From: Bordetella sp. H567
Lineage (GTDB): Bacteria; Pseudomonadota; Gammaproteobacteria; Burkholderiales; Burkholderiaceae_B
Assembly: GCF_001704295.1 (NCBI RefSeq)
Contig: NZ_CP012334.1
Location: 756,084 to 820,083 of the forward strand
Direction: 5' to 3'
Length of the DNA stretch: 64,000 bases
Of this stretch, positions 1 through 64,000 are shown one piece after another (the stretch's first letter is position 1; each line of letters opens with the position of its first letter). Both the position numbers and the translations under genes were made by a program. The notes under the pieces were generated by a model that was not told where the DNA came from, searched no databases, and worked only from the letters and a program-made list of their open reading frames with translations.

Positions 1-356
1 AGCGCGAACGCGCCCGCGTAGGCGAACACCGGGACGCTGGAAAGGCTGGTTTCCGCCATCCACGACGTGGTGAAAGGCAACAGCGATACCGTGAAGAGAT
101 GGCCGAAATTGCACCAGATCAGCCGCGGCGTGGCCAGGTCGGCGAAGCGCATCAGGTGATGGTGATTGATCCACACGATGGCGACGAACAGGTAGCTCGC
201 GGCGTAGCTGATCGCCACCGGCCAGAGCTCGAACAGGGCGGACCAATGGCCATCGGTCGGCGCGCGCAGATCCAGCACCAGCACGGTGATGATGACGGCG
301 AAGACCCCGTCGGAAAATGCGTTCAGTCGTTCGGCGGACGCCGGTTTTATGGTCAT
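1..356 (-). CDS. TMEM175-family membrane protein (5' part; 3' end lies outside the window)
   Basis: Reading leftward from an ATG at 354-356, the frame stays open to the window edge (118 codons). The N-terminus carries the sequence ERLNAFSDGVFAVIITVLVLDL, whose FSDG element and following hydrophobic helix are the hallmark of the TMEM175/DUF1211 family. In characterised members this helix lines the pore of a potassium channel. Further hydrophobic helices follow, one including ISYAASYLFVAIVWINHHH. Bacterial members are usually about 200 residues, so roughly the last 80 are missing here. Channel activity is inferred from the family; membership is clear from the motif. Confidence 0.8.
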   Translation of the reverse strand, partial: MTIKPASAERLNAFSDGVFAVIITVLVLDLRAPTDGHWSALFELWPVAISYAASYLFVAIVWINHHHLMRFADLATPRLIWCNFGHLFTVSLLPFTTSWMAETSLSSVPVFAYAGAFA

Positions 357-434
357 GGCGGGGGCCTGTCCGCAGCGGATGCGCTCGTGACCTTGCGGGT
401 CGGTCCCGCAAGTTAGCAATCCCCACTGGCCGGG

Positions 435-1598
435 TCAAGCGTCGTCCGCCGGCGCGCCGCCCAGTTGGAAACGCTCGAAGGGCCCCAGCGCGGCCTCGAT
501 CGCCGCTTTCGTGTCGGCGCGCTTCTTCGCCAGCCAGGTCCACTGCTTCATGACCAGCTTGCCTGCCTGGCGATCCGCCTTCAAGTCGATCGCGGCGACG
601 ATCTCGTCGCCCGCCAGTACCGGCAGGGCGAAGTAGCCCAGCACGCGCTTGGCGGGCGGCACATAGGCTTCGAAGCGGTGCTCGTAGCCGAAGAACAGGT
701 GCAGGCGCTTGCGCTGGATCACCAGCGGGTCGAAAGGCGACAGGATATGCACCAGCGGAGGGCCCTCGCGGGCGGGGAGCGTCTCGAGCGTGGCCGGCTC
801 GGCCCAGTGCTGGATCGCGGCGTGGCCGTCGATATGGACGGGTATCAGCTGTTTGCGGCGGACCCGGCCGGCGATCAGTTCGGCCACGCGGGCCTTCATC
901 GGCAGATTGCCGTAGCAGATGGAGTCCAGGCTGGCCATGCCCTGCGCGAGCATTGCCCTGTCCAGCAGGTACTGCGCGAATTGCCCCTCCGTGGCCGGCC
1001 GCGGACGCGGCGGCCAGCCGAAATGGCGCTGCGACAATTCATAGGTCTTGACCATGCCGGCGCGCCGGCTGATGGTCAGGTCCCCCATCAGGAAGCCCAG
1101 GCGCAAGGCACGCCTGGAAGGCTTGCGGCTGTCCCATGGGTGGGTTTTCTCCACGAGTTCTTCCTCGATGTCGCGGATGGAAAGCGCGCCTTCCTTGCGG
1201 ATGCGCTTGAGCAAGGCCGCATAGTCGGCCTCGGCGACCGTGGTGAACGCGGTGCGCGGTCCCTCGCGATGCCGCGCCATCGCCGGCATGAAGTAGCGGT
1301 AGTGCGCGGTCGGCACATACGACAGCGCATGCGTCCAGTATTCGAAGACGGACTTGTCGAGCGACTGCGCGCGTTCCAGGTCGGCGCGCGCGTATCGCGG
1401 AATGCGGGTGTGCAGGATGTGATGGTGGCTGCGCTCGATCACATGGATGGTGTCGATCTGCACGTAGCCCAGATGCTCGACGGCCTTGCGGGTGGCCTCC
1501 GGGCCCGCGCCGAACGGCGCGCCCCGGTCCAGGCACTGCGCGCGCAGCCAGATCGCCCGTGCCTGCACGGGCGCGATGGCATAGGACGGTTTGCTCAA
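435..1598 (-). CDS. ycaQ: YcaQ-type winged-helix DNA glycosylase
   Basis: The 387-residue protein matches the HTH_42 (YcaQ/AlkX, formerly DUF1006) family, DNA glycosylases that unhook interstrand crosslinks and remove bulky alkylated bases. Family landmarks in order are YVQIDTIHVIERSHHHIL near residues 45-62, containing the Q-I-D catalytic triplet of this branch, then VFEYWTHALSYVP near 84-96 and a winged-helix region after it. The length is typical. The start is a TTG at 1598 with a GGAG ribosome site six bases upstream; no ATG fits as well. It is transcribed alone, opposite to nothing obvious, with about 230 bases of unassigned sequence on its upstream side. Confidence 0.85.
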   Translation of the reverse strand: MSKPSYAIAPVQARAIWLRAQCLDRGAPFGAGPEATRKAVEHLGYVQIDTIHVIERSHHHILHTRIPRYARADLERAQSLDKSVFEYWTHALSYVPTAHYRYFMPAMARHREGPRTAFTTVAEADYAALLKRIRKEGALSIRDIEEELVEKTHPWDSRKPSRRALRLGFLMGDLTISRRAGMVKTYELSQRHFGWPPRPRPATEGQFAQYLLDRAMLAQGMASLDSICYGNLPMKARVAELIAGRVRRKQLIPVHIDGHAAIQHWAEPATLETLPAREGPPLVHILSPFDPLVIQRKRLHLFFGYEHRFEAYVPPAKRVLGYFALPVLAGDEIVAAIDLKADRQAGKLVMKQWTWLAKKRADTKAAIEAALGPFERFQLGGAPADDA

Positions 1599-1830
1599 GG
1601 AAACTCCGGTCTAGCGGTAGGCGGCCAGGGATATGCCGGTGATGCGCGCGACGCCAATGGCCCTTCCCGAACCTTGCCGGCGCCGTCGCCCCCTGCTGCT
1701 TTGTAGCGCAAACCGGGGGCGCGTGGGCCGGCATCGCCTACCGAGAGGCATACGGTGCGACGCATTGAGCGGGATGTGTACGAGCAGCGAGAGGATGGTT
1801 CCGCGCGGTTCGACGCCGGCGGCAACGGGG

Positions 1831-2292
1831 CTATTTGGCGCTGGCGATGAACAGCAGCATGGAACACGGCCGCTCGGTGGGGTTTCTCCAGCCATGTTGG
1901 GTGGCGCGTTGGATGAAGATATCGCCCGCGTGCAAGGCCGTTTCGCCATTTTCCAGTACCGCGACGATTTCGCCGGACAGGACGACCGCGAAATCGATGG
2001 TGGGCGTGGTGTGGAGCGCGTAGTCGCCGCGGGGCGGGAAGACGATATGGCGGACATTGAAACCGGCCGAACCGGCATCCACGTTCGGGCCTACGGTATG
2101 CGTGTTCGCCGCATGCGGGATCTCCAGCGGGGTCGGCAGGCTGCCCGACTTCCAGAGGTCGCTGATTCGTATTCCCTGGTATTCCGGGTAGTCCTTATAG
2201 GCGGAGATAGGGCCGTCCAACACGACGGCCGAGCGTTTATCCTGGCCGACGCCCGTGATGACGAGCCTGGGCATAACAATTTCATCATCCAT
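1831..2292 (-). CDS. Cupin-domain protein
   Basis: A 153-residue single-domain protein. The C-terminal half has the cupin pattern: HTTPTIDFAVVLSGEI (residues about 88-103), then LHAGDIFIQRATQHGWRNP with a conserved G-D and late histidine. This resembles the small cupins often found with aromatic or organic-acid catabolism genes. Metal ligands are only partly canonical: H88 and H126-like positions are visible and the rest is uncertain. The ATG at 2292 is chosen over an upstream in-frame ATG because AAGGAC lies eight to ten bases before it. No substrate can be assigned. Confidence 0.75.
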   Translation of the reverse strand: MDDEIVMPRLVITGVGQDKRSAVVLDGPISAYKDYPEYQGIRISDLWKSGSLPTPLEIPHAANTHTVGPNVDAGSAGFNVRHIVFPPRGDYALHTTPTIDFAVVLSGEIVAVLENGETALHAGDIFIQRATQHGWRNPTERPCSMLLFIASAK

Positions 2293-2437
2293 CGCAGAAT
2301 GTCCTTCATCACATGGATGCGCCGCTGACCGGCGCATTGCTATGTAAAGACAGAGTCTGCGTGCCGGTGTTCCGCGCCACAAGGCGTCGGACCGTAATTT
2401 CTGGTGAGCCGGCGACGCCGCGATTCAACGGTTCATG

Positions 2438-2469
2438 AAAAAAATCGCCACGCGTTCCCGCGTGGCGAT
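2438..2469 (-). terminator. Intrinsic terminator after the exported lyase gene
   Basis: A perfect 11-bp stem (ATCGCCACGCG / CGCGTGGCGAT) with a four-base loop is followed, in the leftward direction, by seven T residues (A2438-A2444 on the plus strand). It sits about 60 bases past the stop of the leftward lyase gene at 2529, so it ends that transcript. Confidence 0.9.
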
Positions 2470-2528
2470 CATTGCGTCGGTGGACGCCGGCGGCGTCCTG
2501 GTCCGATGCGTCCCGGTGTTGCGGCCGC

Positions 2529-4235
2529 TTATTTCGCGGGCGCCGCGCTGGCCACCAGGCGGTTGAAGTCCTTGTCCAGGCGGCCCAGCGCGTCATCGAT
2601 ATACGCCCGCCGTTCCTTGACCCACGCAGCCTGCGCGGACAGCCTTTCGCGCGCTTCCTTGAGCATGCGCTGCATTTCGGCCGGCTGCGGGCCGCCGGAG
2701 GTCGCCCGGCTTTTTACGATGGCGACCGGGTCCAGCGATGCGCGGAATTCCGCTTCGCTCATGGGCAGTTCCTGCGGATACTTGCTGTCCTTGACCACCT
2801 CGGCATAGATGCGCCTGGCGTCCGCGTATTTGAAATCCAGCGGCTTGATATTGTTCTGCCGGGCGTACTCCACCACCTCTGATGCGAAGTGGTGGCCTTC
2901 GCGGAAGGGTAGCTTGTACTTGCGCATCAGCAGGTCCGCGAGTTCCTGGGATGCGGTCCAGTCGCTGTTCAGTTCTTCCAGCGCGCGGTCCGGGCTGATG
3001 ACCAGCGCCTTCATCACGCGGTCCCATTTCTTCAGGGCCTTGATGGCGCTGTCGACCATGGCCGAGTTCTGTTCCACGTCCTTCGGATCCGGCATGCCGG
3101 GCGTGATGTTGTGCGTCTGGATGATGGGGCCCATGGCCAGGGTGATGGCGGTCGAGGCGTCGCTGCGCGTCGAATTCAGCAGGCCGGGATTGCGTTTCTG
3201 CGGCATGGCGCTGGATACATAGGTGTTGCCGCCGCCTTCCTGCAGCAGGATCCATGGACGCGATTCCGCGTACTGCGTCATGATGTCCTCGATGAAGCTG
3301 CCGGTGTGCAGCGCGACGCTGGTCACGATGGACGCCACTTCCACCGGCTCGTCCATGGAGGATATCTGCGAAGCGTCATAGGCGTTGTCGACCAGCTTGC
3401 CGAACCCCAGGTAGTCGGCCATGCGCTTGCGGTCCAGCGGCCAGCTGGTGCCGTTCAGCACGGTGGTGCCCATGGGAGAGCGGTCCACGCGCGCGTAGGT
3501 TTCGCGGATGCGCTGCGCGTCGCGATCCAGCGCCGCCGCATGGCCAAGCAGATAGTGGCCGTAGCTGTTGGGCTGGGCGGCCACGCCGTTGGTGTAGTTG
3601 GGAACGATGGTGTCGACGTGCTTGGCCGCCAGGTTCACCAGCGTGGTGGACGTGGCGTTCAGCTGGTCGGCGAGTTCCAGCAGCTTGTCGCGCAGGATGG
3701 CGGCGCGATAGGTGGCGTGCATGTCCTGGCTGGAACGTCCGGCATGCAGCAGCGTGACGTCCAGGCCGCCGGCCTTGATCAGCAGCGGTTCGAAGGTGAT
3801 GACGGTGGACGGACGCTTGCCGCCGGGCTGGTTGCCGTCCTGGATGACCTTCGCCACCGCCGCGGCCAGGCGCGGCGCCATGGACTTGTCCAGCAGTCCT
3901 TCGTCGGTGTTGATGACGGCGGTCGCTTTGTTGATCTCGCCCAGCCAGAAAAATTCGTCGTGGCCGGGCGCGTTGGCCGGCTTGGCGCCGGCCGCAGGGG
4001 GTGCCGCGGTGCCGGCCTGGGCGGCGCTCGCGGCGCCGGCTGGGGCAGCACCGGAAGCGCCGCCCTGGGCCGCGCCGCCAGCGCCGGCCGGGGTGGAGGA
4101 GAGGCCGTCGCCTTGTGCCGGCGCGGCGGCGCCGCTTTGCCCGGTCACGGGGGCTGGCGCGGGCTGTGCCGCGGCGATCGCGGCGTAACAGGAAAGCGCG
4201 ATGGCGAGGCAGGTGGGCGCGAAGTGTTGTCTCAT
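2529..4235 (-). CDS. Exported argininosuccinate-lyase-like protein
   Basis: A 568-residue protein of the fumarase/aspartase superfamily with an N-terminal signal peptide (residues 1-23, ending AAIAAAQ) and a roughly 65-residue Ala/Gly/Pro-rich spacer before the catalytic fold. HAGRSSQDMHAT (about 164-175) corresponds to the HTGRSRNDQ region of argininosuccinate lyase. SSAMPQKRNP (341-350) is the superfamily signature loop GSSxMPxKxNP. The active-site loop is therefore intact, but the enzyme is predicted to act outside the cytoplasm, which is unusual for this family. A GAGGAGG ribosome site precedes the ATG. The gene stands alone between a terminator and a short gap. The substrate is unknown. 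Confidence 0.8.
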   Translation of the reverse strand: MRQHFAPTCLAIALSCYAAIAAAQPAPAPVTGQSGAAAPAQGDGLSSTPAGAGGAAQGGASGAAPAGAASAAQAGTAAPPAAGAKPANAPGHDEFFWLGEINKATAVINTDEGLLDKSMAPRLAAAVAKVIQDGNQPGGKRPSTVITFEPLLIKAGGLDVTLLHAGRSSQDMHATYRAAILRDKLLELADQLNATSTTLVNLAAKHVDTIVPNYTNGVAAQPNSYGHYLLGHAAALDRDAQRIRETYARVDRSPMGTTVLNGTSWPLDRKRMADYLGFGKLVDNAYDASQISSMDEPVEVASIVTSVALHTGSFIEDIMTQYAESRPWILLQEGGGNTYVSSAMPQKRNPGLLNSTRSDASTAITLAMGPIIQTHNITPGMPDPKDVEQNSAMVDSAIKALKKWDRVMKALVISPDRALEELNSDWTASQELADLLMRKYKLPFREGHHFASEVVEYARQNNIKPLDFKYADARRIYAEVVKDSKYPQELPMSEAEFRASLDPVAIVKSRATSGGPQPAEMQRMLKEARERLSAQAAWVKERRAYIDDALGRLDKDFNRLVASAAPAK

Positions 4236-4263
4236 TGGAGGCCTCCTCTTTCGTATGGGGGCT

Positions 4264-5013
4264 TCATTCTATCGGAGCGTCTCGCGACCGCCGCGGCGCA
4301 TCGATCCATCGCAGCTCGCGCCGCGCCTTATCGGTGGACACCTGGCCGTTGGCTTCCGCGATGTTGTAGACGCCCGCGCGCCCGTCCTCCATGGCCAGCA
4401 GCGTGGCCCGCGCGGCGCCGTCGACGTGCAGGGGCATGCTCAGGCCCTGGGCGGTGTCGCTGCCGGTGCCCGGCCCGTACAGTTGTCCGAAGCGCAGCAC
4501 GATCCCTGTGATGCCGGGGGTATGGAGGACGGTGTCTTCCAATGCCCGGACGCCGCGGACGGTGACGCCCCGCCTGCCTTCGGCGTGGATGTCCAGCGGC
4601 GCGCTTTCCGCGTGGGGCAAGGGCCCATCGGCATAGGCCCAGGCGATGCTTTGCGCCACCATCAGGCCGGCGCCGCTATCGACCGCGGCCCTCATCAGGT
4701 TTGCCGTTCCTTCCGCCCGGATGCGCGCATTGCGGCCCGCTGCCGCCTCCATCAGGGCAGGATCCAGTCCGGGCGGCAGGTCGGTCAGCTGATGGATGAC
4801 GATGTCGGGGCGCGCGGCCAGCAGGGCGTCGGATAGCCGGGGCGCATCGAACACGTCGCCGACGACGGGAATGGCGCCCAGGCCACGCAAGGCATCGATG
4901 CGCGATTCCCGCCGGGTCAGGCCATATACCTTGTATCCGCGGGCGACGAGCAGCGGAAGCAGGCGGCTGCCGATGGCGCCGGTGGCGCCGGCGACGAAGA
5001 GGGTCTTGGTCAT
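4264..5013 (-). CDS. NAD(P)-dependent epimerase/dehydratase-like protein
   Basis: A 249-residue extended short-chain dehydrogenase fold. The N-terminal Rossmann motif is LFVAGATGAIGSRLLPLLVARG (GxTGxIG). NARIRAEGTANLMRAA and the LRFGQLYGPGTG segment are typical of NAD-dependent epimerases. The usual catalytic YxxxK is not obvious: the position after the SIAWAYADGP stretch lacks a clear Lys four residues on, so it may be an atypical, non-enzymatic or sugar-nucleotide-unrelated member. The ATG at 5013 has AGGAAAGGA upstream; a longer frame extending to 5247 has no ribosome site. The 270 bases upstream contain nothing I recognise. Confidence 0.75.
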   Translation of the reverse strand: MTKTLFVAGATGAIGSRLLPLLVARGYKVYGLTRRESRIDALRGLGAIPVVGDVFDAPRLSDALLAARPDIVIHQLTDLPPGLDPALMEAAAGRNARIRAEGTANLMRAAVDSGAGLMVAQSIAWAYADGPLPHAESAPLDIHAEGRRGVTVRGVRALEDTVLHTPGITGIVLRFGQLYGPGTGSDTAQGLSMPLHVDGAARATLLAMEDGRAGVYNIAEANGQVSTDKARRELRWIDAPRRSRDAPIE

Positions 5014-5283
5014 GGTCGCTATCCTTTCCTCGCCGTATGCGGGCGGCGGGTGGCCGCGGCGATCGGGAAGCGCCGCCGCGCAAGGCCACAGCTTAAGCAC
5101 CCCGTGTCCTGCTGCCCAGGGCCATATTTCGTCAACACGACCAGGACATGCCGCCGCGCATCGTGGCCCCGGCAGGGCCTGCGCGACATCGGGGGGCCGG
5201 CGCATTTCGCTGGCGGTGTCGCCGGCCCGGTTTCGACACTTCGCCATCGGCCCGCCGTCCTTGGCCGGCGGCTCGCTCGCGCC

Positions 5284-6465
5284 CTACAGGATCCCTTCCT
5301 CGGCATACGGCCGGTTCGCTTCGACGCGCTCGTATCCCAGCCGCGACAGGTCGATGGTCTCGAAGCGCCCGTGGACGATCAGTTCGGCGATGCCGCGGCC
5401 GGCGGCGGGCGCGTGCATCATGCCGTGCCCGGAGAAGCCGGCGACGGTAAGCAGATTGGGCAGCCGGCTGTTCCAGCGCCCGATGACGGGGTTGCCGTCC
5501 AGTTCGCTCTGCTCGTAAAGACCCGACCACGTGCGATGGCATCTGGCTGCCTCGAAGGGCGGGAAGCGGTGGGCGACCGCGGGCCAGACGACTTCTTCGA
5601 AGTAATGGTGATCCACGTCGAAGTTGTAGCCGCGCGCCGCGTCGCCGGCGACGAGTCCGCCGGAAAAGCCCTTGCCTTCGGACCGGAACGCCAGCCGCGC
5701 GACGTCCTTCACGTAGGGTAGCGGTTCGACGGGGCTGCCGGCGGTGAAGTAATGCTCGAAGCGCCGCAACGGCGAAATGGGCAGTTCCATGCCGAAGAAG
5801 CGCGCGACCTCGCCGCTCCAGGCGCCAGCGGCATTGACGAAGGCATCGGCGCGCAGCACCGCGCCGCTTTCCAGCCGCACGGCTTTGGCCTTGGCGGCGT
5901 CCGCTTCCGCACCGATGACGCGATCCTGGACGTATTCGACGCCCAGCGCCACCGCCTTGCGCCGGAAACCCCACAGCAGGCCGTAGGGATCGCACCAGCC
6001 GTCCAGCGGTGTCAGCGCGCCTACCCCCAGGTCGTCGACGTTCATGGAGGGAAAGCGCTGCTTCAGTTCGGCCGGCGTCAACAGCTCCACCGTGCAGCCA
6101 TGCGCCTGCTGGCGGCGGACGTTGCGCTCCAGGTTGGCGGCGTATTCGGGCGGGACGATGAACAGATAGCCGCCTTGTACCCAATCGACGTTGGCCGGAT
6201 GCGTGGCGGTCGCCATGGTCTGCGCGAAAGACTTGATGAAGTCGATGCTGAACAGCGACATGGCGATGTTTTCGGGGCAGGTGAACTGCACGCGGCAGCC
6301 GCCGGAGGCCCTGAGCGCGGAGGCGAACTCGTAGGTGGGATCCGGTTCGATGACGCACACGGACATGCCGGGCGCGGCGCGCTTCAGGAAATAGGCGGTG
6401 CTGGAGCCTACGATGCCGCCGCCGATGATGGCGACATCGTAGCGGGAGTGTTCGGCGGGCATCAT
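5284..6465 (-). CDS. FAD-dependent amine/amino-acid oxidase family protein
   Basis: A D-amino-acid-oxidase (DAO)-fold flavoprotein of about 393 residues. YDVAIIGGGIVGSSTAYFLKR (about 8-28) is the dinucleotide-binding GxGxxG motif. The C-terminal NLLTVAGFSGHGMMHAPAAGRGIAELI is the FAD-contacting GFSGHG segment of sarcosine/glycine oxidase-like enzymes. It would oxidise a secondary or primary amine, giving an imine and reduced flavin or H2O2. The start at the ATG-ATG pair 6465/6462 follows GAGGATG. It lies 88 bases beyond the isocitrate-lyase-like gene in the same direction and may belong to that transcript. The substrate is not deducible. Confidence 0.82.
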   Translation of the reverse strand: MMPAEHSRYDVAIIGGGIVGSSTAYFLKRAAPGMSVCVIEPDPTYEFASALRASGGCRVQFTCPENIAMSLFSIDFIKSFAQTMATATHPANVDWVQGGYLFIVPPEYAANLERNVRRQQAHGCTVELLTPAELKQRFPSMNVDDLGVGALTPLDGWCDPYGLLWGFRRKAVALGVEYVQDRVIGAEADAAKAKAVRLESGAVLRADAFVNAAGAWSGEVARFFGMELPISPLRRFEHYFTAGSPVEPLPYVKDVARLAFRSEGKGFSGGLVAGDAARGYNFDVDHHYFEEVVWPAVAHRFPPFEAARCHRTWSGLYEQSELDGNPVIGRWNSRLPNLLTVAGFSGHGMMHAPAAGRGIAELIVHGRFETIDLSRLGYERVEANRPYAEEGIL

Positions 6466-6535
6466 GCTGGCATCCTCGGGCGGGGAAGCGCTCCATGATG
6501 CCATTCTTGCGCGGCCCCGGCCAGCGCGAGGCTGC

Positions 6536-6556
6536 TTCCAGCGTTAACAGGCCCTA
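6536..6556 (-). repeat. 3'-end repeat, copy 1 (starts at the TAG stop of the lyase gene)
   Basis: Read leftward from the stop codon, the sequence begins TAGGGCCTGTTAACGCTGG. Closely related sequences begin exactly at the TAG stops of two other genes in the window (20099 plus strand, 20147 minus strand). The shared placement at stop codons suggests a dispersed 3'-flanking repeat rather than coding conservation, because the three proteins are unrelated. Confidence 0.55.
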
Positions 6557-7564
6557 GTGCTTTTCCTTGATCACGAACGACTCCTTGGCGCCGTGATACT
6601 TGCGTTCCAGTTCCGCCTCCGTCAGCAGGCTGGCTTCCAGTTCGTCGATAAAGGCATACCCCATCAGCGAGGTAATGTCCTCGATCCCCACCAGCAGATC
6701 CGGACGGTCATGCCGGGTGCCGGATACCGCGCTGTCCATCAACAGGTCCAGCGCCTTGCCCATCGCCATCAGCGCGGCCGCGGGCAGCATCCGGGCATAG
6801 CTGACGCGCGCCACGCCCATGGCCTGCAGTTCCACGGGCGTGAGCAGCGGCGTGGTGGGACGCGAACGCACGCCGAAGCCCATATTGATGCTGACGGGCG
6901 CCTTCACCGCGTCCACGAAGCGCTTGATATCGTCGGCCGAGGCGATGGCGTCGGGATACACCATGTCGGCCCCCGCGGCCAGGTACATCCTGGCGCGTTC
7001 GATCGCCTTGTCCAGGCCTTCCACCGCGATGGCGTCGGTACGGGCGTTGATGATGAAGCCGGCGTTGCGCTTTGCCCGCGCGGCGGCCTCGATTTTCTGG
7101 GCGGCTTCGCGCGCGTCCAGGACCTCCTTGCCGCGCATATGACCGCAGCGCTTGGGGTTTACCTGGTCTTCGATATTGATCCCGACCAGTCCCGCTTCCT
7201 CGAAGTACTGGACGGTGTGATAGACCGTCACCGCGTTGCCGTAGCCCGTATCCGCGTCCGCCATCACCGGGATGGAGACCGAACGCGCGATGTGCTGACA
7301 GGCGTTGGCGTTTTCCAGCAGCGACATGATGCCGATGTCCGGCTGGGAGAAGCGGGAATTGGACGTGGCCGATCCGCTGATGGCCGCTGCCTGGAAGCCT
7401 TTGCGTTCCGCCATGCGCGCGCTGTAGCCGTCATAGATGCCCGGCGCGACGATGATCTTGCCGGACTTCAGCATGTCGCGCATGCGCTGGATCTTGTCGG
7501 CCTGGCTGACCGGATGGGCGATGTTGTTGGGAAAACCTGGGGTATTCGGGGTGTCGTTGCTCAT
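6554..7564 (-). CDS. Isocitrate lyase/PEP mutase superfamily carboxyl-acid lyase
   Basis: A 336-residue (beta/alpha)8 enzyme. IIVAPGIYDGYSARMAERKGFQAAAISG (about 36-63) is the substrate-loop region, ADADTGYGNA (about 105-114) carries the Mg-binding aspartates, and NPKRCGHMRGKEV has the K[KR]CGH signature with the catalytic cysteine of isocitrate, methylisocitrate and dimethylmalate lyases. It is longer than 2-methylisocitrate lyase (about 295), and the C-terminal extension is unassigned. The ATG at 7564 follows an A/G-rich stretch and is 13 bases from the upstream amidohydrolase, so the two are co-transcribed. It would cleave a branched hydroxy-diacid to pyruvate or glyoxylate plus a diacid; the exact substrate is inferred only at class level. 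Confidence 0.85.
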   Translation of the reverse strand: MSNDTPNTPGFPNNIAHPVSQADKIQRMRDMLKSGKIIVAPGIYDGYSARMAERKGFQAAAISGSATSNSRFSQPDIGIMSLLENANACQHIARSVSIPVMADADTGYGNAVTVYHTVQYFEEAGLVGINIEDQVNPKRCGHMRGKEVLDAREAAQKIEAAARAKRNAGFIINARTDAIAVEGLDKAIERARMYLAAGADMVYPDAIASADDIKRFVDAVKAPVSINMGFGVRSRPTTPLLTPVELQAMGVARVSYARMLPAAALMAMGKALDLLMDSAVSGTRHDRPDLLVGIEDITSLMGYAFIDELEASLLTEAELERKYHGAKESFVIKEKH

Positions 7565-7577
7565 GGTGTTTCTCTTT

Positions 7578-8552
7578 TTAATCAAGTAGACCGGGGGAAA
7601 ACCCGTAAAGTCGCGCCGGATTGTCGACCAGAATGCGGTGCCGCGCCTGCGCATCGGGCGCCCACAGCGCCAGGGCGTCCAGCAGCGCGGCATCGCTGGG
7701 CATGACCCCGTGGAAGGAGGAATGTGGCCAGTCGCTTCCCCACAGCATGCGGTGCGGGGCGGCATCGACCAGTTCGCGGGCGAAGGGCGCCAGGCTGGGA
7801 TACGGCGCGGCGGGGTCGTCAAAGCGGTTCGGTGCGGACAGCTTGAGCCAGCAGGCGCCGCCCCGCAATAGCGCCAATAGGGTACGCCCGCCGGCGTCGG
7901 CGGCGCCCGCCGACAGCCGCACGCGCGCGAAATGGTCCAGCACCACCGGTACGGGCAGCGCGCGGATCCATTCGGCCAGCCGCAGGAGTTCCGCGCCCGC
8001 CACGTGCAATTGCAGGTGCCAGCCCAAAGGCGCGATGCGGCCGGCCAGCCGATCCAGCGCGCGCAGGCGGTCCGCCAGGGGCAGCGCGTCGCCAGGGCGG
8101 CCTTCAGGCGTGCCGCGCAGATGGGCGCGGACGCCGCGGACGCCCGCATCGTGCAGCAGCGCCAGCGTCGCGTCGGAGATGCCCGCGTCCGCCAGCGCCA
8201 CGCCGCGCGCCTGGATGCCGGCCTGCTCCAGGGCCCGCATGCCGTCCAGCGTCAAGCGGTTGTCGTGGTACAGCGTGGGCTGGACCAGCACGGCGCGCGT
8301 CAGTCCCAGGCTCCCCAGCATGCGGATGTAGGCCTGCACGCCGGTGCCGGCGGCCGGGGTATAGCGGCGCGGTTCCCGATAAGGATAGGCCGGTGGGCCG
8401 CCGAAGACATGGGCGTGGCAGTCGCAGGCCCCGGCCGGCACGGCAAAGCCGGGCTGCTGGCCGGCCGGCAGGGGCGCCGGGCAGGGCGGTGGGCCGCCGT
8501 CGGCATGGGCGGGGGCCGCGTGGGCGTCGGCGCTTGCGGATTCAGCGGACAT
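7578..8552 (-). CDS. Amidohydrolase-family (TIM-barrel) hydrolase, second copy
   Basis: A roughly 324-residue amidohydrolase_2 protein resembling 2-pyrone-4,6-dicarboxylate lactonase. AGACDCHAHVFGGPPAYPY is the HxH metal motif, VVLDHFARVRL and HLQLHVAG supply further histidines, and RMLWGSDWPHSS gives the late Asp (GSDWPH). A proline/alanine-rich N-terminal tail of about 35 residues precedes the barrel. The start is uncertain: the ATG at 8552 is preferred because the upstream option at 8642 overlaps the MFS gene by 50 bases. It is a paralogue of the hydrolase at 9979, both flanking the transporter in one operon, suggesting sequential ring-opening or lactone-hydrolysis steps. Confidence 0.82.
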   Translation of the reverse strand: MSAESASADAHAAPAHADGGPPPCPAPLPAGQQPGFAVPAGACDCHAHVFGGPPAYPYREPRRYTPAAGTGVQAYIRMLGSLGLTRAVLVQPTLYHDNRLTLDGMRALEQAGIQARGVALADAGISDATLALLHDAGVRGVRAHLRGTPEGRPGDALPLADRLRALDRLAGRIAPLGWHLQLHVAGAELLRLAEWIRALPVPVVLDHFARVRLSAGAADAGGRTLLALLRGGACWLKLSAPNRFDDPAAPYPSLAPFARELVDAAPHRMLWGSDWPHSSFHGVMPSDAALLDALALWAPDAQARHRILVDNPARLYGFSPGLLD

Positions 8553-8592
8553 GGGCGGGCTCGGGAGCGGGAAGCGGATCCACGATGGCGAT

Positions 8593-9924
8593 TCATTTTC
8601 CTTGCAGGGTGGCGGTCTGCATCGTCCTGCGCGGCGTGGCATGGGCCAGCGGCAACGCCAGCAGGACCAGCAGTGAGATCAGCGACATGGCGGCCACGGA
8701 CAGCAGGCCGCCCTGGAAGCTGCCGGTTTCCTGGCGGATCGCGCCGATCAGCCAGGGCGCGAACAGCCCCGACAGCGCGCCCAGGCAGTTGATGTAGGCG
8801 ATGCCGCCGGCGGCGGTGCGCGCATCCAGGAAGGCGCTGGGCAGCGACCAGAACACCGGCAAGGCACCGAACACGCCCAGCGACGCGACGGCGAAGGAGG
8901 CAAGCCGGGCGACAGGCTCATCGAAGACGGCCGACGCCACGAAGCCCGCGGTGGCCAGCAGCAGCGCGGCGGCGGCGTGCCACTTGCGCTCGGCATGGCG
9001 GTCGGAATGCCGGCCGAACAGCACCATGCCGATGGCGCCCGTCAGGTAGGGAATGGCGGTGACGAAGCCGGTCTGCGTGTTGGACAGGCCGAAACCCTTG
9101 ACGATCTGCGGCAGCCAGAACGACATCGTCTGGTGCAAGGCCGTGGTTCCGAAGTAGATGACCACCAGCGCCAGCACCCGCGGGTCGATGAAGGCGCGCA
9201 GCATATTGCCGCGCGGCGCCACGCCGGCCTGGTCGCGGCGTAGCGCCTCCTCGCGCATCTGGCTGGCGATCCAGGCGCGTTCCGCGTCCGTCAGCCAGCG
9301 GGCCTCATCGGGACGGTCGGTGAGCCACACCAGCAGGACGATGCCCAGCACCACGGCGGGCAAGGCTTCCAGGATGAATAGCCACTGCCAGCCTTGCAGC
9401 CCCAGCGCATCCAGCCGCAGCAGCAGCCCGGACAAGGGGGCGCCGATCAGGCTGGACAGCGGGATCGCCACCATGAAGTAGCCGATCATGCGGGCGCGGT
9501 ATTGCGGTGGAAACCAGAGCGTCAGGAAATAGATGATGCCGGGGAAGAAGCCGGCTTCCGCGGCGCCCAGGATGCTGCGCATGACGTAGAAGCCGGTGGC
9601 ACCCGTGATGAAGGCCGTGCCCGCCGACACGATGCCCCAGGTAATCATGATGCGCGCCAGCCAGCGCCGCGCGCCGAAGCGCGAGAGCGCCAGGTTCGAG
9701 GGGACTTCGAAAATGCAGTAGGTGGCGAAGAAAATGCCGGCGCCGAAGCCGAACTGCGCCGGCGTGATGCCCAGGGCGCTGTTCATCGACAGCGCGGCGA
9801 AGCCCACGTTGACCTTGTCCAGGTAGGACACGAAGTAGCAGACGATCAGTAGCGGAACGAAGCGCCGTGTGATTTTATCGATCGCGCCTTGTTCGGGGGT
9901 GGGGGTGGATAACGAGGCTTGCAT
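8593..9924 (-). CDS. MFS transporter, anion:cation symporter family
   Basis: A 443-residue, 12-helix major facilitator. VPLLIVCYFVSYLDKVNVGFAAL near the N-terminus, FGAGIFFATYCIFEVPSNLALSRFGARRWLARIMITWGIVS with the loop 2-3 signature, and the central charged loop DRPDEARWLTDAERAWI are characteristic of the ACS family (phthalate, tartrate, glucarate and 4-hydroxyphenylacetate importers). The ATG at 9924 has GGAGGAG immediately upstream. It sits between two amidohydrolases and before the lyase, so it is the likely uptake system for the substrate of that pathway. Confidence 0.88.
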   Translation of the reverse strand: MQASLSTPTPEQGAIDKITRRFVPLLIVCYFVSYLDKVNVGFAALSMNSALGITPAQFGFGAGIFFATYCIFEVPSNLALSRFGARRWLARIMITWGIVSAGTAFITGATGFYVMRSILGAAEAGFFPGIIYFLTLWFPPQYRARMIGYFMVAIPLSSLIGAPLSGLLLRLDALGLQGWQWLFILEALPAVVLGIVLLVWLTDRPDEARWLTDAERAWIASQMREEALRRDQAGVAPRGNMLRAFIDPRVLALVVIYFGTTALHQTMSFWLPQIVKGFGLSNTQTGFVTAIPYLTGAIGMVLFGRHSDRHAERKWHAAAALLLATAGFVASAVFDEPVARLASFAVASLGVFGALPVFWSLPSAFLDARTAAGGIAYINCLGALSGLFAPWLIGAIRQETGSFQGGLLSVAAMSLISLLVLLALPLAHATPRRTMQTATLQGK

Positions 9925-9978
9925 GGGTCTCCTCCGCTGCCTTGCGGCGATGGCGGCGCTTTGCTGCGCCGTCCGTTG

Positions 9979-10839
9979 TCATGGGTGGGCGGCAAGGGGC
10001 CGGCGAGCCCGCGCGAAGCCGAATACGCGGGCCGGTGTATCGCGCAGCACCACGTCGCGCAAGCGGCGTTGCGGTAGCCATGCGGACAGCCAGTCCAGGC
10101 AGTCGGCGTAGCGTATGCCGCCGCCATGCGCTTCATGGCCGACCCACGGAAAATCGCTGCCCCACATCAGCCGCTGCGGCCCGCCCGCGTCCAGCAGCGC
10201 GTCGACGTAGCGGCGCGGCTCCGCGCCCCCCAGGCGATAGGGCGCCGAGAGCTTCACCCACGCCTGGCCGGCCCGCACGGCCTTGAGCACCTGCACGAAT
10301 CCCGGCCCGGATACGCCCTGTTCGGGATCCGGGCAGCCGAAATGATCCAGCACCACGTCCACCCCATGGTCGACCAGGCGCGGCAGCACGCGGGCGGTGG
10401 GCGCGTCCTCCAGGAACAACTCCACATGCAGTCCCAGCGCGCGGACGTGGCGCAGCAGCCCGGCATAGGCCGGCGTATCGATGTCGGGCAGGGTAGCGCG
10501 GCGCACCCAATTCAGCCGGATCCCGGCCACGCCCATGTCGCGCATGCCGGCCAGCGTTTCGACGTCGATGGCCGGATCGACGATGGCCGTGCCGGCAAGC
10601 CGTCCCGGATAGCGGCTCAGCGCATCCAGCAGCAAGGTGTTGTCGGTGCCCAGGAAGCTGGGAGCCGTCAGGACGCCGTGCGACAAGCCGTGCGCGTTCA
10701 GCAGACCGATGAATTCGTCGACGTCGACATCGCGATGCGGCGCCGAGTGGCGCTCCGGAACCAGCCGCGCCGCCTGCCGCATCACATGTGCGTGGGCATC
10801 GACGCCGGTCACCGCCATCACGTCTGCTGTCGCTTCCAT
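9979..10839 (-). CDS. Amidohydrolase-family (TIM-barrel) hydrolase, first copy
   Basis: About 286 residues. VTGVDAHAHVMRQ is the N-terminal HxH, LHVELFLED and VDVVLDHFGCPDP carry the second histidine set, and QRLMWGSDFPWVGHE the terminal Asp. It is the same amidohydrolase_2 type as the gene at 7578. The first gene of the leftward operon, it lies 54 bases before the MFS transporter and is divergent from a LysR regulator. Two starts are possible (ATG 10839 or ATG 10872). I prefer 10839 because 10872 would place the coding sequence across the 12-bp palindrome at 10871. Neither has a strong ribosome site. Confidence 0.8.
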   Translation of the reverse strand: MEATADVMAVTGVDAHAHVMRQAARLVPERHSAPHRDVDVDEFIGLLNAHGLSHGVLTAPSFLGTDNTLLLDALSRYPGRLAGTAIVDPAIDVETLAGMRDMGVAGIRLNWVRRATLPDIDTPAYAGLLRHVRALGLHVELFLEDAPTARVLPRLVDHGVDVVLDHFGCPDPEQGVSGPGFVQVLKAVRAGQAWVKLSAPYRLGGAEPRRYVDALLDAGGPQRLMWGSDFPWVGHEAHGGGIRYADCLDWLSAWLPQRRLRDVVLRDTPARVFGFARARRPLAAHP

Positions 10840-10870
10840 GTTTTGGATTATGTGATAGGGTTTCCGATTC

Positions 10871-10882
10871 ATCCAATTGGAT
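10871..10882. promoter_or_regulatory. 12-bp palindrome between LysR gene and hydrolase operon
   Basis: ATCCAATTGGAT is a perfect 12-bp palindrome in the 72-base space between the divergent LysR gene (10912) and the hydrolase operon (10839). The surrounding bases are AT-rich relative to the window. Its position fits an operator for the adjacent regulator, though it is shorter than a typical LysR T-N11-A box; function is inferred from placement. Confidence 0.45.
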
Positions 10883-10911
10883 ATCTGGCCCTTCTTTGAT
10901 AAGGAATTCCA

Positions 10912-11820
10912 ATGAGGAAGTTTTCGCTCGCGCAGTTGGAGGCCTTCCTCTGGATCTGCCGGCTGGGCACCTTCCACGCGGCGGCGGAAAGGCTGAATTT
11001 GACGCAGCCGACGGTGTCGCTGCGGATACGCGAACTGGAATCGGCGCTGGGCGCGCGGCTGTTCGAGCGGCGCGGCAATGGCATGCGCCTGTCGGCCGAA
11101 GGCACCATCCTGCTGCGCTACGCGGAGCGCGGGCTGGACCTGTTCGACGAAATGGAGGACCGCCTGCGCACCGGCGACGTGCTGCAGGGCTCGCTGCGCC
11201 TGGGCGTCTCGGATACCTTCGCGATGACCTGCCTGCCTGAGCTGGTCGGCACGCTGGAAACCGGATATCCCCGCCTACGTATCGAGCTGACGGTGACCAA
11301 CAGCACCGTGCTGTCGGACCTGTTGATGCGCAAGAAGCTGGACCTGGCTTTCCTGACCGAGCCGCGCCAGCATCGCAGCATCGTGGTCGAGCCGCTGGGC
11401 AGCACCGACGTGGCGTGGGTGTCCAGCGCCAGTAAACCCATCGGTCCGGACGTGCTGCGGCCGCGCGACGTGCTTGGCGTTCCCATCCTGAGCGTGACGC
11501 CGCCCTCGCCGCTGAACGATCTGCTTATCGATTGGTGTACGTCGGATGGTTCGCCGCCACCTTCCTTCAGCACCTGCAACAACATCGCGGTCATTGCCAG
11601 GCTGGTGGTGGCGGGCGTGGCTGCCAGCGTGCTGCCCGTGTGCGTGGTGCAGCGCGAACTGGACTCGGGGCAGCTGAGGCGCTACCGGCAGGATCCGCCC
11701 TTGGCGCCGCGGGTCATGTGCGCGGCCTATCCCATGACGTCGCGCGGTTCGGGCATGGATGCGGTGCTGGGCATCGCGCGCGCGGCGTTTACCCACACGG
11801 GCCTGTTCGATCCCGTGTGA
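10912..11820 (+). CDS. LysR-family transcriptional regulator of the hydrolase/lyase operon
   Basis: 302 residues, a standard LysR length. The N-terminal helix-turn-helix is FSLAQLEAFLWICRLGTFHAAAERLNLTQPTVSLRIRELESALGARLFERRG (about 4-54). The rest is a periplasmic-binding-protein-like effector domain (LRLGVSDTFAMTCLPELVGTLE onward). The ATG follows AAGGA with correct spacing. It is divergent from the amidohydrolase-MFS-amidohydrolase-lyase operon with 72 bases between, the classic arrangement for a LysR activator responding to the pathway substrate. Confidence 0.9.
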   Translation: MRKFSLAQLEAFLWICRLGTFHAAAERLNLTQPTVSLRIRELESALGARLFERRGNGMRLSAEGTILLRYAERGLDLFDEMEDRLRTGDVLQGSLRLGVSDTFAMTCLPELVGTLETGYPRLRIELTVTNSTVLSDLLMRKKLDLAFLTEPRQHRSIVVEPLGSTDVAWVSSASKPIGPDVLRPRDVLGVPILSVTPPSPLNDLLIDWCTSDGSPPPSFSTCNNIAVIARLVVAGVAASVLPVCVVQRELDSGQLRRYRQDPPLAPRVMCAAYPMTSRGSGMDAVLGIARAAFTHTGLFDPV

Positions 11821-11902
11821 GGGCGCGCAGTCTGTCCGCGGGGCCGGCGTTCGCCATCCGGCTGCCCCACGGCGCCTGCTGGAGGATGATGTGGGCGGCC
11901 GT

Positions 11903-13369
11903 TCAGGAGCGGTCGCATTCGCGGGACATGCCCCGCGCGGGAACGGAGAGGATGGCCTCCACGGTCAGCCCCACGGCCAGCAGCTGGCGGTCGCCATGCG
12001 GCGGGCCGTCGATTTCGATGCCCACGGCATGGCCCTGCGCGGTATATCCCGCCGGCATGGCCAGGCCGGGCAGCCCGGCATTGCTGGCGGGCAGCGTATT
12101 GCGCAAGTAGGCATAGTTGGCCGAGACGGGCTGGTCGTTCAGCGCGACAATGCCATGGGTGGCCGCGAGCGGCCCCGCGACGGTGATGGTGGTCGGCAGG
12201 ACGATGCCGTCCAGCTTGTGCCGGCAGAACTGCTCCAGGAACATGCGCCGCAGTGCCGGGCGGTGTACGCGGATCGCGGTTTCGTAGCGTTCGGGGCAGA
12301 CGCGGTGCGGCGATCGTGGCGCGATGAAGTTCTCGATGAGTGCGCGGACATCGCCGCTTGCGGCATCGCGCGCCAGTTCCGCCATCGACACGCCGGTTCC
12401 ATGGCTGCGCAGATAGCGTTCCATGGCGGGCCAGAACTCCGCGAAGCCGATGGCCGCGCCCGTGGTTTCACTGAGTTCCGCCAGCCCGGGCATGTGCAGG
12501 TCGATCACGCACACGCCGCTGTCGCGCAGGCGTTGCAGCGCCGCCTGCGTCAGCCGCTGCACTTGGGCGTCCAGTCCTTCCAGGAAGAAATCGGGCACCA
12601 CGCCCAGCCGTATGCGTTCCGGCCTGGCCGCCACCACCGGCCGCTGCGAACCCGTAATGACCTGGTCCAGCAAGGCGACGTCCGCCACGGTGCGCGCCAT
12701 GGGGCCCGGTGTGTCCCGCGTGGGACTGACCGGCGCCACGCCGTCGCCGGGATATCGGCCCACGGTGGGACGCAGCCCGACGATGCCGTTCAATGCGGCA
12801 GGAATGCGGATCGATCCCGCGGTATCCGTGCCGATCGCGGCGTAGGCCATCCCGAGCGCCACGGCCACCGCGCTGCCGCCGCTGGAACCACCGGCCAGCC
12901 GCGATGGATCGCGGGCGTTGCGCACATCGCCGAAGCAGGCGTTGTGCGAGGTCACGCCCAAGGACAATTCATGCATGTTGGTCTTGCCGACAAACAGCGC
13001 GCCGGCCTCGCGCAAGCGGTGGACCAGCGTGGCGTCCCGCGCCGGCCGGAACCCCTGCAATCCTGGCGTCCCGGCGGTATTGGCGAAGCCCGCCACATGC
13101 ACGTTATCTTTCACTGCGATGGGCAGCCCCTGCAGGGATACGGGCGCCAGCGCGTCGCCCTGCATCGCGCCATGGGACCGTTCCAGTTCGGCGTCGTATG
13201 CCGTTGCAATGAAGGCGCCGAAGTCCCGGTATTGCGCATGGCGGCGTTGCGTCGCATCGACCAGGTCGCGCGGCTGTATGGCGCGCCGGCGCAGGGCCGC
13301 GATCGCCTGGGTGAGCGTGAAATCGGCAACATTCGCGGGCAGCGCCGCGGCGCGAAACGGCAGTAGCAC
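11903..13369 (-). CDS. Amidase-signature family hydrolase (last gene of the NRPS operon)
   Basis: 488 residues with the full amidase signature: GLPIAVKDNVHVAGFANTAGTP supplies the catalytic Lys, GGSSGGSAVAVALGMAYAAIGTDTAGSIRIPAA contains both the cis-Ser and the nucleophilic Ser (DTAGSIRIPA). The closest functional groups are indole-acetamide/mandelamide-type amidases. The start is GTG at 13369, with AAGGAAAG eight bases upstream; it begins 12 bases after the exporter gene stops. The position at the end of an oxygenase-NRPS-exporter operon suggests it trims or detoxifies an amide made by that pathway, but a primary-amide scavenging role is equally possible. Confidence 0.88.
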   Translation of the reverse strand: MLLPFRAAALPANVADFTLTQAIAALRRRAIQPRDLVDATQRRHAQYRDFGAFIATAYDAELERSHGAMQGDALAPVSLQGLPIAVKDNVHVAGFANTAGTPGLQGFRPARDATLVHRLREAGALFVGKTNMHELSLGVTSHNACFGDVRNARDPSRLAGGSSGGSAVAVALGMAYAAIGTDTAGSIRIPAALNGIVGLRPTVGRYPGDGVAPVSPTRDTPGPMARTVADVALLDQVITGSQRPVVAARPERIRLGVVPDFFLEGLDAQVQRLTQAALQRLRDSGVCVIDLHMPGLAELSETTGAAIGFAEFWPAMERYLRSHGTGVSMAELARDAASGDVRALIENFIAPRSPHRVCPERYETAIRVHRPALRRMFLEQFCRHKLDGIVLPTTITVAGPLAATHGIVALNDQPVSANYAYLRNTLPASNAGLPGLAMPAGYTAQGHAVGIEIDGPPHGDRQLLAVGLTVEAILSVPARGMSRECDRS

Positions 13370-13381
13370 GGGGTCTTTCCT

Positions 13382-14581
13382 TCAAGCAAGGCGCTTGCGA
13401 AGCGCGAGATAAAGCGCGAAGTTGGCCACGCCGAACCCCAGCATGGCGCAGCCGAACGCGGCTGGCCGATGCCCCGTCAGCGGGCCGATCATTTGCGCGG
13501 CCAGTGCCGCGCACGAAAGCTGCAGGAAGCCGGCCAGACCCGACGCGCTGGCGGCGTGGCCCGGCACGGCGCCGATCGCGGCCGCGGTGCCCAGCGGCAA
13601 CAGGAAACCGTTGGCGAAGGTCAGCGTGGATACACCGGCCAGCAGAAGCAGCGTGGACGCCGGCAACAGCGCCAGGCCGGCGCCCAGGGCCACGCCGGCG
13701 CCCAGGAACAGGCTGCAGCCCTGGCGGTACAGCGCCGCGCTGCCGATGCGCGGCGCCAGCGCGCGGGCGACGATATTGCCCGCCACATACGCGAGCGACA
13801 GGCTGATATAGGCATAGCCCAGCCCGCTTGCCGGCACGCCCTGCGCCAGCAACAGAAAGGCCGATTCCGACAGGTAGGCGAAATAGGCCGCTTGCGATAC
13901 CGCGATGATGGCAGCGTTGAGGCGGAAGTCCGGCGTCCGCAGCACCGTGCGGTAGGCAGCCAGCGCGCCGCGCGCCCATGCTGGCGAGGGCGCCGGCCTG
14001 GGCAGGCTTTCGGGCAAGGTCGCATAGACCAGCAGCCCCAGCGCGGCCCCGAACGCGGCGGTGAAGAGAAAGCATGCCTGCCAGCCCAGCGCGGCGTAGA
14101 GCAGCTGTCCCAGCACCGGGGCAAGCGCGGGCGACATGCCGACCACGATCGATACGCCCAGGAAGAAGTTGCGCAAGCTGTCGCCCTGATGGAAATCGGC
14201 CGCGATGGCGCGGCCGACCACGATGGCGCCGCAGGCGCCGGCGGCCTGCAGCGCGCGCCAGAACAGCACCGCGTCGTAGTGCTCGGTATAGGGAATGGCC
14301 AGGGACCCAAGGGCGTACGCGGCCAGCGACGCCAGCAGGGGAATACGCCGCCCGATCGCGTCCGACAGCGGTCCATGGATCAATTGGCCCACGGCCATGG
14401 CATACAGGAACACGCTGAACAAGGCCTGGATGTCGGTGGCCCCGCGGGCGTAGACCGCCGACAGGGCAGGCACGGCGGGCAGGAAGATGTCCGTGGCGAC
14501 GAAGCCGCACACGGACGTCAGGGCGACCAGCAGAGACAGATGGCGCGGCGCGGCCGCCGATGCGCCGCTAGGCCATGGCAT
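13382..14581 (-). CDS. MFS efflux transporter, Bcr/CflA type
   Basis: 399 residues with 12 predicted helices. VCGFVATDIFLPAVPAL in helix 1, FSVFLYAMAVGQLIHGPLSDAIGRRIPLL (motif A) and ACGAIVVGRAIAADF in helix 4 are typical of Bcr/CflA drug exporters. The gene overlaps the 3' end of the NRPS gene by 14 bases and ends 12 bases before the amidase, so it is translated with them. In this context it most likely exports the NRPS product. Confidence 0.87.
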   Translation of the reverse strand: MPWPSGASAAAPRHLSLLVALTSVCGFVATDIFLPAVPALSAVYARGATDIQALFSVFLYAMAVGQLIHGPLSDAIGRRIPLLASLAAYALGSLAIPYTEHYDAVLFWRALQAAGACGAIVVGRAIAADFHQGDSLRNFFLGVSIVVGMSPALAPVLGQLLYAALGWQACFLFTAAFGAALGLLVYATLPESLPRPAPSPAWARGALAAYRTVLRTPDFRLNAAIIAVSQAAYFAYLSESAFLLLAQGVPASGLGYAYISLSLAYVAGNIVARALAPRIGSAALYRQGCSLFLGAGVALGAGLALLPASTLLLLAGVSTLTFANGFLLPLGTAAAIGAVPGHAASASGLAGFLQLSCAALAAQMIGPLTGHRPAAFGCAMLGFGVANFALYLALRKRLA

Positions 14582-17174
14582 GGGCCGTCCTCTGCGTCGA
14601 ACGCTGGATCGCGGCTTCGATCAGGACGGCGACGGACGCGGCAACCGGTTGCCGATATACCGTGTAGTGGTCGGCGGGCACGTCCTGCACGTGCAGCCAC
14701 TTCAACAGGGCCGGCCATCCTTGCAGGCTGTCGCGGGTGTTGCCGGTGCAACGTATGAACAGCGACTGGCCTTCGAAGGCGTCGCGCGGCGTGTGCGTTT
14801 CTGCCGCCTGGTTGTTGGCGATCCACATGGCCAGGCCCTGTTCGACGTCGCGCAGCGTGGCGTCCGCGGGCAGGTGCCCGCCACGGATGCCCATATCCCG
14901 CAGCAGCACATTGCGCTGGCCGACCGGCATGGCGGCCAGCGCGTTGCGGGTCGGCGCCTGCGCGCCGCCGTTGACCAGCTTGCGCGCATAACTGGCGATG
15001 AAGTCCAGGGTATCCGCGCCGGTGGGCCGGCTGATGTAGGTATCCAGCAGCACCAGCAAGGCCGGCACCTTGCCTTGCGACTGCAGGTGGACGGCCATCT
15101 CGTAGGCGACATTGCCGCCGAAGCTGTAGCCGCACAGCACCAGCGGGCCGTCCGGCTGCCGTGCCAGCACGTGTTCGGCATAGCGTCGCGCCATGCGCCG
15201 CAGGTCGGTTTCATAGGCGCCGCCGTCGTCCAGCGGCTCGCACGCGATGCCGTAGGATTCCATGGCCTGCGCGGATTCCGCGATGTCCCGGTAGCACCAG
15301 ATGCCGCCGCCGGCCGGATGCACGAACCACACCGGTTGCGCGCCTGCCGGTCCACCCAGCCTGGCGGCCGCCATCGGCAGCGGGCGCGTGCCGGCGTCGT
15401 GGACGGCGGCTTCCACCATCCGGATCAAGGCGCCCAGCGTGGGCTGTGCGAACAAGGCGCTGGCCGACAGCTGCAGATCGAAGTCCCGGTTCACCGTGGC
15501 GATCAACTGCATGGCAAGCAGGGAGTGGCCACCGGCACGGAAGAAATGGCTGTCGTCGCCGCTGCCATGCGGCAGCAATCCGGACCAGGCGGCCCGCACA
15601 CGCGCCGCCACGTCGTGCGCGGCCGCGTCTCGCGTACCGGATACGGCATCGGCCGTGGCTGCCCCAGGCGCTTGCGTGGCGTCCGGCGGGGCCGCGGGCA
15701 CCGCGCGCGCGGTGCTGAGCGCCCGTACGGCGGCGCGGTCCCGCTTGCCGTTGGGCAATACCGGAAACCGTGCCAGCCGGGTATAGACCAGCGGTTGCAT
15801 GAAGCCGGGCAGCGCCGACGCCATGGCCTGCCGCGCGGCGGCCTCGTCCCAGTCGGCCGCATCGATATCCAGGAACACTTCGATCTGCTGCGCATCGTTG
15901 ACGATGGCGACGGCGCCGCGCAGCGCCGGTGTCGATCGCGCGAGCGCATGTTCGATCTCTTCCAGTTCGATCCGCAGTCCGCGCAGCTTGACCTGGTTGT
16001 CGGTGCGTCCCAGGAAGACATAATCGCCCTGGGCGTCGCGCCGGACGCGGTCGCCCGAGCGGTAGGTGCGGCCGCCGGTATCCGATGCGCCGAAGCGCGC
16101 CGCGGTCAATCCCGGCTGGCCGTGGTAGCCGCTGGCCACGCCGGGCCCGTCGATGATCAATTCGCCCGCACCATCCGTCCCGTCGGCCGCATCGATGTGA
16201 AAGGTCGTGCCCGGCAGCGGACGGCCCAGCGGGACCGGGTCGCGCGTATCGGTGTCGCCGGGCGTGCAGATATGGAAGGCGCATTGCACGGTGGCTTCGG
16301 TCGGCCCGTAGAGATTGACGACCGGGATGGGCAGATGGGCCTGGATGCGGCGCACCAGCGGCCGCGGCAAGGGTTCGCCGCCGCTGAACAGCAGGCGCAG
16401 GCTGGCCAGGTCGCGCAGCGCCGCGGGTTCGGCCAGCGCGTGCAGCATGGCGGGCACGGCTTGCAGCAGGGTGGCGCCGTGCTGGCGTGCCGCATGCGCG
16501 ATGGCCTGCGGCGTGTTGTCGGCGATGACCATGGTGGCGCCGACCATCAGCGGCGCCAAATACTCCCAGACCGACGCGTCGAAGGCCGTGGGGGTTTTGT
16601 GGAGGAACACGTCTTCGGCGCTGCACGCGAATTCGCGGATGAACCAGTTCATGTGGTAGGCCAGGGCGTCGCGGGAAACCACGACGCCCTTGGGCCGGCC
16701 GGTGGAGCCGGACGTATAGAGCAGGTAGGCGGGGTGCCCGCCATCGGCCGCTGTGCCGGCCAGGATGCTTGGTTCGTCCCCGGCCGCGGACGGCGCCGCA
16801 AGGACCTCGATGGCCAGCGTCTCCGGCGCGCCGAAGCCGCGATGCTCGCTGTCGCCGATGACGTAGCGGGCTTGGCTGTCCGCGATGTACAAGGCCAGCC
16901 GGTCTTCCGGGTAGGAAGGATCCAGCGGCAAGTACGCCGCGCCGCATTTCAGGATACCCAGCATCGCCACCACCCATTCGATGGAGCGGTCCAGCGCGAT
17001 GCCCACCATGGTGCCCGGGCCGGCGCCCAGTGCGTGCAGGCGGGCCGCCACCCGGTCGGAGGCGATTCGTAGTTCCGCGTAGGAGCAGGCCTGGTGGCCT
17101 TGCCGGATGGCGGGATGGGCCGGCAAGGCGCGCGAGGCAAGATCGAAGTGATCGAGAGGGAAGGACATGCGCAT
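14568..17174 (-). CDS. Single-module NRPS, A-T-TE, predicted glutamine-activating
   Basis: 868 residues and no condensation domain. Adenylation domain: LLYTSGSTGRPKG (151-163), FDASVWEY (198-205), NLYGPTEAT (287-295), YRSGD (371-375), lysine K477. Carrier domain: FFRAGGHSLL with the phosphopantetheine Ser551. Thioesterase: GYSFGG with Ser684, Asp711 and His836. Reading the specificity pocket against GrsA gives D199 A200 W203 Q238 F263 G265 L288 V296 Q297 K477 (DAWQFGLVQK). That is close to the DAWQFGLI[D/N]K code I recall for glutamine-loading modules such as lichenysin module 1 and indigoidine synthetase. It starts 14 bases after the oxygenase gene, with AGGGGG before the ATG. One amino acid, released or cyclised by the TE, is the expected output. 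Confidence 0.9.
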   Translation of the reverse strand: MRMSFPLDHFDLASRALPAHPAIRQGHQACSYAELRIASDRVAARLHALGAGPGTMVGIALDRSIEWVVAMLGILKCGAAYLPLDPSYPEDRLALYIADSQARYVIGDSEHRGFGAPETLAIEVLAAPSAAGDEPSILAGTAADGGHPAYLLYTSGSTGRPKGVVVSRDALAYHMNWFIREFACSAEDVFLHKTPTAFDASVWEYLAPLMVGATMVIADNTPQAIAHAARQHGATLLQAVPAMLHALAEPAALRDLASLRLLFSGGEPLPRPLVRRIQAHLPIPVVNLYGPTEATVQCAFHICTPGDTDTRDPVPLGRPLPGTTFHIDAADGTDGAGELIIDGPGVASGYHGQPGLTAARFGASDTGGRTYRSGDRVRRDAQGDYVFLGRTDNQVKLRGLRIELEEIEHALARSTPALRGAVAIVNDAQQIEVFLDIDAADWDEAAARQAMASALPGFMQPLVYTRLARFPVLPNGKRDRAAVRALSTARAVPAAPPDATQAPGAATADAVSGTRDAAAHDVAARVRAAWSGLLPHGSGDDSHFFRAGGHSLLAMQLIATVNRDFDLQLSASALFAQPTLGALIRMVEAAVHDAGTRPLPMAAARLGGPAGAQPVWFVHPAGGGIWCYRDIAESAQAMESYGIACEPLDDGGAYETDLRRMARRYAEHVLARQPDGPLVLCGYSFGGNVAYEMAVHLQSQGKVPALLVLLDTYISRPTGADTLDFIASYARKLVNGGAQAPTRNALAAMPVGQRNVLLRDMGIRGGHLPADATLRDVEQGLAMWIANNQAAETHTPRDAFEGQSLFIRCTGNTRDSLQGWPALLKWLHVQDVPADHYTVYRQPVAASVAVLIEAAIQRSTQRTAHAMA

Positions 17175-17188
17175 GGCGACCGCCCCCT

Positions 17189-18190
17189 TTAGCCGTTGAC
17201 CACGCGGGGCCGATCGTCCGCGAAGTGCTTCGCATGCTGAGCCAGCGAGCGTACGTTGACCGTTTTCATCAACCAGCGATTGCGCAAGGCATCCGGGTCG
17301 GGCACCTGTCCCACGTCCTTGTTGTGCAGGCAATCGTTGTTGGCCGCGCCGACCAGGTCCCCGGGCAGGATCTGGACGCGTCTCTTGAGCTTGTGCAAGG
17401 CGGTGATCAGCGCTTCGACCGCGCGCGTGGCGCGGGGAGTGAGCCCGCGCGTCCGGTTCTCGAAAAAGCGGATATCCGTCGGCGTCGCGCCGCCCAGCAC
17501 GGGGTGCACCTCGGCTTCGCCCAGCTGCACCTTGCTGTTGTGCAAGGTCAGGTCGTCATAGGGCGTATGAAACTCTTGCCGGCGCAGGTCGGCGCAGACG
17601 TCCTCGCCCAGTTCGGCCAGCAGTTCCTTGTTGCGGACGTAGGAGGTATAGACCTGGTTTTGCGGCGAAGCGCGCAGGCCCAGGATGTTGACCCAGTCCG
17701 GCCGCACGAAATGATTGGCCAGGTCCTTGTGGAAATAGATGGGCTTCATCGCCTTCTGCGATTGGGTATCCGCCAGGCTTTTCTTGGGATGTATGTCCTG
17801 GAAGATGTCGCCGTCGTTCACGTTGGCGTAGCCGATGGGCTCCTGGCCCATCAGCCTGGCGTACAGCAGCAGGAAGGCTTCGGCGACGTAGGTGCGCTTG
17901 CGGGCGCGCTTGTCGCCGACCGGGTCGTCGAAATCCAGGTAGGGCAGTGCCTCGTCGATGGGGCAGTTGCGCAGGACGACATAGGGGTCTTCATAGCTGT
18001 CGGCGTCGCGGCGTGCAGCGCAGCAGTCCAGGAAAGCGTCGGGCACGTGGCCATCGCGGATCACGGCGTCGACATGCGCTTCGAACTGGCCATAGCGGGC
18101 ATAGGGATTCACATCGATCGCCGTCAGCGCGCGCTGCAGGCGGGCGGAATCCTGAGGGGTGAAACAAAAGTCCACGGTTAATTCCATCAT
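17189..18190 (-). CDS. Fe(II)/2-oxoglutarate oxygenase, amino-acid hydroxylase-like (TauD/clavaminate-synthase fold)
   Basis: 333 residues. IYFHKDLANHFVRPDWVNILGLR places the metal-binding H154-x-D156. NNDCLHNKDVG gives the distal His289, and RNRWLMKTVNV supplies R305, the usual 2-oxoglutarate-binding arginine. This order and spacing match the VioC/AsnO/lysine-hydroxylase group, which hydroxylates free or carrier-bound amino acids. The ATG-ATG at 18190/18187 follows GAGG. It is the first gene of the operon with the NRPS, exporter and amidase, so it probably hydroxylates the amino acid loaded by the NRPS. Assignment to a particular amino acid is inference. Confidence 0.78.
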   Translation of the reverse strand: MMELTVDFCFTPQDSARLQRALTAIDVNPYARYGQFEAHVDAVIRDGHVPDAFLDCCAARRDADSYEDPYVVLRNCPIDEALPYLDFDDPVGDKRARKRTYVAEAFLLLYARLMGQEPIGYANVNDGDIFQDIHPKKSLADTQSQKAMKPIYFHKDLANHFVRPDWVNILGLRASPQNQVYTSYVRNKELLAELGEDVCADLRRQEFHTPYDDLTLHNSKVQLGEAEVHPVLGGATPTDIRFFENRTRGLTPRATRAVEALITALHKLKRRVQILPGDLVGAANNDCLHNKDVGQVPDPDALRNRWLMKTVNVRSLAQHAKHFADDRPRVVNG

Positions 18191-18595
18191 GGGGAGACCT
18201 CGTGCGGCAGGAAGGCCGGATGGGTGCATCCGGTTTGGCCGCGGCAGAGTAGGAGAGCCGCCGCGCCTGAGTCGGTCCCGGAATGGAATATCGGACAGCA
18301 TTACTTCAGGCACTGTCGATCTCGGACTGATCGCGTGTCCCCTGACATCACCGTTATCAGAGGTATCCCTAGTTCTCGCGTCAGGCTACCGTCAGCTACG
18401 ATTTATTCAGTTAGAAGTCAGTTTACTGTGGGTTGTTTGAAAGATATGCGGCCAGGGCAGCGGCCCGCCGTCGCGCCAGCGCGCTTTGCCGCGGCGCAAT
18501 AAGAGCAGCTCCGGGCGGACCGCCGTCACGGTGCACCGCTCCCCCGGGACGCTTCAATGTCCCGGGACAAACAAATCAACGACAAGGGAGGCAGC
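18191..18595. promoter_or_regulatory. Divergent promoter region between the NRPS operon and tctA, with leader hairpin
   Basis: This 405-base stretch separates two divergent transcripts. Its centre (about 18380-18440) is clearly more AT-rich than the flanks and presumably holds both promoters; I cannot fix the -10/-35 elements. Just before tctA, CCCGGGAC (18543-18550) and GTCCCGGG (18559-18566) form a perfect 8-bp hairpin with an eight-base loop. There is no T-tract, so it is a leader structure rather than a terminator. No riboswitch fold is recognisable. Confidence 0.5.
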
Positions 18596-20101
18596 GTGGA
18601 GCTTCTACAGAATCTTGCACTTGGCTTTTCCGTGGCCGTCTCGCCGGAAAACCTTCTCTATGCGCTGCTCGGCTGCATCCTCGGCACTCTGGTGGGCGTG
18701 TTGCCCGGCCTGGGGCCCGTGCCGACGATCGCGATGCTGCTGCCCATCACCTATGTGCTGCCGCCCATCGCCGGCCTGATCATGCTGGCGGGGATTTACT
18801 ACGGGACGCAGTATGGCGGCTCCACCACGGCCATCCTGGTGAATCTCCCGGGCGAAACCTCGGCGGTGGTCACCACGCTGGACGGCCACCAGATGGCCCG
18901 CAACGGGCGCGGTGGGGCCGCGCTGGCCCTGGCCGCCATCGGCTCTTTCTTCGCCGGCACGGTGGCCACCACCATCATCGCGGCGTTTGCCCCGCCGTTG
19001 GCCGAAGTGGCGTTCAAGTTCGGCCCGGCCGAGTATTTCTCGCTGATGGCGTTGGGGCTGATCGGTGCCGTGGTGCTGGCGTCCGGATCCATCGTCAAGG
19101 CCATCGCCATGATCATCCTGGGCCTGCTGCTGGGCATGGTCGGCACGGACGTCAATTCTGGTGTCGCGCGCTACGACTTCGGCATTCCCGAACTGCAGGA
19201 CGGCATCGATTTCGCCATCGTGGCCATGGGCGTGTTCGGCTTCGCCGAAATCATGACCAACCTCGAATTGAAGGACAAGCGCGTCGAGATCTCCGACAAG
19301 GTGGGCTCGCTCTATCCCAGCCGGCGCGAATTCCGCGAGGCGGCGCCGGCCATCCTGCGAGGCACGGCGCTCGGGTCCTGCCTGGGCATCCTGCCCGGCG
19401 GCGGGGCGACACTGTCGGCATTCGCGTCCTACACGCTGGAGAAGAAGGTATCGCGCCAGCCGGAGCGCTTCGGCAAGGGGCATCCGGCCGGACTGGCCGG
19501 GCCGGAATCCGCCAACAACGCGGGCGCGCAGACGTCGTTCATTCCGCTGCTGACGCTGGGCATTCCGGGCAACGCGGTGATGGCGCTGATGGTGGGCGCC
19601 ATGACGATCCACAACATCCAGCCCGGGCCGCAGGTCATGTCCAGCCACCCGGACCTGTTCTGGGGCCTGATCGTGTCGATGTGGATCGGCAACCTGATGC
19701 TGGTGATATTGAACCTGCCGCTGGTGGGCCTGTGGATCAAGCTGCTCAAGGTGCCGTACCGGATCCTCTTTCCCGCCATTCTGGTGTTCTGCACCATAGG
19801 CGTCTATTCCTTGAACTACAACGCCTTCGATATCTTCGTCACGGCGGTATTCGGCGCCGTCGGATATCTCTGGGCCAAGCTCAAGTGCGAAGGTGCGCCG
19901 CTGCTGTTGGGCCTGGTCCTGGGCCCGATGATGGAAGAAAACTTCCGCCGCGCGCTGCTGCTGTCGCGCGGCGACTTCCTTACCTTCGTCCAGCGCCCGC
20001 TGTCGGCCAGCCTGCTTGGCGCCGCGCTGGCGCTGGTGGTCATCGTCGCGCTGCCCGCGATACGCAAAAAGCGCGAGGAAACCTTCGTCGAGGAAACCTA
20101 G
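18596..20101 (+). CDS. tctA: Tripartite tricarboxylate transporter permease, large subunit (TctA)
   Basis: About 501 residues and highly hydrophobic (about 10-12 helices). GTLVGVLPGLGPVPTIAMLLP (early), GIYYGTQYGGSTTAILVNLPGE and LGILPGGGATLSAFASYTLEKK are the conserved pore-region motifs of TctA. With a periplasmic TctC/Bug receptor and the small subunit TctB it imports carboxylates using the proton or sodium gradient. The start is taken as GTG 18596, five bases after AAGGGAGG; an ATG at 18557 lies in the leader hairpin and has no ribosome site. No tctB or receptor gene adjoins it, so it must pair with partners elsewhere, possibly the Bug proteins at 30284, 52904 or 53998. Confidence 0.88.
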   Translation: MELLQNLALGFSVAVSPENLLYALLGCILGTLVGVLPGLGPVPTIAMLLPITYVLPPIAGLIMLAGIYYGTQYGGSTTAILVNLPGETSAVVTTLDGHQMARNGRGGAALALAAIGSFFAGTVATTIIAAFAPPLAEVAFKFGPAEYFSLMALGLIGAVVLASGSIVKAIAMIILGLLLGMVGTDVNSGVARYDFGIPELQDGIDFAIVAMGVFGFAEIMTNLELKDKRVEISDKVGSLYPSRREFREAAPAILRGTALGSCLGILPGGGATLSAFASYTLEKKVSRQPERFGKGHPAGLAGPESANNAGAQTSFIPLLTLGIPGNAVMALMVGAMTIHNIQPGPQVMSSHPDLFWGLIVSMWIGNLMLVILNLPLVGLWIKLLKVPYRILFPAILVFCTIGVYSLNYNAFDIFVTAVFGAVGYLWAKLKCEGAPLLLGLVLGPMMEENFRRALLLSRGDFLTFVQRPLSASLLGAALALVVIVALPAIRKKREETFVEET

Positions 20102-20119
20102 GGCACGTTGACGCTGGAA
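20099..20119 (+). repeat. 3'-end repeat, copy 2 (at the tctA stop)
   Basis: Starting at the TAG stop of tctA, the sequence TAGGGCACGTTGACGCTGG differs at three of the first 19 positions from copy 1 at 6556. With copy 3 it forms an inverted pair (CCTAGGGC 20097-20104 and GCCCTAGG 20142-20149) between the two convergent genes, which may also act as a bidirectional termination structure. Confidence 0.5.
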
Positions 20120-20126
20120 AGAGTTC

Positions 20127-20147
20127 GGCCGGCGCCAACAGGCCCTA
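20127..20147 (-). repeat. 3'-end repeat, copy 3 (at the sensor-kinase stop)
   Basis: Read leftward from the TAG stop of the sensor kinase, TAGGGCCTGTTGGCGCCGG matches copy 1 at the first 11 bases and most of the remainder. It is head-to-head with copy 2 in the 43-base space between two convergent genes. Confidence 0.45.
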
Positions 20148-22607
20148 GGCCTCCGCCGCCGGGCCCGTCGTGCCTTGCAGCGCCAGCCGCTGCAGGCACT
20201 CCATATCGAAGGTCTCCACGCACTTGGCGACTTCGTCGTAGAAACCCGTGTAGCGCGGGTACAGCACGCGCGTCTCGACGACCCAGTTCTCGATTTCGGA
20301 CAGCTCGCCGTCGCGCGCGAGCCGGGACAGGACCAGCCGCGCCGCAAGGGGCGGCGCCTCCAGCTGGGGCGCGGCTGCCGCGTACGCCGGCGTGCGGCCC
20401 ATCGGGCGGGTGGCGACGACGGACGGCCCGATCAGTGTGATGGGGATGACCAACGAGAACCGGTTGCCGCGCTCCGGTGAGCTTTCCAGCTGGACGGTGC
20501 CGCCCATCCCGTTGGCGATGCGTTCGACGATGAACAGGCCCAGCCCCAGGCCCGATTCGCGGCGGTGTAGCTGCCTGAACGCGGCGAAAATCCCGGCCTG
20601 GTCTTCGGCCGCGATGTGAGCTCCGTTATTGAATACGCCAAGTTCAAGCTCGGCCTGCCGGTCGGCGTGGCGCCGTAATCGCGCTTCCAGACGTACCGTG
20701 CCTTCGGTGGTGAATTTCGCGGCGTTGCCCAGCAGGTTCAGCACCGCTTGCCGCAACCGCTTCCCGTCCAGCCAGACCCGGGCGGGCAGCGTCGGCGCGG
20801 GCAGGTATTCGAAGGTGTTCCGTTGATGTGCGCACAGTGCGATGCCGAAGTGCGCCAGCTCCTCCAGCAACGCCGGAAGATCGACTTCCTCAGGATGCAG
20901 TGTGAAGGGCTGCAGCTCTGATTTGCTGTAGGCGAGTACCTCGTCGATCAGGCCGAACTGATGGCCGATGCTGCGTTCGATCACGTCCAGGTAGGCATGC
21001 TGTGCCGGCGCGGCCGCTTGCCGCAACAGCCGGATATAGCCGCTGATGATGGCCAGCGGCGCGCGCAGGTCATGGCCGACATAGCTCAGGATCGTGGCTT
21101 GGCGGTCGGCATCCCGCGCGGGCAGGATGCGCGGCGCTACGGCCGGCGCAGCCGCCGTCGATCCATGCGTCGTCGCGGCGCGGGCAGCCTGGGGCGCCGT
21201 GTGGGCCGCGGCGCATGCGGGCCGGACGTCCGCCCCCGCGGGCCGTGCGCGATCCGCATCCGGCGCGCCGGCGGCGGGCGGCAGGGCGCGTGGGCGGCCG
21301 GTCGCCAGGGTGCGCCGTCGTCGCGATTGTCCCGGTTGACGCGCCGCCCACAGCGTCAGCACGCTCAGGTTGCCCATCGTCGCCAATACCGCCAGGACCG
21401 GCGAGCCGGAACGCAGGATGAATGAAACGGGGATCAGCGGCGTTTCCAGGCGTGGACCCGTCGTCCTGATGAGGCCATCGGCGGCGATGAAGCAGGCGGA
21501 CAAGCCCAGCAGCAGGGCGGTGGAGCTCGCTCCCCGTGGCAGCGGCGGGGACAGCGCGGTGCGCGCACGCCGCGCCAGCAGCATGGCCGATACCAGCATG
21601 TATGCCGCGAACGCGCAGCACAGCGCCTGGAACAGCCCGACGGCAACAGGCAGTGGCAACCGTGCGGGACCGCGAGGCAGCAGCATGGCCAGCAGCAGGC
21701 ATCCGGCCAGCATCGCGGCCACGGCGGGATACACCCGCGCACCGGGTATCGGGGCAGTGTCGCGGCGCGCCGCGCTGCGCACGAACATCGCGCATAGCAC
21801 CAGGTAGACGACGTCCAGCGTCAGTTCAAGCCGATAGCCCCAGGTGCCGTCCAGCGGCCATAACAGGCGTTGCAGGTATTCGCGGGCCGTGGCCTCACGC
21901 CACAGCGCCGCTGCGGCAATCACGGCTATCCATACGAATTGACCTCGCCGCGTGATGACGCCGGCCAGCAGCATGCACCAGACCAGTGCGCCGGCCACGC
22001 CGACCAGGACGCCGTCCGCACTGGTGGTCATCGTGACGGCCGCGCTGTACAGGCGCGAGGTGTACAGCACCGGGTTCAGTGCAGAGGGGCTATGGCTTTT
22101 GATTTTTACCCACACCGATACCGTTTCGCCGGGCGCCATCACGAAAGGGAGGATGGGAAAGCGGCCTAGATCCGCCTGCTGCAGGATAGGCACCAGCGTG
22201 CCGGCCCTGGCGTGCCGGATTTCATTCCCTTGCCGTAGGTAGAAATCGACATTCTCGAGATGTGGCGCGCCTGCCACCAGCACCAGGCGCCGCGCCGCGC
22301 CGGTGGTATTGGTCATCGCGATGCTCAGCCACCAGGCGGAATGCGGGTGCGTGTTCGTTCGCATTCTGCTTTCCGCCGGGTGAAAAAAATCCGGGTTCTC
22401 GTCTGCGAGTTTTCGTACTTGGTCGAAGTCGAGTGTGCCGGTACGGTCTTCGTAGACCATGGCGGAGGAACGGAGGGGAAGGGCGAATTCCTGGGCGCTG
22501 GGCAGGGGCAGCATGTCGGCGGCGCCCGCGTGGGTCGCCATCCCTATGCCGAGCAAGGAGGCGAGGGTCAGGATGCCGTTGACAAAGCGTGTTCTGAGTG
22601 CCCGCAT
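20145..22607 (-). CDS. 7TM-DISM sensor histidine kinase
   Basis: 820 residues: signal peptide (1-31), extracellular 7TMR-DISMED2-like beta domain (about 35-195, including WWLSIAMTNTTGAARRLVLVAGAPHLENVDFYL), seven-helix membrane block (about 200-420), a disordered linker, HisKA with phospho-acceptor H512 (SYVGHDLRAPL), and HATPase with N box NLLGNAAKF and G2 box GLGLGL (686-690). The G1 box, normally D-x-G-x-G, reads NNGAH (660-664), so the adenine-contacting Asp and second Gly are replaced. The last 70 residues after the kinase are unassigned. No response regulator adjoins it. The ATG at 22607 is preferred because it starts the signal peptide. It is divergent from the aldehyde oxidoreductase operon. 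Confidence 0.83.
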   Translation of the reverse strand: MRALRTRFVNGILTLASLLGIGMATHAGAADMLPLPSAQEFALPLRSSAMVYEDRTGTLDFDQVRKLADENPDFFHPAESRMRTNTHPHSAWWLSIAMTNTTGAARRLVLVAGAPHLENVDFYLRQGNEIRHARAGTLVPILQQADLGRFPILPFVMAPGETVSVWVKIKSHSPSALNPVLYTSRLYSAAVTMTTSADGVLVGVAGALVWCMLLAGVITRRGQFVWIAVIAAAALWREATAREYLQRLLWPLDGTWGYRLELTLDVVYLVLCAMFVRSAARRDTAPIPGARVYPAVAAMLAGCLLLAMLLPRGPARLPLPVAVGLFQALCCAFAAYMLVSAMLLARRARTALSPPLPRGASSTALLLGLSACFIAADGLIRTTGPRLETPLIPVSFILRSGSPVLAVLATMGNLSVLTLWAARQPGQSRRRRTLATGRPRALPPAAGAPDADRARPAGADVRPACAAAHTAPQAARAATTHGSTAAAPAVAPRILPARDADRQATILSYVGHDLRAPLAIISGYIRLLRQAAAPAQHAYLDVIERSIGHQFGLIDEVLAYSKSELQPFTLHPEEVDLPALLEELAHFGIALCAHQRNTFEYLPAPTLPARVWLDGKRLRQAVLNLLGNAAKFTTEGTVRLEARLRRHADRQAELELGVFNNGAHIAAEDQAGIFAAFRQLHRRESGLGLGLFIVERIANGMGGTVQLESSPERGNRFSLVIPITLIGPSVVATRPMGRTPAYAAAAPQLEAPPLAARLVLSRLARDGELSEIENWVVETRVLYPRYTGFYDEVAKCVETFDMECLQRLALQGTTGPAAEA

Positions 22608-22924
22608 CTTGTGGTGTAGGGATGCGCGTCGACGTGACGCTGTACGCAATGCACGTTGTTCGGACCCCAGGGGCTCGCCCAAAAGTAGGCCACCGTAAGG
22701 ACACCTTAGTGCTTAATACTGCAACAGATCCTCGCGATGCGCCAGGGTTTCCTCTGCAGCCGCCGCGTGCCGGCTGTGACTCCTTTCGTATAGAACCGCA
22801 AGAAACCGTGATGCCGCCGCTTGCTGCACCGCGTTCAGCCCGGCGAAGGGGCCGGGTATGTCACTTGCCAACACCGGAAGTTTGCGAACCGGCACGTGGT
22901 AAGCCGGCTTTCCCGGAGATGTCC
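22608..22924. promoter_or_regulatory. Divergent region between sensor kinase and aldehyde oxidoreductase operon
   Basis: 317 bases without a gene. TAAGG-ACA-CCTTA at 22696-22708 is a perfect dyad, followed by an AT-rich stretch (TTAGTGCTTAATACT) that could be a promoter. The GGAG at 22915-22918 is the ribosome site for the first oxidoreductase subunit. I see no RNA gene or terminator here. Confidence 0.4.
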
Positions 22925-23611
22925 ATGCCTTCTTCCCCCAGCAACCCCTTAATGCAACGGCCGCCGTCCGGCGGTGCCGATGACGGCTTGAACCGTCCGG
23001 CGCGACGCACTTTCCTGGCCGGCATCGGCGCGGCGGGTCTTTCCGCCGGCGCGGCGGCGCATCTGGTCGCCGAGGCGGCCCCGCAAGGCGCGTCCACCAC
23101 GACCGATGTCCCCCTGAACCATCACCCGGCCGCGAGTGCGCCGGAAGGAACTGTCCCCATGCGCTTGTCGGTGAACGGCCAAGATCATGAACTGAATCTG
23201 GATCCCCGCACGACCCTGCTCGACGCGCTGCGCGAGCATCTTCAGTTGACCGGCACGAAGAAAGGCTGCGACCACGGGCAGTGCGGGGCCTGCACGGTGC
23301 ATGTGAACGGCCGCCGGGTGAATTCCTGTTTGAGCTTCGCCGCCGCGCATGAAGGCGACACGATCACCACCGTCGAGGGCCTGGGCCAGCCCGGACGGCT
23401 CCATCCGATGCAGGCCGCGTTCGTGGCGCACGACAGCTATCAGTGTGGCTATTGCACGTCCGGCCAGATCATGTCCGCCGTGGCCATGATGCGCGAGCCG
23501 TGGGGGCCGGCGGATGCCGACGTGCGTGAAGCCATGAGCGGCAATATCTGCCGTTGCGGCGCCTACCCCAACATCGTCGCGGCCATCCAGGACGTACGGC
23601 GCAAGGCCTAG
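22925..23611 (+). CDS. paoA: Periplasmic aldehyde oxidoreductase, [2Fe-2S] subunit
   Basis: 228 residues, nearly the same length as E. coli PaoA. A Tat signal (RRTFLAGIGAAGL, about 27-39) is followed by two [2Fe-2S] domains: plant-type GCDHGQCGACTVHVNGRRVNSC and the helical C-terminal set QCGYCTSGQIM...ICRCGAYPNI. It passes electrons from the molybdenum site to FAD in the PaoABC heterotrimer, which oxidises aldehydes in the periplasm. The ATG at 22925 has GGAG with six-base spacing; an ATG six bases earlier is too close to it. It is the first gene of paoABC, nine bases before paoB. Confidence 0.92.
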   Translation: MPSSPSNPLMQRPPSGGADDGLNRPARRTFLAGIGAAGLSAGAAAHLVAEAAPQGASTTTDVPLNHHPAASAPEGTVPMRLSVNGQDHELNLDPRTTLLDALREHLQLTGTKKGCDHGQCGACTVHVNGRRVNSCLSFAAAHEGDTITTVEGLGQPGRLHPMQAAFVAHDSYQCGYCTSGQIMSAVAMMREPWGPADADVREAMSGNICRCGAYPNIVAAIQDVRRKA

Positions 23612-23620
23612 GAGAACACC

Positions 23621-24625
23621 ATGCAAATGTTCCAACTGACGCGCGCCGACGATATCCAGGACGCCGTGCGCGCCGGCGCCGCCGCGCGTACCGCGCAGCA
23701 GGGCGCGGACATCCGCTACCTGGCGGGCGGCACGACATTGATCGATCTGATGAAGCTGGACGTGGAGCGCCCGGTCCGTGTGGTCGACATCAGCCGCCTG
23801 GCCCTGGACCGCGTCGAAGCGCAGGCGGCCGGCGGCGTTCGCATCGGCGCCATGGTGCGCAATGCCGACCTGGCCAATGACGAAACGATCAAGCGCGACT
23901 ATGCGGTGCTGTCGCAGGCGCTGCTCGCCGGCGCGTCGGCGCAGCTGCGCAACATGGCCACCACGGGCGGCAATCTGCTACAGCGCACGCGCTGCGTGTA
24001 CTTTCGCGATACGGCGGCCGCGTGCAACAAGCGCGAGCCGGGCTCAGGCTGTTCGGCCATCGGCGGCTACAACCGCAATCTGGCCGTGCTCGGCACGAGC
24101 GACCACTGCATCGCCAGCAATCCGTCGGATATGAATGTGGCCATGATGGCGCTGGAGGCCACGGTGCACATCCAAGGCGTGCAAGGCACGCGGACGGTTC
24201 CGATCGGCGAGTTCTATACCTTGCCGGGCGACACGCCGGATCGTGAGCACGTCCTGCAGCCGGGGGATCTCATCACGCACGTGACCCTGCCGCCCCCGGT
24301 CCCCGGCAGCCGCTCGGTTTATCTCAAGCTGCGCGATCGCGCGTCGTATGAATTCGCGCTGGCATCGGCCGCGGTCGTCGTCGCGGTCGGCCAGGGCGTG
24401 ATTTCGCATGTGCGCGTGGCGCTGGGGGGTGTCGGGACGCGGCCGTGGCGATCGACCGAGGCGGAAGCTGCCCTGCAGGGGAAGGCGCCCGGCGAGCAGG
24501 CATTTCGGGCGGCCGCCGATGCGGCCTTGAAGGACGCGCGGCCGCAAAGCCAGAACGCGTTCAAGCTAGAGCTGGCACGGCGCTGCCTGGTCCATGCCCT
24601 GAAACAGGCCACGCAGGCCGCGTAA
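23621..24625 (+). CDS. paoB: Periplasmic aldehyde oxidoreductase, FAD subunit
   Basis: 334 residues of the CO-dehydrogenase flavoprotein type. YLAGGTTLIDLMKLDVERP and ATTGGNLLQRTRC contact FAD. CVYFRDTAAACNKREPGSGCSAIGG plus a fourth cysteine in SDHCIAS matches the extra [4Fe-4S]-binding insertion seen in E. coli PaoB and absent from ordinary xanthine-dehydrogenase FAD subunits. It lies between paoA and paoC with gaps of 9 and 16 bases and good ribosome sites, so the three are one operon. Confidence 0.92.
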   Translation: MQMFQLTRADDIQDAVRAGAAARTAQQGADIRYLAGGTTLIDLMKLDVERPVRVVDISRLALDRVEAQAAGGVRIGAMVRNADLANDETIKRDYAVLSQALLAGASAQLRNMATTGGNLLQRTRCVYFRDTAAACNKREPGSGCSAIGGYNRNLAVLGTSDHCIASNPSDMNVAMMALEATVHIQGVQGTRTVPIGEFYTLPGDTPDREHVLQPGDLITHVTLPPPVPGSRSVYLKLRDRASYEFALASAAVVVAVGQGVISHVRVALGGVGTRPWRSTEAEAALQGKAPGEQAFRAAADAALKDARPQSQNAFKLELARRCLVHALKQATQAA

Positions 24626-24641
24626 CACAGGAGTCCGACTC

Positions 24642-26873
24642 ATGAATACCGTTGCAGAGGGTTCCCGCGCGAAGCAGGCCGACGTCATCGGCCGCGAAAC
24701 GCCGCGCATCGACGGTCCGTTGAAGGTCAGCGGCAAGGCCTTGTATACCTCCGACTTTCATTTCCCCGGCATGCTCTACGCCGTTCCCGTATGCAGCACC
24801 ATCGCCAACGGGCGCATCGAGGCGCTGGATACGTCCGCGGCGCAAGCCATGCCCGGCGTGCGCCTGGTCCTGCACCAGGGAAACATCGGCAAGCTTTACC
24901 GCGTGCAAGGGGCCAAGGTGGACGAAGGACGTCCGCCTTTTCACGACGACGTCATTCGCTATTACGGCCAGTACGTCGCGGCGGTCGTCGCGGATACGTT
25001 CGAGCACGCCACGGCGGCCGCCGCGGCGGTCAAGGTTCGCTACAAGGAGGACAAGCCCTCCGTGGATACGCGGTTGTCGGCGGATACCCCGCCCAAGGTG
25101 GGCAGCGAACGCGGGCAGGCGCAGTCCGCCTTCGATGCCGCCGCGGTGAAGGTGGACCAGACCTACGTCACGCCGGTGGAAACCCACAATCCCATCGAGC
25201 TGCATGCCACCGTCGCGGTGTGGGACGGCGAAAGCTATACCCTGTACGAGACCTCGCAGGCCGTGGACAACCACAAGTCGGTCATGGTGCAGTCGCTGGG
25301 GACGACCCCCGACAAGGTCCGCGTGATCACGCACTATCTGGGGTCCGGCTTCGGCGGCAAGTTGTGGCCGTGGCCGCATTGCATGGTGGCGGCCGTCGCG
25401 GCGCGCCAGCTGGGCCAGCCGGTCAAGCTCGTGGTGACGCGGCAGATGATGTTCCAGAACGTCGGCCATCGACCCATCACGCAGCAGCGCATGCGGCTGG
25501 GCGCCACCGCGGACGGCAAGCTGGTGTCGCTGCAGCAGGACTATGTGACCCAGACCTCGATCCTTGACGATTACGAGGAAGACTGCGCGGAGGCCACGCC
25601 TCACATGTACAGCACGCCCAACCTGCGCGTGACGGCGGCGCTCTGCAGACGCCACATGGGCACGCCCACGGCCATGCGCGGACCGGGCGCCGTGCCGGGC
25701 CTGTTCGCGCTCGAATCGGCCATGGACGAACTGGCGCTGGCCCTGCATATGGATCCGGTGCAGCTGCGCCTGAAGAACGAGCCCGATCATGACGAAGGCA
25801 ACGGCCTGCCGTTCTCGTCGCGCCATCTCACCGAATCGATACAGCGGGGCGCCGAAAAATTCGGCTGGTCGCGCCGCACGCCCGGGATCGGCTCCATGCG
25901 GCGCGACGGCAAGATCCTGGGCTGGGGCATGGCCTGCTGCTCGTGGCTGGGGGCGCGGCAGCCCACCCATGCCCGGGTGGAGCTGCGCGCTGACGGCTCC
26001 GCGCACGTGGCCTGCGGCACGCAGGACATCGGCACGGGCACCTACACCATCATGGCGCAGCTGGTCGGCGCTGAAACCGGCATCCCGCTCGATCGCATCG
26101 AAGTGGCGCTGGGCGACACCAACCTGCCGCCAGGACCGGTTTCGGGCGGGTCCACGGTGACGTCATCGGTGATTCCCGCGGTATTGCAGGCCACGCGGGC
26201 AGCGGTGAAGTCCATGCTGCAAACAGCCTGCGAGGGCGACGCCACGGCGTTCGCCGGACGCAAGCCGGAGGATCTGGCCTTCTCGCACGGCCAGGTACAC
26301 CTGAAGGACCAGCCCGCGGAAAGCGGGAGGTCCTACACGCAAATCCTTGCCGGCGCCGACCTGCGCGCCGTCGCGGGAGAAGGCAGCGAGACGGCCGGCA
26401 ACTTCGGTGACGATCCGCTCAAGCGCAAATACTCCATCAATTCCTATGGCGTGCATTTCGCCGAGGTGGAATGGCAGCCGGAAATCGCGCGGCTGCGCGT
26501 CAGCCGCGTGGTGACCGTGATCGACGCGGGCCGCATCCTGAACCCGCGCGCCGCCCGCAACCAGATCGAGGGTGCCGTGGTGATGGGCGTGGGCATGGCC
26601 CTGTTCGAACACACGGCTTATGACCCGCGAACGGGCAAGCCGGTCAACAGCAACCTGGCCGACTATATCGTGGCTTCGAATGCCGACACGCCGGATATCG
26701 ACGTGACCTTCCTGGACTATCCGGACCCGGTGCTGAACGAGCTGGGCGCTCGCGGGGTAGGGGAGATCGGACTGGCCGGGACCGCGGCGGCAATCACCAA
26801 CGCGATCTATCACGCCACGGGCATCCGGGTGCGCGAGCTGCCCGCCATGATCGAGGACCTGATGCAGGCTTGA
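24642..26873 (+). CDS. paoC: Periplasmic aldehyde oxidoreductase, molybdenum-binding subunit
   Basis: 743 residues, xanthine-oxidase-family large subunit. GSGFGGKLWPWPH and AMRGPGAVPG line the cofactor site, ACGTQDIGTGTYTIMAQ is the molybdopterin-binding glutamine region, and RGVGEIGLAGTAAAITNAI near the C-terminus carries the catalytic glutamate. It lacks its own signal, as expected if the complex is exported by the Tat signal of PaoA. The chaperone gene paoD, normally next in E. coli, is not present in the window, so maturation must rely on a distant gene. Confidence 0.92.
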   Translation: MNTVAEGSRAKQADVIGRETPRIDGPLKVSGKALYTSDFHFPGMLYAVPVCSTIANGRIEALDTSAAQAMPGVRLVLHQGNIGKLYRVQGAKVDEGRPPFHDDVIRYYGQYVAAVVADTFEHATAAAAAVKVRYKEDKPSVDTRLSADTPPKVGSERGQAQSAFDAAAVKVDQTYVTPVETHNPIELHATVAVWDGESYTLYETSQAVDNHKSVMVQSLGTTPDKVRVITHYLGSGFGGKLWPWPHCMVAAVAARQLGQPVKLVVTRQMMFQNVGHRPITQQRMRLGATADGKLVSLQQDYVTQTSILDDYEEDCAEATPHMYSTPNLRVTAALCRRHMGTPTAMRGPGAVPGLFALESAMDELALALHMDPVQLRLKNEPDHDEGNGLPFSSRHLTESIQRGAEKFGWSRRTPGIGSMRRDGKILGWGMACCSWLGARQPTHARVELRADGSAHVACGTQDIGTGTYTIMAQLVGAETGIPLDRIEVALGDTNLPPGPVSGGSTVTSSVIPAVLQATRAAVKSMLQTACEGDATAFAGRKPEDLAFSHGQVHLKDQPAESGRSYTQILAGADLRAVAGEGSETAGNFGDDPLKRKYSINSYGVHFAEVEWQPEIARLRVSRVVTVIDAGRILNPRAARNQIEGAVVMGVGMALFEHTAYDPRTGKPVNSNLADYIVASNADTPDIDVTFLDYPDPVLNELGARGVGEIGLAGTAAAITNAIYHATGIRVRELPAMIEDLMQA

Positions 26874-26880
26874 AGGGAAT

Positions 26881-26940
26881 CCGCCGTGTGGCGATACACG
26901 GCGGCCCCCGGTAGTGTGCCGTCGCACGCCACCGGGGGCC
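26881..26940. terminator. Double hairpin between convergent paoC and aldo/keto reductase
   Basis: Two perfect inverted repeats follow each other: CCGCCGTGT/ACACGGCGG (26881-26904, six-base loop) and GGCCCCCGGT/ACCGGGGGCC (26903-26940, 18-base loop). Neither has a T-tract, but the placement between converging genes suggests a bidirectional transcript end. Confidence 0.6.
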
Positions 26941-26972
26941 GCGGTCCCGGATGCGCCGTTATCGCCGCGCGC

Positions 26973-27998
<1,026 letters not shown>

Positions 27999-28245
27999 GT
28001 ATAGCCCCTATGGAAAAGTCCACGTAACGTGCGCCTTGCCGGATGGCCCGGGCGCGCCGCGAAAGACGTTGATTCTCCGCCAACCACGCTTGCGGAAAAA
28101 CCCTGCTCGGCAGAAAACACTTGTACCCCCGGGTAAAGAATCTTCCTCCGTATAATGCGTAGCCGCGCGGCCCGGCGCCTGCCGCCGGCCCCGCCGTCTC
28201 CCGTTCGCCGTCCGGTGCGGCAATGTTGCCATTCCCAGCTGACCC

Positions 28246-29178
28246 TTGACCGAATCCATCGAAAGCCGCGTCTACGCCGAACTCGTCGCCGTCCTCGTGG
28301 CCGTCACTGACGGCCAGCCACGGGTGCTGACGACGGAGGACGCGCGTGCGCTGCCCGCCGGGCCTTTCCAGTCGGCCCATCGTTCCCTGCAGGCCGGACT
28401 GCGGGCCTGGGTGGAAGCGCGCACGCATCATCCGCTGGGCTACGTCGAACAGTTGTACACCTTCGCGGACAGCGACCGCGCGGACCAGGCCGATACCCGC
28501 ATCATTTCGATCAGCTATCTGGGCTTGACCCGCGAGCAGGCCCATACCGGCGCGGCGGGCGTGGGCTGGCAAAGCTGGTACCGCTATTTCCCCTGGGAAG
28601 ACCGGCGCGAGGGCGCCGCGTCCTTCGTGGCGTCGGTGATCGAGCCGCGCCTGCGGGCTTGGGCCGCGAGCGGGCCGGCGGCCCAGCGCGGTCGCCGCTA
28701 TGACCGCGTCGCGATTACCTTCGCGCTGGACGGCGCCGCCTGGAACGAGGACATGGTGCTGCAGCGCTACGAGCTGCTGTACGAAGCCGGATTGGTGCCG
28801 GAAGCCGGCCGCCGCCCGATCCGGCCGGCCCTGCCTGGCACGCCCATGATCCATGACCATCGGCGCATTCTCGCCACCGGTATCGCGCGCCTGCGCGCCA
28901 AGATCAAGTACCGCCCCGTGGTGTTCGAATTGATGCCCGAGGCGTTCACGCTTCTGCAATTGCAGCAGACCGTCGAGGCACTGGCCGGCCGCGGCCTGCA
29001 CAAGCAGAACTTCCGACGCCTGATCGAACAGCAGGAATTGGTGGAAGAAACCGGCGGCATGACCAGCGGCGCGGCCGGGCGGCCGGCCAAGCTGTTCCGC
29101 TTCCGGCGCGGCGTGATGCTGGAGCGCGCCATTTCAGGCAGCAAGCTGCCCTTGGCGCGCGAACCGCATCTGGTGTAA
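28246..29178 (+). CDS. nrtR: NrtR-type NUDIX-fold regulator of NAD metabolism
   Basis: 310 residues: an N-terminal NUDIX-like domain (VLVAVTDGQPRVLTTEDARALPAGPF... SISYLGLTRE) lacking a complete catalytic NUDIX box, and a C-terminal winged helix (PEAFTLLQLQQTVEALAGRGLHKQNFRRLIEQQELVEETGGMTSGAAGRPAKLFRF). That is the architecture of NrtR, the ADP-ribose-responsive repressor of NAD synthesis genes. The start is TTG 28246; no ATG is in range. A TATAAT lies at 28151-28156 upstream. The next gene is nadC, and paired palindromes lie on the nadC promoter, consistent with direct control. Confidence 0.85.
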   Translation: MTESIESRVYAELVAVLVAVTDGQPRVLTTEDARALPAGPFQSAHRSLQAGLRAWVEARTHHPLGYVEQLYTFADSDRADQADTRIISISYLGLTREQAHTGAAGVGWQSWYRYFPWEDRREGAASFVASVIEPRLRAWAASGPAAQRGRRYDRVAITFALDGAAWNEDMVLQRYELLYEAGLVPEAGRRPIRPALPGTPMIHDHRRILATGIARLRAKIKYRPVVFELMPEAFTLLQLQQTVEALAGRGLHKQNFRRLIEQQELVEETGGMTSGAAGRPAKLFRFRRGVMLERAISGSKLPLAREPHLV

Positions 29179-29275
29179 GGGGAGCGGAGCGTGCGCCGCT
29201 CCGCACGCGCAAGACACCACGCCCGCGGGGTACGCCGACGACCCAGGTTTTTCCGCATCGCCGCAAAAAAACCCG

Positions 29276-29305
29276 TTGACAGCGCATTATGCTCAGAAAT
29301 AGTAT
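29276..29305 (+). promoter_or_regulatory. nadC promoter
   Basis: TTGACA (29276-29281), 18-base spacer, TAGTAT (29300-29305). The predicted start of transcription is near 29312, about 30 bases before the ATG at 29343. The first NrtR-like operator covers the spacer and -10, so binding would block polymerase. Confidence 0.65.
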
Positions 29306-29307
29306 AA
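29287..29307. promoter_or_regulatory. Putative NrtR operator 1
   Basis: A 21-bp imperfect palindrome with arms TTATGCT and AGTATAA. It matches operator 2 (read on the other strand) at 15 or more of 21 positions, including an identical nine-base TTATGCTCA and AGTAT. It overlaps the nadC promoter. Confidence 0.65.
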
Positions 29308-29331
29308 GTCCATTCCTTTACTCCGCCGACT

Positions 29332-29352
29332 TAATACTCAAAATGAGCATAA
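29332..29352. promoter_or_regulatory. Putative NrtR operator 2
   Basis: A 21-bp palindrome with central TACTCAAAATGAG and outer TAA/CATAA. It is the reverse-oriented partner of operator 1, 45 bases downstream (about four helical turns), and spans the proposed nadC start codon. Confidence 0.62.
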
Positions 29353-30272
29353 GCATATTACCGCGCGAGCCCGCCGCGCATGCGGGTGGCCTGCAACGCA
29401 ACGTCGCGACCGCGCAGCCAGCCGCGCACGCGCCTTCCCCTTTGCCGGCCGTGATGCTGGAACCCTTGGTGCGCGCCGCGCTGCTGGAGGACCTGGGCCG
29501 CGCCGGCGACATCACCACGGATGCGATCGTCGACCCGGACACGCAGTCGCGCCTGCGCTTGGTGGCCCGCAAGGCGGGCGTGCTGGCGGGCCTGGACCTG
29601 GCGCGGATGGCATTCACACTGACCGACCCGCGTATCGAGGTCCTGCCCGGCATGCGCGACGGCACGCGCCTGCGACCGGGCGACGAGATCGCCGTCGTGG
29701 CCGGCCCGGCACGCGGCATTCTGACGGCGGAGCGAACGGCGTTGAACCTGCTGTGCCACCTGAGCGGCGTGGCCTCGGCCACGGCGGCCATCGCCGACGC
29801 GATTCGTCCTTATGGCACGCGCGTCACCTGCACGCGCAAGACCTTGCCCGGCATGCGGGCCTTGCAGAAGTACGCGGTTCGCGTCGGCGGCGGCAGCAAT
29901 CATCGCTTCGGCCTGGATGACGCCATGCTGATCAAGGACAACCACGTGGCCCTGGCCGGCGGGATCCGCCCGGCCGTGGAGCGGGCCCGCGCCGCCGCGG
30001 GCCATCTCGTCAAGATCGAACTGGAAGTCGATACGCTGGCCCAGCTGGAGGAGGCACTGCGACTGAACGTGGATGTCGTGCTGCTGGACAACATGTCGCT
30101 GGACGAATTGCGCCAGGCCGTGGCCATGGCCAAGGGCCGCGCGGTGACCGAGGCCTCGGGCGGCGTGACGCCGGACACCGCCCCCGCCATCGCCGCCACG
30201 GGCGTGGACCTGATCGCGATCGGCTGGATCACGCATAGTGTCCAGGTCCTGGATATCGGCCTGGATGCGTGA
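29343..30272 (+). CDS. nadC: Nicotinate-nucleotide pyrophosphorylase (quinolinate phosphoribosyltransferase)
   Basis: NadC converts quinolinate and PRPP to nicotinate mononucleotide, CO2 and PPi in de novo NAD synthesis. MLEPLVRAALLEDLGRAGDITTDAIV, TRKTLPGMRALQKYAVRVGGGSNHRFGLDDAMLIKDNH and VLLDNMSLDELRQAV are the family's N-terminal, active-site and C-terminal signatures. The start is uncertain. ATG 29289 lies upstream of the predicted transcription start; ATG 29343 gives 309 residues; ATG 29454, right at MLEP, gives 272. None has a clear ribosome site, so translation may be leader-poor. The Bug gene follows after 11 bases. Confidence 0.92.
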   Translation: MSISILPREPAAHAGGLQRNVATAQPAAHAPSPLPAVMLEPLVRAALLEDLGRAGDITTDAIVDPDTQSRLRLVARKAGVLAGLDLARMAFTLTDPRIEVLPGMRDGTRLRPGDEIAVVAGPARGILTAERTALNLLCHLSGVASATAAIADAIRPYGTRVTCTRKTLPGMRALQKYAVRVGGGSNHRFGLDDAMLIKDNHVALAGGIRPAVERARAAAGHLVKIELEVDTLAQLEEALRLNVDVVLLDNMSLDELRQAVAMAKGRAVTEASGGVTPDTAPAIAATGVDLIAIGWITHSVQVLDIGLDA

Positions 30273-30283
30273 CGGAGCCCAAC

Positions 30284-31354
30284 ATGGAAATCTTGCAGCG
30301 GCGCGAGCGGCGCCGCGCTGCCGCCGGCCGCCTGCGCGGCGCGATGCTGGTCGCTGCCGCCTTGCTGGCGGCCGTGGGCGCGATGCGCGCGGCGGACAGC
30401 CAGACCGGCGGACGGCACGCCGACAGCCCTGCCGCCTTGTCGCCTGAGGCCGGCGCGGGCGGCTATCCCTCACATCCCATCACCATCATCGTTACCTTCC
30501 CGCCGGGCGGCGGCACCGACCTGCTGGCCCGCCGCATAGGCGCGGCCCTGCAGCACGATTTGGGCCAGACGGTCATCGTGGAAAACCGGCCGGGCGCCAG
30601 CGGCAACATCGGCGCGCGCGACGTGGCGCAGGCCGCGCCGGACGGCTACACGCTGCTGATGGTGAACAGCTCTTACGCCATCAACCCCGGGGTGTACCGG
30701 GACTTGCCGTTTTCGCCCAAGCAGGATCTGAAGGGCGTGATCAACGTGGCGTTTGTTCCGTCCGTGCTGGCCGTGCCGGCGTCTTCGCCGTTTCATACCC
30801 TGGCGGAAGCGCTCGCGGCGGGGCAGGGCGGCAAGGCGCCTAGCTATGCGTCCTGCGGCAACGGTACGCCGCAACACCTGGCCGGCGAGATGCTGCGCAT
30901 CGCCAGCGGCCGCCCGCTGCAGCACGTGCCCTACAAGGGTTGCGGCCCCGCGCTGACGGACGTGCTCTCGGGCCAGGTAGGCATGGGGATAGTCACCGCC
31001 TCCAGCGCGGCGCCTTTCCTTGCCTCGGGCAAGCTGCGCGCGCTGGCCGTGACGTCGCCACGACGCACGGAACTGATGCCCTCCGTACCCACCGTCGCCG
31101 AACAGGGATTTCCGGGTTTTTCGCTGGACCAGTGGCATGGCCTGCTGGTGCCGGCGGCCACCCCGCCCGCCATCGTCGCGAAGCTGAACGCCGCGGTGGC
31201 TGCCGTCATGCATCGCGCGGACACCCGCCAGGCATTGCTGCAACTGGGCTACAGCCCGACGGCCAGCACGCCGGCGGAATTCCAGTCCCTGATCGACGCG
31301 GACATCGACCGCTTCGGCCAATTGACGGCGCGCATCGGCCTGCACGCCGACTGA
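30284..31354 (+). CDS. Bug/TctC-type periplasmic solute receptor, co-transcribed with nadC
   Basis: About 356 residues: N-terminal basic-hydrophobic export signal (about 1-38), then the Bug fold. YPSHPITIIVTFPPGGGTDLLARRI, VENRPGASGNIGARDVAQAAPDGYTLLMV and VPYKGCGPALTDVLSGQVGMGI are its ligand-loop motifs. Two cysteines (SCGNGTPQHLAGE, YKGCGPAL) sit in the two binding loops, where most Bug proteins have small residues, so a disulphide at the pocket is possible. The ATG 30284 has GGAG upstream. Bordetella Bug27 is known to bind nicotinate-like ligands. Coupling to nadC and NrtR suggests this one captures an NAD precursor such as quinolinate or nicotinate (inference). Confidence 0.85.
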   Translation: MEILQRRERRRAAAGRLRGAMLVAAALLAAVGAMRAADSQTGGRHADSPAALSPEAGAGGYPSHPITIIVTFPPGGGTDLLARRIGAALQHDLGQTVIVENRPGASGNIGARDVAQAAPDGYTLLMVNSSYAINPGVYRDLPFSPKQDLKGVINVAFVPSVLAVPASSPFHTLAEALAAGQGGKAPSYASCGNGTPQHLAGEMLRIASGRPLQHVPYKGCGPALTDVLSGQVGMGIVTASSAAPFLASGKLRALAVTSPRRTELMPSVPTVAEQGFPGFSLDQWHGLLVPAATPPAIVAKLNAAVAAVMHRADTRQALLQLGYSPTASTPAEFQSLIDADIDRFGQLTARIGLHAD

Positions 31355-31390
31355 GCGCGGCCGCTTATCGCGATCGCGCGGGCCCGGTCA

Positions 31391-32173
31391 TCACTCCATG
31401 CCGGGAACGATGGTGGAAAAGCCCGCGTCGACGTGGGTGATTTCCCCCGTCACGCCGGCGGCCAGGTCCGACAGCATGAACGCGGCGACGTTGCCGACAT
31501 CGTCGATGGACACATTGCGGCGCAGCGGCGCATTGCTTTCCACGAACTTCAGGATGGACGAGAAGTCCTTGATGCCGCTGGCGGCCAGGGTCTTGATGGG
31601 ACCGGCCGAAATGCCGTTGGCGCGGATGCCGAGGGGGCCCAGCGCCGTGGCCAGGTAGCGTACGCTGGCTTCCAGCGAGGCCTTGGCCAGGCCCATGGTG
31701 TTGTAGTTGGGAACGACGCGTTCCGCGCCCAGGTAGGTCAGCGTCAGGACCGAGCCGTTGCGGCCCTTCATGAGCGGCAGCGCCGCCTTGGCCATCGCCG
31801 GGAAGCTATAGGCCGATATGTCGTGCGCGACGCGGAAGCCTTCGCGGGACAGCCCTTCAAGGAAATCGCCGGCGATCGCTTCGCGTGGGGCGAAGCCGAT
31901 GGAATGGACCAGTCCGTCCATGCCGTCCCAGCGTTGGCCCAGCTGCGCGAAGGCGGCATCGATCTGCGCGTCGTCGGCGACGTCGCAGGGCAGCACGATA
32001 TCGCTGCCGAATTCCCCGGCGTATTCGGTGACCCTATCCTTGAAGCGGTCGCCGACGTAGGTAAAGGCCAGTTCCGCGCCTTCGCGGTGGCAGGCCCGCG
32101 CGATGCCATAGGCGATGGAGCGGTTGGACAGCACGCCCGTGACCAGTATGCGTTTGCCGGCAAGAAAACCCAT
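31391..32173 (-). CDS. fabI: Enoyl-ACP reductase (NADH), FabI
   Basis: 260 residues, the usual FabI length. It catalyses the last reduction of each fatty-acid elongation cycle. [27 protein letters not shown] is the FabI-type NADH-binding start. [23 protein letters not shown] contains the Tyr-x6-Lys active site, and [16 protein letters not shown] the substrate-binding loop. GAGGA precedes the ATG. It is convergent with the Bug gene. FabI is the triclosan/isoniazid-class target type; nothing unusual is seen. Confidence 0.96.
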
Positions 32174-32292
32174 TTGTCGAATCCTCGAGACTGAAACCGC
32201 TATTTTAGGTGAACGCCGCCCGCGGCGCCTTGGGGCGCATGGCCCTTGCTCAACGCCGCCGACGGTCGCGAGCCGGCGTCTTGCGTCACTCC

Positions 32293-32321
32293 AAAAAAAA
32301 GCGCCGGCGCGAGGGCCGGCG
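32293..32321 (-). terminator. Intrinsic terminator after mltD
   Basis: CGCCGGC/GCCGGCG stem (32302-32321) with a six-base loop, followed leftward by a T-tract (eight A on the plus strand, 32293-32300). It lies 44 bases past the mltD stop. Confidence 0.92.
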
Positions 32322-32364
32322 TTTCATTCGAGCCAGCGCGGCCGAGCCGCGCCGGCCAGCGTGC

Positions 32365-33789
32365 TCAGCCGCGCACGTTGGTGCCCGGCACGCGCAGGGT
32401 GCTGCCCACCTTCAAGGCATTGCCCTTCAGGTTGTTCAGCGCCCGCAAGGCATCGACCGTGGTGCTGTACTGCCGCGCCAGGGAAAACAGGGTATCGCCC
32501 TGCTTGACCTTGTGCTGGCGCACGTTCGGACGCGGCGCGTTCATCTTGGCCGAGGCGACGTGCGCGGTGGCCGAACGCACCGAACCGCGCTGGGCCGGCG
32601 CGGGGTCCGGGGCCGGGCCGGCCGCATCCAGCGAAGCGACCTGCACGCCGCCGCGCGCGGGCACCAGCAGATGCCGCGCCGTGGCGATGCGTTTTTCCCG
32701 CGCGGGAATATCGTTCAGGCCTTTCAGGGCCGCTTCCGTGATGCCGAAGCGGCGCGCGATCGACGCATACGTATCGCCACGCTGCGGCTGGTACACCTTC
32801 CAGCTGGAGAGTTCGCCCTTGTAGTTCTCCATGTTCGCGTTGAAGATGTCCACCCGGTCCGCGGGCAGGATCATGGAGGCATGCTCGCCGCGGATCACCG
32901 GGCGGTTGAACGAGGGGTTCAGCGCCTTGAATTCGTCCACCGGCATTTCCGCCAGCCGCGCGGCGACCTCGATGTCGATGTCGCGGTTCTTCTGTACGGT
33001 GGCGAAGTACGGCGTATTGTCCACGGGCGGCAGCACCACCGCGTACTTCGAGGGGTTCGCGATGATGTTCTTGATGGCCTGCAGCTTGGGCACGTAATTG
33101 CGCGTTTCGTCCGGCAGCTGCAGCGACAGGTAATCGGTGGGCAGGCCCGCCGCCTCGTTCTTCGCCATGGCGCGCTGTACCGCGCCTTCACCCCAGTTGT
33201 ACGAAGCCAGGGCCAGGTACCAGTCGCCCTGCATTTCGAACAGGTTTTCCAGGTAGTCCAGCGCGGCGTTCGTCGAGGCGATCGGATCGCGGCGTTCGTC
33301 GCGCCACCAGTCCTGCTTCAGGTTGTAGTGCTGGCCGGTAGCCGGCACGAACTGCCACAAGCCGGATGCCTGGGCTCGCGACAGTGCCTTCGGGTTGTAG
33401 GCGCTTTCCACGAAGGGCAGCAGGGCCAGTTCGGTGGGCATGCCGCGCTGGTTGATTTCGTCGGTGATGAAGTAAAGATACTTGCCCGCGCGTTCAGCCA
33501 TGCGCTGCATCGCCTCGGGATGCGAGGCGTAGTAGTCGGTCCATTGATCGACCAGCGGGTTGTGCAGATTGGGGATGGCGAAACCGCGGCGGATGCGGTC
33601 CCAGACGTCGCGCGAGGGATGGGTCAGGTCGATGGTGCGTGACGTGACCGTGGCGACGTAGCGGGTCGGATATCCGGGTTGCTGGGTGTCGAGATCGGTG
33701 GCTTGGAGGGGAGTCTCTTTGTGCGTCGTTCCCGCGCATCCGGCCAAGACGGCCAGTAGCACGGGAAGGATGAGCCGGAACAATTTCAT
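32365..33789 (-). CDS. mltD: Membrane-bound lytic murein transglycosylase D with LysM repeats
   Basis: 474 residues. A lipoprotein signal ending LAVLAGC places the protein in the outer membrane. The SLT domain (about 105-240) has the catalytic Glu in ELALLPFVESAYNPKALSRAQASGLWQFVPATG, followed by SYNWGEGAVQRA. Two LysM domains are visible: WKVYQPQRGDTYASIARRFGITEAALKGLN and HKVKQGDTLFSLARQYSTTVDALRALNNL. It cleaves peptidoglycan glycan strands with 1,6-anhydro ends during wall remodelling. It is co-directional with gloB, 7 bases downstream of it, as in many Proteobacteria. Confidence 0.94.
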   Translation of the reverse strand: MKLFRLILPVLLAVLAGCAGTTHKETPLQATDLDTQQPGYPTRYVATVTSRTIDLTHPSRDVWDRIRRGFAIPNLHNPLVDQWTDYYASHPEAMQRMAERAGKYLYFITDEINQRGMPTELALLPFVESAYNPKALSRAQASGLWQFVPATGQHYNLKQDWWRDERRDPIASTNAALDYLENLFEMQGDWYLALASYNWGEGAVQRAMAKNEAAGLPTDYLSLQLPDETRNYVPKLQAIKNIIANPSKYAVVLPPVDNTPYFATVQKNRDIDIEVAARLAEMPVDEFKALNPSFNRPVIRGEHASMILPADRVDIFNANMENYKGELSSWKVYQPQRGDTYASIARRFGITEAALKGLNDIPAREKRIATARHLLVPARGGVQVASLDAAGPAPDPAPAQRGSVRSATAHVASAKMNAPRPNVRQHKVKQGDTLFSLARQYSTTVDALRALNNLKGNALKVGSTLRVPGTNVRG

Positions 33790-33796
33790 CGATGGG

Positions 33797-34633
33797 TCAC
33801 TTGAAGTTGTTTTTCCATTCGCGAAGTACGGCGAATACTTCGACGGGCGAGTTTAGCGAACGCCCCGCTTGGGCCGCGGCAGCTCGGGTAATTTCAACTT
33901 GCCGGGTGCGCAAGAATGGATTGGTGTCCCGCTCCAGCCCGATGGACGAGGGAAGCGTGGGACGGCCTTGCTCGCGCAGTTGCTGGGCCCGCTGGTACCA
34001 CTGTTGCAGGGTGCGGTTGGCCGGATCGACGGCCTGTGCCCATCGCAAGTTGGCAAGAGTGTACTCGTGTGCGCAGCAAACTTGTGTTTCAGCCGGTAAT
34101 GTTACGAATTTACCCAGGGAATCCGCCATTTGGGCGGGCGTCCCCTCGAAAAGCCGTCCGCAACCCCCTGCAAACAGGGTATCCCCGCAGAAAAGCACCG
34201 GTTCCACCCCCGAGATACGGCCGAAATAGGCAATATGGCCCGCCGTATGGCCAGGGACGTCCAGGACATCCATCGACAGGTCCAGTTCCGGGATCCGGAC
34301 ATGGTCGCCTTCATTCAACGCAATATCGCAGCGGGGCAGGGACTCATGCGCCGGGCCGTATACGACCGCCCCCGTCGAGAGCGACAATTCCAGCACGCCG
34401 CCGACATGGTCCTGGTGGTGGTGCGTGAGTAGAATGGCGCGCAATTGCAGGCCATGCTCGCGCAGGGCGCGCAGCACGGGCTCGGCCTGGCCGGGGTCGA
34501 CCACGGCCGCCAGCCCTTGCTGGCGCGCCAGCCAGATGTAGTTATCGGAGAATGCCGGCAACGGCACCAGTGAAGCAAACGAGGAAGGTCCGGGCACATC
34601 GACGTCTGCGGGGGCGGAGCTGGCTTGCATCAT
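33797..34633 (-). CDS. gloB: Hydroxyacylglutathione hydrolase (glyoxalase II)
   Basis: About 278 residues, beta-lactamase fold. THHHQDHVGG is the binuclear metal motif, followed by VPGHTAGHIAYF, FCGDTLFAGGCGRLFEGT and CCAHEYTLANLRWA. The C-terminal NPFLRTRQVEI matches the glutathione-binding tail. It hydrolyses S-lactoylglutathione to lactate and glutathione in methylglyoxal detoxification. ATG 34633 is preferred; a TTG at 34636 and an ATG at 34630 are equally in frame. It is divergent from the methyltransferase gene with only 16 bases between. Confidence 0.94.
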   Translation of the reverse strand: MMQASSAPADVDVPGPSSFASLVPLPAFSDNYIWLARQQGLAAVVDPGQAEPVLRALREHGLQLRAILLTHHHQDHVGGVLELSLSTGAVVYGPAHESLPRCDIALNEGDHVRIPELDLSMDVLDVPGHTAGHIAYFGRISGVEPVLFCGDTLFAGGCGRLFEGTPAQMADSLGKFVTLPAETQVCCAHEYTLANLRWAQAVDPANRTLQQWYQRAQQLREQGRPTLPSSIGLERDTNPFLRTRQVEITRAAAAQAGRSLNSPVEVFAVLREWKNNFK

Positions 34634-34649
34634 CAAAGGAACCCATAGC

Positions 34650-35423
34650 GTGGCAGAAGAGAGTGCGCCGATTGTAGAACTGGCCGAGTGGTTTCAAACA
34701 CCACCCGGGCAGTATGTGCTGCGTTGGGAGCAAGCCCAGTTCGATGCCGTGGTGGCCGACGTGTTCGGCTATAACGCCTTGCAGGTGGGCTTGGCCGAAC
34801 TGGACCTGCTGCGCAACAACCGCATGCCCTTCAAGGCCTATGTGGGCACGGTCATGCCCGAGCCCGACGTGGCGGCGCGCTGGCAGGCCTGCGCGCTGGC
34901 CGATCCCCACGCGCTGCCTTTCGCCTCGCAGAGTATCGATCTGCTCGTGCTGCCGCACGCCTTCGAATGCACGGAGGCGCCGCACGATGTCCTGCGCGAG
35001 GTGGAGCGGGTCTTGATGCCGGAGGGCCGCGTGGTGATTTCAGGGTTCAATCCCTGGAGCCTCTGGGGCGCGCGCAACCGGATGCCCGGGATGGAGCCGT
35101 GGCTGCCGCACGCGCCCGCGGCGCAGGTGTCGCTGGCGCGTGTCAAGGACTGGCTCAAACTGCTGTCCTTCGAGGTCGACCGTGGCCGCTTCGGCTGCTA
35201 CGCCCCGGCCTGCCAGACCGATATCTGGCTGCAGCGTTGGCGCTTCATGGAAAAGGCCGGCGACCGCTGGTGGGCCGTGTGCGGGGCGATATACATGGTG
35301 TCGGCCGTCAAGCGCGTGGCGGGCATGCGGCTGATCGGCCCCGCCTGGAAACAGAAGCGCAAGACGGCACCGGCGGCGTCCGTGGTGGCGAATCACCGTT
35401 CCGGGCCGGTCGAGCCTGTTTGA
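34650..35423 (+). CDS. SAM-dependent methyltransferase (type 11)
   Basis: 257 residues. The Rossmann core is recognisable at ADPHALPFASQSIDLLVLPHAFECTEAPHDVLREVERVLMPEGRVVISGFNPWSLWGARN, typical of Methyltransf_11 proteins found beside gloB and rnhA in beta-proteobacteria. The N-terminal SAM motif I is weak (GYNALQVGLAELDLL). The start is GTG 34650 with AAAGGA nine bases upstream. The substrate is not known. It points towards rnhA and dnaQ. Confidence 0.82.
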   Translation: MAEESAPIVELAEWFQTPPGQYVLRWEQAQFDAVVADVFGYNALQVGLAELDLLRNNRMPFKAYVGTVMPEPDVAARWQACALADPHALPFASQSIDLLVLPHAFECTEAPHDVLREVERVLMPEGRVVISGFNPWSLWGARNRMPGMEPWLPHAPAAQVSLARVKDWLKLLSFEVDRGRFGCYAPACQTDIWLQRWRFMEKAGDRWWAVCGAIYMVSAVKRVAGMRLIGPAWKQKRKTAPAASVVANHRSGPVEPV

Positions 35424-35602
35424 CGGCGGCCGGCCTGGGGCCGCCTGGTCGATTCCGTCCGGATAACCCTGTCGCTCCAAGCCGGGACATACACTGGGAT
35501 ATCCTCATCGCCTAAGCCGCGTGCACGATACTCCGGGGACATGTCGTCTCCGCATCGGCGACCATGGCGACGGCGTGACAGAAACACTTGCAGGAACAGC
35601 AG

Positions 35603-36088
35603 ATGAACGAAAGCGGTACGGAAGGGCCGGATACGATGCAGGAAGTCGTGGAGCTGTGGACCGACGGCGCGTGCAAGGGCAACCCCGGCCCGGGCGGCTG
35701 GGGCGTGCTCATGCGCTCAGGGGCCCATGAAAAAACCCTGCATGGCGGGGAAATGGCAACCACCAACAACCGCATGGAGCTCATGGCGGTGATCCAGGGC
35801 CTGACCGCCCTGAAGCGGTCCTGCACGGTGACCATCCACACCGATTCGCAGTACGTCATGAAGGGCATGACCGAATGGCTGGCCAATTGGAAGCGGCGCG
35901 GTTGGGTCACGGCCGACAAGAAGCCCGTCAAGAACGCCGAGCTCTGGCGCATGCTGGACGAACAGGTGTCGCGCCACCGCGTGTCCTGGCGCTGGGTGCG
36001 CGGTCACGCGGGCGATCCGGGCAACGAACGCGCGGACCAACTGGCAAACCAGGGCGTAGAGGAAGCGCGACGCGGGCGGGCGGCCTAG
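35603..36088 (+). CDS. rnhA: Ribonuclease HI
   Basis: 161 residues from ATG 35603, preceded by AGGAA. All four catalytic acids are present: Asp in [17 protein letters not shown], Glu in [10 protein letters not shown], Asp in [12 protein letters not shown] and Asp in [10 protein letters not shown]. It removes RNA from RNA-DNA hybrids, including Okazaki primers. Just upstream of dnaQ, the usual order in Proteobacteria. Confidence 0.96.
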
Positions 36089-36194
36089 CCGGCCGCCGCC
36101 TGCGGGTACACTAACGGCCATCTTTTGCTGCCACGCAGCCCTGCGTGGCGAGTCCTCGAATCCGCAAGCGCCTTCCCGTATTCCACGTCCTCAC

Positions 36195-36935
36195 ATGCGC
36201 CAGATCATCCTCGATACCGAAACCACGGGCCTTGAACCCGCCCAAGGCCATCGCATCGTCGAAATCGGCTGCCTGGAAATCGTCAACCGCATGGTCACGG
36301 GCAATACCATGCACGTGTACCTGAACCCAGACCGCGAAAGCGACCCGGAAGCCTTGGCGGTACACGGCCTGACCACGGAATTCCTGTCCGACAAGCCGCG
36401 ATTCGCGGACGTCGCGGACGAGCTGGTGCGTTTCCTGGACGGCGCGGAGATCATCATCCATAACGCCGCGTTCGATACGAAGTTCATCAACGCGGAATTG
36501 GCGCGCATCGGCCGCTCGCCGATGCATGAGTTCTGCGCCACGATCACCGATTCGCTGCTGCACGCCCGGGAACTGCATCCGGGCAAGCGCAATTCCCTGG
36601 ACGCGCTGTGCGAGCGGTATGGCATTTCCAATGCGCACCGGACGCTGCACGGCGCCTTGCTGGACGCGCGCCTGCTGGGCGAGGTCTGGCTGGCCATGAC
36701 GCGCGGCCAGGACGCGCTGCTGATCGACCTCGACGAATCCGAACGCAAGGGCGAGGCGGATGGCTTGGTACTGACCCGCTTCGATGCGTCGGAACTGCCT
36801 GTCATCCGCGCCACCGCGGAGGAATTGGGCGAACACGAGGCCTACCTGGCCGCACTGGACAAATCCGTCGGCGGGGCGTGCCTGTGGCGGCAATGGGATC
36901 CGGCGCCGGTCCCCGCGGAAAGTCAGGCGGCGTAA
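36195..36935 (+). CDS. dnaQ: DNA polymerase III epsilon subunit (3'-5' proofreading exonuclease)
   Basis: 246 residues. Exo I is ILDTETTGLEPAQGHRIVEIG, Exo II is HNAAFDTKFINAEL and Exo III is HGALLDARLLGEV (DEDDh type, His in LHGALLDA). The C-terminal tail would bind the alpha subunit. It starts 106 bases after rnhA and ends about 84 bases before the tRNA. Confidence 0.96.
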   Translation: MRQIILDTETTGLEPAQGHRIVEIGCLEIVNRMVTGNTMHVYLNPDRESDPEALAVHGLTTEFLSDKPRFADVADELVRFLDGAEIIIHNAAFDTKFINAELARIGRSPMHEFCATITDSLLHARELHPGKRNSLDALCERYGISNAHRTLHGALLDARLLGEVWLAMTRGQDALLIDLDESERKGEADGLVLTRFDASELPVIRATAEELGEHEAYLAALDKSVGGACLWRQWDPAPVPAESQAA

Positions 36936-36975
36936 GGCAGGGGCTGGGAAAGGCTATCGCTTTGCCTGCCCCGAT

Positions 36976-37005
36976 TTGCGCCTTCAGAAAATCGCGTGCT
37001 AGAAT
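36976..37005 (+). promoter_or_regulatory. Likely tRNA-Val promoter
   Basis: TTGCGC (36976-36981) and TAGAAT (37000-37005) are separated by 18 bases and lie 14 bases before the mature tRNA 5' end, fitting a sigma-70 promoter. Confidence 0.5.
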
Positions 37006-37019
37006 CACGGTCTCTCTTG

Positions 37020-37094
37020 GGGCGGTTAGCTCAGTGGTAGAGCACTGCCTTCACACGGCAGGGGTCACTGGTTCGAAACCAGTACCGCCCACCA
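37020..37094 (+). tRNA. tRNA-Val(CAC)
   Basis: A 75-base cloverleaf with encoded CCA. Acceptor GGGCGGT/ACCGCCC, D arm GCTC...GAGC, anticodon stem CTGCC/GGCAG with loop TTCACAC (anticodon CAC, reads GTG), T arm CTGGTTCGAAACCAG. It is the integration target of the downstream element: its 3' half from the anticodon stem on is repeated at 47339-47390. Confidence 0.96.
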
Positions 37095-37098
37095 AGAA
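37047..37098 (+). repeat. Left attachment-site repeat (attL core)
   Basis: 52 bases identical to 47339-47390, beginning GCCTTCACACGGCAGG in the anticodon stem and ending AGAA four bases after the CCA. It keeps the left tRNA-Val complete. Confidence 0.92.
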
Positions 37099-37492
37099 AC
37101 TCAAGGACTTAGCGGACCCCGCGAATCGGCCGGGATGTTGCGCGAGCCAAATGCGAGACAGTGGTGCCATAGGGGCGACATGCCCCGGACAGGCACTATA
37201 GCAAACGGCAACAGTCACTTCGCCGCTTGCGCCCCAGCTCCTCCAGCACCGAGATGTACTGGATCGTCTTATCCCGGGTTGCCGCCCAGACCTCGCCTAT
37301 CAACATGCCCTGTGTGCTCACGGACTCGATGCATGCGCCAACGCCCTCCCTACATAGGGGCTACTACGGCCCAATGCTGAGGAGGACTGTGGCGGAGGCA
37401 TGAACGCCTTTTTCGCAGACTGATAACCGCAAAATGGCGCGTCAAACTGTGCTAGGCGGCCTGTTTCGATAAAATCGGAAATCAAGGTGGTT
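37099..37492. other. Left end of the element: structured, no confident gene
   Basis: 394 bases without a long ORF. A nested inverted repeat occurs at about 37162-37197 (GTGCC...GGCAC enclosing GGGGC...GCCCC). On the reverse strand a 36-codon frame (ATG 37306 to TAG 37196) has coding-like composition and contains IGEVWAATRDKTIQYISVLEELG. This may be the C-terminal remnant of a truncated gene, but there is no homology I can name and no convincing ribosome site. Confidence 0.35.
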
Positions 37493-38251
37493 ATGAGGGC
37501 TGCGCAATTCATGGACATTCACGAGCTTCTGCCTAAAACAGGATGGGCCTGGGCGCTAGCAATTTTTTCTCTTTTTGTGGCCCCCACACTTGGCAATCTG
37601 TTCTATGACTACGCCGCCAAGCCGATAATCGTCCGGCTTGCGCGAGTCAGCATTGTGATTTTCACGTTCGGTCTAAAACGAACTAGGCGGCGGTTCTTTC
37701 GAGACATCGCCACAAGGGCTGTTCCGAACCCTAGCGTCCTGATGTATTTGGCCGGAGCGATGTTCCTGTTTCAGTTGATGGGAGGCACATGGGCTATTTA
37801 TTCACCGGCTGAGTATAGGTTCAAGGGTCTAACATTCGCAGACATCGACACGATGACGGCTGAGGACCACTTGTCCAAGTTGTCACCCGAAGACGCCGAG
37901 AAAGAGCGCAAGGCCGCTCGTCAGTACAGAGACGATTCACGTAAAGACATAGACCTGACTCGCCAACGGCATGCGGCATACGAGTTGTTGATCTTCGGCT
38001 TCCTGGCGCTTGGTCTGGTTTATCAGACCTTCCGGCATTGGGTGATCGTCCTCATTATTCGTGACTTCGACCATAGATTGACGCTGTTGCTCCCGTTAAT
38101 AGATGTTGCGCGGGAACGAGAATTGAAAGCTAGATTCGCCGGAATCACTGACGAGGTGTCATTGACATCACTGTTTGACGAGATGGGAGCGATAAAGGCG
38201 AAATTTCCCGCTCAACCGGAACAGCAGGCCGACGCAATAAAGACTGAATAG
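37493..38251 (+). CDS. Membrane protein of unknown function (element cargo)
   Basis: About 252 residues, not recognised. Three hydrophobic segments are clear: WAWALAIFSLFVAPTLGNLF (about 18-37), VLMYLAGAMFLFQLMGGTWAIY (about 83-104) and AYELLIFGFLALGLVYQTF (about 163-181). Between the second and third lies a charged region (AEDHLSKLSPEDAEKERKAARQYRDDSRKD), and the C-terminal 60 residues are soluble. Base composition is AT-richer than the host genes. ATG 37493 is chosen for AAGGTGG just before it; GTG 37487 is also in frame. The position next to the attachment site is typical for moron/cargo genes, which often affect phage entry or competitors, but nothing in the sequence proves that. Confidence 0.7.
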   Translation: MRAAQFMDIHELLPKTGWAWALAIFSLFVAPTLGNLFYDYAAKPIIVRLARVSIVIFTFGLKRTRRRFFRDIATRAVPNPSVLMYLAGAMFLFQLMGGTWAIYSPAEYRFKGLTFADIDTMTAEDHLSKLSPEDAEKERKAARQYRDDSRKDIDLTRQRHAAYELLIFGFLALGLVYQTFRHWVIVLIIRDFDHRLTLLLPLIDVARERELKARFAGITDEVSLTSLFDEMGAIKAKFPAQPEQQADAIKTE

Positions 38252-38478
38252 CCCTTCCCGAGCATCGGCGCGCCGGCGCGGGCTGAAATTTGCTGCGATT
38301 TTCTGCGGGGGTAGCGCCCCTCGCGCCCACCCCAGTTTCCCCCGTGCCGGGGTCGCGCCTTATCCCAAGCCACTACAGCCCCGCCAAGGGCATCGGGCAC
38401 GTCGCCGCTCCCCCTTTTTGTCATCCCCCCACTTGGAACGAGCATCCGGAAGCGCTGTAAGGCCTGCCTTTCGCATTA

Positions 38479-38781
38479 TCAACTGCTCGGGATGGCAAGG
38501 GCCACTGCTTGGAGAGCCGCGGCTACGCCGGTAGCCAGGGCTGCCAGCTTGTTCCAGCGCCCCTGCGCTATCAGGGTGCCAATGACGTCGTAGCTCTGCC
38601 CGTTGGGGCCGCCGACCATGATGCCGCCCCACATTTGTGCGTGCTCGCCTTGCTTCTGTTGGCTCGCAGGTACCGATACCACGCACGCCTTCCACCACAG
38701 ATAGGCGGCGATTAGGGCTATCAGTGCGCTCAAGCCAACGATTGTCGATTTGTACGAAGATAGAAAAGCGAGAACGGCCAT
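38479..38781 (-). CDS. Small two-segment membrane protein
   Basis: 100 residues, not recognised. An N-terminal membrane helix (STIVGLSALIALIAAYLWW) is followed by a polar loop (SQQKQGEHAQMWGGIMVGGPNG) and a C-terminal hydrophobic stretch (AALATGVAAALQAVALAI). GGAGG precedes the ATG at 38781. It is the only leftward gene in the left half of the element and is divergent from the serine recombinase. Size and two hydrophobic stretches are compatible with a holin-like or inner-membrane protein, without homology to confirm it. Confidence 0.65.
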   Translation of the reverse strand: MAVLAFLSSYKSTIVGLSALIALIAAYLWWKACVVSVPASQQKQGEHAQMWGGIMVGGPNGQSYDVIGTLIAQGRWNKLAALATGVAAALQAVALAIPSS

Positions 38782-38908
38782 ACGAACCTCCGATTTGTTG
38801 GGCGCGAGTATCGCGCGAGCCCACACGGATTACTAGCGTGCGGCCCTATACAAAAAACCTCTCATAAAAATGCCCCTTCAGTACCAAGGCCGTTTCCTGC
38901 CAAATCAT

Positions 38909-38938
38909 CTATACAATAAACACTTGATTTCCGTATAG
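38909..38938. promoter_or_regulatory. Inverted repeat upstream of serine recombinase (operator or recombination site)
   Basis: CTATAC (38909-38914) and GTATAG (38933-38938) form a perfect 6-bp inverted repeat around an 18-base AT-rich centre in the gap between the divergent small membrane protein and the serine recombinase. A 30-bp site with inverted ends is about the size of a serine-recombinase crossover site. It could equally be a promoter-overlapping operator. Confidence 0.4.
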
Positions 38939-38980
38939 CAAGCCGATAAGCTTCGCCCCATCCCTGAACCGGAGGCGAAC

Positions 38981-39577
38981 ATGAAAGCCAAGCGCGTTGC
39001 CATCTATGCCCGTGTGTCTACGGACATGCAGACCAGCGAGAACCAGTTGGTAGAGCTACGCGCCGCAGCGGCACGCCATGGCTGGGAGGTAGTGGGCGAA
39101 TTCGTGGACCACGCGGTGAGCGGAGCAAAGGGACGCGACCAGCGCCCGCAGTTCGACCGGCTGTTGAAAGGGGCGGCGCGCCGGGAGTTCGACATTATCG
39201 CGGCGTGGTCGGTAGACCGCCTGGGCCGATCCCTCCAGCATCTGGTGGGCTTCCTTGGCGAGATTCAAGCCAAGGGCGTCGATCTGTACTTGCAGCAGCA
39301 GGGCATAGACACCACCACGCCGGGAGGCAAAGCCCTATTCCAGATGTGCGGCGTATTCGCTGAATTTGAGCGCAGCATGATTCAGGAGCGCGTTAAATCC
39401 GGGTTGGCCCGCGCGGTAGCTCAGGGCAAGCGCCTGGGCAGGCCCGAGGTGGCCCCGAGCGTTGTCCAGCAAGTGCGCGAGTTGCGCGCGCAGGGCCAGG
39501 GCATCATAAAGATCGCCAAGGCTGTCGGCTGCGGCGTGGGGACTGTGCAACGCATCGTGTCGGAAGCCACGGCCTAG
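38981..39577 (+). CDS. Serine recombinase (resolvase/invertase)
   Basis: 198 residues, complete for the small resolvase/invertase class. KRVAIYARVSTDMQTSENQLVELRAAA holds the catalytic Ser. DIIAAWSVDRLGRSLQHLVGFL has the D-R-L-x-R-S motif, and QMCGVFAEFERSMIQERVKSGLARA leads into helix E. The C-terminal PSVVQQVRELRAQGQGIIKIAKAVGCGVGTVQRIVSE is the HTH_7 DNA-binding domain. CCGGAGG precedes the ATG. It could resolve dimers, invert a segment or be a remnant of a second mobile unit; no invertible segment is evident. Confidence 0.92.
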   Translation: MKAKRVAIYARVSTDMQTSENQLVELRAAAARHGWEVVGEFVDHAVSGAKGRDQRPQFDRLLKGAARREFDIIAAWSVDRLGRSLQHLVGFLGEIQAKGVDLYLQQQGIDTTTPGGKALFQMCGVFAEFERSMIQERVKSGLARAVAQGKRLGRPEVAPSVVQQVRELRAQGQGIIKIAKAVGCGVGTVQRIVSEATA

Positions 39578-39600
39578 CTATCCGCGGCAGGGCGGCATCG

Positions 39601-39633
39601 GGGTCGGTTCGGGAAACCGGGCTGGCCCTTTTT
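39601..39633 (+). terminator. Probable terminator after serine recombinase
   Basis: Inner stem CGGTT/AACCG and outer GGG/CCC, followed by five T (39629-39633), 24 bases past the recombinase stop. Confidence 0.6.
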
Positions 39634-39653
39634 GCGCTTCCGCGCCGGAAGTG

Positions 39654-39753
39654 AATCGGCGCCCATAACGACACAAGCCTGGTACACCGCTATAGAGCCG
39701 CGCACGGAGGAAAGAGGCTCAGCTCAGTACACCAATCGGCACCCATTACGACA
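39654..39753 (+). repeat. Two 20-bp direct repeats in the gap before the small-ORF operon
   Basis: AATCGGC[G/A]CCCAT[A/T]ACGACA occurs at 39654-39673 and 39734-39753 (18 of 20 identical, 80 bases apart). After the second copy lies a hairpin GCGCGG-CCTTTT-CCGCGC (39760-39777). A 65-codon ORF across this stretch has no ribosome site and I do not call it. The repeats lie just upstream of the operon starting at 39795 and may be regulator sites. Confidence 0.45.
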
Positions 39754-39794
39754 AGGGCAGCGCGGCCTTTTCCGCGCACTAACCGAGGAAAGGC

Positions 39795-39983
39795 ATGACT
39801 CCCCAACACCCACTCGAAAACAACTCTGAGCAGAAGTCCTACTTTGCCCGCATCGCAAGACCGGGTACCGGCCTGGGTGCAGCAGCTTACCGGCAAGCCG
39901 TGATCGCGACGACTGGGACGCTTCCCTCGTGGTGCCAGCGCAGAAAGGCGGCCCGCAAGGCCAAGGCAGGCAGCGTTGAATGA
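39795..39983 (+). CDS. Small basic protein of unknown function, first gene of a coupled group
   Basis: 62 residues, not recognised. Starts MTPQHPLENNSEQKSYFARIARPGTGL and has a basic C-terminus (QRRKAARKAKAG). GAGGAAAGG precedes the ATG. Its end overlaps the next gene's TTG start by eight bases, so the two are translationally coupled. Confidence 0.6.
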   Translation: MTPQHPLENNSEQKSYFARIARPGTGLGAAAYRQAVIATTGTLPSWCQRRKAARKAKAGSVE

Positions 39984-40440
39984 AACCCTAAAGGCGCGCC
40001 TAGGCGCAGCGGAGCAACAACACGCTGAAGCACTGCGACAAGCGGCCGCGCATGCTGCCCGCCTTGCGGTGATTTACGCAATGAGCGACGACGAAGTAGC
40101 CGGCCTGCGGCAGCGCCTCATTGATGACGCGGAGCACGCCTGGGACTCCTGGCCGTATGCGGAGCAAGCGTTTGCCGTACAAGAACTAATGCGCATCGAC
40201 GCCTCTCAATTGCGCAGGGCCATCAACGGGGAAATTGCGGCCGGTCGTGACGCTTACGGGCCAGCCGGCGCGCTAGATCCGAACTTCGAACTCCACGGCC
40301 CCGAACTGCCCCGCCGGCTATCAACCCTGGGGGCAGCGGCCAAACACTATCGGCAGTATCAAGGCCCTTCCCCGCTGAAAACCTGCGCAGTGGTTTCTGA
40401 CCTTCAGCGGCAGATGGCAGAGGGAACCGAAGCGCGATGA
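39976..40440 (+). CDS. Unknown protein (coupled small-ORF operon of the element)
   Basis: 154 residues, mostly helical, Ala/Gln-rich N-terminus (LKARLGAAEQQHAEALRQAAAHAARLAVIYAMSDDEVAGLRQRL). No family recognised. It starts with TTG overlapping the previous gene and ends in an ATGA overlap with the next one. Confidence 0.6.
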   Translation: MNETLKARLGAAEQQHAEALRQAAAHAARLAVIYAMSDDEVAGLRQRLIDDAEHAWDSWPYAEQAFAVQELMRIDASQLRRAINGEIAAGRDAYGPAGALDPNFELHGPELPRRLSTLGAAAKHYRQYQGPSPLKTCAVVSDLQRQMAEGTEAR

Positions 40441-40976
40441 ACAGCCGCGACATGCCTACAACCAAGGAGCGCCTTGCCGCACGCCTGGATTGGCGGATGG
40501 GCGCAATGATCCGCAGGGCTGAGCGGTCATGGCCCGCGCTTACCCTACAGCAACGCCGCGCGCACGTAGAGGCGTACATCCTGCTGCGGGACTGTCTGGC
40601 CGCCCTATCCGGGGAGCGTTGTCCGCAGATCACCTCCCCGTGGACCCAAGCCGAGATTGAGCGATCCACAATAGAACCCCTGCCCGGGGAGTGGTCCGGC
40701 CACGGAGTCCTAGGTGTAGAAGCGTCCCCGCTGGTAATCGCCGTTGCATTATCCGAGTGCGAGATGCGCAGCACCGGACTTCCGCCGCAAGCACTGCCAG
40801 CGCGGCACAAGCCCGTGGAAGGATTGCCGCGGGTGGCCCACGCGCTCACTGTAGATGAGGTATTGCACTGCCGGCGCGGCAAGGGTCGGCGGGCGCATCC
40901 CGCACCAGCAATCACCCCGGCTGCGAGGGAGCGGGAATGGCGGGCCAAGGCAGAGGCAAAGATACGACCGCGCTAG
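40437..40976 (+). CDS. Unknown protein (coupled small-ORF operon of the element)
   Basis: 179 residues, basic, not recognised. RLAARLDWRMGAMIRRAERSWPALTLQQRRAHVEAYILLRDCLAAL is predicted helical; the C-terminus ends in ITPAAREREWRAKAEAKIRPR. The ATG overlaps the preceding TGA (ATGA), indicating coupled translation. No catalytic motif is visible. Confidence 0.6.
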   Translation: MNSRDMPTTKERLAARLDWRMGAMIRRAERSWPALTLQQRRAHVEAYILLRDCLAALSGERCPQITSPWTQAEIERSTIEPLPGEWSGHGVLGVEASPLVIAVALSECEMRSTGLPPQALPARHKPVEGLPRVAHALTVDEVLHCRRGKGRRAHPAPAITPAAREREWRAKAEAKIRPR

Positions 40977-40982
40977 ATTGCC

Positions 40983-40998
40983 CCTGCGTACGCGCAGG
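40983..40998 (+). other. Hairpin with TACG tetraloop
   Basis: CCTGCG-TACG-CGCAGG is a perfect 6-bp stem closed by a UNCG-class tetraloop, seven bases after the previous stop. It is followed by GCGTACG, a direct repeat of its own centre, and has no T-tract. It is the only notable structure in the 226-base gap before the next gene and may be an RNA 3'-end or processing structure. Confidence 0.4.
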
Positions 40999-41202
40999 CG
41001 TACGTACCCGTGTCGGAGCAGGGCGGGTGCGTATTGGGCGATAGCTGCGGTGTTGCCACAAGAAGTCACCATTCCGCGCTCACCCGTCCACTTATGTAGT
41101 GTGACAAGCGGGCCCGGCCCCTACATTTTCCCCCTGAGCCTGGTACCGGGCGGGCCCTGTACGGGAATGCACGCCGGGCCCTCTATTCACAAAGGAGAAC
41201 AT

Positions 41203-42075
41203 TTGCTGGCACACATAGACCGCCCAGCTATTCCACGTTTCATCCGCAAGGGAGCTGCCTTGGCGGCAGAGCGTGCCCGCATTCAGCAGGTAAAGGATAC
41301 GTGGGAGACGTATAGGGCGCGTGCAGAGCGGCGAATCAGAACCGCCACAGATGACATACTCAGGGAAGAAGCCAGGGCGGCGGAGCTGGAGCTACAGGGG
41401 CACGGCCACCTGATTGATGCGGGGGACATTAGCTACGCTGCCACGCCCACTCGCGTATACGAGCGCAAAGAGACGGGGTATTACCAAGCGGCAAAGGCTT
41501 GCGCCGATTACATGGCGACTCACCCGCATACGCTTCTGCTTCCTACCGCGAAGCTATTGAGCACGATGCTGCCGCACATAGAGGCAGACTTGGCGTTATG
41601 CACACCGTTACCCCTCAAACAGTTCTTCTACGGCAGTATGGCCCTGCCGGTGCGGAAACACGTACGCCGCTTGCTTGAGGCGCAGCACTATGTACTTCCA
41701 CGCAGGCACCATAGAACACTCAAAGAGCTGCGTGACTTTTTGCGCGATAACCGGCCCCCGGGACGGGAGACTGGCAACGCCGCTTATCAGTTCTTCAACG
41801 GCACGCACGTTAGGATGCAGCAAGGCGGCAGGCTGCTAACCATCCGGGATAAACGGGGAATTCCATGCGTCCGTGTTAAGGGGACCGACAAAAACCTGTA
41901 CACACTGCTGGCGGGCGACGGCATCAGCAAAGAGACAATGGACGCCTGGATGAATAACTCGCGCCAATCCGCACCACCAAAGGTAAACCGCGAGCAGTCC
42001 GCTTGGCAACTAACCGACGCGGAGATAGGCAGCATTGGTGCGCCTTTCCCAAAGATGCAGGAGGAGGCCGCCTGA
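41203..42075 (+). CDS. Unknown protein of 290 residues (element)
   Basis: Not recognised. It starts at TTG 41203 with AAAGGAG directly upstream; an ATG at 41167 in the same frame has no ribosome site. The N-terminal 70 residues are helical and charged (FIRKGAALAAERARIQQVKDTWETYRARAERRIRTATDDILREEARAAELE). The middle is a mixed alpha/beta region containing TPTRVYERKETGYYQAAKACADYMATHPHTLLLPTAKLL, and the end is a compact strand-rich part (GRLLTIRDKRGIPCVRVKGTDKNLYTLL). No nuclease, primase or helicase motif is visible. It overlaps the next gene at CTGA. Confidence 0.62.
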   Translation: MLAHIDRPAIPRFIRKGAALAAERARIQQVKDTWETYRARAERRIRTATDDILREEARAAELELQGHGHLIDAGDISYAATPTRVYERKETGYYQAAKACADYMATHPHTLLLPTAKLLSTMLPHIEADLALCTPLPLKQFFYGSMALPVRKHVRRLLEAQHYVLPRRHHRTLKELRDFLRDNRPPGRETGNAAYQFFNGTHVRMQQGGRLLTIRDKRGIPCVRVKGTDKNLYTLLAGDGISKETMDAWMNNSRQSAPPKVNREQSAWQLTDAEIGSIGAPFPKMQEEAA

Positions 42076-42968
42076 TCCCACGGAAGCCAGATCCGCGCTT
42101 CGCCCTTCACTCGAGCCAGCCGCGCGCCAAGCACCTTACCGCCAAGCTGAGGAAGGTATGCCTGCGTGACCATGCGTTCAGAGAAGCGCTGCGTGTTCGC
42201 GTTTCATCTGCGGATCGCTGGCGGGCATTCATGGACGGGAGCCCGCACTATCCCGGCAACAAGTGCAAGCGCTGCCACAGCACAGCGCGACGCCCTGTAG
42301 ACGCGGCGTGCTACAGATGCATGCTGGCGCGGAACGCTTCGGACTTCGGGCTGATACGTATCCGGCATCATCCGCCAGCACAGCGGTCAATCGATAGTCT
42401 GCGGGACTTGCAATCGCGCAAGCAGAGGGAGAAGCGCGGAGAGCACATAGAACACCGCTCAGGCCAGTACGTAGCCCTGCAATACCCCAGTGGCCGCGTG
42501 CAGCTCACCGCAGCTCTACGGGGCTGGCAGTACGACGACCTAGCGAAGGCAATGCCGCCCGAAATGCTTTACCGCTACGCCGAGGCGGACCCGTCTCTAC
42601 AAAAACTTCTCGTACGCCTCGGCTGGGTGTCCAGCTTCGACGCGGCGGAGCAATGCGAGGCAGAACCCGGGGAGCAACCGTCAGCGCGCCCCGCACTGCC
42701 CGAATGGCTAGGAAGCATGCAGGTGCGGCCACACTACAGCGTACTGGCTGGCAGTCCTCTCGGCGGCCCCGTAGAAATAGTCATACGGCGGCGAGATGGC
42801 TACGGCTACGTGACGCGACTCCAGTACTTGGAATCGCACGAACGGGATGCCCTGCTCGCGCACTTTTGGAACGCCATCCCCGCATGCATTCGGGCATTGG
42901 GCGGCACACCGGAGGAGGCGTACGCGACGTATGTCGCCGGTAAGCGGAGGGGCTACCTTCGTGGATGA
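42072..42968 (+). CDS. Unknown protein with a zinc-ribbon-like cysteine cluster; non-ATG start likely
   Basis: About 298 residues, not recognised. NKCKRCHSTARRPVDAACYRCM near residue 65 is a C-x2-C...C-x2-C cluster typical of a zinc ribbon. The middle and C-terminus have no motif I know (YGYVTRLQYLESHERDALLAHFWNAIP). The start is ambiguous. AGGAGG (42062-42067) points at CTG 42072 or ATC 42075, which overlap the preceding stop. The only ATG (42003) has no ribosome site and would overlap 73 bases. I place the start at 42072. Confidence 0.6.
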   Translation: MIPRKPDPRFALHSSQPRAKHLTAKLRKVCLRDHAFREALRVRVSSADRWRAFMDGSPHYPGNKCKRCHSTARRPVDAACYRCMLARNASDFGLIRIRHHPPAQRSIDSLRDLQSRKQREKRGEHIEHRSGQYVALQYPSGRVQLTAALRGWQYDDLAKAMPPEMLYRYAEADPSLQKLLVRLGWVSSFDAAEQCEAEPGEQPSARPALPEWLGSMQVRPHYSVLAGSPLGGPVEIVIRRRDGYGYVTRLQYLESHERDALLAHFWNAIPACIRALGGTPEEAYATYVAGKRRGYLRG

Positions 42969-43036
42969 TGTGCGCAACAACGATTGACGCGGCGAAACGG
43001 CAGGCGCAGAATTAGCGCGCCGTGGACCAACTGCGG

Positions 43037-43054
43037 CCCAGTTTGGCGACTGGG
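43037..43054 (+). other. Hairpin A with TTGGCG loop
   Basis: CCCAGT-TTGGCG-ACTGGG, a 6-bp stem with six-base loop, about 70 bases after the zinc-ribbon gene. The same loop recurs at 43208 with a changed but still paired stem. Confidence 0.5.
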
Positions 43055-43072
43055 AAATGCACAAGGCGGATG

Positions 43073-43093
43073 ACCGCCGGCAGGCGGTTTTTT
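43073..43093 (+). terminator. Intrinsic terminator after the zinc-ribbon gene
   Basis: ACCGCC-GGCA-GGCGGT followed by a run of T (43088-43093), about 100 bases after the stop at 42968. Confidence 0.85.
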
Positions 43094-43207
43094 ACGTCCG
43101 TACGCTGCTGCGCGCCTTCTATGGGCGGGCGATAGTGAGGAGGGGTTCGCCCCTGCCGGGTTCCTTGTGCCTCCGGTTTCGCCAAACTCGCTATCATGCC
43201 CGCCCAC

Positions 43208-43223
43208 CCCGTTTGGCGACGGG
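43208..43223 (+). other. Hairpin B with TTGGCG loop (compensatory stem)
   Basis: CCCGT-TTGGCG-ACGGG. Compared with hairpin A, the A-T pair of the stem has become a C-G pair, keeping base pairing, with the loop identical. It lies 31 bases before the next gene's start, so it is in that gene's leader. Confidence 0.5.
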
Positions 43224-43253
43224 ATGCGGGCTTACCTGCACAAGGAAGCCGCT

Positions 43254-43598
43254 ATGAAAATCGCACGTCTCGCAAAACACCGTATGAATGCCGTGGACCG
43301 GGGCGACCCCGGCCGCCCGCGCCACGACAAGCGCAGTTCGAGCATGACGCACGCTGCGTGCTGGATGACGTACGGTAAAGGGCTGTCTCGCATGACCCCA
43401 GCTCAGCCACGCCGTGTACCAAGCGACTACAAGCAATGGGACCCTGCCGTCTTTGCGCTTGGGCGCGTAGGCGCAACTTTCGGCCCCATGCTGCACCCGC
43501 TCGAACACATAACAAGCCGGCGACCACGTATACCCGAGCAGTTGCGTGCCGGGACTATCAAGCGGCGCGATGCACGGATGCGCGCGCCCGCACCGTGA
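43254..43598 (+). CDS. Small basic protein of unknown function (element)
   Basis: 114 residues, basic, not recognised. Starts MKIARLAKHRMNAVDRGDPGRPRHDKR and contains TPAQPRRVPSDYKQWDPAVFALGRVGATFGPMLHPLEHIT. AAGGA with seven-base spacing precedes the ATG. It is preceded by a terminator and hairpin B and followed by another terminator, so it forms its own transcription unit. Confidence 0.6.
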   Translation: MKIARLAKHRMNAVDRGDPGRPRHDKRSSSMTHAACWMTYGKGLSRMTPAQPRRVPSDYKQWDPAVFALGRVGATFGPMLHPLEHITSRRPRIPEQLRAGTIKRRDARMRAPAP

Positions 43599-43634
43599 AT
43601 TAGCGGCATAGGAAATCGGTACAAGGTAAGCACG

Positions 43635-43661
43635 ACGGCGGGCATTGCGCTCGCCGTTTCT
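43635..43661 (+). terminator. Intrinsic terminator after the 114-residue ORF
   Basis: ACGGCGGGC-ATTGC-GCTCGCCGT (nine pairs, one G-T) followed by TTCTATT, 37 bases past the stop. Confidence 0.75.
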
Positions 43662-43742
43662 ATTGTTCACGCCCAATGTAGTCGGGCGACTTCACAACAG
43701 GAGACCTCGTGACTTCAGATTTTCAATCCAGCCGGGGCGGCA

Positions 43743-44177
43743 TTGCTACGGCCTGACCAGTGGGATCCAACCCAATGGGGCGCAGTGCGAGCAGCCTTCT
43801 TGCAGCACTTCCAGCGGGCCACGCAGGCGGGCCACCCCATGGCGCAGTACGTCGACTGGGACGCCGCTTACAGCGCCCTGCTGACCGGTAAGGTCTATTC
43901 CGTTATCTGCGATGGCTACCTCGTCGTATACGACGTGGGCGCGCCTTGGTATTCGAGTACACCGCTGCTGCTTGAAGAGATGGTGTGCAGACTCGGCAGC
44001 AAGCCGGGCAACTTCCGCACGGTCATTGCAACGCTGGAGCGCTTAGCGGTGCTCCACAGCTGCAAGGCCATCATTTGCGGCAACGCCATAGGCCGTCGCA
44101 GTCTGACTACGGCGTACTCGCGCGGCGGATTTAAAACAATCGCAGTTCAAATCTACAAGGAAATAAACCATGGGTAG
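43743..44177 (+). CDS. Phage-type small protein, possibly frameshifted at its 5' end
   Basis: About 144 residues from a TTG. The pattern CDGYLVVYDVGAPWYSSTPLLLEEMVCRLGSKPGNFRTVIATLERLAVLHSCKAIICGNA resembles small accessory proteins encoded in podophage head-gene clusters (a weak, recalled similarity, perhaps a GNAT-like fold). The TTG has no proper ribosome site. Thirty-four bases earlier AGGAG precedes a GTG (43709) whose frame stops after 15 codons. Deleting one base near 43725 would join that GTG to this frame without a stop, so the gene may be frameshifted, or use a +1 shift. It overlaps the next gene by eight bases. Confidence 0.6.
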   Translation: MLRPDQWDPTQWGAVRAAFLQHFQRATQAGHPMAQYVDWDAAYSALLTGKVYSVICDGYLVVYDVGAPWYSSTPLLLEEMVCRLGSKPGNFRTVIATLERLAVLHSCKAIICGNAIGRRSLTTAYSRGGFKTIAVQIYKEINHG

Positions 44178-44625
44178 TATCAGGAAAATCGTGGACAAGG
44201 TGGACCCGTTCTCGGCCGCACTAAACAAGCAAGTGGATCCCGTTCTCGGTCAGGCAGGACTGCCGAACATTTCGGGCAATGACGGCGGCAAAGCTGCGGC
44301 GGCGCAGAGGGCCGCAGAGGAGCAGGCTCAGGCCACGCGGGACGCCGCGAATACCCAGGCAGCGGCCGTGCGCGATGCGTCCACCCAGCAGGCCGCGTCC
44401 CTGCGGGACCAAGCGTCTGCGGCGGTCGCCGCGCAAACGGCGGCCATCAACCAATCCGCCCAGGCTGCGCAGCTGGCCTCCCAACAAGCGGCCCAGCCGC
44501 AAGAGGGTGCGCCGGACATCCAGCTTAACGGCTACGGCGACTCCAGCGACCCGCGGCGACGCTATCAGGGCGGCAGCGCCCCGGCCATTGGTGGAACCAG
44601 TGGCGGTGTGGGTATCCGCATCTAA
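44170..44625 (+). CDS. Ala/Gln-rich coiled-coil protein, phage virion-like
   Basis: 151 residues. The start GSIRKIVDKVDPFSAALNKQVDPVLGQAGLP is followed by a long Ala/Gln-rich region (about 38-108), which predicts a continuous helix. The end is SDPRRRYQGGSAPAIGGTSGGVGIRI. Similar proteins with a glycine-rich C-terminal tail are found among internal virion and head-completion proteins of podophages, but the resemblance is compositional. AAGGA precedes the ATG. No other virion gene is in the element. Confidence 0.58.
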   Translation: MGSIRKIVDKVDPFSAALNKQVDPVLGQAGLPNISGNDGGKAAAAQRAAEEQAQATRDAANTQAAAVRDASTQQAASLRDQASAAVAAQTAAINQSAQAAQLASQQAAQPQEGAPDIQLNGYGDSSDPRRRYQGGSAPAIGGTSGGVGIRI

Positions 44626-44718
44626 GCAGGCTAGCCAGAGGACCATGGGTTGGCGGTGCACGCGCCACCCACCCGCTTCGCAACGCTGTACATCACAACG
44701 ACTCAAGGAGATTTACCC

Positions 44719-44895
44719 ATGTGTGGAATTTATCGCCCACTAAAAAAGGTAGCACCCCCGCCCGAGGTTTCCATTGCCCAGGCGCAGAAAATTCTAGAAG
44801 CGGCGGAGGCCGCCCGTATAGCCGCTGCCGCGCCAGACGTAGAAGCGCGTACGTCTGCTGCAATCGAACACAGCGCGGACGCGGTGGGCAAGTAA
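44719..44895 (+). CDS. Small protein of the phage head-module type, unknown function
   Basis: 58 residues: MCGIYRPLKKVAPPPEVSIAQAQKILEAAEAARIAAAAPDVEARTSAAIEHSADAVGK-like, i.e. a short proline-rich start followed by an Ala/Glu helix. AAGGAG with eight-base spacing precedes the ATG. Last rightward gene, 25 bases from the end of the first integrase. No known domain. Confidence 0.5.
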   Translation: MCGIYRPLKKVAPPPEVSIAQAQKILEAAEAARIAAAAPDVEARTSAAIEHSADAVGK

Positions 44896-44920
44896 CCGCC
44901 ATTGAATGCTACGGGGGCCG

Positions 44921-46063
44921 CTAGTCCCCGGATGTCCTCCGCTTTTTCCAGCGGCCTAACGTGCCGCGCTTGCGCCGGGCCTGGGCACGTTGTCGTCGTC
45001 GCTTGGCGCTGTCAGCCTTTTCCCACTGCTGCGCCTCAGGTTCAGCCGCGTCTAGCTTCTGCAGTAGATGGGACACCGATAAGTGCGTGTAGCGGCTTAG
45101 CATTGACAGCGTCAGATGCCCGGTGATTCGCGATACCTCTATCTGATTCAAGCCCTTTTCGAATAACCGTGAAGTGGCCTCGTGCCGAAGATCGTGGAAT
45201 CGAATGTCCAGCACGCCCGCCCGCCTAGCGGCGTAGCAGAACATTTGACTTACGGAATCGGGCCGCAGGGTAAAGACTGGGCCGGTGTCCTTGGAGGCCG
45301 CACTCCGGAGGAGTTCCACCGCCCATTTAGAGAGCGGCACAGTACGGCTGTGACCATTCTTCGTCACGGGTAAAAACACGGAGCGCTTGCGTAGGTCTAC
45401 GTCCTCCCATCGCATAGCCGTAAGCTCGCCGCGGCGCATGGCTGTCGCCAAGGCAAACCTAGCGATAATGCGCAGCTCTGCGGATTCAGTGGCCGCAAGT
45501 ACACGGTCTAGCTCCTCATCAGATACCCGGCGTGTTCGCCCTTTCGGTTGGGGCGGTTTGCGCGTGCGCGGAATGGGGCCGGGGAAATCAATCCCCCATT
45601 CCTCCCGCGCCAGCACATAGGCCCGATGCAAAATGGCGAGTTCCTGCGATACCGTGCCTGGCGCAACGACGCGTAGGCGCTGCGTCTTGTACTGGCTCAA
45701 CGCACCAGCGGTTAGCGCGGTAATGGGCATTTGTCCGAAGTCCGCGACCAAGTGGCGAACCCTCGACCTGTCGCCCTTGCCGGACTTCTTTTGTGGCGTG
45801 ACCTCTGCCAAGTAGCGCCGAATCAGGTCCCCTACGGTATACGCGTGCGGAGGAGGCGCAGCGGGTACGGCGCTCTGCGCTATGCTGCGAGAGCTCCCAG
45901 TCAGAATTTCTTCTGGTGGGCGGCCAGCTATAAGCGCGCGCTCTGCCCACTTACCCCACGCTGCAGCGTCCGCTCGCCGCTCGAACGTCTTGGATAGCTG
46001 CGGGTACCCCTTGCGCCGAATCTGACAGCGCCATTTATTTCGGAACTGCATAATGCTCGCCAT
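44921..46063 (-). CDS. Tyrosine recombinase/phage integrase, first copy
   Basis: 380 residues. An N-terminal arm-binding domain (FRNKWRCQIRRKGYPQLSKTFERRADAAAWGKWAE) is followed by a SAM-like core-binding domain and a catalytic domain. The catalytic residues are Arg in TAMRRGELTAMRWEDVD, H-x-x-R in RFHDLRHEATSRLFEKGL, His in ITGHLTLSMLSRYTHL, and the nucleophile Tyr. The C-terminal 45 residues are strongly basic. GGAGAAG precedes the ATG. Faces the right attachment site and is close to the second integrase in sequence. Confidence 0.93.
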   Translation of the reverse strand: MASIMQFRNKWRCQIRRKGYPQLSKTFERRADAAAWGKWAERALIAGRPPEEILTGSSRSIAQSAVPAAPPPHAYTVGDLIRRYLAEVTPQKKSGKGDRSRVRHLVADFGQMPITALTAGALSQYKTQRLRVVAPGTVSQELAILHRAYVLAREEWGIDFPGPIPRTRKPPQPKGRTRRVSDEELDRVLAATESAELRIIARFALATAMRRGELTAMRWEDVDLRKRSVFLPVTKNGHSRTVPLSKWAVELLRSAASKDTGPVFTLRPDSVSQMFCYAARRAGVLDIRFHDLRHEATSRLFEKGLNQIEVSRITGHLTLSMLSRYTHLSVSHLLQKLDAAEPEAQQWEKADSAKRRRQRAQARRKRGTLGRWKKRRTSGD

Positions 46064-46156
46064 CCGAACTTCTCCAAATGTGGAAAAGGCCCGGCGAGCC
46101 TAACTGCCCCGCGTATGTCGAATCGTCGCCCTCTACAGGACGCGCCAAGGGACCAC

Positions 46157-46190
46157 GAGTGCGAATGCACTCATGGGTGCAGTGTTGCAC
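46157..46190. repeat. Paired hairpins between the two integrase genes
   Basis: GAGTGC-GAAT-GCACTC (46157-46172) and GTGCA-GTGT-TGCAC (46177-46190) are two adjacent perfect inverted repeats in the 157-base gap between the integrase genes. The repeated TGCAC element suggests arm-type integrase or excisionase binding sites, or an operator for the upstream integrase. Confidence 0.45.
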
Positions 46191-46220
46191 GCTTCGCTGT
46201 GCCGTTCAACACGGTATGGG

Positions 46221-47216
46221 TCAGTCGAGCTTATCCGCCAGCTTCCAGGCTTGCAGGTGGACATACACCTGCAGCATGCTGGCGCTCGAATGTCCCGTGA
46301 TGCTGGCGGCCTCCGCTATCGACAGCCCCTTTTCAATGAAGCGGCTTGTGGCCTCGTGTCTCAAATCGTGGAATCGTAGGTCCCTGATCGCCGCCCAAGC
46401 GCATGCACGCGGGAAGGACTGCTTCACGGCCTCATACGTCACGCTGTCGAATACCCGCCCGGACTGCTGGGGGACGCGCAGGAGTACCGTGACCGCCTTG
46501 CGCGATAGCGGAACGCCGCGTCCCTTACCCGTCTTGGACATGCGAATGTGTGCCGTCCTACGCTCTATGCTGACATCGCGCCATTGCAACGCTAGGAGTT
46601 CCCCACGGCGCATTGCCGTTTCTAACGCTAGCTCAATCATGTTCCGAAGGTATCCGCCGCGTGTGCGGTCTGCGGCGGTCAATAGCGCTTCCTCCTCGCC
46701 GGGCTGCAATCGTCGGTCGCGGTGTGGTGGATTCTTGGGTCGGCGTATCTGCTGTACGGCGTTCAGAACGATGGGGTATCCCCATTCCTTCCGGGCGGTT
46801 TCTATGACATGGCCGATGAGGTTTAGCTCTCGGTTTACGGTCGATCCCAGCACATCCCGGAGGCGGTCATCCCGCCATTGGCGCATCACGTCGCCGGTCA
46901 GGTTGGCGAGGCTGTAGGACGCCAGGGGCGATTTCAGCAGTCGCGCTATTCGCAGCTTCTCCAGGTCGCCCCCGCGCTTCAGCGGGGACACCTCAGACGC
47001 GTAGCGCTCGAATAGAGCGCGCATAAGGGTCCGGTGTAGGTTGCGGTCGTCTATGAACGTTCCGGCCTCCTGTGCGGCCTCCTGGGCCGCCACCCAGCGA
47101 TCCGCTGCGGACTCGGTGCCGAAATTGCGGGAAAGGGCGGCATGGCCCTTTCGGCGGACCCTGGCCTGATAGGTTGGGCGTCCGGCGTTATCGGTGCGCT
47201 TTACTACGGTGCCCAT
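46221..47216 (-). CDS. Tyrosine recombinase/phage integrase, second copy
   Basis: 331 residues. Same architecture as the first copy. VVKRTDNAGRPTYQARVRRKGHAALSRNFGT is the N-terminal arm-binding part. Catalytic residues: Arg in ETAMRRGELLALQWRDVS, H-x-x-R in RFHDLRHEATSRFIEKGL and ITGHSSASMLQVYVHL with the Tyr. It is the gene closest to the right attachment repeat (52 bases from the pseudo-tRNA), the usual place for the integrase that made the insertion. The ATG's ribosome site AAGGAG is partly inside a hairpin. Confidence 0.93.
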   Translation of the reverse strand: MGTVVKRTDNAGRPTYQARVRRKGHAALSRNFGTESAADRWVAAQEAAQEAGTFIDDRNLHRTLMRALFERYASEVSPLKRGGDLEKLRIARLLKSPLASYSLANLTGDVMRQWRDDRLRDVLGSTVNRELNLIGHVIETARKEWGYPIVLNAVQQIRRPKNPPHRDRRLQPGEEEALLTAADRTRGGYLRNMIELALETAMRRGELLALQWRDVSIERRTAHIRMSKTGKGRGVPLSRKAVTVLLRVPQQSGRVFDSVTYEAVKQSFPRACAWAAIRDLRFHDLRHEATSRFIEKGLSIAEAASITGHSSASMLQVYVHLQAWKLADKLD

Positions 47217-47218
47217 GC

Positions 47219-47240
47219 GGTGCTCCTTGGTAAGAGCACC
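47219..47240. promoter_or_regulatory. Hairpin over the integrase ribosome site
   Basis: GGTGCTC (47219-47225) and GAGCACC (47234-47240) form a perfect 7-bp stem with an eight-base loop. In the leftward transcript part of AAGGAG lies in the stem, two bases from the ATG, so translation of the second integrase could be limited by this structure. Confidence 0.5.
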
Positions 47241-47268
47241 ACTGTTCCGCGAGTCATTTGCGAGCCAA

Positions 47269-47386
47269 GGGCGGTTAGCTCAGTGGTGAGCAGAAGCGCA
47301 TAAGTCCTTGCTTTTTAAGGACTTGTGCGCGCCCGGACGCCTTCACACGGCAGGGGTCACTGGTTCGAAACCAGTACCGCCCACCA
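47269..47386 (+). pseudogene. tRNA-Val-like sequence with a 14-bp hairpin insertion (right end of the element)
   Basis: 47269-47287 is identical to the first 19 bases of tRNA-Val (acceptor strand and start of the D arm), and 47339-47386 is identical to its 3' part. Acceptor stem, D stem (GCTC/GAGC), T arm and anticodon loop TTCACAC are all present. Between D stem and anticodon stem are extra bases with a 14-bp hairpin: GCGCATAAGTCCTT (47296-47309), loop GCTTTTT, AAGGACTTGTGCGC (47317-47330), one G-T pair. Two of five anticodon-stem pairs are lost. It is not a normal tRNA; it may be a remnant or a tRNA-like RNA. Confidence 0.75.
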
Positions 47387-47390
47387 AGAA
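47339..47390 (+). repeat. Right attachment-site repeat (attR core)
   Basis: 52 bases identical to 37047-37098. Immediately before it the sequence differs from the left copy except for the further 19-base tRNA match at 47269-47287. Confidence 0.92.
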
Positions 47391-47408
47391 TCCTTAGAGA
47401 GAAAAATT

Positions 47409-47430
47409 GCCGGCAAATGCCGGCTTTTTT
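47409..47430 (+). terminator. Intrinsic terminator, probably the original tRNA-Val terminator
   Basis: GCCGGC-AAAT-GCCGGC followed by six T, 19 bases after the right attachment repeat. No rightward gene ends here, so it most likely belonged to tRNA-Val before the element was inserted. Confidence 0.88.
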
Positions 47431-47627
47431 CATTTCTGCGGGCTCTTTCGTGGCCCCGTCGGGTTATTTGTCCTTTCTGGAAGCGGGCAATTGCCACCTC
47501 GCAGCTTCGGCCGGTGACGAACGCATTCGTCGCAAGGGTTTCCACCTATCATGGCTCATGTCGATATCGGCGCCGATGAGCCGTCGTCAGGATGTACCCC
47601 TTCACCGCTACCCAAAGGCAAACCACC

Positions 47628-48074
47628 ATGGCTACTGGAACCGTCAAACTTCACCGTGTCCTGCGCGCGCCGCCCGAACGCGTGTATCGGGCTTTCCTTG
47701 AGCCCGATGCGATCGCGAAATGGATTCCCCCTTACGGTTTCACGTGCCAGGTCCATCATATGGAGGCGAGGGTCGGTGGAACCTACAAGATGTCCTTTCG
47801 CAATTTCGGCACGGGGAACAGTCATTCTTTCGGGGGCGAGTATCTGGAGTTGGTGCCCAACGAAAAGATCCGCTATTCCGACCACTTCGATGACCCAAAC
47901 CTGCCCGGCAAGATGCAGGCGACGATTTCCTTGCGCCAGGTGGCTTGCGGTACGGAGCTCAATATCCTGCAGGAGGGACTGCCGGAGGTCATCCCGGTGG
48001 AGATGTGCTATCTGGGCTGGCAAGAGTCGCTGGCGCAGCTGGCCCAGCTGGTGGAGCCGGACATCAAGGAATGA
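47628..48074 (+). CDS. SRPBCC/AHSA1-domain protein
   Basis: 148 residues from ATG 47628 (AAAGG upstream). HRVLRAPPERVYRAFLEPDAIAKWIPPYGFTCQVHHMEARVGGTYKMSF and the C-terminal GWQESLAQLAQLVEPDI are typical of the START/Bet v1-like AHSA1 group that binds hydrophobic ligands. No enzyme activity can be inferred. It is the first gene right of the element and convergent with the YihY protein. Confidence 0.85.
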   Translation: MATGTVKLHRVLRAPPERVYRAFLEPDAIAKWIPPYGFTCQVHHMEARVGGTYKMSFRNFGTGNSHSFGGEYLELVPNEKIRYSDHFDDPNLPGKMQATISLRQVACGTELNILQEGLPEVIPVEMCYLGWQESLAQLAQLVEPDIKE

Positions 48075-48171
48075 TGCGCGGCTGTTCAGGGGCCGAGGCG
48101 GCCGCTTGCTTCAGGAGCGTGCATTGCCAGAGCGTGCATCCGCCCGACCGTGCATTTGCCGGACCGTGCTG

Positions 48172-49092
48172 CTACGACGTCGACGCGTTTGCTGAGCCGT
48201 CCCGCCGCGGGGCCGCCGCGCTCCGGGGCGGCTGGCCGGCCAGGTGGCTGCGTGAGCCGTGCTCGTTCGCATACACCCAGGTAAATTCCGCGCCCAGCAG
48301 GAAGACCTGCGCGGCGTAGTACACCCAGATGAGCACGACGACCAGCGATCCCGCGGCGGCATAGGAAGAGGCGACCGACGCCTTGCCGACATACAGGCCG
48401 ATCAGGAACTTGCCGATCTCGAACAAAATGGCCGTGACCACGGCGCCCGTCCATACGTCGCGCCAAGCCACGTGTGCCTTCGGCATGAAGCGATAGATCA
48501 TCGCGAAAAGCACCGTCATGATGGCCAGCGCCACCACGGTGTTGATGATCTGCAGCAGGATTTCCCAGCCGGGCAGCAGCCCGGTCGCCCAGCCGCCCAG
48601 GGCGCTGATCATCGCGCTGACGATCAACGACACGATCAGCAGGAAGGCCAGCGCCAGCACTAGGCCCAGCGATAGCAGCCGCGCGCGGATCATGTTCCAG
48701 ACGCCGGATTGCTTCTTGGCGTCGGGCACGTCCCAGATGCGGTCCAGCGCGCTCTGCAATTCCGAGAACACCGTGGTGGCGCCCACGATCAGCACGATCA
48801 CGCTGATGATGGTGGCGGCGATGCCCTGCTTGGGTTCTTGCGCGCCCTGGACCACGCTTTCGACGGCCTTCGCGCCGTCGGGACCGACCAGCGCGTTGAT
48901 TTGCTCGAACAGTTGTCCCTGCACGGCTTCCCGGCCCCAGAAGAAGCCGGCGATGGCGATGACGATGATGACCAGCGGCGCCAGGGAGAAGACGGTATAG
49001 AAGGCAATGGCGGCGCCCATGCTGGGGGCGTAGTGGTCCAGCCACGCGTTGACCGCTTTTTTTGCCAGCTCGTAGAAGCGTTTGATATGCAT
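48172..49092 (-). CDS. YihY/BrkB-family inner-membrane protein
   Basis: About 306 residues with six hydrophobic segments. YAPSMGAAIAFYTVFSLAPLVIIVIAIAGFFWG (about 21-53), TIISVIVLIVGATTVFSELQSALDRIWDVP and the long GWEILLQIINTVVALAIMTVLFAMIYRFMPKAHVAWRDVWTGAVVTAILFEIGKFLIGLYVG are characteristic. The family was once called ribonuclease BN and named BrkB for Bordetella serum-resistance; its function is unsettled. ATG 49092 has GGGGGAG upstream. The C-terminus is polar and Ala/Arg-rich. Confidence 0.87.
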   Translation of the reverse strand: MHIKRFYELAKKAVNAWLDHYAPSMGAAIAFYTVFSLAPLVIIVIAIAGFFWGREAVQGQLFEQINALVGPDGAKAVESVVQGAQEPKQGIAATIISVIVLIVGATTVFSELQSALDRIWDVPDAKKQSGVWNMIRARLLSLGLVLALAFLLIVSLIVSAMISALGGWATGLLPGWEILLQIINTVVALAIMTVLFAMIYRFMPKAHVAWRDVWTGAVVTAILFEIGKFLIGLYVGKASVASSYAAAGSLVVVLIWVYYAAQVFLLGAEFTWVYANEHGSRSHLAGQPPRSAAAPRRDGSANASTS

Positions 49093-49162
49093 GGCGAACT
49101 CCCCCATTTGATCTGGGGCGCCCCGCGCAAGCGCTGTGCCGTCGCCCCAGCGTCGCGCAACG

Positions 49163-49684
49163 CTATGCGCTGCGCTCGTCCGCCTGGCCCAATATGCGCT
49201 GGTTGCGGTTTTCGATCACCCGCTCGGTCGTCGAGGTCGCACCGGGACCCGGTTCGAAACGCAAGTCGCGAAAGGATAGGGGGCTGCCGTCCTTGCCATG
49301 GACGGTGATCCTTTCTATTGGCTCGCCGGTTTTTCGATCCACCAGCTCGAGCGGGGGCTTGCCGTTGGGCGCGAGCCAGTCGTCCCCCCACTGCTTCAGG
49401 GCGACCAGCACGGGGTACAGCGCTTCACCTTTCCCGGTAAGCCGGTAGCCGTCGGTGTTGGCCCGGTCTTGCAAGGGGAAGCGTTCGAGGATGCCGGCTT
49501 CGATGAGCCGCTCCAGCCGGGCGGTCAGGACGTTGCGCGCGATGCCGAGCTCGCGTTGGAACTCGTCGAAGCGGGTCGTGCCCTGGGTGCATTCGCGCAC
49601 GATGAGCAGGCTCCACCACTCGCCCACCTCGTCCAGGGCGCGCGCGATGGTGCAGTTCATGCCGGTAAAGCGTTTTCGGTACAT
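49163..49684 (-). CDS. HxlR-family transcriptional regulator
   Basis: About 173 residues. The winged helix MNCTIARALDEVGEWWSLLIVRECTQGTTRFDEFQRELGIARNVLTARLERLIEAGILERFPL matches HxlR/MarR-like single-domain regulators, with a conserved Cys near the N-terminus that is a redox-sensing residue in some members. An ATG at 49714 is in frame but lies inside operator A; ATG 49684 is preferred. A roughly 70-residue C-terminal extension is unusual for the family. Divergent from an MFS efflux gene it probably represses. Confidence 0.86.
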   Translation of the reverse strand: MYRKRFTGMNCTIARALDEVGEWWSLLIVRECTQGTTRFDEFQRELGIARNVLTARLERLIEAGILERFPLQDRANTDGYRLTGKGEALYPVLVALKQWGDDWLAPNGKPPLELVDRKTGEPIERITVHGKDGSPLSFRDLRFEPGPGATSTTERVIENRNQRILGQADERSA

Positions 49685-49702
49685 GGGGTTTTTTACCACT
49701 AT

Positions 49703-49791
49703 AAGTTTCGTCATGCAACTTTTCTGCCGAGGATAGTTGCTTCACGAAACTTCGCGGTTTATAGTCCGAGAATAGTTTCGTCACGCAACTT
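49703..49791. promoter_or_regulatory. Three copies of the putative HxlR operator
   Basis: AAGTTTCGTCATGCAACTT (49703-49721), its reverse-oriented relative TAGTTGCTTCACGAAACTT (49734-49752) and TAGTTTCGTCACGCAACTT (49773-49791). All match the imperfect palindrome AGTTTCGT-N-A-N-GCAACT. Centres are 31 and 39 bases apart, roughly whole helical turns, in the space between the regulator and the MFS gene. Confidence 0.72.
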
Positions 49792-49826
49792 ATTGCGTGG
49801 GACGCACCCCATCGAGGAATAGACCC

Positions 49827-51011
49827 ATGGATCGCCGCCTTCTCGTATTGGCCTTGGGCATGTTCGCCCTGGGGACCGACAGTTTTGTCGTCGCGGGCAT
49901 CCTGCCCCAGCTTTCGCGGACCTTCGGCGTGGGCATCGGCGCCGCGGGGCAGATGACCACGGTTTACGCCCTCACCTACGCGTTGCTGGCGCCGACGATC
50001 GCCGCCCTGGCGGCAGCCGTGCCGCGCAAGCGCCTGCTGCTCTCCGGCTTGGGGTTGTTCGTCGTATCGAACTTGGCCACGGCGATCGCGCCCACCTTCG
50101 GGCTTGCCTTGCTGACGCGCGCGCTGGCCGGCCTGGGGGCGGCGATGTTCTCGCCTACCGCGACCGGCGCCGGCTCGATGCTGGTGCCGGCCGAACGGCG
50201 TGGCTATGCGCTTTCCATCATCGTTGCCGGCTTGACGGCCGCCACGGCCTTGGGGTCGCCCATCGGCGCGGTGATCGGCGGCCTGGGAGACTGGCGCTGG
50301 ACCATGGCCTTCGTCTCCGCCTTGGGCGCGGGGTCCTTCCTGGGTGTCTGGCTGCTGTTGCCGGAGATGCCCCTGCCGCCGGTGGTAACCCTGCGCAAGC
50401 GCCTGGCGCCGCTGGCGGACAAGCGGGTCGGCCTGACGCTGGCCACGACCCTGCTGGCGATGAGCGGGCTGTTCACCGTCTACACCTATTTTTCGGTGGT
50501 CTTCGCAAACGCCGTGGGCGGAAGCGCCGCCGTGCTGGGCGCGCTGCTGGTGGTCTGGGGCGCGGCGGGTACGTTATCCAACCTGGTGGCGGGACGGCTC
50601 ATCGATACGATCGGATCGCGCAAGGTGCTGGTATCGATGCTGACCGTGCTGGTGGTGGACATCGCGCTGCTGCCTTGGACGGGATCCAATGTCTGGACGG
50701 CGGCGCTGGCCATCGCGCTGTGGGGCGGTTGTGGCTGGGGCCTGCTGGTGCCGCAGCAGCACAGGCTGGTGACGCTGGCGCCTGCCGTTGCGCCGGTGTT
50801 GCTGGGCTTGAATACGGCGGCGACCTATATCGGCGTATCGCTGGCGGGCCTGATCGGCGCGGGCTCCATTCAATTGCTGGGCGCGGGCAGTCTGGGCTAC
50901 GTGGCGGCGATATTGCTGGTGTTCGCCTTGATCGCTTCCGAGTTTGCGACACGGCGCATCGCGGTGGCGGCGACGGCCGGCGCGGCGCGGCCCTCCGGCG
51001 TTCCGGCTTGA
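49827..51011 (+). CDS. MFS efflux transporter (AraJ/YdhP-like)
   Basis: About 394 residues, 12 helices. MFALGTDSFVVAGILPQLSRTFGVGIGAAGQMTTVYALTYALLAPTIAALAAAVPRKRLLLSGLGLFVVSN and RALAGLGAAMFSPTATGAGSMLVP are typical of the AraJ/drug-efflux group. GAGGAA precedes ATG 49827. Under control of the divergent HxlR regulator; the exported compound is unknown. Confidence 0.86.
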   Translation: MDRRLLVLALGMFALGTDSFVVAGILPQLSRTFGVGIGAAGQMTTVYALTYALLAPTIAALAAAVPRKRLLLSGLGLFVVSNLATAIAPTFGLALLTRALAGLGAAMFSPTATGAGSMLVPAERRGYALSIIVAGLTAATALGSPIGAVIGGLGDWRWTMAFVSALGAGSFLGVWLLLPEMPLPPVVTLRKRLAPLADKRVGLTLATTLLAMSGLFTVYTYFSVVFANAVGGSAAVLGALLVVWGAAGTLSNLVAGRLIDTIGSRKVLVSMLTVLVVDIALLPWTGSNVWTAALAIALWGGCGWGLLVPQQHRLVTLAPAVAPVLLGLNTAATYIGVSLAGLIGAGSIQLLGAGSLGYVAAILLVFALIASEFATRRIAVAATAGAARPSGVPA

Positions 51012-51069
51012 CCAGGCCGCCCGGATGGCAATGCGGCCCCGCGCCCGCGACCGCTAGGCGCGCGGCCGT

Positions 51070-51804
51070 TCAGTCCTTGCCGGGCGGTGGATAGACGCCG
51101 CCCAGCATGTGGGTCAGCTTGCGCGCGGCTTGCATGACGGGCTTGTCGTAGTCGGCCTTGAAGCGGTCGGTGGGCATCGTCAGCGTCATCGCGCCCAGAA
51201 GCTCGCCGTCGGGATTGAATACCGGCGCCGCGATGCCGGCGATTTCCGGGATGCGGTCGCCGACGAGCACGGCGACTTGTTCGCGGCGTATGCGCGCATA
51301 CAGGGCGCCCGCCGCGCCGGCATAGGCGGTGATGATGCGGCCGCCCGCGCCGCGATCCAGCGGGAGCAGGTCCCCGGGGCGGATGTGGTCCCGAACGGGG
51401 CGAGGTGAGTCCACCCGATGCAGGCAAAGGCGGCGATCCCCCTGCCGTACATGAAAGGCCGCGCTTTCCTGGGTGAGCGCGACGAGTTCGCGCAGCGCCG
51501 GCATGATGACCGATTCCAGCGAAAACGAGGCGGCGTAGACCTGGTGCAGGCGCACGATGCCGGCGTCCAATGCATAGCGGCCGTCCGGCTGGCGCCGTAC
51601 CAAGTGCGCGTGCTCCAGCGAGGCGAGCAGCCGCAGCACGGTGCTTTTGTGCATTTCGGTCAGCACGGCGATCTCCGCCAGGCTGAGCAGCGGCGTGGCG
51701 GCGGAAAAGACCCCTAGTACGGATAAGGCGCGATCCACCGCCGCGACGCCGCCTTCCGCGGCATTCCGGTCTGCAAGGGAAGGAGTAGCGGACTTGCGCG
51801 GCAT
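51070..51804 (-). CDS. IclR-family transcriptional regulator
   Basis: About 244 residues from ATG 51804, the family's normal size. GVAAVDRALSVLGVFSAATPLLSLAEIAVLTEMHKSTVLRLLASLEHAHLVRRQPDGRYALDAGIVRL is the winged helix, and the C-terminal GAF-like effector domain ends with LGAMTLTMPTDRFKADYDKPVMQAARKLTHMLGG. Upstream in-frame ATGs extend it without a ribosome site. Divergent from the enoyl-CoA hydratase operon, with a perfect palindrome between. Confidence 0.88.
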   Translation of the reverse strand: MPRKSATPSLADRNAAEGGVAAVDRALSVLGVFSAATPLLSLAEIAVLTEMHKSTVLRLLASLEHAHLVRRQPDGRYALDAGIVRLHQVYAASFSLESVIMPALRELVALTQESAAFHVRQGDRRLCLHRVDSPRPVRDHIRPGDLLPLDRGAGGRIITAYAGAAGALYARIRREQVAVLVGDRIPEIAGIAAPVFNPDGELLGAMTLTMPTDRFKADYDKPVMQAARKLTHMLGGVYPPPGKD

Positions 51805-51943
51805 GGCTCTGGGAAAAGAGGGCGGGATACCCGGGCGGGGGATGCGGCGGTATGCGTGCGCCATTACCGATCGCGGCACTTGCGTGGCCCCGATGCTGGC
51901 GATCACAGGCGAAGTTCGCCCCTGGGGCGCATAGGCCGCCACA

Positions 51944-51972
51944 TTGACATCGCGCTATCCCGCGTTCATCAT
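51944..51972 (+). promoter_or_regulatory. Promoter of the IclR-controlled operon
   Basis: TTGACA (51944-51949), 17-base spacer, CATCAT (51967-51972). The predicted transcript starts inside the palindrome at 51972-51994 and the first ATG is about 15 bases downstream, giving a very short leader. Confidence 0.55.
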
Positions 51973-51994
51973 AGATAGAACACCATTCTATCTA
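51972..51994. promoter_or_regulatory. IclR operator: perfect 23-bp palindrome
   Basis: Arms TAGATAGAA and TTCTATCTA around the spacer CACCA, exact over nine bases each side. It begins at the last base of the -10 and ends directly before the ATG of the first gene. Confidence 0.75.
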
Positions 51995-52771
51995 ATGAAA
52001 CCCATGGAGACAAGTCCGGACAACGCAGCGGCGGCCCCGGTGGAGGGCTCTCCCCATGTCGTCGTCGAGCGTCGCGAGGGCTGGGCCATCGTCCGCCTCG
52101 CGCGCGAGGCCAAGCGCAATGCCTTGGACCGCCGCACGCGCATTGCTTTGTTGCGTGCCTTCGATTCCCTGCAGGGGCAGGCCCGCTGCATCGTGCTGAC
52201 CGGAACGGGCGCGAGCTTTTGCGCCGGGCTGGACCTGAAGGAGCGCGCGAACGAGCGCGCGGCCGGGCAACGCGATACCTCCGGCGATGAATGGATAGCC
52301 GTGAACCTGGCGATACGCCGGCACCCGGCGGTGTTCATCGCCGCCGTCAACGGCATGGCGCTGGGGGGCGGCATGACGCTGGTCAACTCCTGCGACCTGG
52401 CGCTGGCGGCCGAGGACGCCTGGCTGGGCTGTCCGGAGCTGGCGTCCTCGGCTTATGCCGGCGCGGCCGGGCCGACCGGCATGCTGTCGTGGCCGCGCAA
52501 GCGGGTGGCGTGGATGCTGCTGACGGCGGAACGCATCGATGCCCGCACGGCGGAGCGCTGGGGCGTCATCAACGAAGTCGTGCCGGCCGGCGCGCTGCTC
52601 GCGCGGGCCGCCGAATTGGCCAGCCGCATCGCGGGCTTCGACGTCGCGGCGCTGGAAGAAACCAAGAAGTCGCTGGACCACGTGCCCGCCCAAGTCCGCG
52701 ACTGGGAAGGCGCGATGCGCTACGGACAGAGCGTGAACGAGGCGATCCGCGCGCGCCAGGGGCGGGAATAG
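51995..52771 (+). CDS. Enoyl-CoA hydratase/isomerase family protein
   Basis: About 258 residues from ATG 51995 (or 255 from ATG 52004). Crotonase fold: GASFCAGLDLKER is the oxyanion-hole loop, AAVNGMALGGGMTLVNSCDLALAAEDAWLGCPEL the second, with Glu (PEL) in place of one typical catalytic glutamate; the second acid is less clear (SAYAGAAGPTG). It handles an acyl-CoA as hydratase or isomerase. First gene of a seven-gene operon directly under the IclR operator. Confidence 0.85.
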   Translation: MKPMETSPDNAAAAPVEGSPHVVVERREGWAIVRLAREAKRNALDRRTRIALLRAFDSLQGQARCIVLTGTGASFCAGLDLKERANERAAGQRDTSGDEWIAVNLAIRRHPAVFIAAVNGMALGGGMTLVNSCDLALAAEDAWLGCPELASSAYAGAAGPTGMLSWPRKRVAWMLLTAERIDARTAERWGVINEVVPAGALLARAAELASRIAGFDVAALEETKKSLDHVPAQVRDWEGAMRYGQSVNEAIRARQGRE

Positions 52772-52903
52772 GCGCCTTCGGGCCTGGCCATCCGAACCAT
52801 CATTCCGCTGACGGGCCACGTGTACATGCCGCCCACCCAGGCCCCACCGGACATACCGATACACCGTCGCACCCATAACCATACTGACCACGAAGGAGAC
52901 ATC

Positions 52904-53887
52904 ATGAACCCACAACGCCGCACCCTGCTTGCCGGCATGGCGGCCGCGCCGCTGCTGTCGCTACCTGGAATGGCGCGCGCGCAAGCCAAATATCCGTCGG
53001 GCCCGATCACCTTGATCGTGCCGTTTCCGCCAGGCGGCGGCACGGATGCATCGTCGCGCACCATAGCCCAGGCCATCACGCAGTTGACCGGCTGGAACAT
53101 CGTGGTGGAAAACCGCCCCGGGGCCGGCGGCAACATCGGCCTGGGCCTGCTGTCCCACGCCAATCCCGACGGCATGACCATCGGCATGGGCCAGACTTCC
53201 AACCTGGCCATCAACCCGTCGTTGTACAAGACCATGCCCTACGACGCGCGCAAGGACTTCGCGCCCATCGCGCTGGTGTCGGGCCAGCCGATGATCCTGG
53301 TGGTGCGCCAGGGGTCGGCCTACAGCACGCTGAAAAGCCTGGTGGAAGCGGCCAAGGCCAATCCCGGCAAACTGAACATGGCCTCCGCGGGCATCGGTAC
53401 CGTCGGCCATCTGGCGGGTGAAATGTTCGCCAAGCAGGCGGGCATCAAGATTTTCCATGTGCCTTATCCGGGCGCCGCGCGCGCGCTGGCGGACCTGGCA
53501 GGCGGGCAGGTGGACCTGTATTTCGGCACGCCGGCCAGCGTGCTGCCCCTGATGCAGTCGGGCAAGCTGCAGGCGGTGGCCGTGACTTCGCTGCAAAGGC
53601 TGCCGGTGGCCAAGGACGTGCCCACCATCGCCGAACTGGGCTACGCGGGATTCGAAGCGGAAGACTGGAAAGCGCTGGTCGCGCCACGCGGCACGCCGGC
53701 CGCCATTGTGGAAAGCCTTAATCGCGCAACGAACGAGGCGCTGAAGCAGTCGCTGACGCAAACCCGTTTTGCCGCCGAAGGCAGCGTGACCCTGGGCGGC
53801 AGCGTGGCGGACGCGTCCAAATTCATGGCGAGCGAGTACGAACGTTGGGGCCGCGCGGTGCACGACTCCGGAACGAAGATGGAATGA
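52904..53887 (+). CDS. Bug/TctC-type solute receptor 1 of the IclR operon
   Basis: 327 residues. The export signal QRRTLLAGMAAAPLLSLPGMARA has twin arginines. YPSGPITLIVPFPPGGGTDASSRTI, VVENRPGAGGNIGLGLLSHANPDGMT and HVPYPGAARALADLAGGQVDLYFGTP are Bug ligand-loop motifs. AAGGAG precedes the ATG. It captures a carboxylate in the periplasm, probably for a TctAB transporter elsewhere in the genome, since none is in the operon. Confidence 0.9.
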   Translation: MNPQRRTLLAGMAAAPLLSLPGMARAQAKYPSGPITLIVPFPPGGGTDASSRTIAQAITQLTGWNIVVENRPGAGGNIGLGLLSHANPDGMTIGMGQTSNLAINPSLYKTMPYDARKDFAPIALVSGQPMILVVRQGSAYSTLKSLVEAAKANPGKLNMASAGIGTVGHLAGEMFAKQAGIKIFHVPYPGAARALADLAGGQVDLYFGTPASVLPLMQSGKLQAVAVTSLQRLPVAKDVPTIAELGYAGFEAEDWKALVAPRGTPAAIVESLNRATNEALKQSLTQTRFAAEGSVTLGGSVADASKFMASEYERWGRAVHDSGTKME

Positions 53888-53997
53888 ACGGGCGATAAAG
53901 CCCATACGCGCCGAATCGCGGCGGCCGAAGGCGCCGGATATCGGCGCACGGATTGCGCATAGCGCGGTGCGCGCGCAAAAACGAGGGAGGAGACCTC

Positions 53998-54972
53998 ATG
54001 AAGCAGCCTTGGATCACCCGCCTGTTCGGCGCCTTGCTGGCGTTCTGCCTGGCCGGCGCCGCGTCGGCGGCCGACGACTACCCCAGTCATCCGATCAACA
54101 TCATCGTGCCGTTCAGCGTGGGCGGCGCCACGGATCTCGTGGCGCGCCTGGAAGCGAAGGCGCTGGGGCAGGCGCTGAACACCTCCGTCGTGGTGGAAAA
54201 CCGCACGGGTGGCGGCGGCGTCATCGGCTGGGGCGGGGCAGCGCGTTCCGCGCCGGACGGCTATACCCTGCTGACGCTGGAGATGTCCTACGCCATTGCG
54301 GCCAGCCTGATCAAGAGCCTGCCCTACGATCCCGACAAGGCATTCACCAACATCACCACGCTGGTGCAGGTGCCGCACGTGCTGGTGGTGCATCCCTCGG
54401 TGCCCGCCAAGACGGTGCAGGAATTCATCGCCCTGGTGAAGGCGCATCCGGACAAGTACTTCTTCGGGTCGGGCGGCGTGGGCACCAATACCCATCTGGG
54501 CGGTGAATTGTTCAACAGCCTGGCTGGCGTGAAGATGTCGCACATTCCCTTCCGCGGCGCGGGGGCGGCCCTGCAGGACCTGCTGGCAGGCCGCGTGCAG
54601 GCCATGATTACCTCCGTGCCGACCGCGTTGCCGCAGATCCGCGCGGGCAAGCTGCGCGCGTTGATGGTGGCCAGCGATCATCGCATCGAGGCACTGCCCG
54701 ACGTGCCGGATGCCAAGGAAGTGGGCCTGCCCGGCATGAACATGCAGTTCTGGGTGGGCTTCGCCGCGCCGGCCGGCACGCCGCGGCCAGTCGTGGACAA
54801 GTTGAACGCGGCGATGGTGAAGTCGCTGCAAAGCCCGGACATGCGCGCGCAGCTGAAGGACCTGGCGCTGGAGCCGGTCGGCAGCACGCCGGCGCAGGCC
54901 GCCAAGCTGGTCCAGGACGAAATCGCCCGTTGGCACGCGGTAATGGAGAAGGCCGGCATCAAGCCGGAATAG
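53998..54972 (+). CDS. Bug/TctC-type solute receptor 2 of the IclR operon
   Basis: 324 residues. Signal RLFGALLAFCLAGAASA, then YPSHPINIIVPFSVGGATDLVARLEAKAL, VVENRTGGGGVIGWGGAARSAPDGYTLL and HIPFRGAGAALQDLLAGRVQAMI. GGGAGGAG precedes the ATG. It is only moderately similar to the receptor just upstream, so the two probably bind different ligands of the same pathway. Confidence 0.9.
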   Translation: MKQPWITRLFGALLAFCLAGAASAADDYPSHPINIIVPFSVGGATDLVARLEAKALGQALNTSVVVENRTGGGGVIGWGGAARSAPDGYTLLTLEMSYAIAASLIKSLPYDPDKAFTNITTLVQVPHVLVVHPSVPAKTVQEFIALVKAHPDKYFFGSGGVGTNTHLGGELFNSLAGVKMSHIPFRGAGAALQDLLAGRVQAMITSVPTALPQIRAGKLRALMVASDHRIEALPDVPDAKEVGLPGMNMQFWVGFAAPAGTPRPVVDKLNAAMVKSLQSPDMRAQLKDLALEPVGSTPAQAAKLVQDEIARWHAVMEKAGIKPE

Positions 54973-55056
54973 CATGATTCTGAAGTACGGCGCGGCGCCC
55001 CACCGCCCCCGGCATGCGGGCCGCCGCGCCGCCGCATCGTAAAGAGGAAACACGAC

Positions 55057-56256
55057 ATGTCCAAGCCCCTGGCAGGCATACGCGTCCTGGACCTGACCAA
55101 TGTGCTGGCCGGCCCGTTCTGCTGTCATCAACTGGCCCATATGGGCGCCGACGTCATCAAGGTGGAAACGCCGGGCAGCGGCGACCTGGCGCGGCAACTG
55201 GGCGCCGATCCCGAATTGAACAAGGCCCATATGGGCGTTTCCTTCCTGGCGCAGAACGCGGGCAAGCGTTCGATATCGGTGAACCTGAAGCATGCGGCCG
55301 GCAAGGAAGTCTTCCTGCGCCTGGTGCGCGGCGCCGACGTGCTGGTGGAGAACTTCCGGCCCGGTGTGATGAAGCGGCTGGGCCTGGGATTCGACGTGCT
55401 GCGCGAACACCGGCCCGACCTGGTGTACTGCGCGATCTCCGGCTTCGGCCAGGATGGGCCCCTGAAGGACTATCCCGCCTACGACCAGATCATCCAGGGC
55501 ATGTCTGGCGTGATGAGCATCACCGGGGACCCAGAGACGGCGCCGTATCGCGTGGGTTATCCCATCGCCGACACCATCGGCGGCATGACGGCGGCGTTCG
55601 CGGTGGCCGCCGCGCTGGCGGAAAAACCCCGCCCGCAGGGCCGCTTCATCGATGTCTCCATGCTCGAGGCCACGATGGCGACGATGGGCTGGGCGGTGTC
55701 GAACTACCTCGTGGCCGGGCGCACACCCGGGCCCATGGGCAACGAGAACATTACCGCCAGCCCGTCGGGCACCTTCCGCACCGGAGACGGCCTGTTGAAC
55801 ATCGCCGCCAACAAGCAGGAACAGTACGAGGCACTGTGCCGCGTCGTGGGGCGCGAGGACCTGATCGCGCATCCCGACTACGCGGAACGCCACGCGCGGC
55901 TGCGCAACCGCTTCGCGCTGAAGGCCGAGCTGGAATCGGCGCTGGGTGCGCGCGGCGCGCAGGAATGGTGGCCCTTGCTGACCCAGGCCGGGGTGCCCTC
56001 GGGCCCGGTCTATACGGTGGAGCAGGCGCTGGCGCATCCCCAGGTGAGCGATCGCGGCATGGTGGCCACGTTCGAAGACGTGCCCGGCGTGGGACGCGAT
56101 GTGCGGGTGGTGCGCACCGGCTTCAAGCTGGACGGCGCGGCGCCGTCCGTGGACCACCCGCCGCCCATGCTGGGGCAGCACAACGACGAGTTGCTGGCCC
56201 AACTGGGCTATGGCGCCGACGAAATACGGCAGTTGAAAGCGCAGGGCGCCGTATGA
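55057..56256 (+). CDS. CaiB/BaiF-type (class III) CoA transferase
   Basis: 399 residues, full family length. IRVLDLTNVLAGPFCCHQLAHMGADVIKVETPGSGDLAR (about 8-46) is the CoA-binding start; the catalytic Asp is in GRFIDVSMLEATMATMG (about 195-211). It moves CoA from a donor acyl-CoA to an organic acid, activating the operon's substrate. GAGGA precedes the ATG. Twenty-eight to thirty-two bases from the next gene. Confidence 0.92.
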   Translation: MSKPLAGIRVLDLTNVLAGPFCCHQLAHMGADVIKVETPGSGDLARQLGADPELNKAHMGVSFLAQNAGKRSISVNLKHAAGKEVFLRLVRGADVLVENFRPGVMKRLGLGFDVLREHRPDLVYCAISGFGQDGPLKDYPAYDQIIQGMSGVMSITGDPETAPYRVGYPIADTIGGMTAAFAVAAALAEKPRPQGRFIDVSMLEATMATMGWAVSNYLVAGRTPGPMGNENITASPSGTFRTGDGLLNIAANKQEQYEALCRVVGREDLIAHPDYAERHARLRNRFALKAELESALGARGAQEWWPLLTQAGVPSGPVYTVEQALAHPQVSDRGMVATFEDVPGVGRDVRVVRTGFKLDGAAPSVDHPPPMLGQHNDELLAQLGYGADEIRQLKAQGAV

Positions 56257-56288
56257 GCGGCCGGTGAAATGACGGAACAAGGTGCGAT

Positions 56289-57146
56289 ATGAACGAAAAC
56301 GAAATCGGCGGCGAAGGGCTGGAAAGCCGCAAGTGGTGGCATACGGAAATCACGGACATGCGGCCTGGCGTGATCCGCTATCACGGCTATGCCATCGAGG
56401 ACCTGATCGGCAATGTGGGCTTCGCGCAGATGGCTTGGCTGATGCTGCGCGGGGAATTGCCCACGCCCGGGCAGGGCAGATTGCTGGACGCTGCCTTGAT
56501 GGCGGGCGTGGACCACGGCCCGCAAGCGCCCAGTATCGCCATCGCCCGCATGGCCGCGACCTGCGGCGTGGGGCTGAACAACGCCATGGCGTCGGCGGTC
56601 AACGTGCTGGGCGACGTGCATGGCGGGGCAGGGGAGCAGGCGGTCGGCCTGTATGAGGACGCGGCCGCGCGCATGCGCGCAGGCGCCTCGCGCGTAGCCG
56701 CGGTGCAGGGCGCGCTGGACACTTATATCGAGAACCACGGCAAGTTCGTGTCCGGGTTCGGCCATCGCTTCCATCCCATCGATCCACGCGCGCCGCGCCT
56801 GCTGGCGCTGGTGGACGAGGCCGCGCGGGCGGGCGAGGTCAGCGGCGAGTACGCGGCCATCGCGCGCGCCATCGAAGCGGAACTGGCCGCGCGCAAGGAC
56901 AGGACCATCCCGATGAATATCGACGGCGCGACCGCCGTGATCTACGCGGAGCTGGGCTTCCCCGCGCCCTTGGCGCGCGGCCTGTTCTGCCTGTCGCGTT
57001 CGGTGGGCATCCTGGCGCATGCGTGGGAACAGACGCGCCAGGGCGGCCGCAACAAGGGGCCGATTCCGCGGCAGTACATTCCCGTGTACGAAGGTCATCC
57101 GCCGCGTCCGCTGCCGCCGGAAGCGGTGCGGGAAGGCCAGGGCTGA
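56289..57146 (+). CDS. Citrate-synthase-fold citryl-CoA lyase-like protein
   Basis: 285 residues, single-domain citrate synthase superfamily. VDHGPQAPSIAIARMAA, FGHRFHPIDPRAPRLLAL and MNIDGATAVIYAELGFP correspond to the His, His and Asp catalytic segments of citrate synthase. These short versions are annotated as citryl-CoA lyases and cleave or form a 3-hydroxy-3-carboxyacyl-CoA. Following a CoA transferase, it would split the activated acid to acetyl-CoA plus an oxoacid (inference). Confidence 0.84.
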   Translation: MNENEIGGEGLESRKWWHTEITDMRPGVIRYHGYAIEDLIGNVGFAQMAWLMLRGELPTPGQGRLLDAALMAGVDHGPQAPSIAIARMAATCGVGLNNAMASAVNVLGDVHGGAGEQAVGLYEDAAARMRAGASRVAAVQGALDTYIENHGKFVSGFGHRFHPIDPRAPRLLALVDEAARAGEVSGEYAAIARAIEAELAARKDRTIPMNIDGATAVIYAELGFPAPLARGLFCLSRSVGILAHAWEQTRQGGRNKGPIPRQYIPVYEGHPPRPLPPEAVREGQG

Positions 57147-57235
57147 CGCCGCCATGAGCAGGCGTGCGCTGTGGGCGCGACCGTATGGGAAGGCCCGCGG
57201 CACCGTTTGCATCGCAAGTGACTCCAGGAGCAGTA

Positions 57236-58342
57236 ATGCGCATCGAACGCATAGAAGCCATACCCCTGCGGATGCCGCTGCCGCGGCCCTTGAAGGCGGC
57301 CACTGCCTTCATCACCCACCGCTGCACGGTGCTCACGCGCGTCTACACGGACCAGGGCGTGGTGGGCGAATGTTTCGGCAATAACGAGGACACCGGGCAG
57401 GCGGAAATCCTGCGCCTGATCCGCGACGAACTGGCGCCCGTGCTGGTCGGCCGCGACGCCTTCCTGGTGGAATCCTGCTGGCAGGCGATGCAGCCGGCCA
57501 CGCGGGACATCCTGCGCGATCGGCGGATGGCGATACGCGCTATCGCATGCATCGACGCCGCCTTGTGGGACGCCGTGGGCAAGGCCCTGAACGTGCCGCT
57601 GCACAAGATGTGGGGCGGCTACAGCGACGACGTGGCCGCCTACGCGATGGGCGGCTATTACCGCGCGGAAGACGACCTGGGCGCGGTGGCGCGGGAAATG
57701 TCGGCCTTGCGCGACCAGGGCTTTGCCGGCTGCAAGCTGAAGGTGGGTGCCTTGTCACCGCAGGCCGATGCCGAGCGCGTGCGCGCGGCGCGCGACGGCG
57801 CCGGTCCGGGCTTCAAGCTGATGCCGGATCCCAACCAGGGTTGGAACTACGAACAGGCCCTGGCCTTCGCACGGCTGGTGGAGCCCCTGGACATCTTCTG
57901 GTTGGAAGAACCCTGCTACTGGGCCAACGACCGCCAGGACCTGGCGCGCCTGCGCCGTACGGTGCCCATTCCCATCTGCGCAGGGCAAAGCGAAATCAGC
58001 GTGGCCGGCTGCCGCGAACTGATGGCCGCCGGGGCGATCGATATCTGCAACTACGATCCCAGCTGGGGCGGCGGGCCGACGGCCTGGCGCAAGGTGGCGG
58101 CCGTGGCCCATGCCTATGGCGTGGGCGTGCTGTCCCACCTGGAGCCGCAGGTCGGCGCGATGCTGGCGGCCTCGGTGCCCAACGGCGTGGGCGTGGAAGT
58201 GATGCAGCCGGATCGCGACCCGCTGTATCACGCGCTGGTGGCCAACCGGCCCACGATCGCGAATGGGCGCTTGACCCTGCCCGACGGCCCGGGATGGGGA
58301 CTGCAACTGGACCGCGACGTGGAGAAGCGGCTGATGGCCTGA
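57236..58342 (+). CDS. Enolase-superfamily (mandelate racemase/muconate-lactonizing) enzyme
   Basis: 368 residues from ATG 57236 (AGGAG five bases upstream). The N-terminal capping domain is followed by a barrel with the K-x-K base (GCKLKVGAL), metal ligands in MPDPNQGW, WLEEPCYW and CAGQSE, and a C-terminal catalytic His in VLSHLEPQVG. This residue set fits a mandelate racemase-subgroup acid-sugar dehydratase or racemase. The stretch after GQSEISVAGCRELMAAGAIDICNYDPSWGGGPT is typical. It abstracts the alpha proton of a hydroxy acid; the substrate is not determined by sequence. Confidence 0.86.
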   Translation: MRIERIEAIPLRMPLPRPLKAATAFITHRCTVLTRVYTDQGVVGECFGNNEDTGQAEILRLIRDELAPVLVGRDAFLVESCWQAMQPATRDILRDRRMAIRAIACIDAALWDAVGKALNVPLHKMWGGYSDDVAAYAMGGYYRAEDDLGAVAREMSALRDQGFAGCKLKVGALSPQADAERVRAARDGAGPGFKLMPDPNQGWNYEQALAFARLVEPLDIFWLEEPCYWANDRQDLARLRRTVPIPICAGQSEISVAGCRELMAAGAIDICNYDPSWGGGPTAWRKVAAVAHAYGVGVLSHLEPQVGAMLAASVPNGVGVEVMQPDRDPLYHALVANRPTIANGRLTLPDGPGWGLQLDRDVEKRLMA

Positions 58343-58434
58343 TCTCGCAATGCAGGGATCGTCCTTTGCCGGGACCTGCGTCCGGCCAGGGACGCGGGCT
58401 GGATAAGGAAGTGCTGGAATTGCCGGGAACCGAT

Positions 58435-59364
58435 ATGTGGAATATGAGCTTTACCCCGCCGGTCGTCATCGAAGCCCGCGCGCTGACGCGCCTGCCCGAT
58501 CGCTACCGCGAACCGCGCGAGAACCCCTGGGCATCGGCGAACAAGCCGGGCCATCGCGTCGACTGCTTCCTGGAAGGTCCGGCCTTCGACCGCGACGGCA
58601 ACCTGTACGTCACGGACATCCCCTATGGGCGCATCTTTCGCATCGGCCCGTCGCTGGATTGGGAACTGATTGTCGAATACGACGGCTGGCCCAACGGCAT
58701 TGCGATCCACGCGGACGGATCCTTGTGGATCGCCGACTACCGCCGCGGCATCGTGCGCCTGGACCCGAAGACCGGCGCGATCGATACGCCCCTGGGGCAC
58801 CGGAATTCCGAAGGCTTCAAGGGGCCCAACGACCTTACCTTCGATGCCGCGGGCAATCTGTACTTCACCGACCAGGGGCAGACGGGACTGCATGATCCCA
58901 CGGGCCGCGTCTATCGCCTGGCGCCGTCCGGCAAGCTGGACCGCCTGCTGGACAACGTGCCCAGCCCCAACGGCATCGCCCTGGACCGCGAAGAGTCCTT
59001 CCTGTACACCGCCGTCACGCGCGCCAATTCTGTATGGCGCGGTCCGCTGCTGGCGGATGGATCCCTATCGAAGGTGGGCGCCTTCCGTACCTTCTTCGGC
59101 GCCAGCGGTCCGGATGGCCTGGCGGTGGATGCGGACAACCGGCTGGTGGTGGCACATGCCAGCCTGGGCGGCGCCTTCCTGGTCGAGCCCAACGGCGACG
59201 TCACGCACTTCATCCGCAGCCCCATGGGCGGAACGGTCACCAACATCGCCTATCGGCCCGGCACGTCGCGCCTGGTGATGACGGAGTCGCGCAGCGGCAC
59301 CGTGCTGGAGGCGGAATTGCCCGCGGAAGGGCTGCCGTTGTTCTCGCATTCGCCCGTGCGCTAG
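58435..59364 (+). CDS. SMP-30/gluconolactonase-family lactonase
   Basis: About 309 residues, six-bladed propeller. FLEGPAFDRDGNLYVTDIPYGRIFRIGP (first Glu metal ligand), YDGWPNGIAIHADGSLWIADYRRG, PNDLTFDAAGNLYFTDQGQTG and SPNGIALDREESFLYTAVTRANSVW, GPDGLAVDADNRLVVAHA are the repeated metal-ligand segments. It hydrolyses a lactone with a divalent metal. The start is ambiguous (GTG 58411, TTG 58420, ATG 58435). Last gene of the IclR operon, probably acting on a lactone made upstream by the enolase-superfamily enzyme. Confidence 0.84.
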   Translation: MWNMSFTPPVVIEARALTRLPDRYREPRENPWASANKPGHRVDCFLEGPAFDRDGNLYVTDIPYGRIFRIGPSLDWELIVEYDGWPNGIAIHADGSLWIADYRRGIVRLDPKTGAIDTPLGHRNSEGFKGPNDLTFDAAGNLYFTDQGQTGLHDPTGRVYRLAPSGKLDRLLDNVPSPNGIALDREESFLYTAVTRANSVWRGPLLADGSLSKVGAFRTFFGASGPDGLAVDADNRLVVAHASLGGAFLVEPNGDVTHFIRSPMGGTVTNIAYRPGTSRLVMTESRSGTVLEAELPAEGLPLFSHSPVR

Positions 59365-59394
59365 CCTGCCATCGGCACGGGGCGGCATCAGCAA

Positions 59395-59422
59395 GGCGGC
59401 GCGGGATTGCCGACGCGCCGCC
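59395..59422. terminator. Inverted repeat between convergent genes
   Basis: GGCGGCGCG (59395-59403) and CGCGCCGCC (59414-59422), nine perfect pairs with a ten-base loop, between the stops at 59364 and 59430. No immediate T-tract. Confidence 0.5.
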
Positions 59423-59429
59423 TCGCCCC

Positions 59430-60914
59430 TCACGCTTTTTCTTCCGTGGCCTTGCCCAGGAACTGCCGCAGGATGGAGTTCGATTCGCCCTTCAGGCGCT
59501 GGCGCAGCACCGGTTCGGGCGTGCCGCGCTTCAGGAACTGGCCGCTGCCGCGCTGCACGTGCAGCTTGCCGTCGCGCACGGCGATGCGTCCGCGGCTGAC
59601 CACGGTTTCGGGCCAGCCGCGCACCGTGCGGCCTTCGTACGGCGTATAGCCCACCTGGTCGTGCAGCATGGCGCTGCTGACGTGAACTTCGCGATCGGGG
59701 TTCCAGATGGCGAAGTCGGCGTCCGCGCCGACCGCGATGGTGCCCTTGCGCGGATACAGGCCGTAGGTACGCGCGTGATTGGCGGACGTCACCGCGACGA
59801 AGCGCTCGATGCTCATGCGGCCCTTGAGCACGCCTTCGGAAAACAGCAGCGGCATGCGCAACTCGAGGCCCGGCACGCCGTTGGCCATGTCCTTGAAAGT
59901 GGTGTCCTGGCCCTTGGGCAGCTTGCCGCTTTCGTCGAAGCGATACGGCGCGTGGTCGGATGAATACATCTGCAGCGTGCCGTCGACCAGGCCGGCCCAG
60001 ACGGCTTCCTGCGAGGCCGCATCGCGCGGCGGCGGGCTGCAGCAATACTTGGCGCCCTCCAGGCCGGGCAGGTCCAGGTCTTCCGCGCGCAGGAAGAGAT
60101 ACTGCGGGCAGCTCTCGGCCAGGATGGGCAGGCCCAGCGCCTGCGAGGCATGCACCACGCGCACGGCTTCCAGGCCGGCCACGTGCACGATCAGGATGGG
60201 AACGTCCATCAGCCGTGCCAGGGCCACGGCGCGATTCGTCGCCTCGCTTTCGGCCAGCGGCGTGTGCGCGACTGCATGGTACTTGGGCGCCGTCATGCCG
60301 CGATCGACCAGCTTGCGCGCGATCCAGCGGATCATGTCGTTGTTTTCGGCGTGGACCATGACCAGCGCGCCTTCGCGGTCGGCCACTTCCAGCACGTCCA
60401 GCAACTGGTAGTCGTCGATCTTCAGGCGCTCGTAGGTCATGTAGACCTTGAAGGACGTGATGCCCTCGCGGATCAGCGCCGGCAAGTCATGTTGCAGGGC
60501 ATGCTCCGTGGGGTCGGACAGGATCAGGTGGAAACCGTAGTCGATGACCGCCTTTTCCGCAGCGCGGCGGTGGTAGTCGGCGACGACCTCCGGCAGGGCG
60601 TTGCCGCGATGCTGGGCCGCGAACGGGATGATGGTGGTCGTGCCGCCGAAGGCGGCCGAGACGGTCGCGCTGTAGAAGTCGTCGGCGCACATGACGCCCA
60701 TGCCGGACAGCTGTTCCACATGGCAATGGCTGTCGATGCCGCCGGGCAGCACCCAATGGCCGGCGGCATCGATATCCTGGCGGCCGGGCGGCAGGCCGCG
60801 GCCCACCGCGGCGATGACGCCACCGCGCACGCCGATGTCCGCGTGGAAGGTATCGCTGGCCGTGCTGATGCGGCCATTGCGTACGGTCAGGTCGAAATCG
60901 CCGGACGAGCTCAT
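59430..60914 (-). CDS. Dihydropyrimidinase/D-hydantoinase
   Basis: 494 residues from ATG 60914. Metal motifs: GGIDSHCHVEQ, carboxylated Lys in ITSFKVYMTYERLK, ALVMVHAENND, LIVHVAGLEAVRVVH and MYSSDHAPYRFDESGK with the final Asp. The C-terminal KGTIAVGADADFAIWNPD is standard. It opens the ring of hydantoins or dihydropyrimidines to N-carbamoyl (beta-)amino acids. Leftward and about 230 bases from the LysR gene, with the shared motif at 61033 in its promoter region. Confidence 0.93.
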   Translation of the reverse strand: MSSSGDFDLTVRNGRISTASDTFHADIGVRGGVIAAVGRGLPPGRQDIDAAGHWVLPGGIDSHCHVEQLSGMGVMCADDFYSATVSAAFGGTTTIIPFAAQHRGNALPEVVADYHRRAAEKAVIDYGFHLILSDPTEHALQHDLPALIREGITSFKVYMTYERLKIDDYQLLDVLEVADREGALVMVHAENNDMIRWIARKLVDRGMTAPKYHAVAHTPLAESEATNRAVALARLMDVPILIVHVAGLEAVRVVHASQALGLPILAESCPQYLFLRAEDLDLPGLEGAKYCCSPPPRDAASQEAVWAGLVDGTLQMYSSDHAPYRFDESGKLPKGQDTTFKDMANGVPGLELRMPLLFSEGVLKGRMSIERFVAVTSANHARTYGLYPRKGTIAVGADADFAIWNPDREVHVSSAMLHDQVGYTPYEGRTVRGWPETVVSRGRIAVRDGKLHVQRGSGQFLKRGTPEPVLRQRLKGESNSILRQFLGKATEEKA

Positions 60915-61032
60915 CGGGAAGGAATCCTTGGTTGCGTCTGTTTCTCGGGAGCGCCGCAACGAATGACGGCCGCGCTGGCGACCATGCTAATGCTTTCCCC
61001 GGACGCGCCGCTTGCTTTTTTGTCGCGCGCCT

Positions 61033-61050
61033 ATAACGCGCCGTTAAGCC
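61033..61050. promoter_or_regulatory. Putative LysR operator upstream of the dihydropyrimidinase
   Basis: ATAACGCGCCGTTAAGCC differs only at two central bases from the site upstream of the LysR gene (62175). TAAC and GTTA form the inverted arms. It lies 119 bases before the dihydropyrimidinase start. Confidence 0.6.
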
Positions 61051-61151
61051 GCGATCCGGTCAGGCTTCGGACGGTTCCAGGTGCCCGCCCAGGGAAGCCA
61101 AATCAAAGCGAGATAAGTCGCCAGGGCCGCCTTCAGGCTGTGCCCCGAGTG

Positions 61152-62099
61152 TCAAGCCAGGTTTCTGCCGGCGGGGCCGGGGGAAGGTTCCGCCGGCGCC
61201 GGGGTGAATCCCTGTGCCTTCATCGTTACGCGCAGCGTATCGACGAAATCCTGGGCCAGCCGGGACAAGGGCTCGAAGCGCGATTGCAGCAGGCTGGCGG
61301 TCAGCACCTTGGCCTGCGCGATGGGGCGGACCACGAATTCGCCGTCGGTGCGGCTGCGCACCGAGAATTCGTCGACGATGGCGATGCCGGCGCCCGCCTG
61401 CACCAGGGAACAGGCATTCTGCGGCGAGCTGACTTCCACGGCCAGGCGCCGCGGTTCGCCGGCTTCCTGGTACATCTGCTCCACCAGCGCGCCCAGCGGC
61501 GTATCGGCGCCGTAGGACACCAGCGGGTAGGGCAGCAGGTCGCGGACGGTCAGGCGCGGCAGCTGGGCCAGGGGATGGTTGTAGGGGCAGATGCAGACCA
61601 GGCGGGCCTCGCCGATGGCTTGCGCGACCAGGTTGGGATGCTGGGCCGGCTGGATGACGACGCCGATCTCGGCGCGGTTGTCCAGCAGCATCTGGGTCAG
61701 CGGCCGGAAAGCCAGCGACTGGAAGGTAACCTTCACGTCCTCGTGGGCTTTCTGGAAGGCCGCGATGGCCAGCGGAATCAGCATATGCCCGATGCTCGGG
61801 CTGGACACGATATGCAGGATGCCGGTGCGCCGTTCGGCCAGTTCGCCGGCCAGCTCGCCCACGCGGCGCACGCCGGCGTAGACATGCTCCACTTCACGGA
61901 ACAGCTGCCTGGCCTCCGGCGTGGGATACAGGCGGCCCTTGATGCGTTCGAACAGGGCGAAACCCAGGCGCTGCTCGGTATGCGCCAGCAGGCGGCTGAC
62001 GGCGGGTTGCGACACGAACAGCAGCTTGGCCGCGCCGCTGATCGAGCCGGTGGTCATGACGGCACGGAAAACTTCGATCTGCCTGAGATTGAGCAACAT
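61152..62099 (-). CDS. LysR-family regulator of the hydantoin/D-amino-acid genes
   Basis: About 315 residues from ATG 62099. NLRQIEVFRAVMTTGSISGAAKLLFVSQPAVSRLLAHTEQRLGFALFERIKGRLYPTPEA is the DNA-binding domain. The effector domain runs from ILHIVSSPSIGHMLIPLAIAAFQ to the end. Flanked by the dihydropyrimidinase (same direction) and the divergent racemase. The motif ATAACGCG-NN-GTTAAGCC occurs upstream of both this gene and the dihydropyrimidinase. Confidence 0.88.
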   Translation of the reverse strand: MLLNLRQIEVFRAVMTTGSISGAAKLLFVSQPAVSRLLAHTEQRLGFALFERIKGRLYPTPEARQLFREVEHVYAGVRRVGELAGELAERRTGILHIVSSPSIGHMLIPLAIAAFQKAHEDVKVTFQSLAFRPLTQMLLDNRAEIGVVIQPAQHPNLVAQAIGEARLVCICPYNHPLAQLPRLTVRDLLPYPLVSYGADTPLGALVEQMYQEAGEPRRLAVEVSSPQNACSLVQAGAGIAIVDEFSVRSRTDGEFVVRPIAQAKVLTASLLQSRFEPLSRLAQDFVDTLRVTMKAQGFTPAPAEPSPGPAGRNLA

Positions 62100-62174
62100 A
62101 GGACGTTCTGGGTTGAAGCGCTCGGGGCGGTGCCGCCGAGGCGGGTGTCGGGCAGCGGCGCCGGCCGCCCCGTC

Positions 62175-62192
62175 ATAACGCGATGTTAAGCC
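62175..62192. promoter_or_regulatory. Putative LysR operator upstream of the LysR gene
   Basis: ATAACGCGATGTTAAGCC, the second copy of the motif at 61033, in the gap between the LysR gene (start 62099) and the divergent racemase (start 62303), where an autoregulatory site would be expected. Confidence 0.6.
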
Positions 62193-62302
62193 CGAACGAT
62201 AAAACGTCATGCCGGCAGGGCGCGGCGCGCTGCTAGACTCGCGGCTATCGGCCGGCCCTCCCGGGCCGATGCCCCGGCGCGCGCCGCACCGCGAGGAATG
62301 CC

Positions 62303-62983
62303 ATGGAACGGACTCTCTACGTCATCAATCCAAATTCCACCCAGGCCGTCACCGACGCCTTCGACGCCGGACTGGCGCCGCTGCGGGTGGCGGGCGGCCC
62401 GCGCATCGAATGCCTGACCCTGCGCGAAGGCCCGCCGGGCATCCAGACGCAGATGGACGTGGAAAACGTGACATTGCCGATGGTCCGCCTGGTGCAGGAC
62501 CTGGACCGCCGGCACGGCGACGCGGCGGCGGGCTACGTGATCGCCTGCTTCAGCGATCCGGGCTTGCACGCGGTACGGGAAGCGACTTCAAAACCGGTGC
62601 TGGGCATCAGCGAATGCGGCATCCTGACCGCCATGACGCTGGGCCTGCGCGTCGGCGTCATCGCCATCCTGCGCCAGTCCATTCCCCGCCATGGCCGCAT
62701 GTTCGGCGCCATGGGCGTGCAGGGGCGCATCGCCGCGGAACTGCCGCTGGGCCTGGGCGTGGTCGAACTGAGCGACGCCGCGCGCACCCGCGACCGGCTG
62801 GCCGAAGTAGGGCGCGCCTTGCGCGACAGCCACCAGGCCGACGTCCTGGTGCTGGGCTGTGCCGGCATGGCTTCCTATCGCGCCTGGCTGCAGGAAGAAG
62901 TCGGCCTGCCCGTGGTCGAGCCCACCCAGGCCGCCGTCGGCATGGCGCTGGGCCGCATTTTGCTGGATTCCGCGGCGCGTTGA
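62303..62983 (+). CDS. Asp/Glu/hydantoin racemase family protein
   Basis: 226 residues. The two catalytic cysteines are visible: VIACFSDPGLHAVRE and VLVLGCAGMASYRAW, with STQAVTDAF and SECGILTAM regions typical of hydantoin racemase/AroM-like members. It would racemise a hydantoin or amino-acid derivative, supplying the stereoisomer for the dihydropyrimidinase. Divergent from the LysR gene. Confidence 0.88.
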   Translation: MERTLYVINPNSTQAVTDAFDAGLAPLRVAGGPRIECLTLREGPPGIQTQMDVENVTLPMVRLVQDLDRRHGDAAAGYVIACFSDPGLHAVREATSKPVLGISECGILTAMTLGLRVGVIAILRQSIPRHGRMFGAMGVQGRIAAELPLGLGVVELSDAARTRDRLAEVGRALRDSHQADVLVLGCAGMASYRAWLQEEVGLPVVEPTQAAVGMALGRILLDSAAR

Positions 62984-63014
62984 GCGGCGTGGGAGCGCTT
63001 CCTGGGATATCGCG

Positions 63015-64000
63015 CTAAGGAGTGGGCAATCCAGGCCGATCCGCGATGAAGCGGCCCGGCCGCGCGCCGGTGGCCGCGCCGTCCTGCCATGTGGCGATAC
63101 CCCCCACGAAGACGTGGCGCATGCCGGTGCAGGCTTCGGTCGGGGTATCGAAGGTGGCGTTGTCGATGATGGTGTCCGGGTCGAACACCGCCAGGTCGGC
63201 ATGGCAGCCGGGGGCGATGCGGCCGCGTTCGCGCAGGCCCAGGCGCATGGCGGTCAGGCCGGTCATGCGGTAGACGGCGTTCTCCAGCGGGAACAGGCCC
63301 AGCTTGCGGCCGTAATGGCCCAGCACGCGCGGGAAGGTGCCCCACAGGCGCGGATGCGGGCGGCCTTCGCTGGCCAGCCCGTCCGAACCGATCATCGTGT
63401 CCGGATACTGCAGGATGCGACGCACGTCGCCGTCATCCATGATGAAGTACACGGCGCCGGCCGGCAGCAAGGATTCGGCGGCTTCCCGGGGGCTGCAATT
63501 CCATTCGCGCGCCAGGTCCTCCAGATAGCGGCCCGCGGCTTCGGGGTGCGGCTCGGACCAGGTGATCAGGGTACGGTCGCAGATCTCCACCCGTTCCGGC
63601 CGCAGGATGGTCGAAGAGGCATCGTAGGGATAGCAGTCCAGGCAGACGGACTGCGTGCGGCCGGCATCGCCGATGCGGGCCAGCGTCTGCGCCGAGCGTC
63701 CGTGATTGTGCTTGCCCACCAGCTTGTGGTGCGAAATCACGACGGGCACGTTCAAGGCGGCGCCGATGCGCAGGCTTTCATCGATGGCCTCCATGACGCG
63801 ATCGCCTTCGTCGCGCATATGGGTCGCGTATATCCCGCCCAGCCGCGTCAAGGGTTCGCAGACCGCGATGATTTCCGCCTCCGGCGCGGCGGCGGCGGGG
63901 GGATAGAAGGTGCCGGTGGATACGCCCAGCGCGCCGTCGTTCAGGGCCTGCTCCACGTCGCCGCGCATGGCGTCGATCTCGGCGGCGGTGGCCGGCCGGG
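63015..64000 (-). CDS. N-acyl-D-amino-acid deacylase (D-aminoacylase), 3' part; 5' end outside the window
   Basis: The frame is open from the stop at 63015 to the right edge; the sequence before the first ATG (63968) already reads ATAAEIDAMRGDVEQALNDGALGVSTGTFYPP, which is internal family sequence, so the true start lies beyond 64000. ATHMRDEGDRVMEAIDE, PVVISHHKLVGKHNHG, DCYPYDASSTILRP and MIGSDGLASEGRPHPRLWGTFPRVLGHYGR are the conserved metal- and substrate-binding segments. It releases free D-amino acids from N-acyl derivatives. About 150 residues are missing at the N-terminus. Confidence 0.92.
   Translation of the reverse strand, partial: RPATAAEIDAMRGDVEQALNDGALGVSTGTFYPPAAAAPEAEIIAVCEPLTRLGGIYATHMRDEGDRVMEAIDESLRIGAALNVPVVISHHKLVGKHNHGRSAQTLARIGDAGRTQSVCLDCYPYDASSTILRPERVEICDRTLITWSEPHPEAAGRYLEDLAREWNCSPREAAESLLPAGAVYFIMDDGDVRRILQYPDTMIGSDGLASEGRPHPRLWGTFPRVLGHYGRKLGLFPLENAVYRMTGLTAMRLGLRERGRIAPGCHADLAVFDPDTIIDNATFDTPTEACTGMRHVFVGGIATWQDGAATGARPGRFIADRPGLPTP

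Follow-up and report, generated by a model that had tools for sequence, protein, structure and literature searches.

Four genes on the minus strand of the window, a 64,000-nucleotide stretch of the Bordetella sp. H567 genome, are a genuine and complete small operon that encodes an Fe(II)/2-oxoglutarate (2OG) oxygenase, a single-module NRPS, an MFS exporter and an amidase. The chances that this operon makes a hydroxylated, glutamine-derived metabolite are about even, and the imide form of the product is a more tentative proposal with a clearly lower overall probability. Judged by its relatives, the operon appears to be a variant, without a condensation (C) domain, of an oxygenase-synthetase-exporter set that is also found in Bacillota.

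Operon structure

The four genes between positions 11903 and 18190 are in frame and contain no internal stop codon (Table 1). A sequence-only reading had described four leftward genes with spacings of 14, -14 and 12 bases; these values were reproduced with the chosen starts, and the gene functions and operon structure given there are supported by the ORFs, Pfam and the fold of the oxygenase model. Longer in-frame starts are available for the oxygenase (GTG at 18313) and the synthetase (TTG at 17333). A simple sigma-70 scan of the divergent intergenic stretch gave no match.

Table 1. Features of the operon and its flanks in window coordinates.
Feature	Position	Strand	Start codon	Basis or remark
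Oxygenase gene; Fe(II)/2OG oxygenase, clavaminate-synthase/AsnO fold	17189-18190	-	ATG	Model fold, residues
Synthetase gene; single-module NRPS, A-T-TE, 868 aa	14568-17174	-	ATG	Pfam, NCBIfam
Adenylation (A) domain, code DAWQFGLVQK	15705-17132	-		Pfam core aa 15-351; C-terminal subdomain to about aa 490
Thiolation (T) domain, aa 525-587, GGHSL serine	15414-15602	-		Pfam PP-binding, motif
Thioesterase (TE) domain, from aa 614	14571-15335	-		Pfam Thioesterase 614-713, the first half of the profile
MFS exporter gene, Bcr/CflA-like	13382-14581	-	ATG	Pfam, NCBIfam
Amidase gene; amidase-signature enzyme	11903-13369	-	GTG	Pfam Amidase PF01425, E 2.3e-92
TctA gene	18557-20101	+		Divergent flank of the operon
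LysR gene	10912-11820	+		Convergent flank of the operon
Divergent intergenic stretch	18191-18556	.		Likely promoter region

Oxygenase and synthetase

The predicted structure of the oxygenase matches KDO1, AsnO and VioC along its whole length and has a clavaminate-synthase-like fold, which bears out the earlier assignment of an AsnO/VioC-like enzyme to the first gene; a Pfam search at 1e-3 gave no match. H154, D156, H289 and R305 are invariant across 33 aligned sequences, form the pattern of a 2-His-1-carboxylate site with a 2OG arginine, and are likely the metal and 2OG ligands. The invariant FENRT stretch was compared with the substrate-side residues of KDO1, AsnO and CAS. Since the alignment register moves by 1-2 residues between these chains, no substrate was read from it.

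Apart from A, T and TE, no domain was found in the synthetase by Pfam, neither a Condensation nor an Ox domain, and the lack of a condensation domain was thus read correctly from the sequence. The candidate catalytic residues of the TE are the nucleophile of GYSFGG, the acid of LLDTY and the histidine of DHYT. PPTase-family sites occur at three places elsewhere in the genome, two of them in open frames of 260 and 298 aa.

The specificity code DAWQFGLVQK was obtained by alignment on core motifs, with a position numbering that we presume to apply, and the amino-group-binding aspartate is present in the A domain (FDASVWE). The code is predicted to be of the glutamine type, as it is identical at 8 of 10 positions to DAWQFGLIDK, which is listed for glutamine (PMC2866473), and DAWQFGLINK has been given for glutamine in an indigoidine-type enzyme (PMC3992020). 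This agrees with glutamine as the likely A-domain substrate in the sequence-only reading.

Distribution of the oxygenase clade

Relatives of the oxygenase were searched in one genome per species across 84,980 species, which gave 103 relatives, of which 80 loci (L018-L097) were kept. The scan was driven by two short peptide patterns and therefore misses relatives with altered motifs. The gene calls in these loci are rough, some loci end early at contig ends, and neighbours were labelled by similarity to a few Pfam-scanned representatives. Identity to the window oxygenase over the best segment is 38-69% for L018-L056 and 31-37% for later loci, with the partial L060 (41%) and L061 (43%) above the latter range. 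Motifs such as FHKDLANHFVRP are common to the 38 compared sequences (that of the window, those of L018-L054 except the partial L048, and that of L056), and HNDR takes the place of FHKDLANHFVRP in nine other rows listed, from L057 on. The hosts include Pseudomonadota, Actinomycetota, Bacillota and Myxococcota. By these comparisons, the oxygenase is placed in a compact, unnamed clade that is scattered over at least four phyla.

Within the family of the window genome, an oxygenase match was found in 4 of 268 genomes, namely the window genome itself and three with distant paralogues of 25-29% identity, and the idea that the operon is conserved across the genus was rejected for this reason. Of 36 genomes in the genus of the Bacillus locus L049, 2 encode a full oxygenase (the L049 and L054 genomes) and 2 further ones carry short oxygenase fragments with a stop; the oxygenase of Trinickia L048 is truncated. 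Such patchy occurrence and damaged copies would suit a relic, i.e. a silent or decaying operon, but this is very improbable for the window, where each of the four genes is complete and carries its expected motifs, at a GC3 (0.83-0.87) similar to that of the flanking genes (0.87-0.88).

A search for the four-gene order in other genomes had been proposed as a check, and all four window genes together were found in none of the 80 relative loci at E 1e-10; nor did the window exporter have a match in these loci at this threshold. The absence of linkage between oxygenase and synthetase in relatives had been named as evidence that would speak against the reading. Among the 39 loci L018-L056, however, three have a glutamine-coded synthetase directly behind the oxygenase.

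The same gene order in Bacillota

These three loci, L049 (Bacillus sp. SD075), L054 (Bacillus sp. ISL-34) and L045 (Marininema halotolerans), contain oxygenase, synthetase and MFS gene in the order of the window, with a synthetase of 1367-1383 aa followed by a gene of 413-416 aa. In L049, Pfam identified the synthetase as A-T-C-T-TE and the third gene as MFS_1. The synthetases of L054 and L045 are 93% and 38% identical to that of L049 over nearly the whole length, and the third genes of both resemble the L049 MFS gene. The A-domain codes are DAWQFGLIDK in L049 and L045 and DAWQFGLVDK in L054. A C domain with the HHxxxDG motif and a second T are present in the L049 and L045 synthetases, which points to a putative dipeptide in those species; a described product was not found for any of the three loci.

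The A domains of these loci were the best matches of the window A domain among those of the loci fetched by then, and they form one clade with it in the A-domain tree (97/98). The TE domains likewise form one clade (89/84, not in the strong class). The trees comprise 17 and 24 rows chosen from fetched loci, and the composition of several rows, including the Bacillus ones, deviates from the model. In all three relatives, the second T (T2) gives the window T domain a higher score than the first (T1) does, with 119 and 58 for L049, 112 and 61 for L054, and 99 and 57 for L045. Because of the shared A and TE clades and this T2-like T domain, the window synthetase looks like the Bacillus/Marininema enzyme without its T1-C part.

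The same grouping with A-T-C-T-TE enzymes and the same T2 preference could alternatively indicate that the window TE couples two glutamine residues to a homodimer or diketopiperazine, in the role of the C domain in Bacillus/Marininema. As the window synthetase itself has no C domain, we consider this quite unlikely.

Other neighbours of the clade

The partner genes differ in other members of the clade. A-domain proteins with the code DVRHFALLAK follow the oxygenase in L018, L019, L020, L026, L031, L032, L033 and L043, and those with the code DVRYFALLAK in L052 and L061, which amounts to 10 loci; the DVRHFALLAK proteins of L018 and L031, the two that were Pfam-scanned, are A-T-C. ATP-grasp amino acid ligases are present in some loci with DVRHFALLAK proteins, while APH-like kinases, AurF-like genes and class III aminotransferase genes adjoin the oxygenase in other loci and acetolactate synthases in still others. 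Since the clade occurs beside such different neighbours, glutamine is not necessarily what the oxygenase acts on, and its substrate may be another amino acid; no other observation speaks as strongly against assuming glutamine. The gene functions of the sequence-only reading stand, with the qualification that glutamine is not certain as the substrate of the oxygenase.

The nearly invariant active-site motifs of the oxygenase combined with varying partners (DVRHFALLAK proteins with or without ATP-grasp ligases, kinases, aminotransferases) fit one constant oxygenase product. This would be expected for a Trojan-horse dipeptide, in which the oxygenase would supply a second, hydroxylated amino acid, the synthetase would couple glutamine to it with the free amino acid as TE nucleophile, and the amidase would later free the warhead. 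Such a route is somewhat unlikely: in the window the TE would have to form an amide between two molecules, in Bacillus a T2 without an A domain would have to be loaded, and a common glutamine substrate is the simpler assumption.

Acetolactate synthase was considered as a self-resistance clue for the window and discarded, as the window genome has two copies over the cut-off, neither of them near the operon. The search also covered four myxobacterial genomes (L029, L037, L040 and L041, with L030 left out), where the best acetolactate synthase match is a 579-aa frame under the cut-off. By its length this is the cluster copy, and a biosynthetic enzyme and a resistance copy fit equally. The L020 genome has two places with an equal score, and no extra copy is therefore evident.

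Exporter and amidase

The exporter matches Pfam MFS_1, and its best NCBIfam match is TIGR00710 (Bcr/CflA) at 192.6, just below the cut-off of 200.9. The earlier label of a Bcr/CflA exporter is thus weakened to Bcr/CflA-like. An amidase as the last gene of the operon is supported by the PF01425 match and by the Lys in AVKDN at 85, the cis-Ser in GGSSGGS at 160 and the Ser in DTAGSIR at 182, which we take to be the motifs of the Lys-cisSer-Ser triad of the amidase signature family.

This gene is a less certain member of the pathway. An amidase was not seen in the corresponding place of the 80 relative loci. Their single match to the window amidase at E 1e-10 (63 bits) is in L085, at a distance of 9 kb from the oxygenase, and the Bacillus/Marininema loci gave no match. 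Its best NCBIfam match is the general indoleacetamide hydrolase (508.6 bits, cut-off 532). Among the matches listed, all 21 of the genomes searched have amidases of 29-46% identity, the top-scoring ones in five other genomes of the genus being 39-41% identical each and the best one outside the genus 46%. It is possible, although with a probability well short of even, that the amidase is a catabolic gene that now lies behind a three-gene operon. On the other hand, the amidase lies 12 bases from the exporter and is followed by the convergent LysR gene, both of which tie it to the operon.

Proposed pathway and significance

In the preferred reading, the A domain would activate L-glutamine (or hydroxyglutamine), as its code suggests, and load the T domain. 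The fold and family of the oxygenase suggest that it would hydroxylate the glutamine carbon chain before or after loading, with C3 as the most likely position by analogy to AsnO, VioC and KDO1, which act there on their own substrates. With the C domain being absent, the TE would release a single residue. In the best-precedented outcome, the side-chain amide would close the ring to a hydroxylated 3-aminopiperidine-2,6-dione, with plain hydrolysis or dimerisation as alternatives. The MFS protein would export the product, and the amidase might open or trim the product amide, either as a last step or for self-protection. Direct support exists for the domain content, catalytic motifs, predicted fold and operon structure, and for the oxygenase-synthetase-exporter order in three Bacillota. 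The widest reading combines two claims, a dedicated route to the hydroxylated 3-aminopiperidine-2,6-dione and an oxygenase that marks a cross-phylum family of small antimetabolite pathways, each combining the one hydroxylated amino acid with different partner enzymes; that both hold is unlikely.

A description of the window gene set was not found in a literature search with limited coverage of subscription journals, which is weak evidence of absence. The operon represents a compact pathway of four genes, for which a substrate can be predicted and no described product was found. It also brings to light an oxygenase clade without a name that recurs in at least four phyla beside varying partner enzymes. 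Should the hydroxylated imide be the product, the operon would offer an enzymatic entry to chiral glutarimides; the glutarimide 3-aminopiperidine-2,6-dione is also the pharmacophore of thalidomide-type drugs. If it is not, the clade still provides one hydroxylase for assay, by which several clusters could be explained at once.

Comparison with described systems

With AsnO, VioC, KDO1, OrfP and clavaminate synthase, the window oxygenase shares the fold over the full length and the His-x-acid...His pattern with the 2OG arginine. It differs in its low identity of 19-23% in structural alignments, in HxD compared to HxE in the aligned KDO1, AsnO and CAS chains, and in the clade's own invariant motifs.

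RalA and atromentin synthetase have the same domain order, A-T-TE, as the window synthetase. The furanone and quinone synthetases of this type activate arylpyruvates, and A domains for aryl-alpha-keto acids are without the amino-binding Asp. The presence of this residue in FDASVWE led to the rejection of such an enzyme.

Indigoidine synthetases (BpsA, IndC, IdgS) are single modules with glutamine-coded A, T and TE as in the window, which has a separate 2OG oxygenase, an exporter and an amidase instead of their Ox domain; TIGR03605 had no match in the window genome at E 0.001. In the TE tree, the window TE does not join the two 1297-aa A-Ox-T-TE enzymes, which sit on a long branch and were typed as indigoidine-type by architecture alone. 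The window A domain does not group with indigoidine A domains in the best tree, although a forced grouping was not rejected (p-AU 0.395). A plain indigoidine synthetase was rejected because of the missing Ox domain and the other TE clade, and the special nearness to this enzyme proposed earlier was not shown. The TE position outside the indigoidine-type clade would also count against the imide pathway. According to PMC10989907, however, the TEs of IdgS and PadE catalyse a similar cyclisation at only 21% identity, so that TE distance neither supports nor excludes imide formation. The same source describes how the IdgS TE releases glutamine from the T domain by cyclisation to (S)-3-aminopiperidine-2,6-dione, which is the product of IdgS with a dead Ox domain. 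A natural glutamine-coded A-T-TE enzyme without Ox would have an arrangement like that of this variant.

The AMB cluster (ambABCDE), likened here by description alone, combines Fe(II)/2OG oxygenases with an NRPS holding L-Glu and a putative exporter, and T2 of AmbE is loaded in trans (PMC4357302). As described there, it differs from the window in its two NRPSs, two oxygenases, alanine-containing tripeptide precursor and LysE-type exporter. The Bacillus and Marininema loci, finally, agree with the window in gene order, oxygenase clade, glutamine code and A and TE clades, and differ by the additional T1-C part of their synthetases.

Genes adjoining the oxygenase relatives

Among the relative loci, the clade of the window oxygenase is adjoined by acetolactate synthase genes in four unrelated host groups. 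The acetolactate synthase at one of these loci (L047) is accompanied by a small subunit, and the same genome carries two further acetolactate synthase copies above the cut-off. A possible role of the enzyme next to the oxygenase is self-resistance or a biosynthetic step; the genes at L020 may be a housekeeping pair.

A common partner of the oxygenase is an A-domain protein with the code DVRHFALLAK or DVRYFALLAK (L018-L020, L026, L031-L033, L043, L052 and L061). The code DVRHFALLAK was not found in the papers of the literature search made for it. At L031, the A-domain protein is followed by two ATP-grasp amino acid ligases (Pfam), as it is at L032 and L033 (by similarity).

In Trinickia dinghuensis, a truncated oxygenase with 69% identity to the window oxygenase over residues 142-333 is fused to unrelated sequence, with an MFS gene downstream of it. 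The TE domain of the window synthetase had no match in this genome at an E-value of 0.001.

Features of the relative loci and of the window. Acetolactate synthase labels are based on NCBIfam or, at the remaining loci, on similarity.
Feature	Locus and position	Basis or description
Acetolactate synthase	L020 7128-9534	NCBIfam
Acetolactate synthase, 3' of oxygenase	L029, L030, L037, L040, L041	NCBIfam for L040; others by similarity
Acetolactate synthase	L035, L036, L038	NCBIfam for L036, L038; L035 by similarity
Acetolactate synthase	L047 10586-12835	NCBIfam
Truncated oxygenase	L048 9839-10579	Trinickia dinghuensis
Gene set with distant oxygenase relative	L006 5044-18648	relative 28% identical; Staphylococcus epidermidis plasmid pML7049-5
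Gene set with distant oxygenase relative	L005 1-13084	relative 34% identical; Streptomyces sp. NBC_01003 plasmid
Leftward block	window 2529-10977	leftward; Lyase_1/ASL lyase, epimerase, DAO, PEP-mutase/isocitrate-lyase-like, MFS, amidohydrolase
TctA gene	window 18557-20101	
Molybdenum hydroxylase set	window 22598-29178	three subunits (2Fe-2S, FAD, MoCo)

Other features of the window

The leftward block is oriented divergently to the LysR gene and appears to be catabolic. The TctA gene has copies elsewhere in the same genome (91% and 87% identical), and the gene behind the molybdenum hydroxylase set matches an NrtR winged-helix domain. In 2-kb steps, the G+C content is 0.60-0.63 at 36001-48000, compared to 0.64-0.71 up to 36 kb.

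Distant relatives on plasmids

The more distant oxygenase relatives of a staphylococcus and a streptomycete are surrounded by similar gene sets, which comprise LeuA-like or carboxyltransferase, LeuCD, isochorismatase, cupin and aminotransferase genes.
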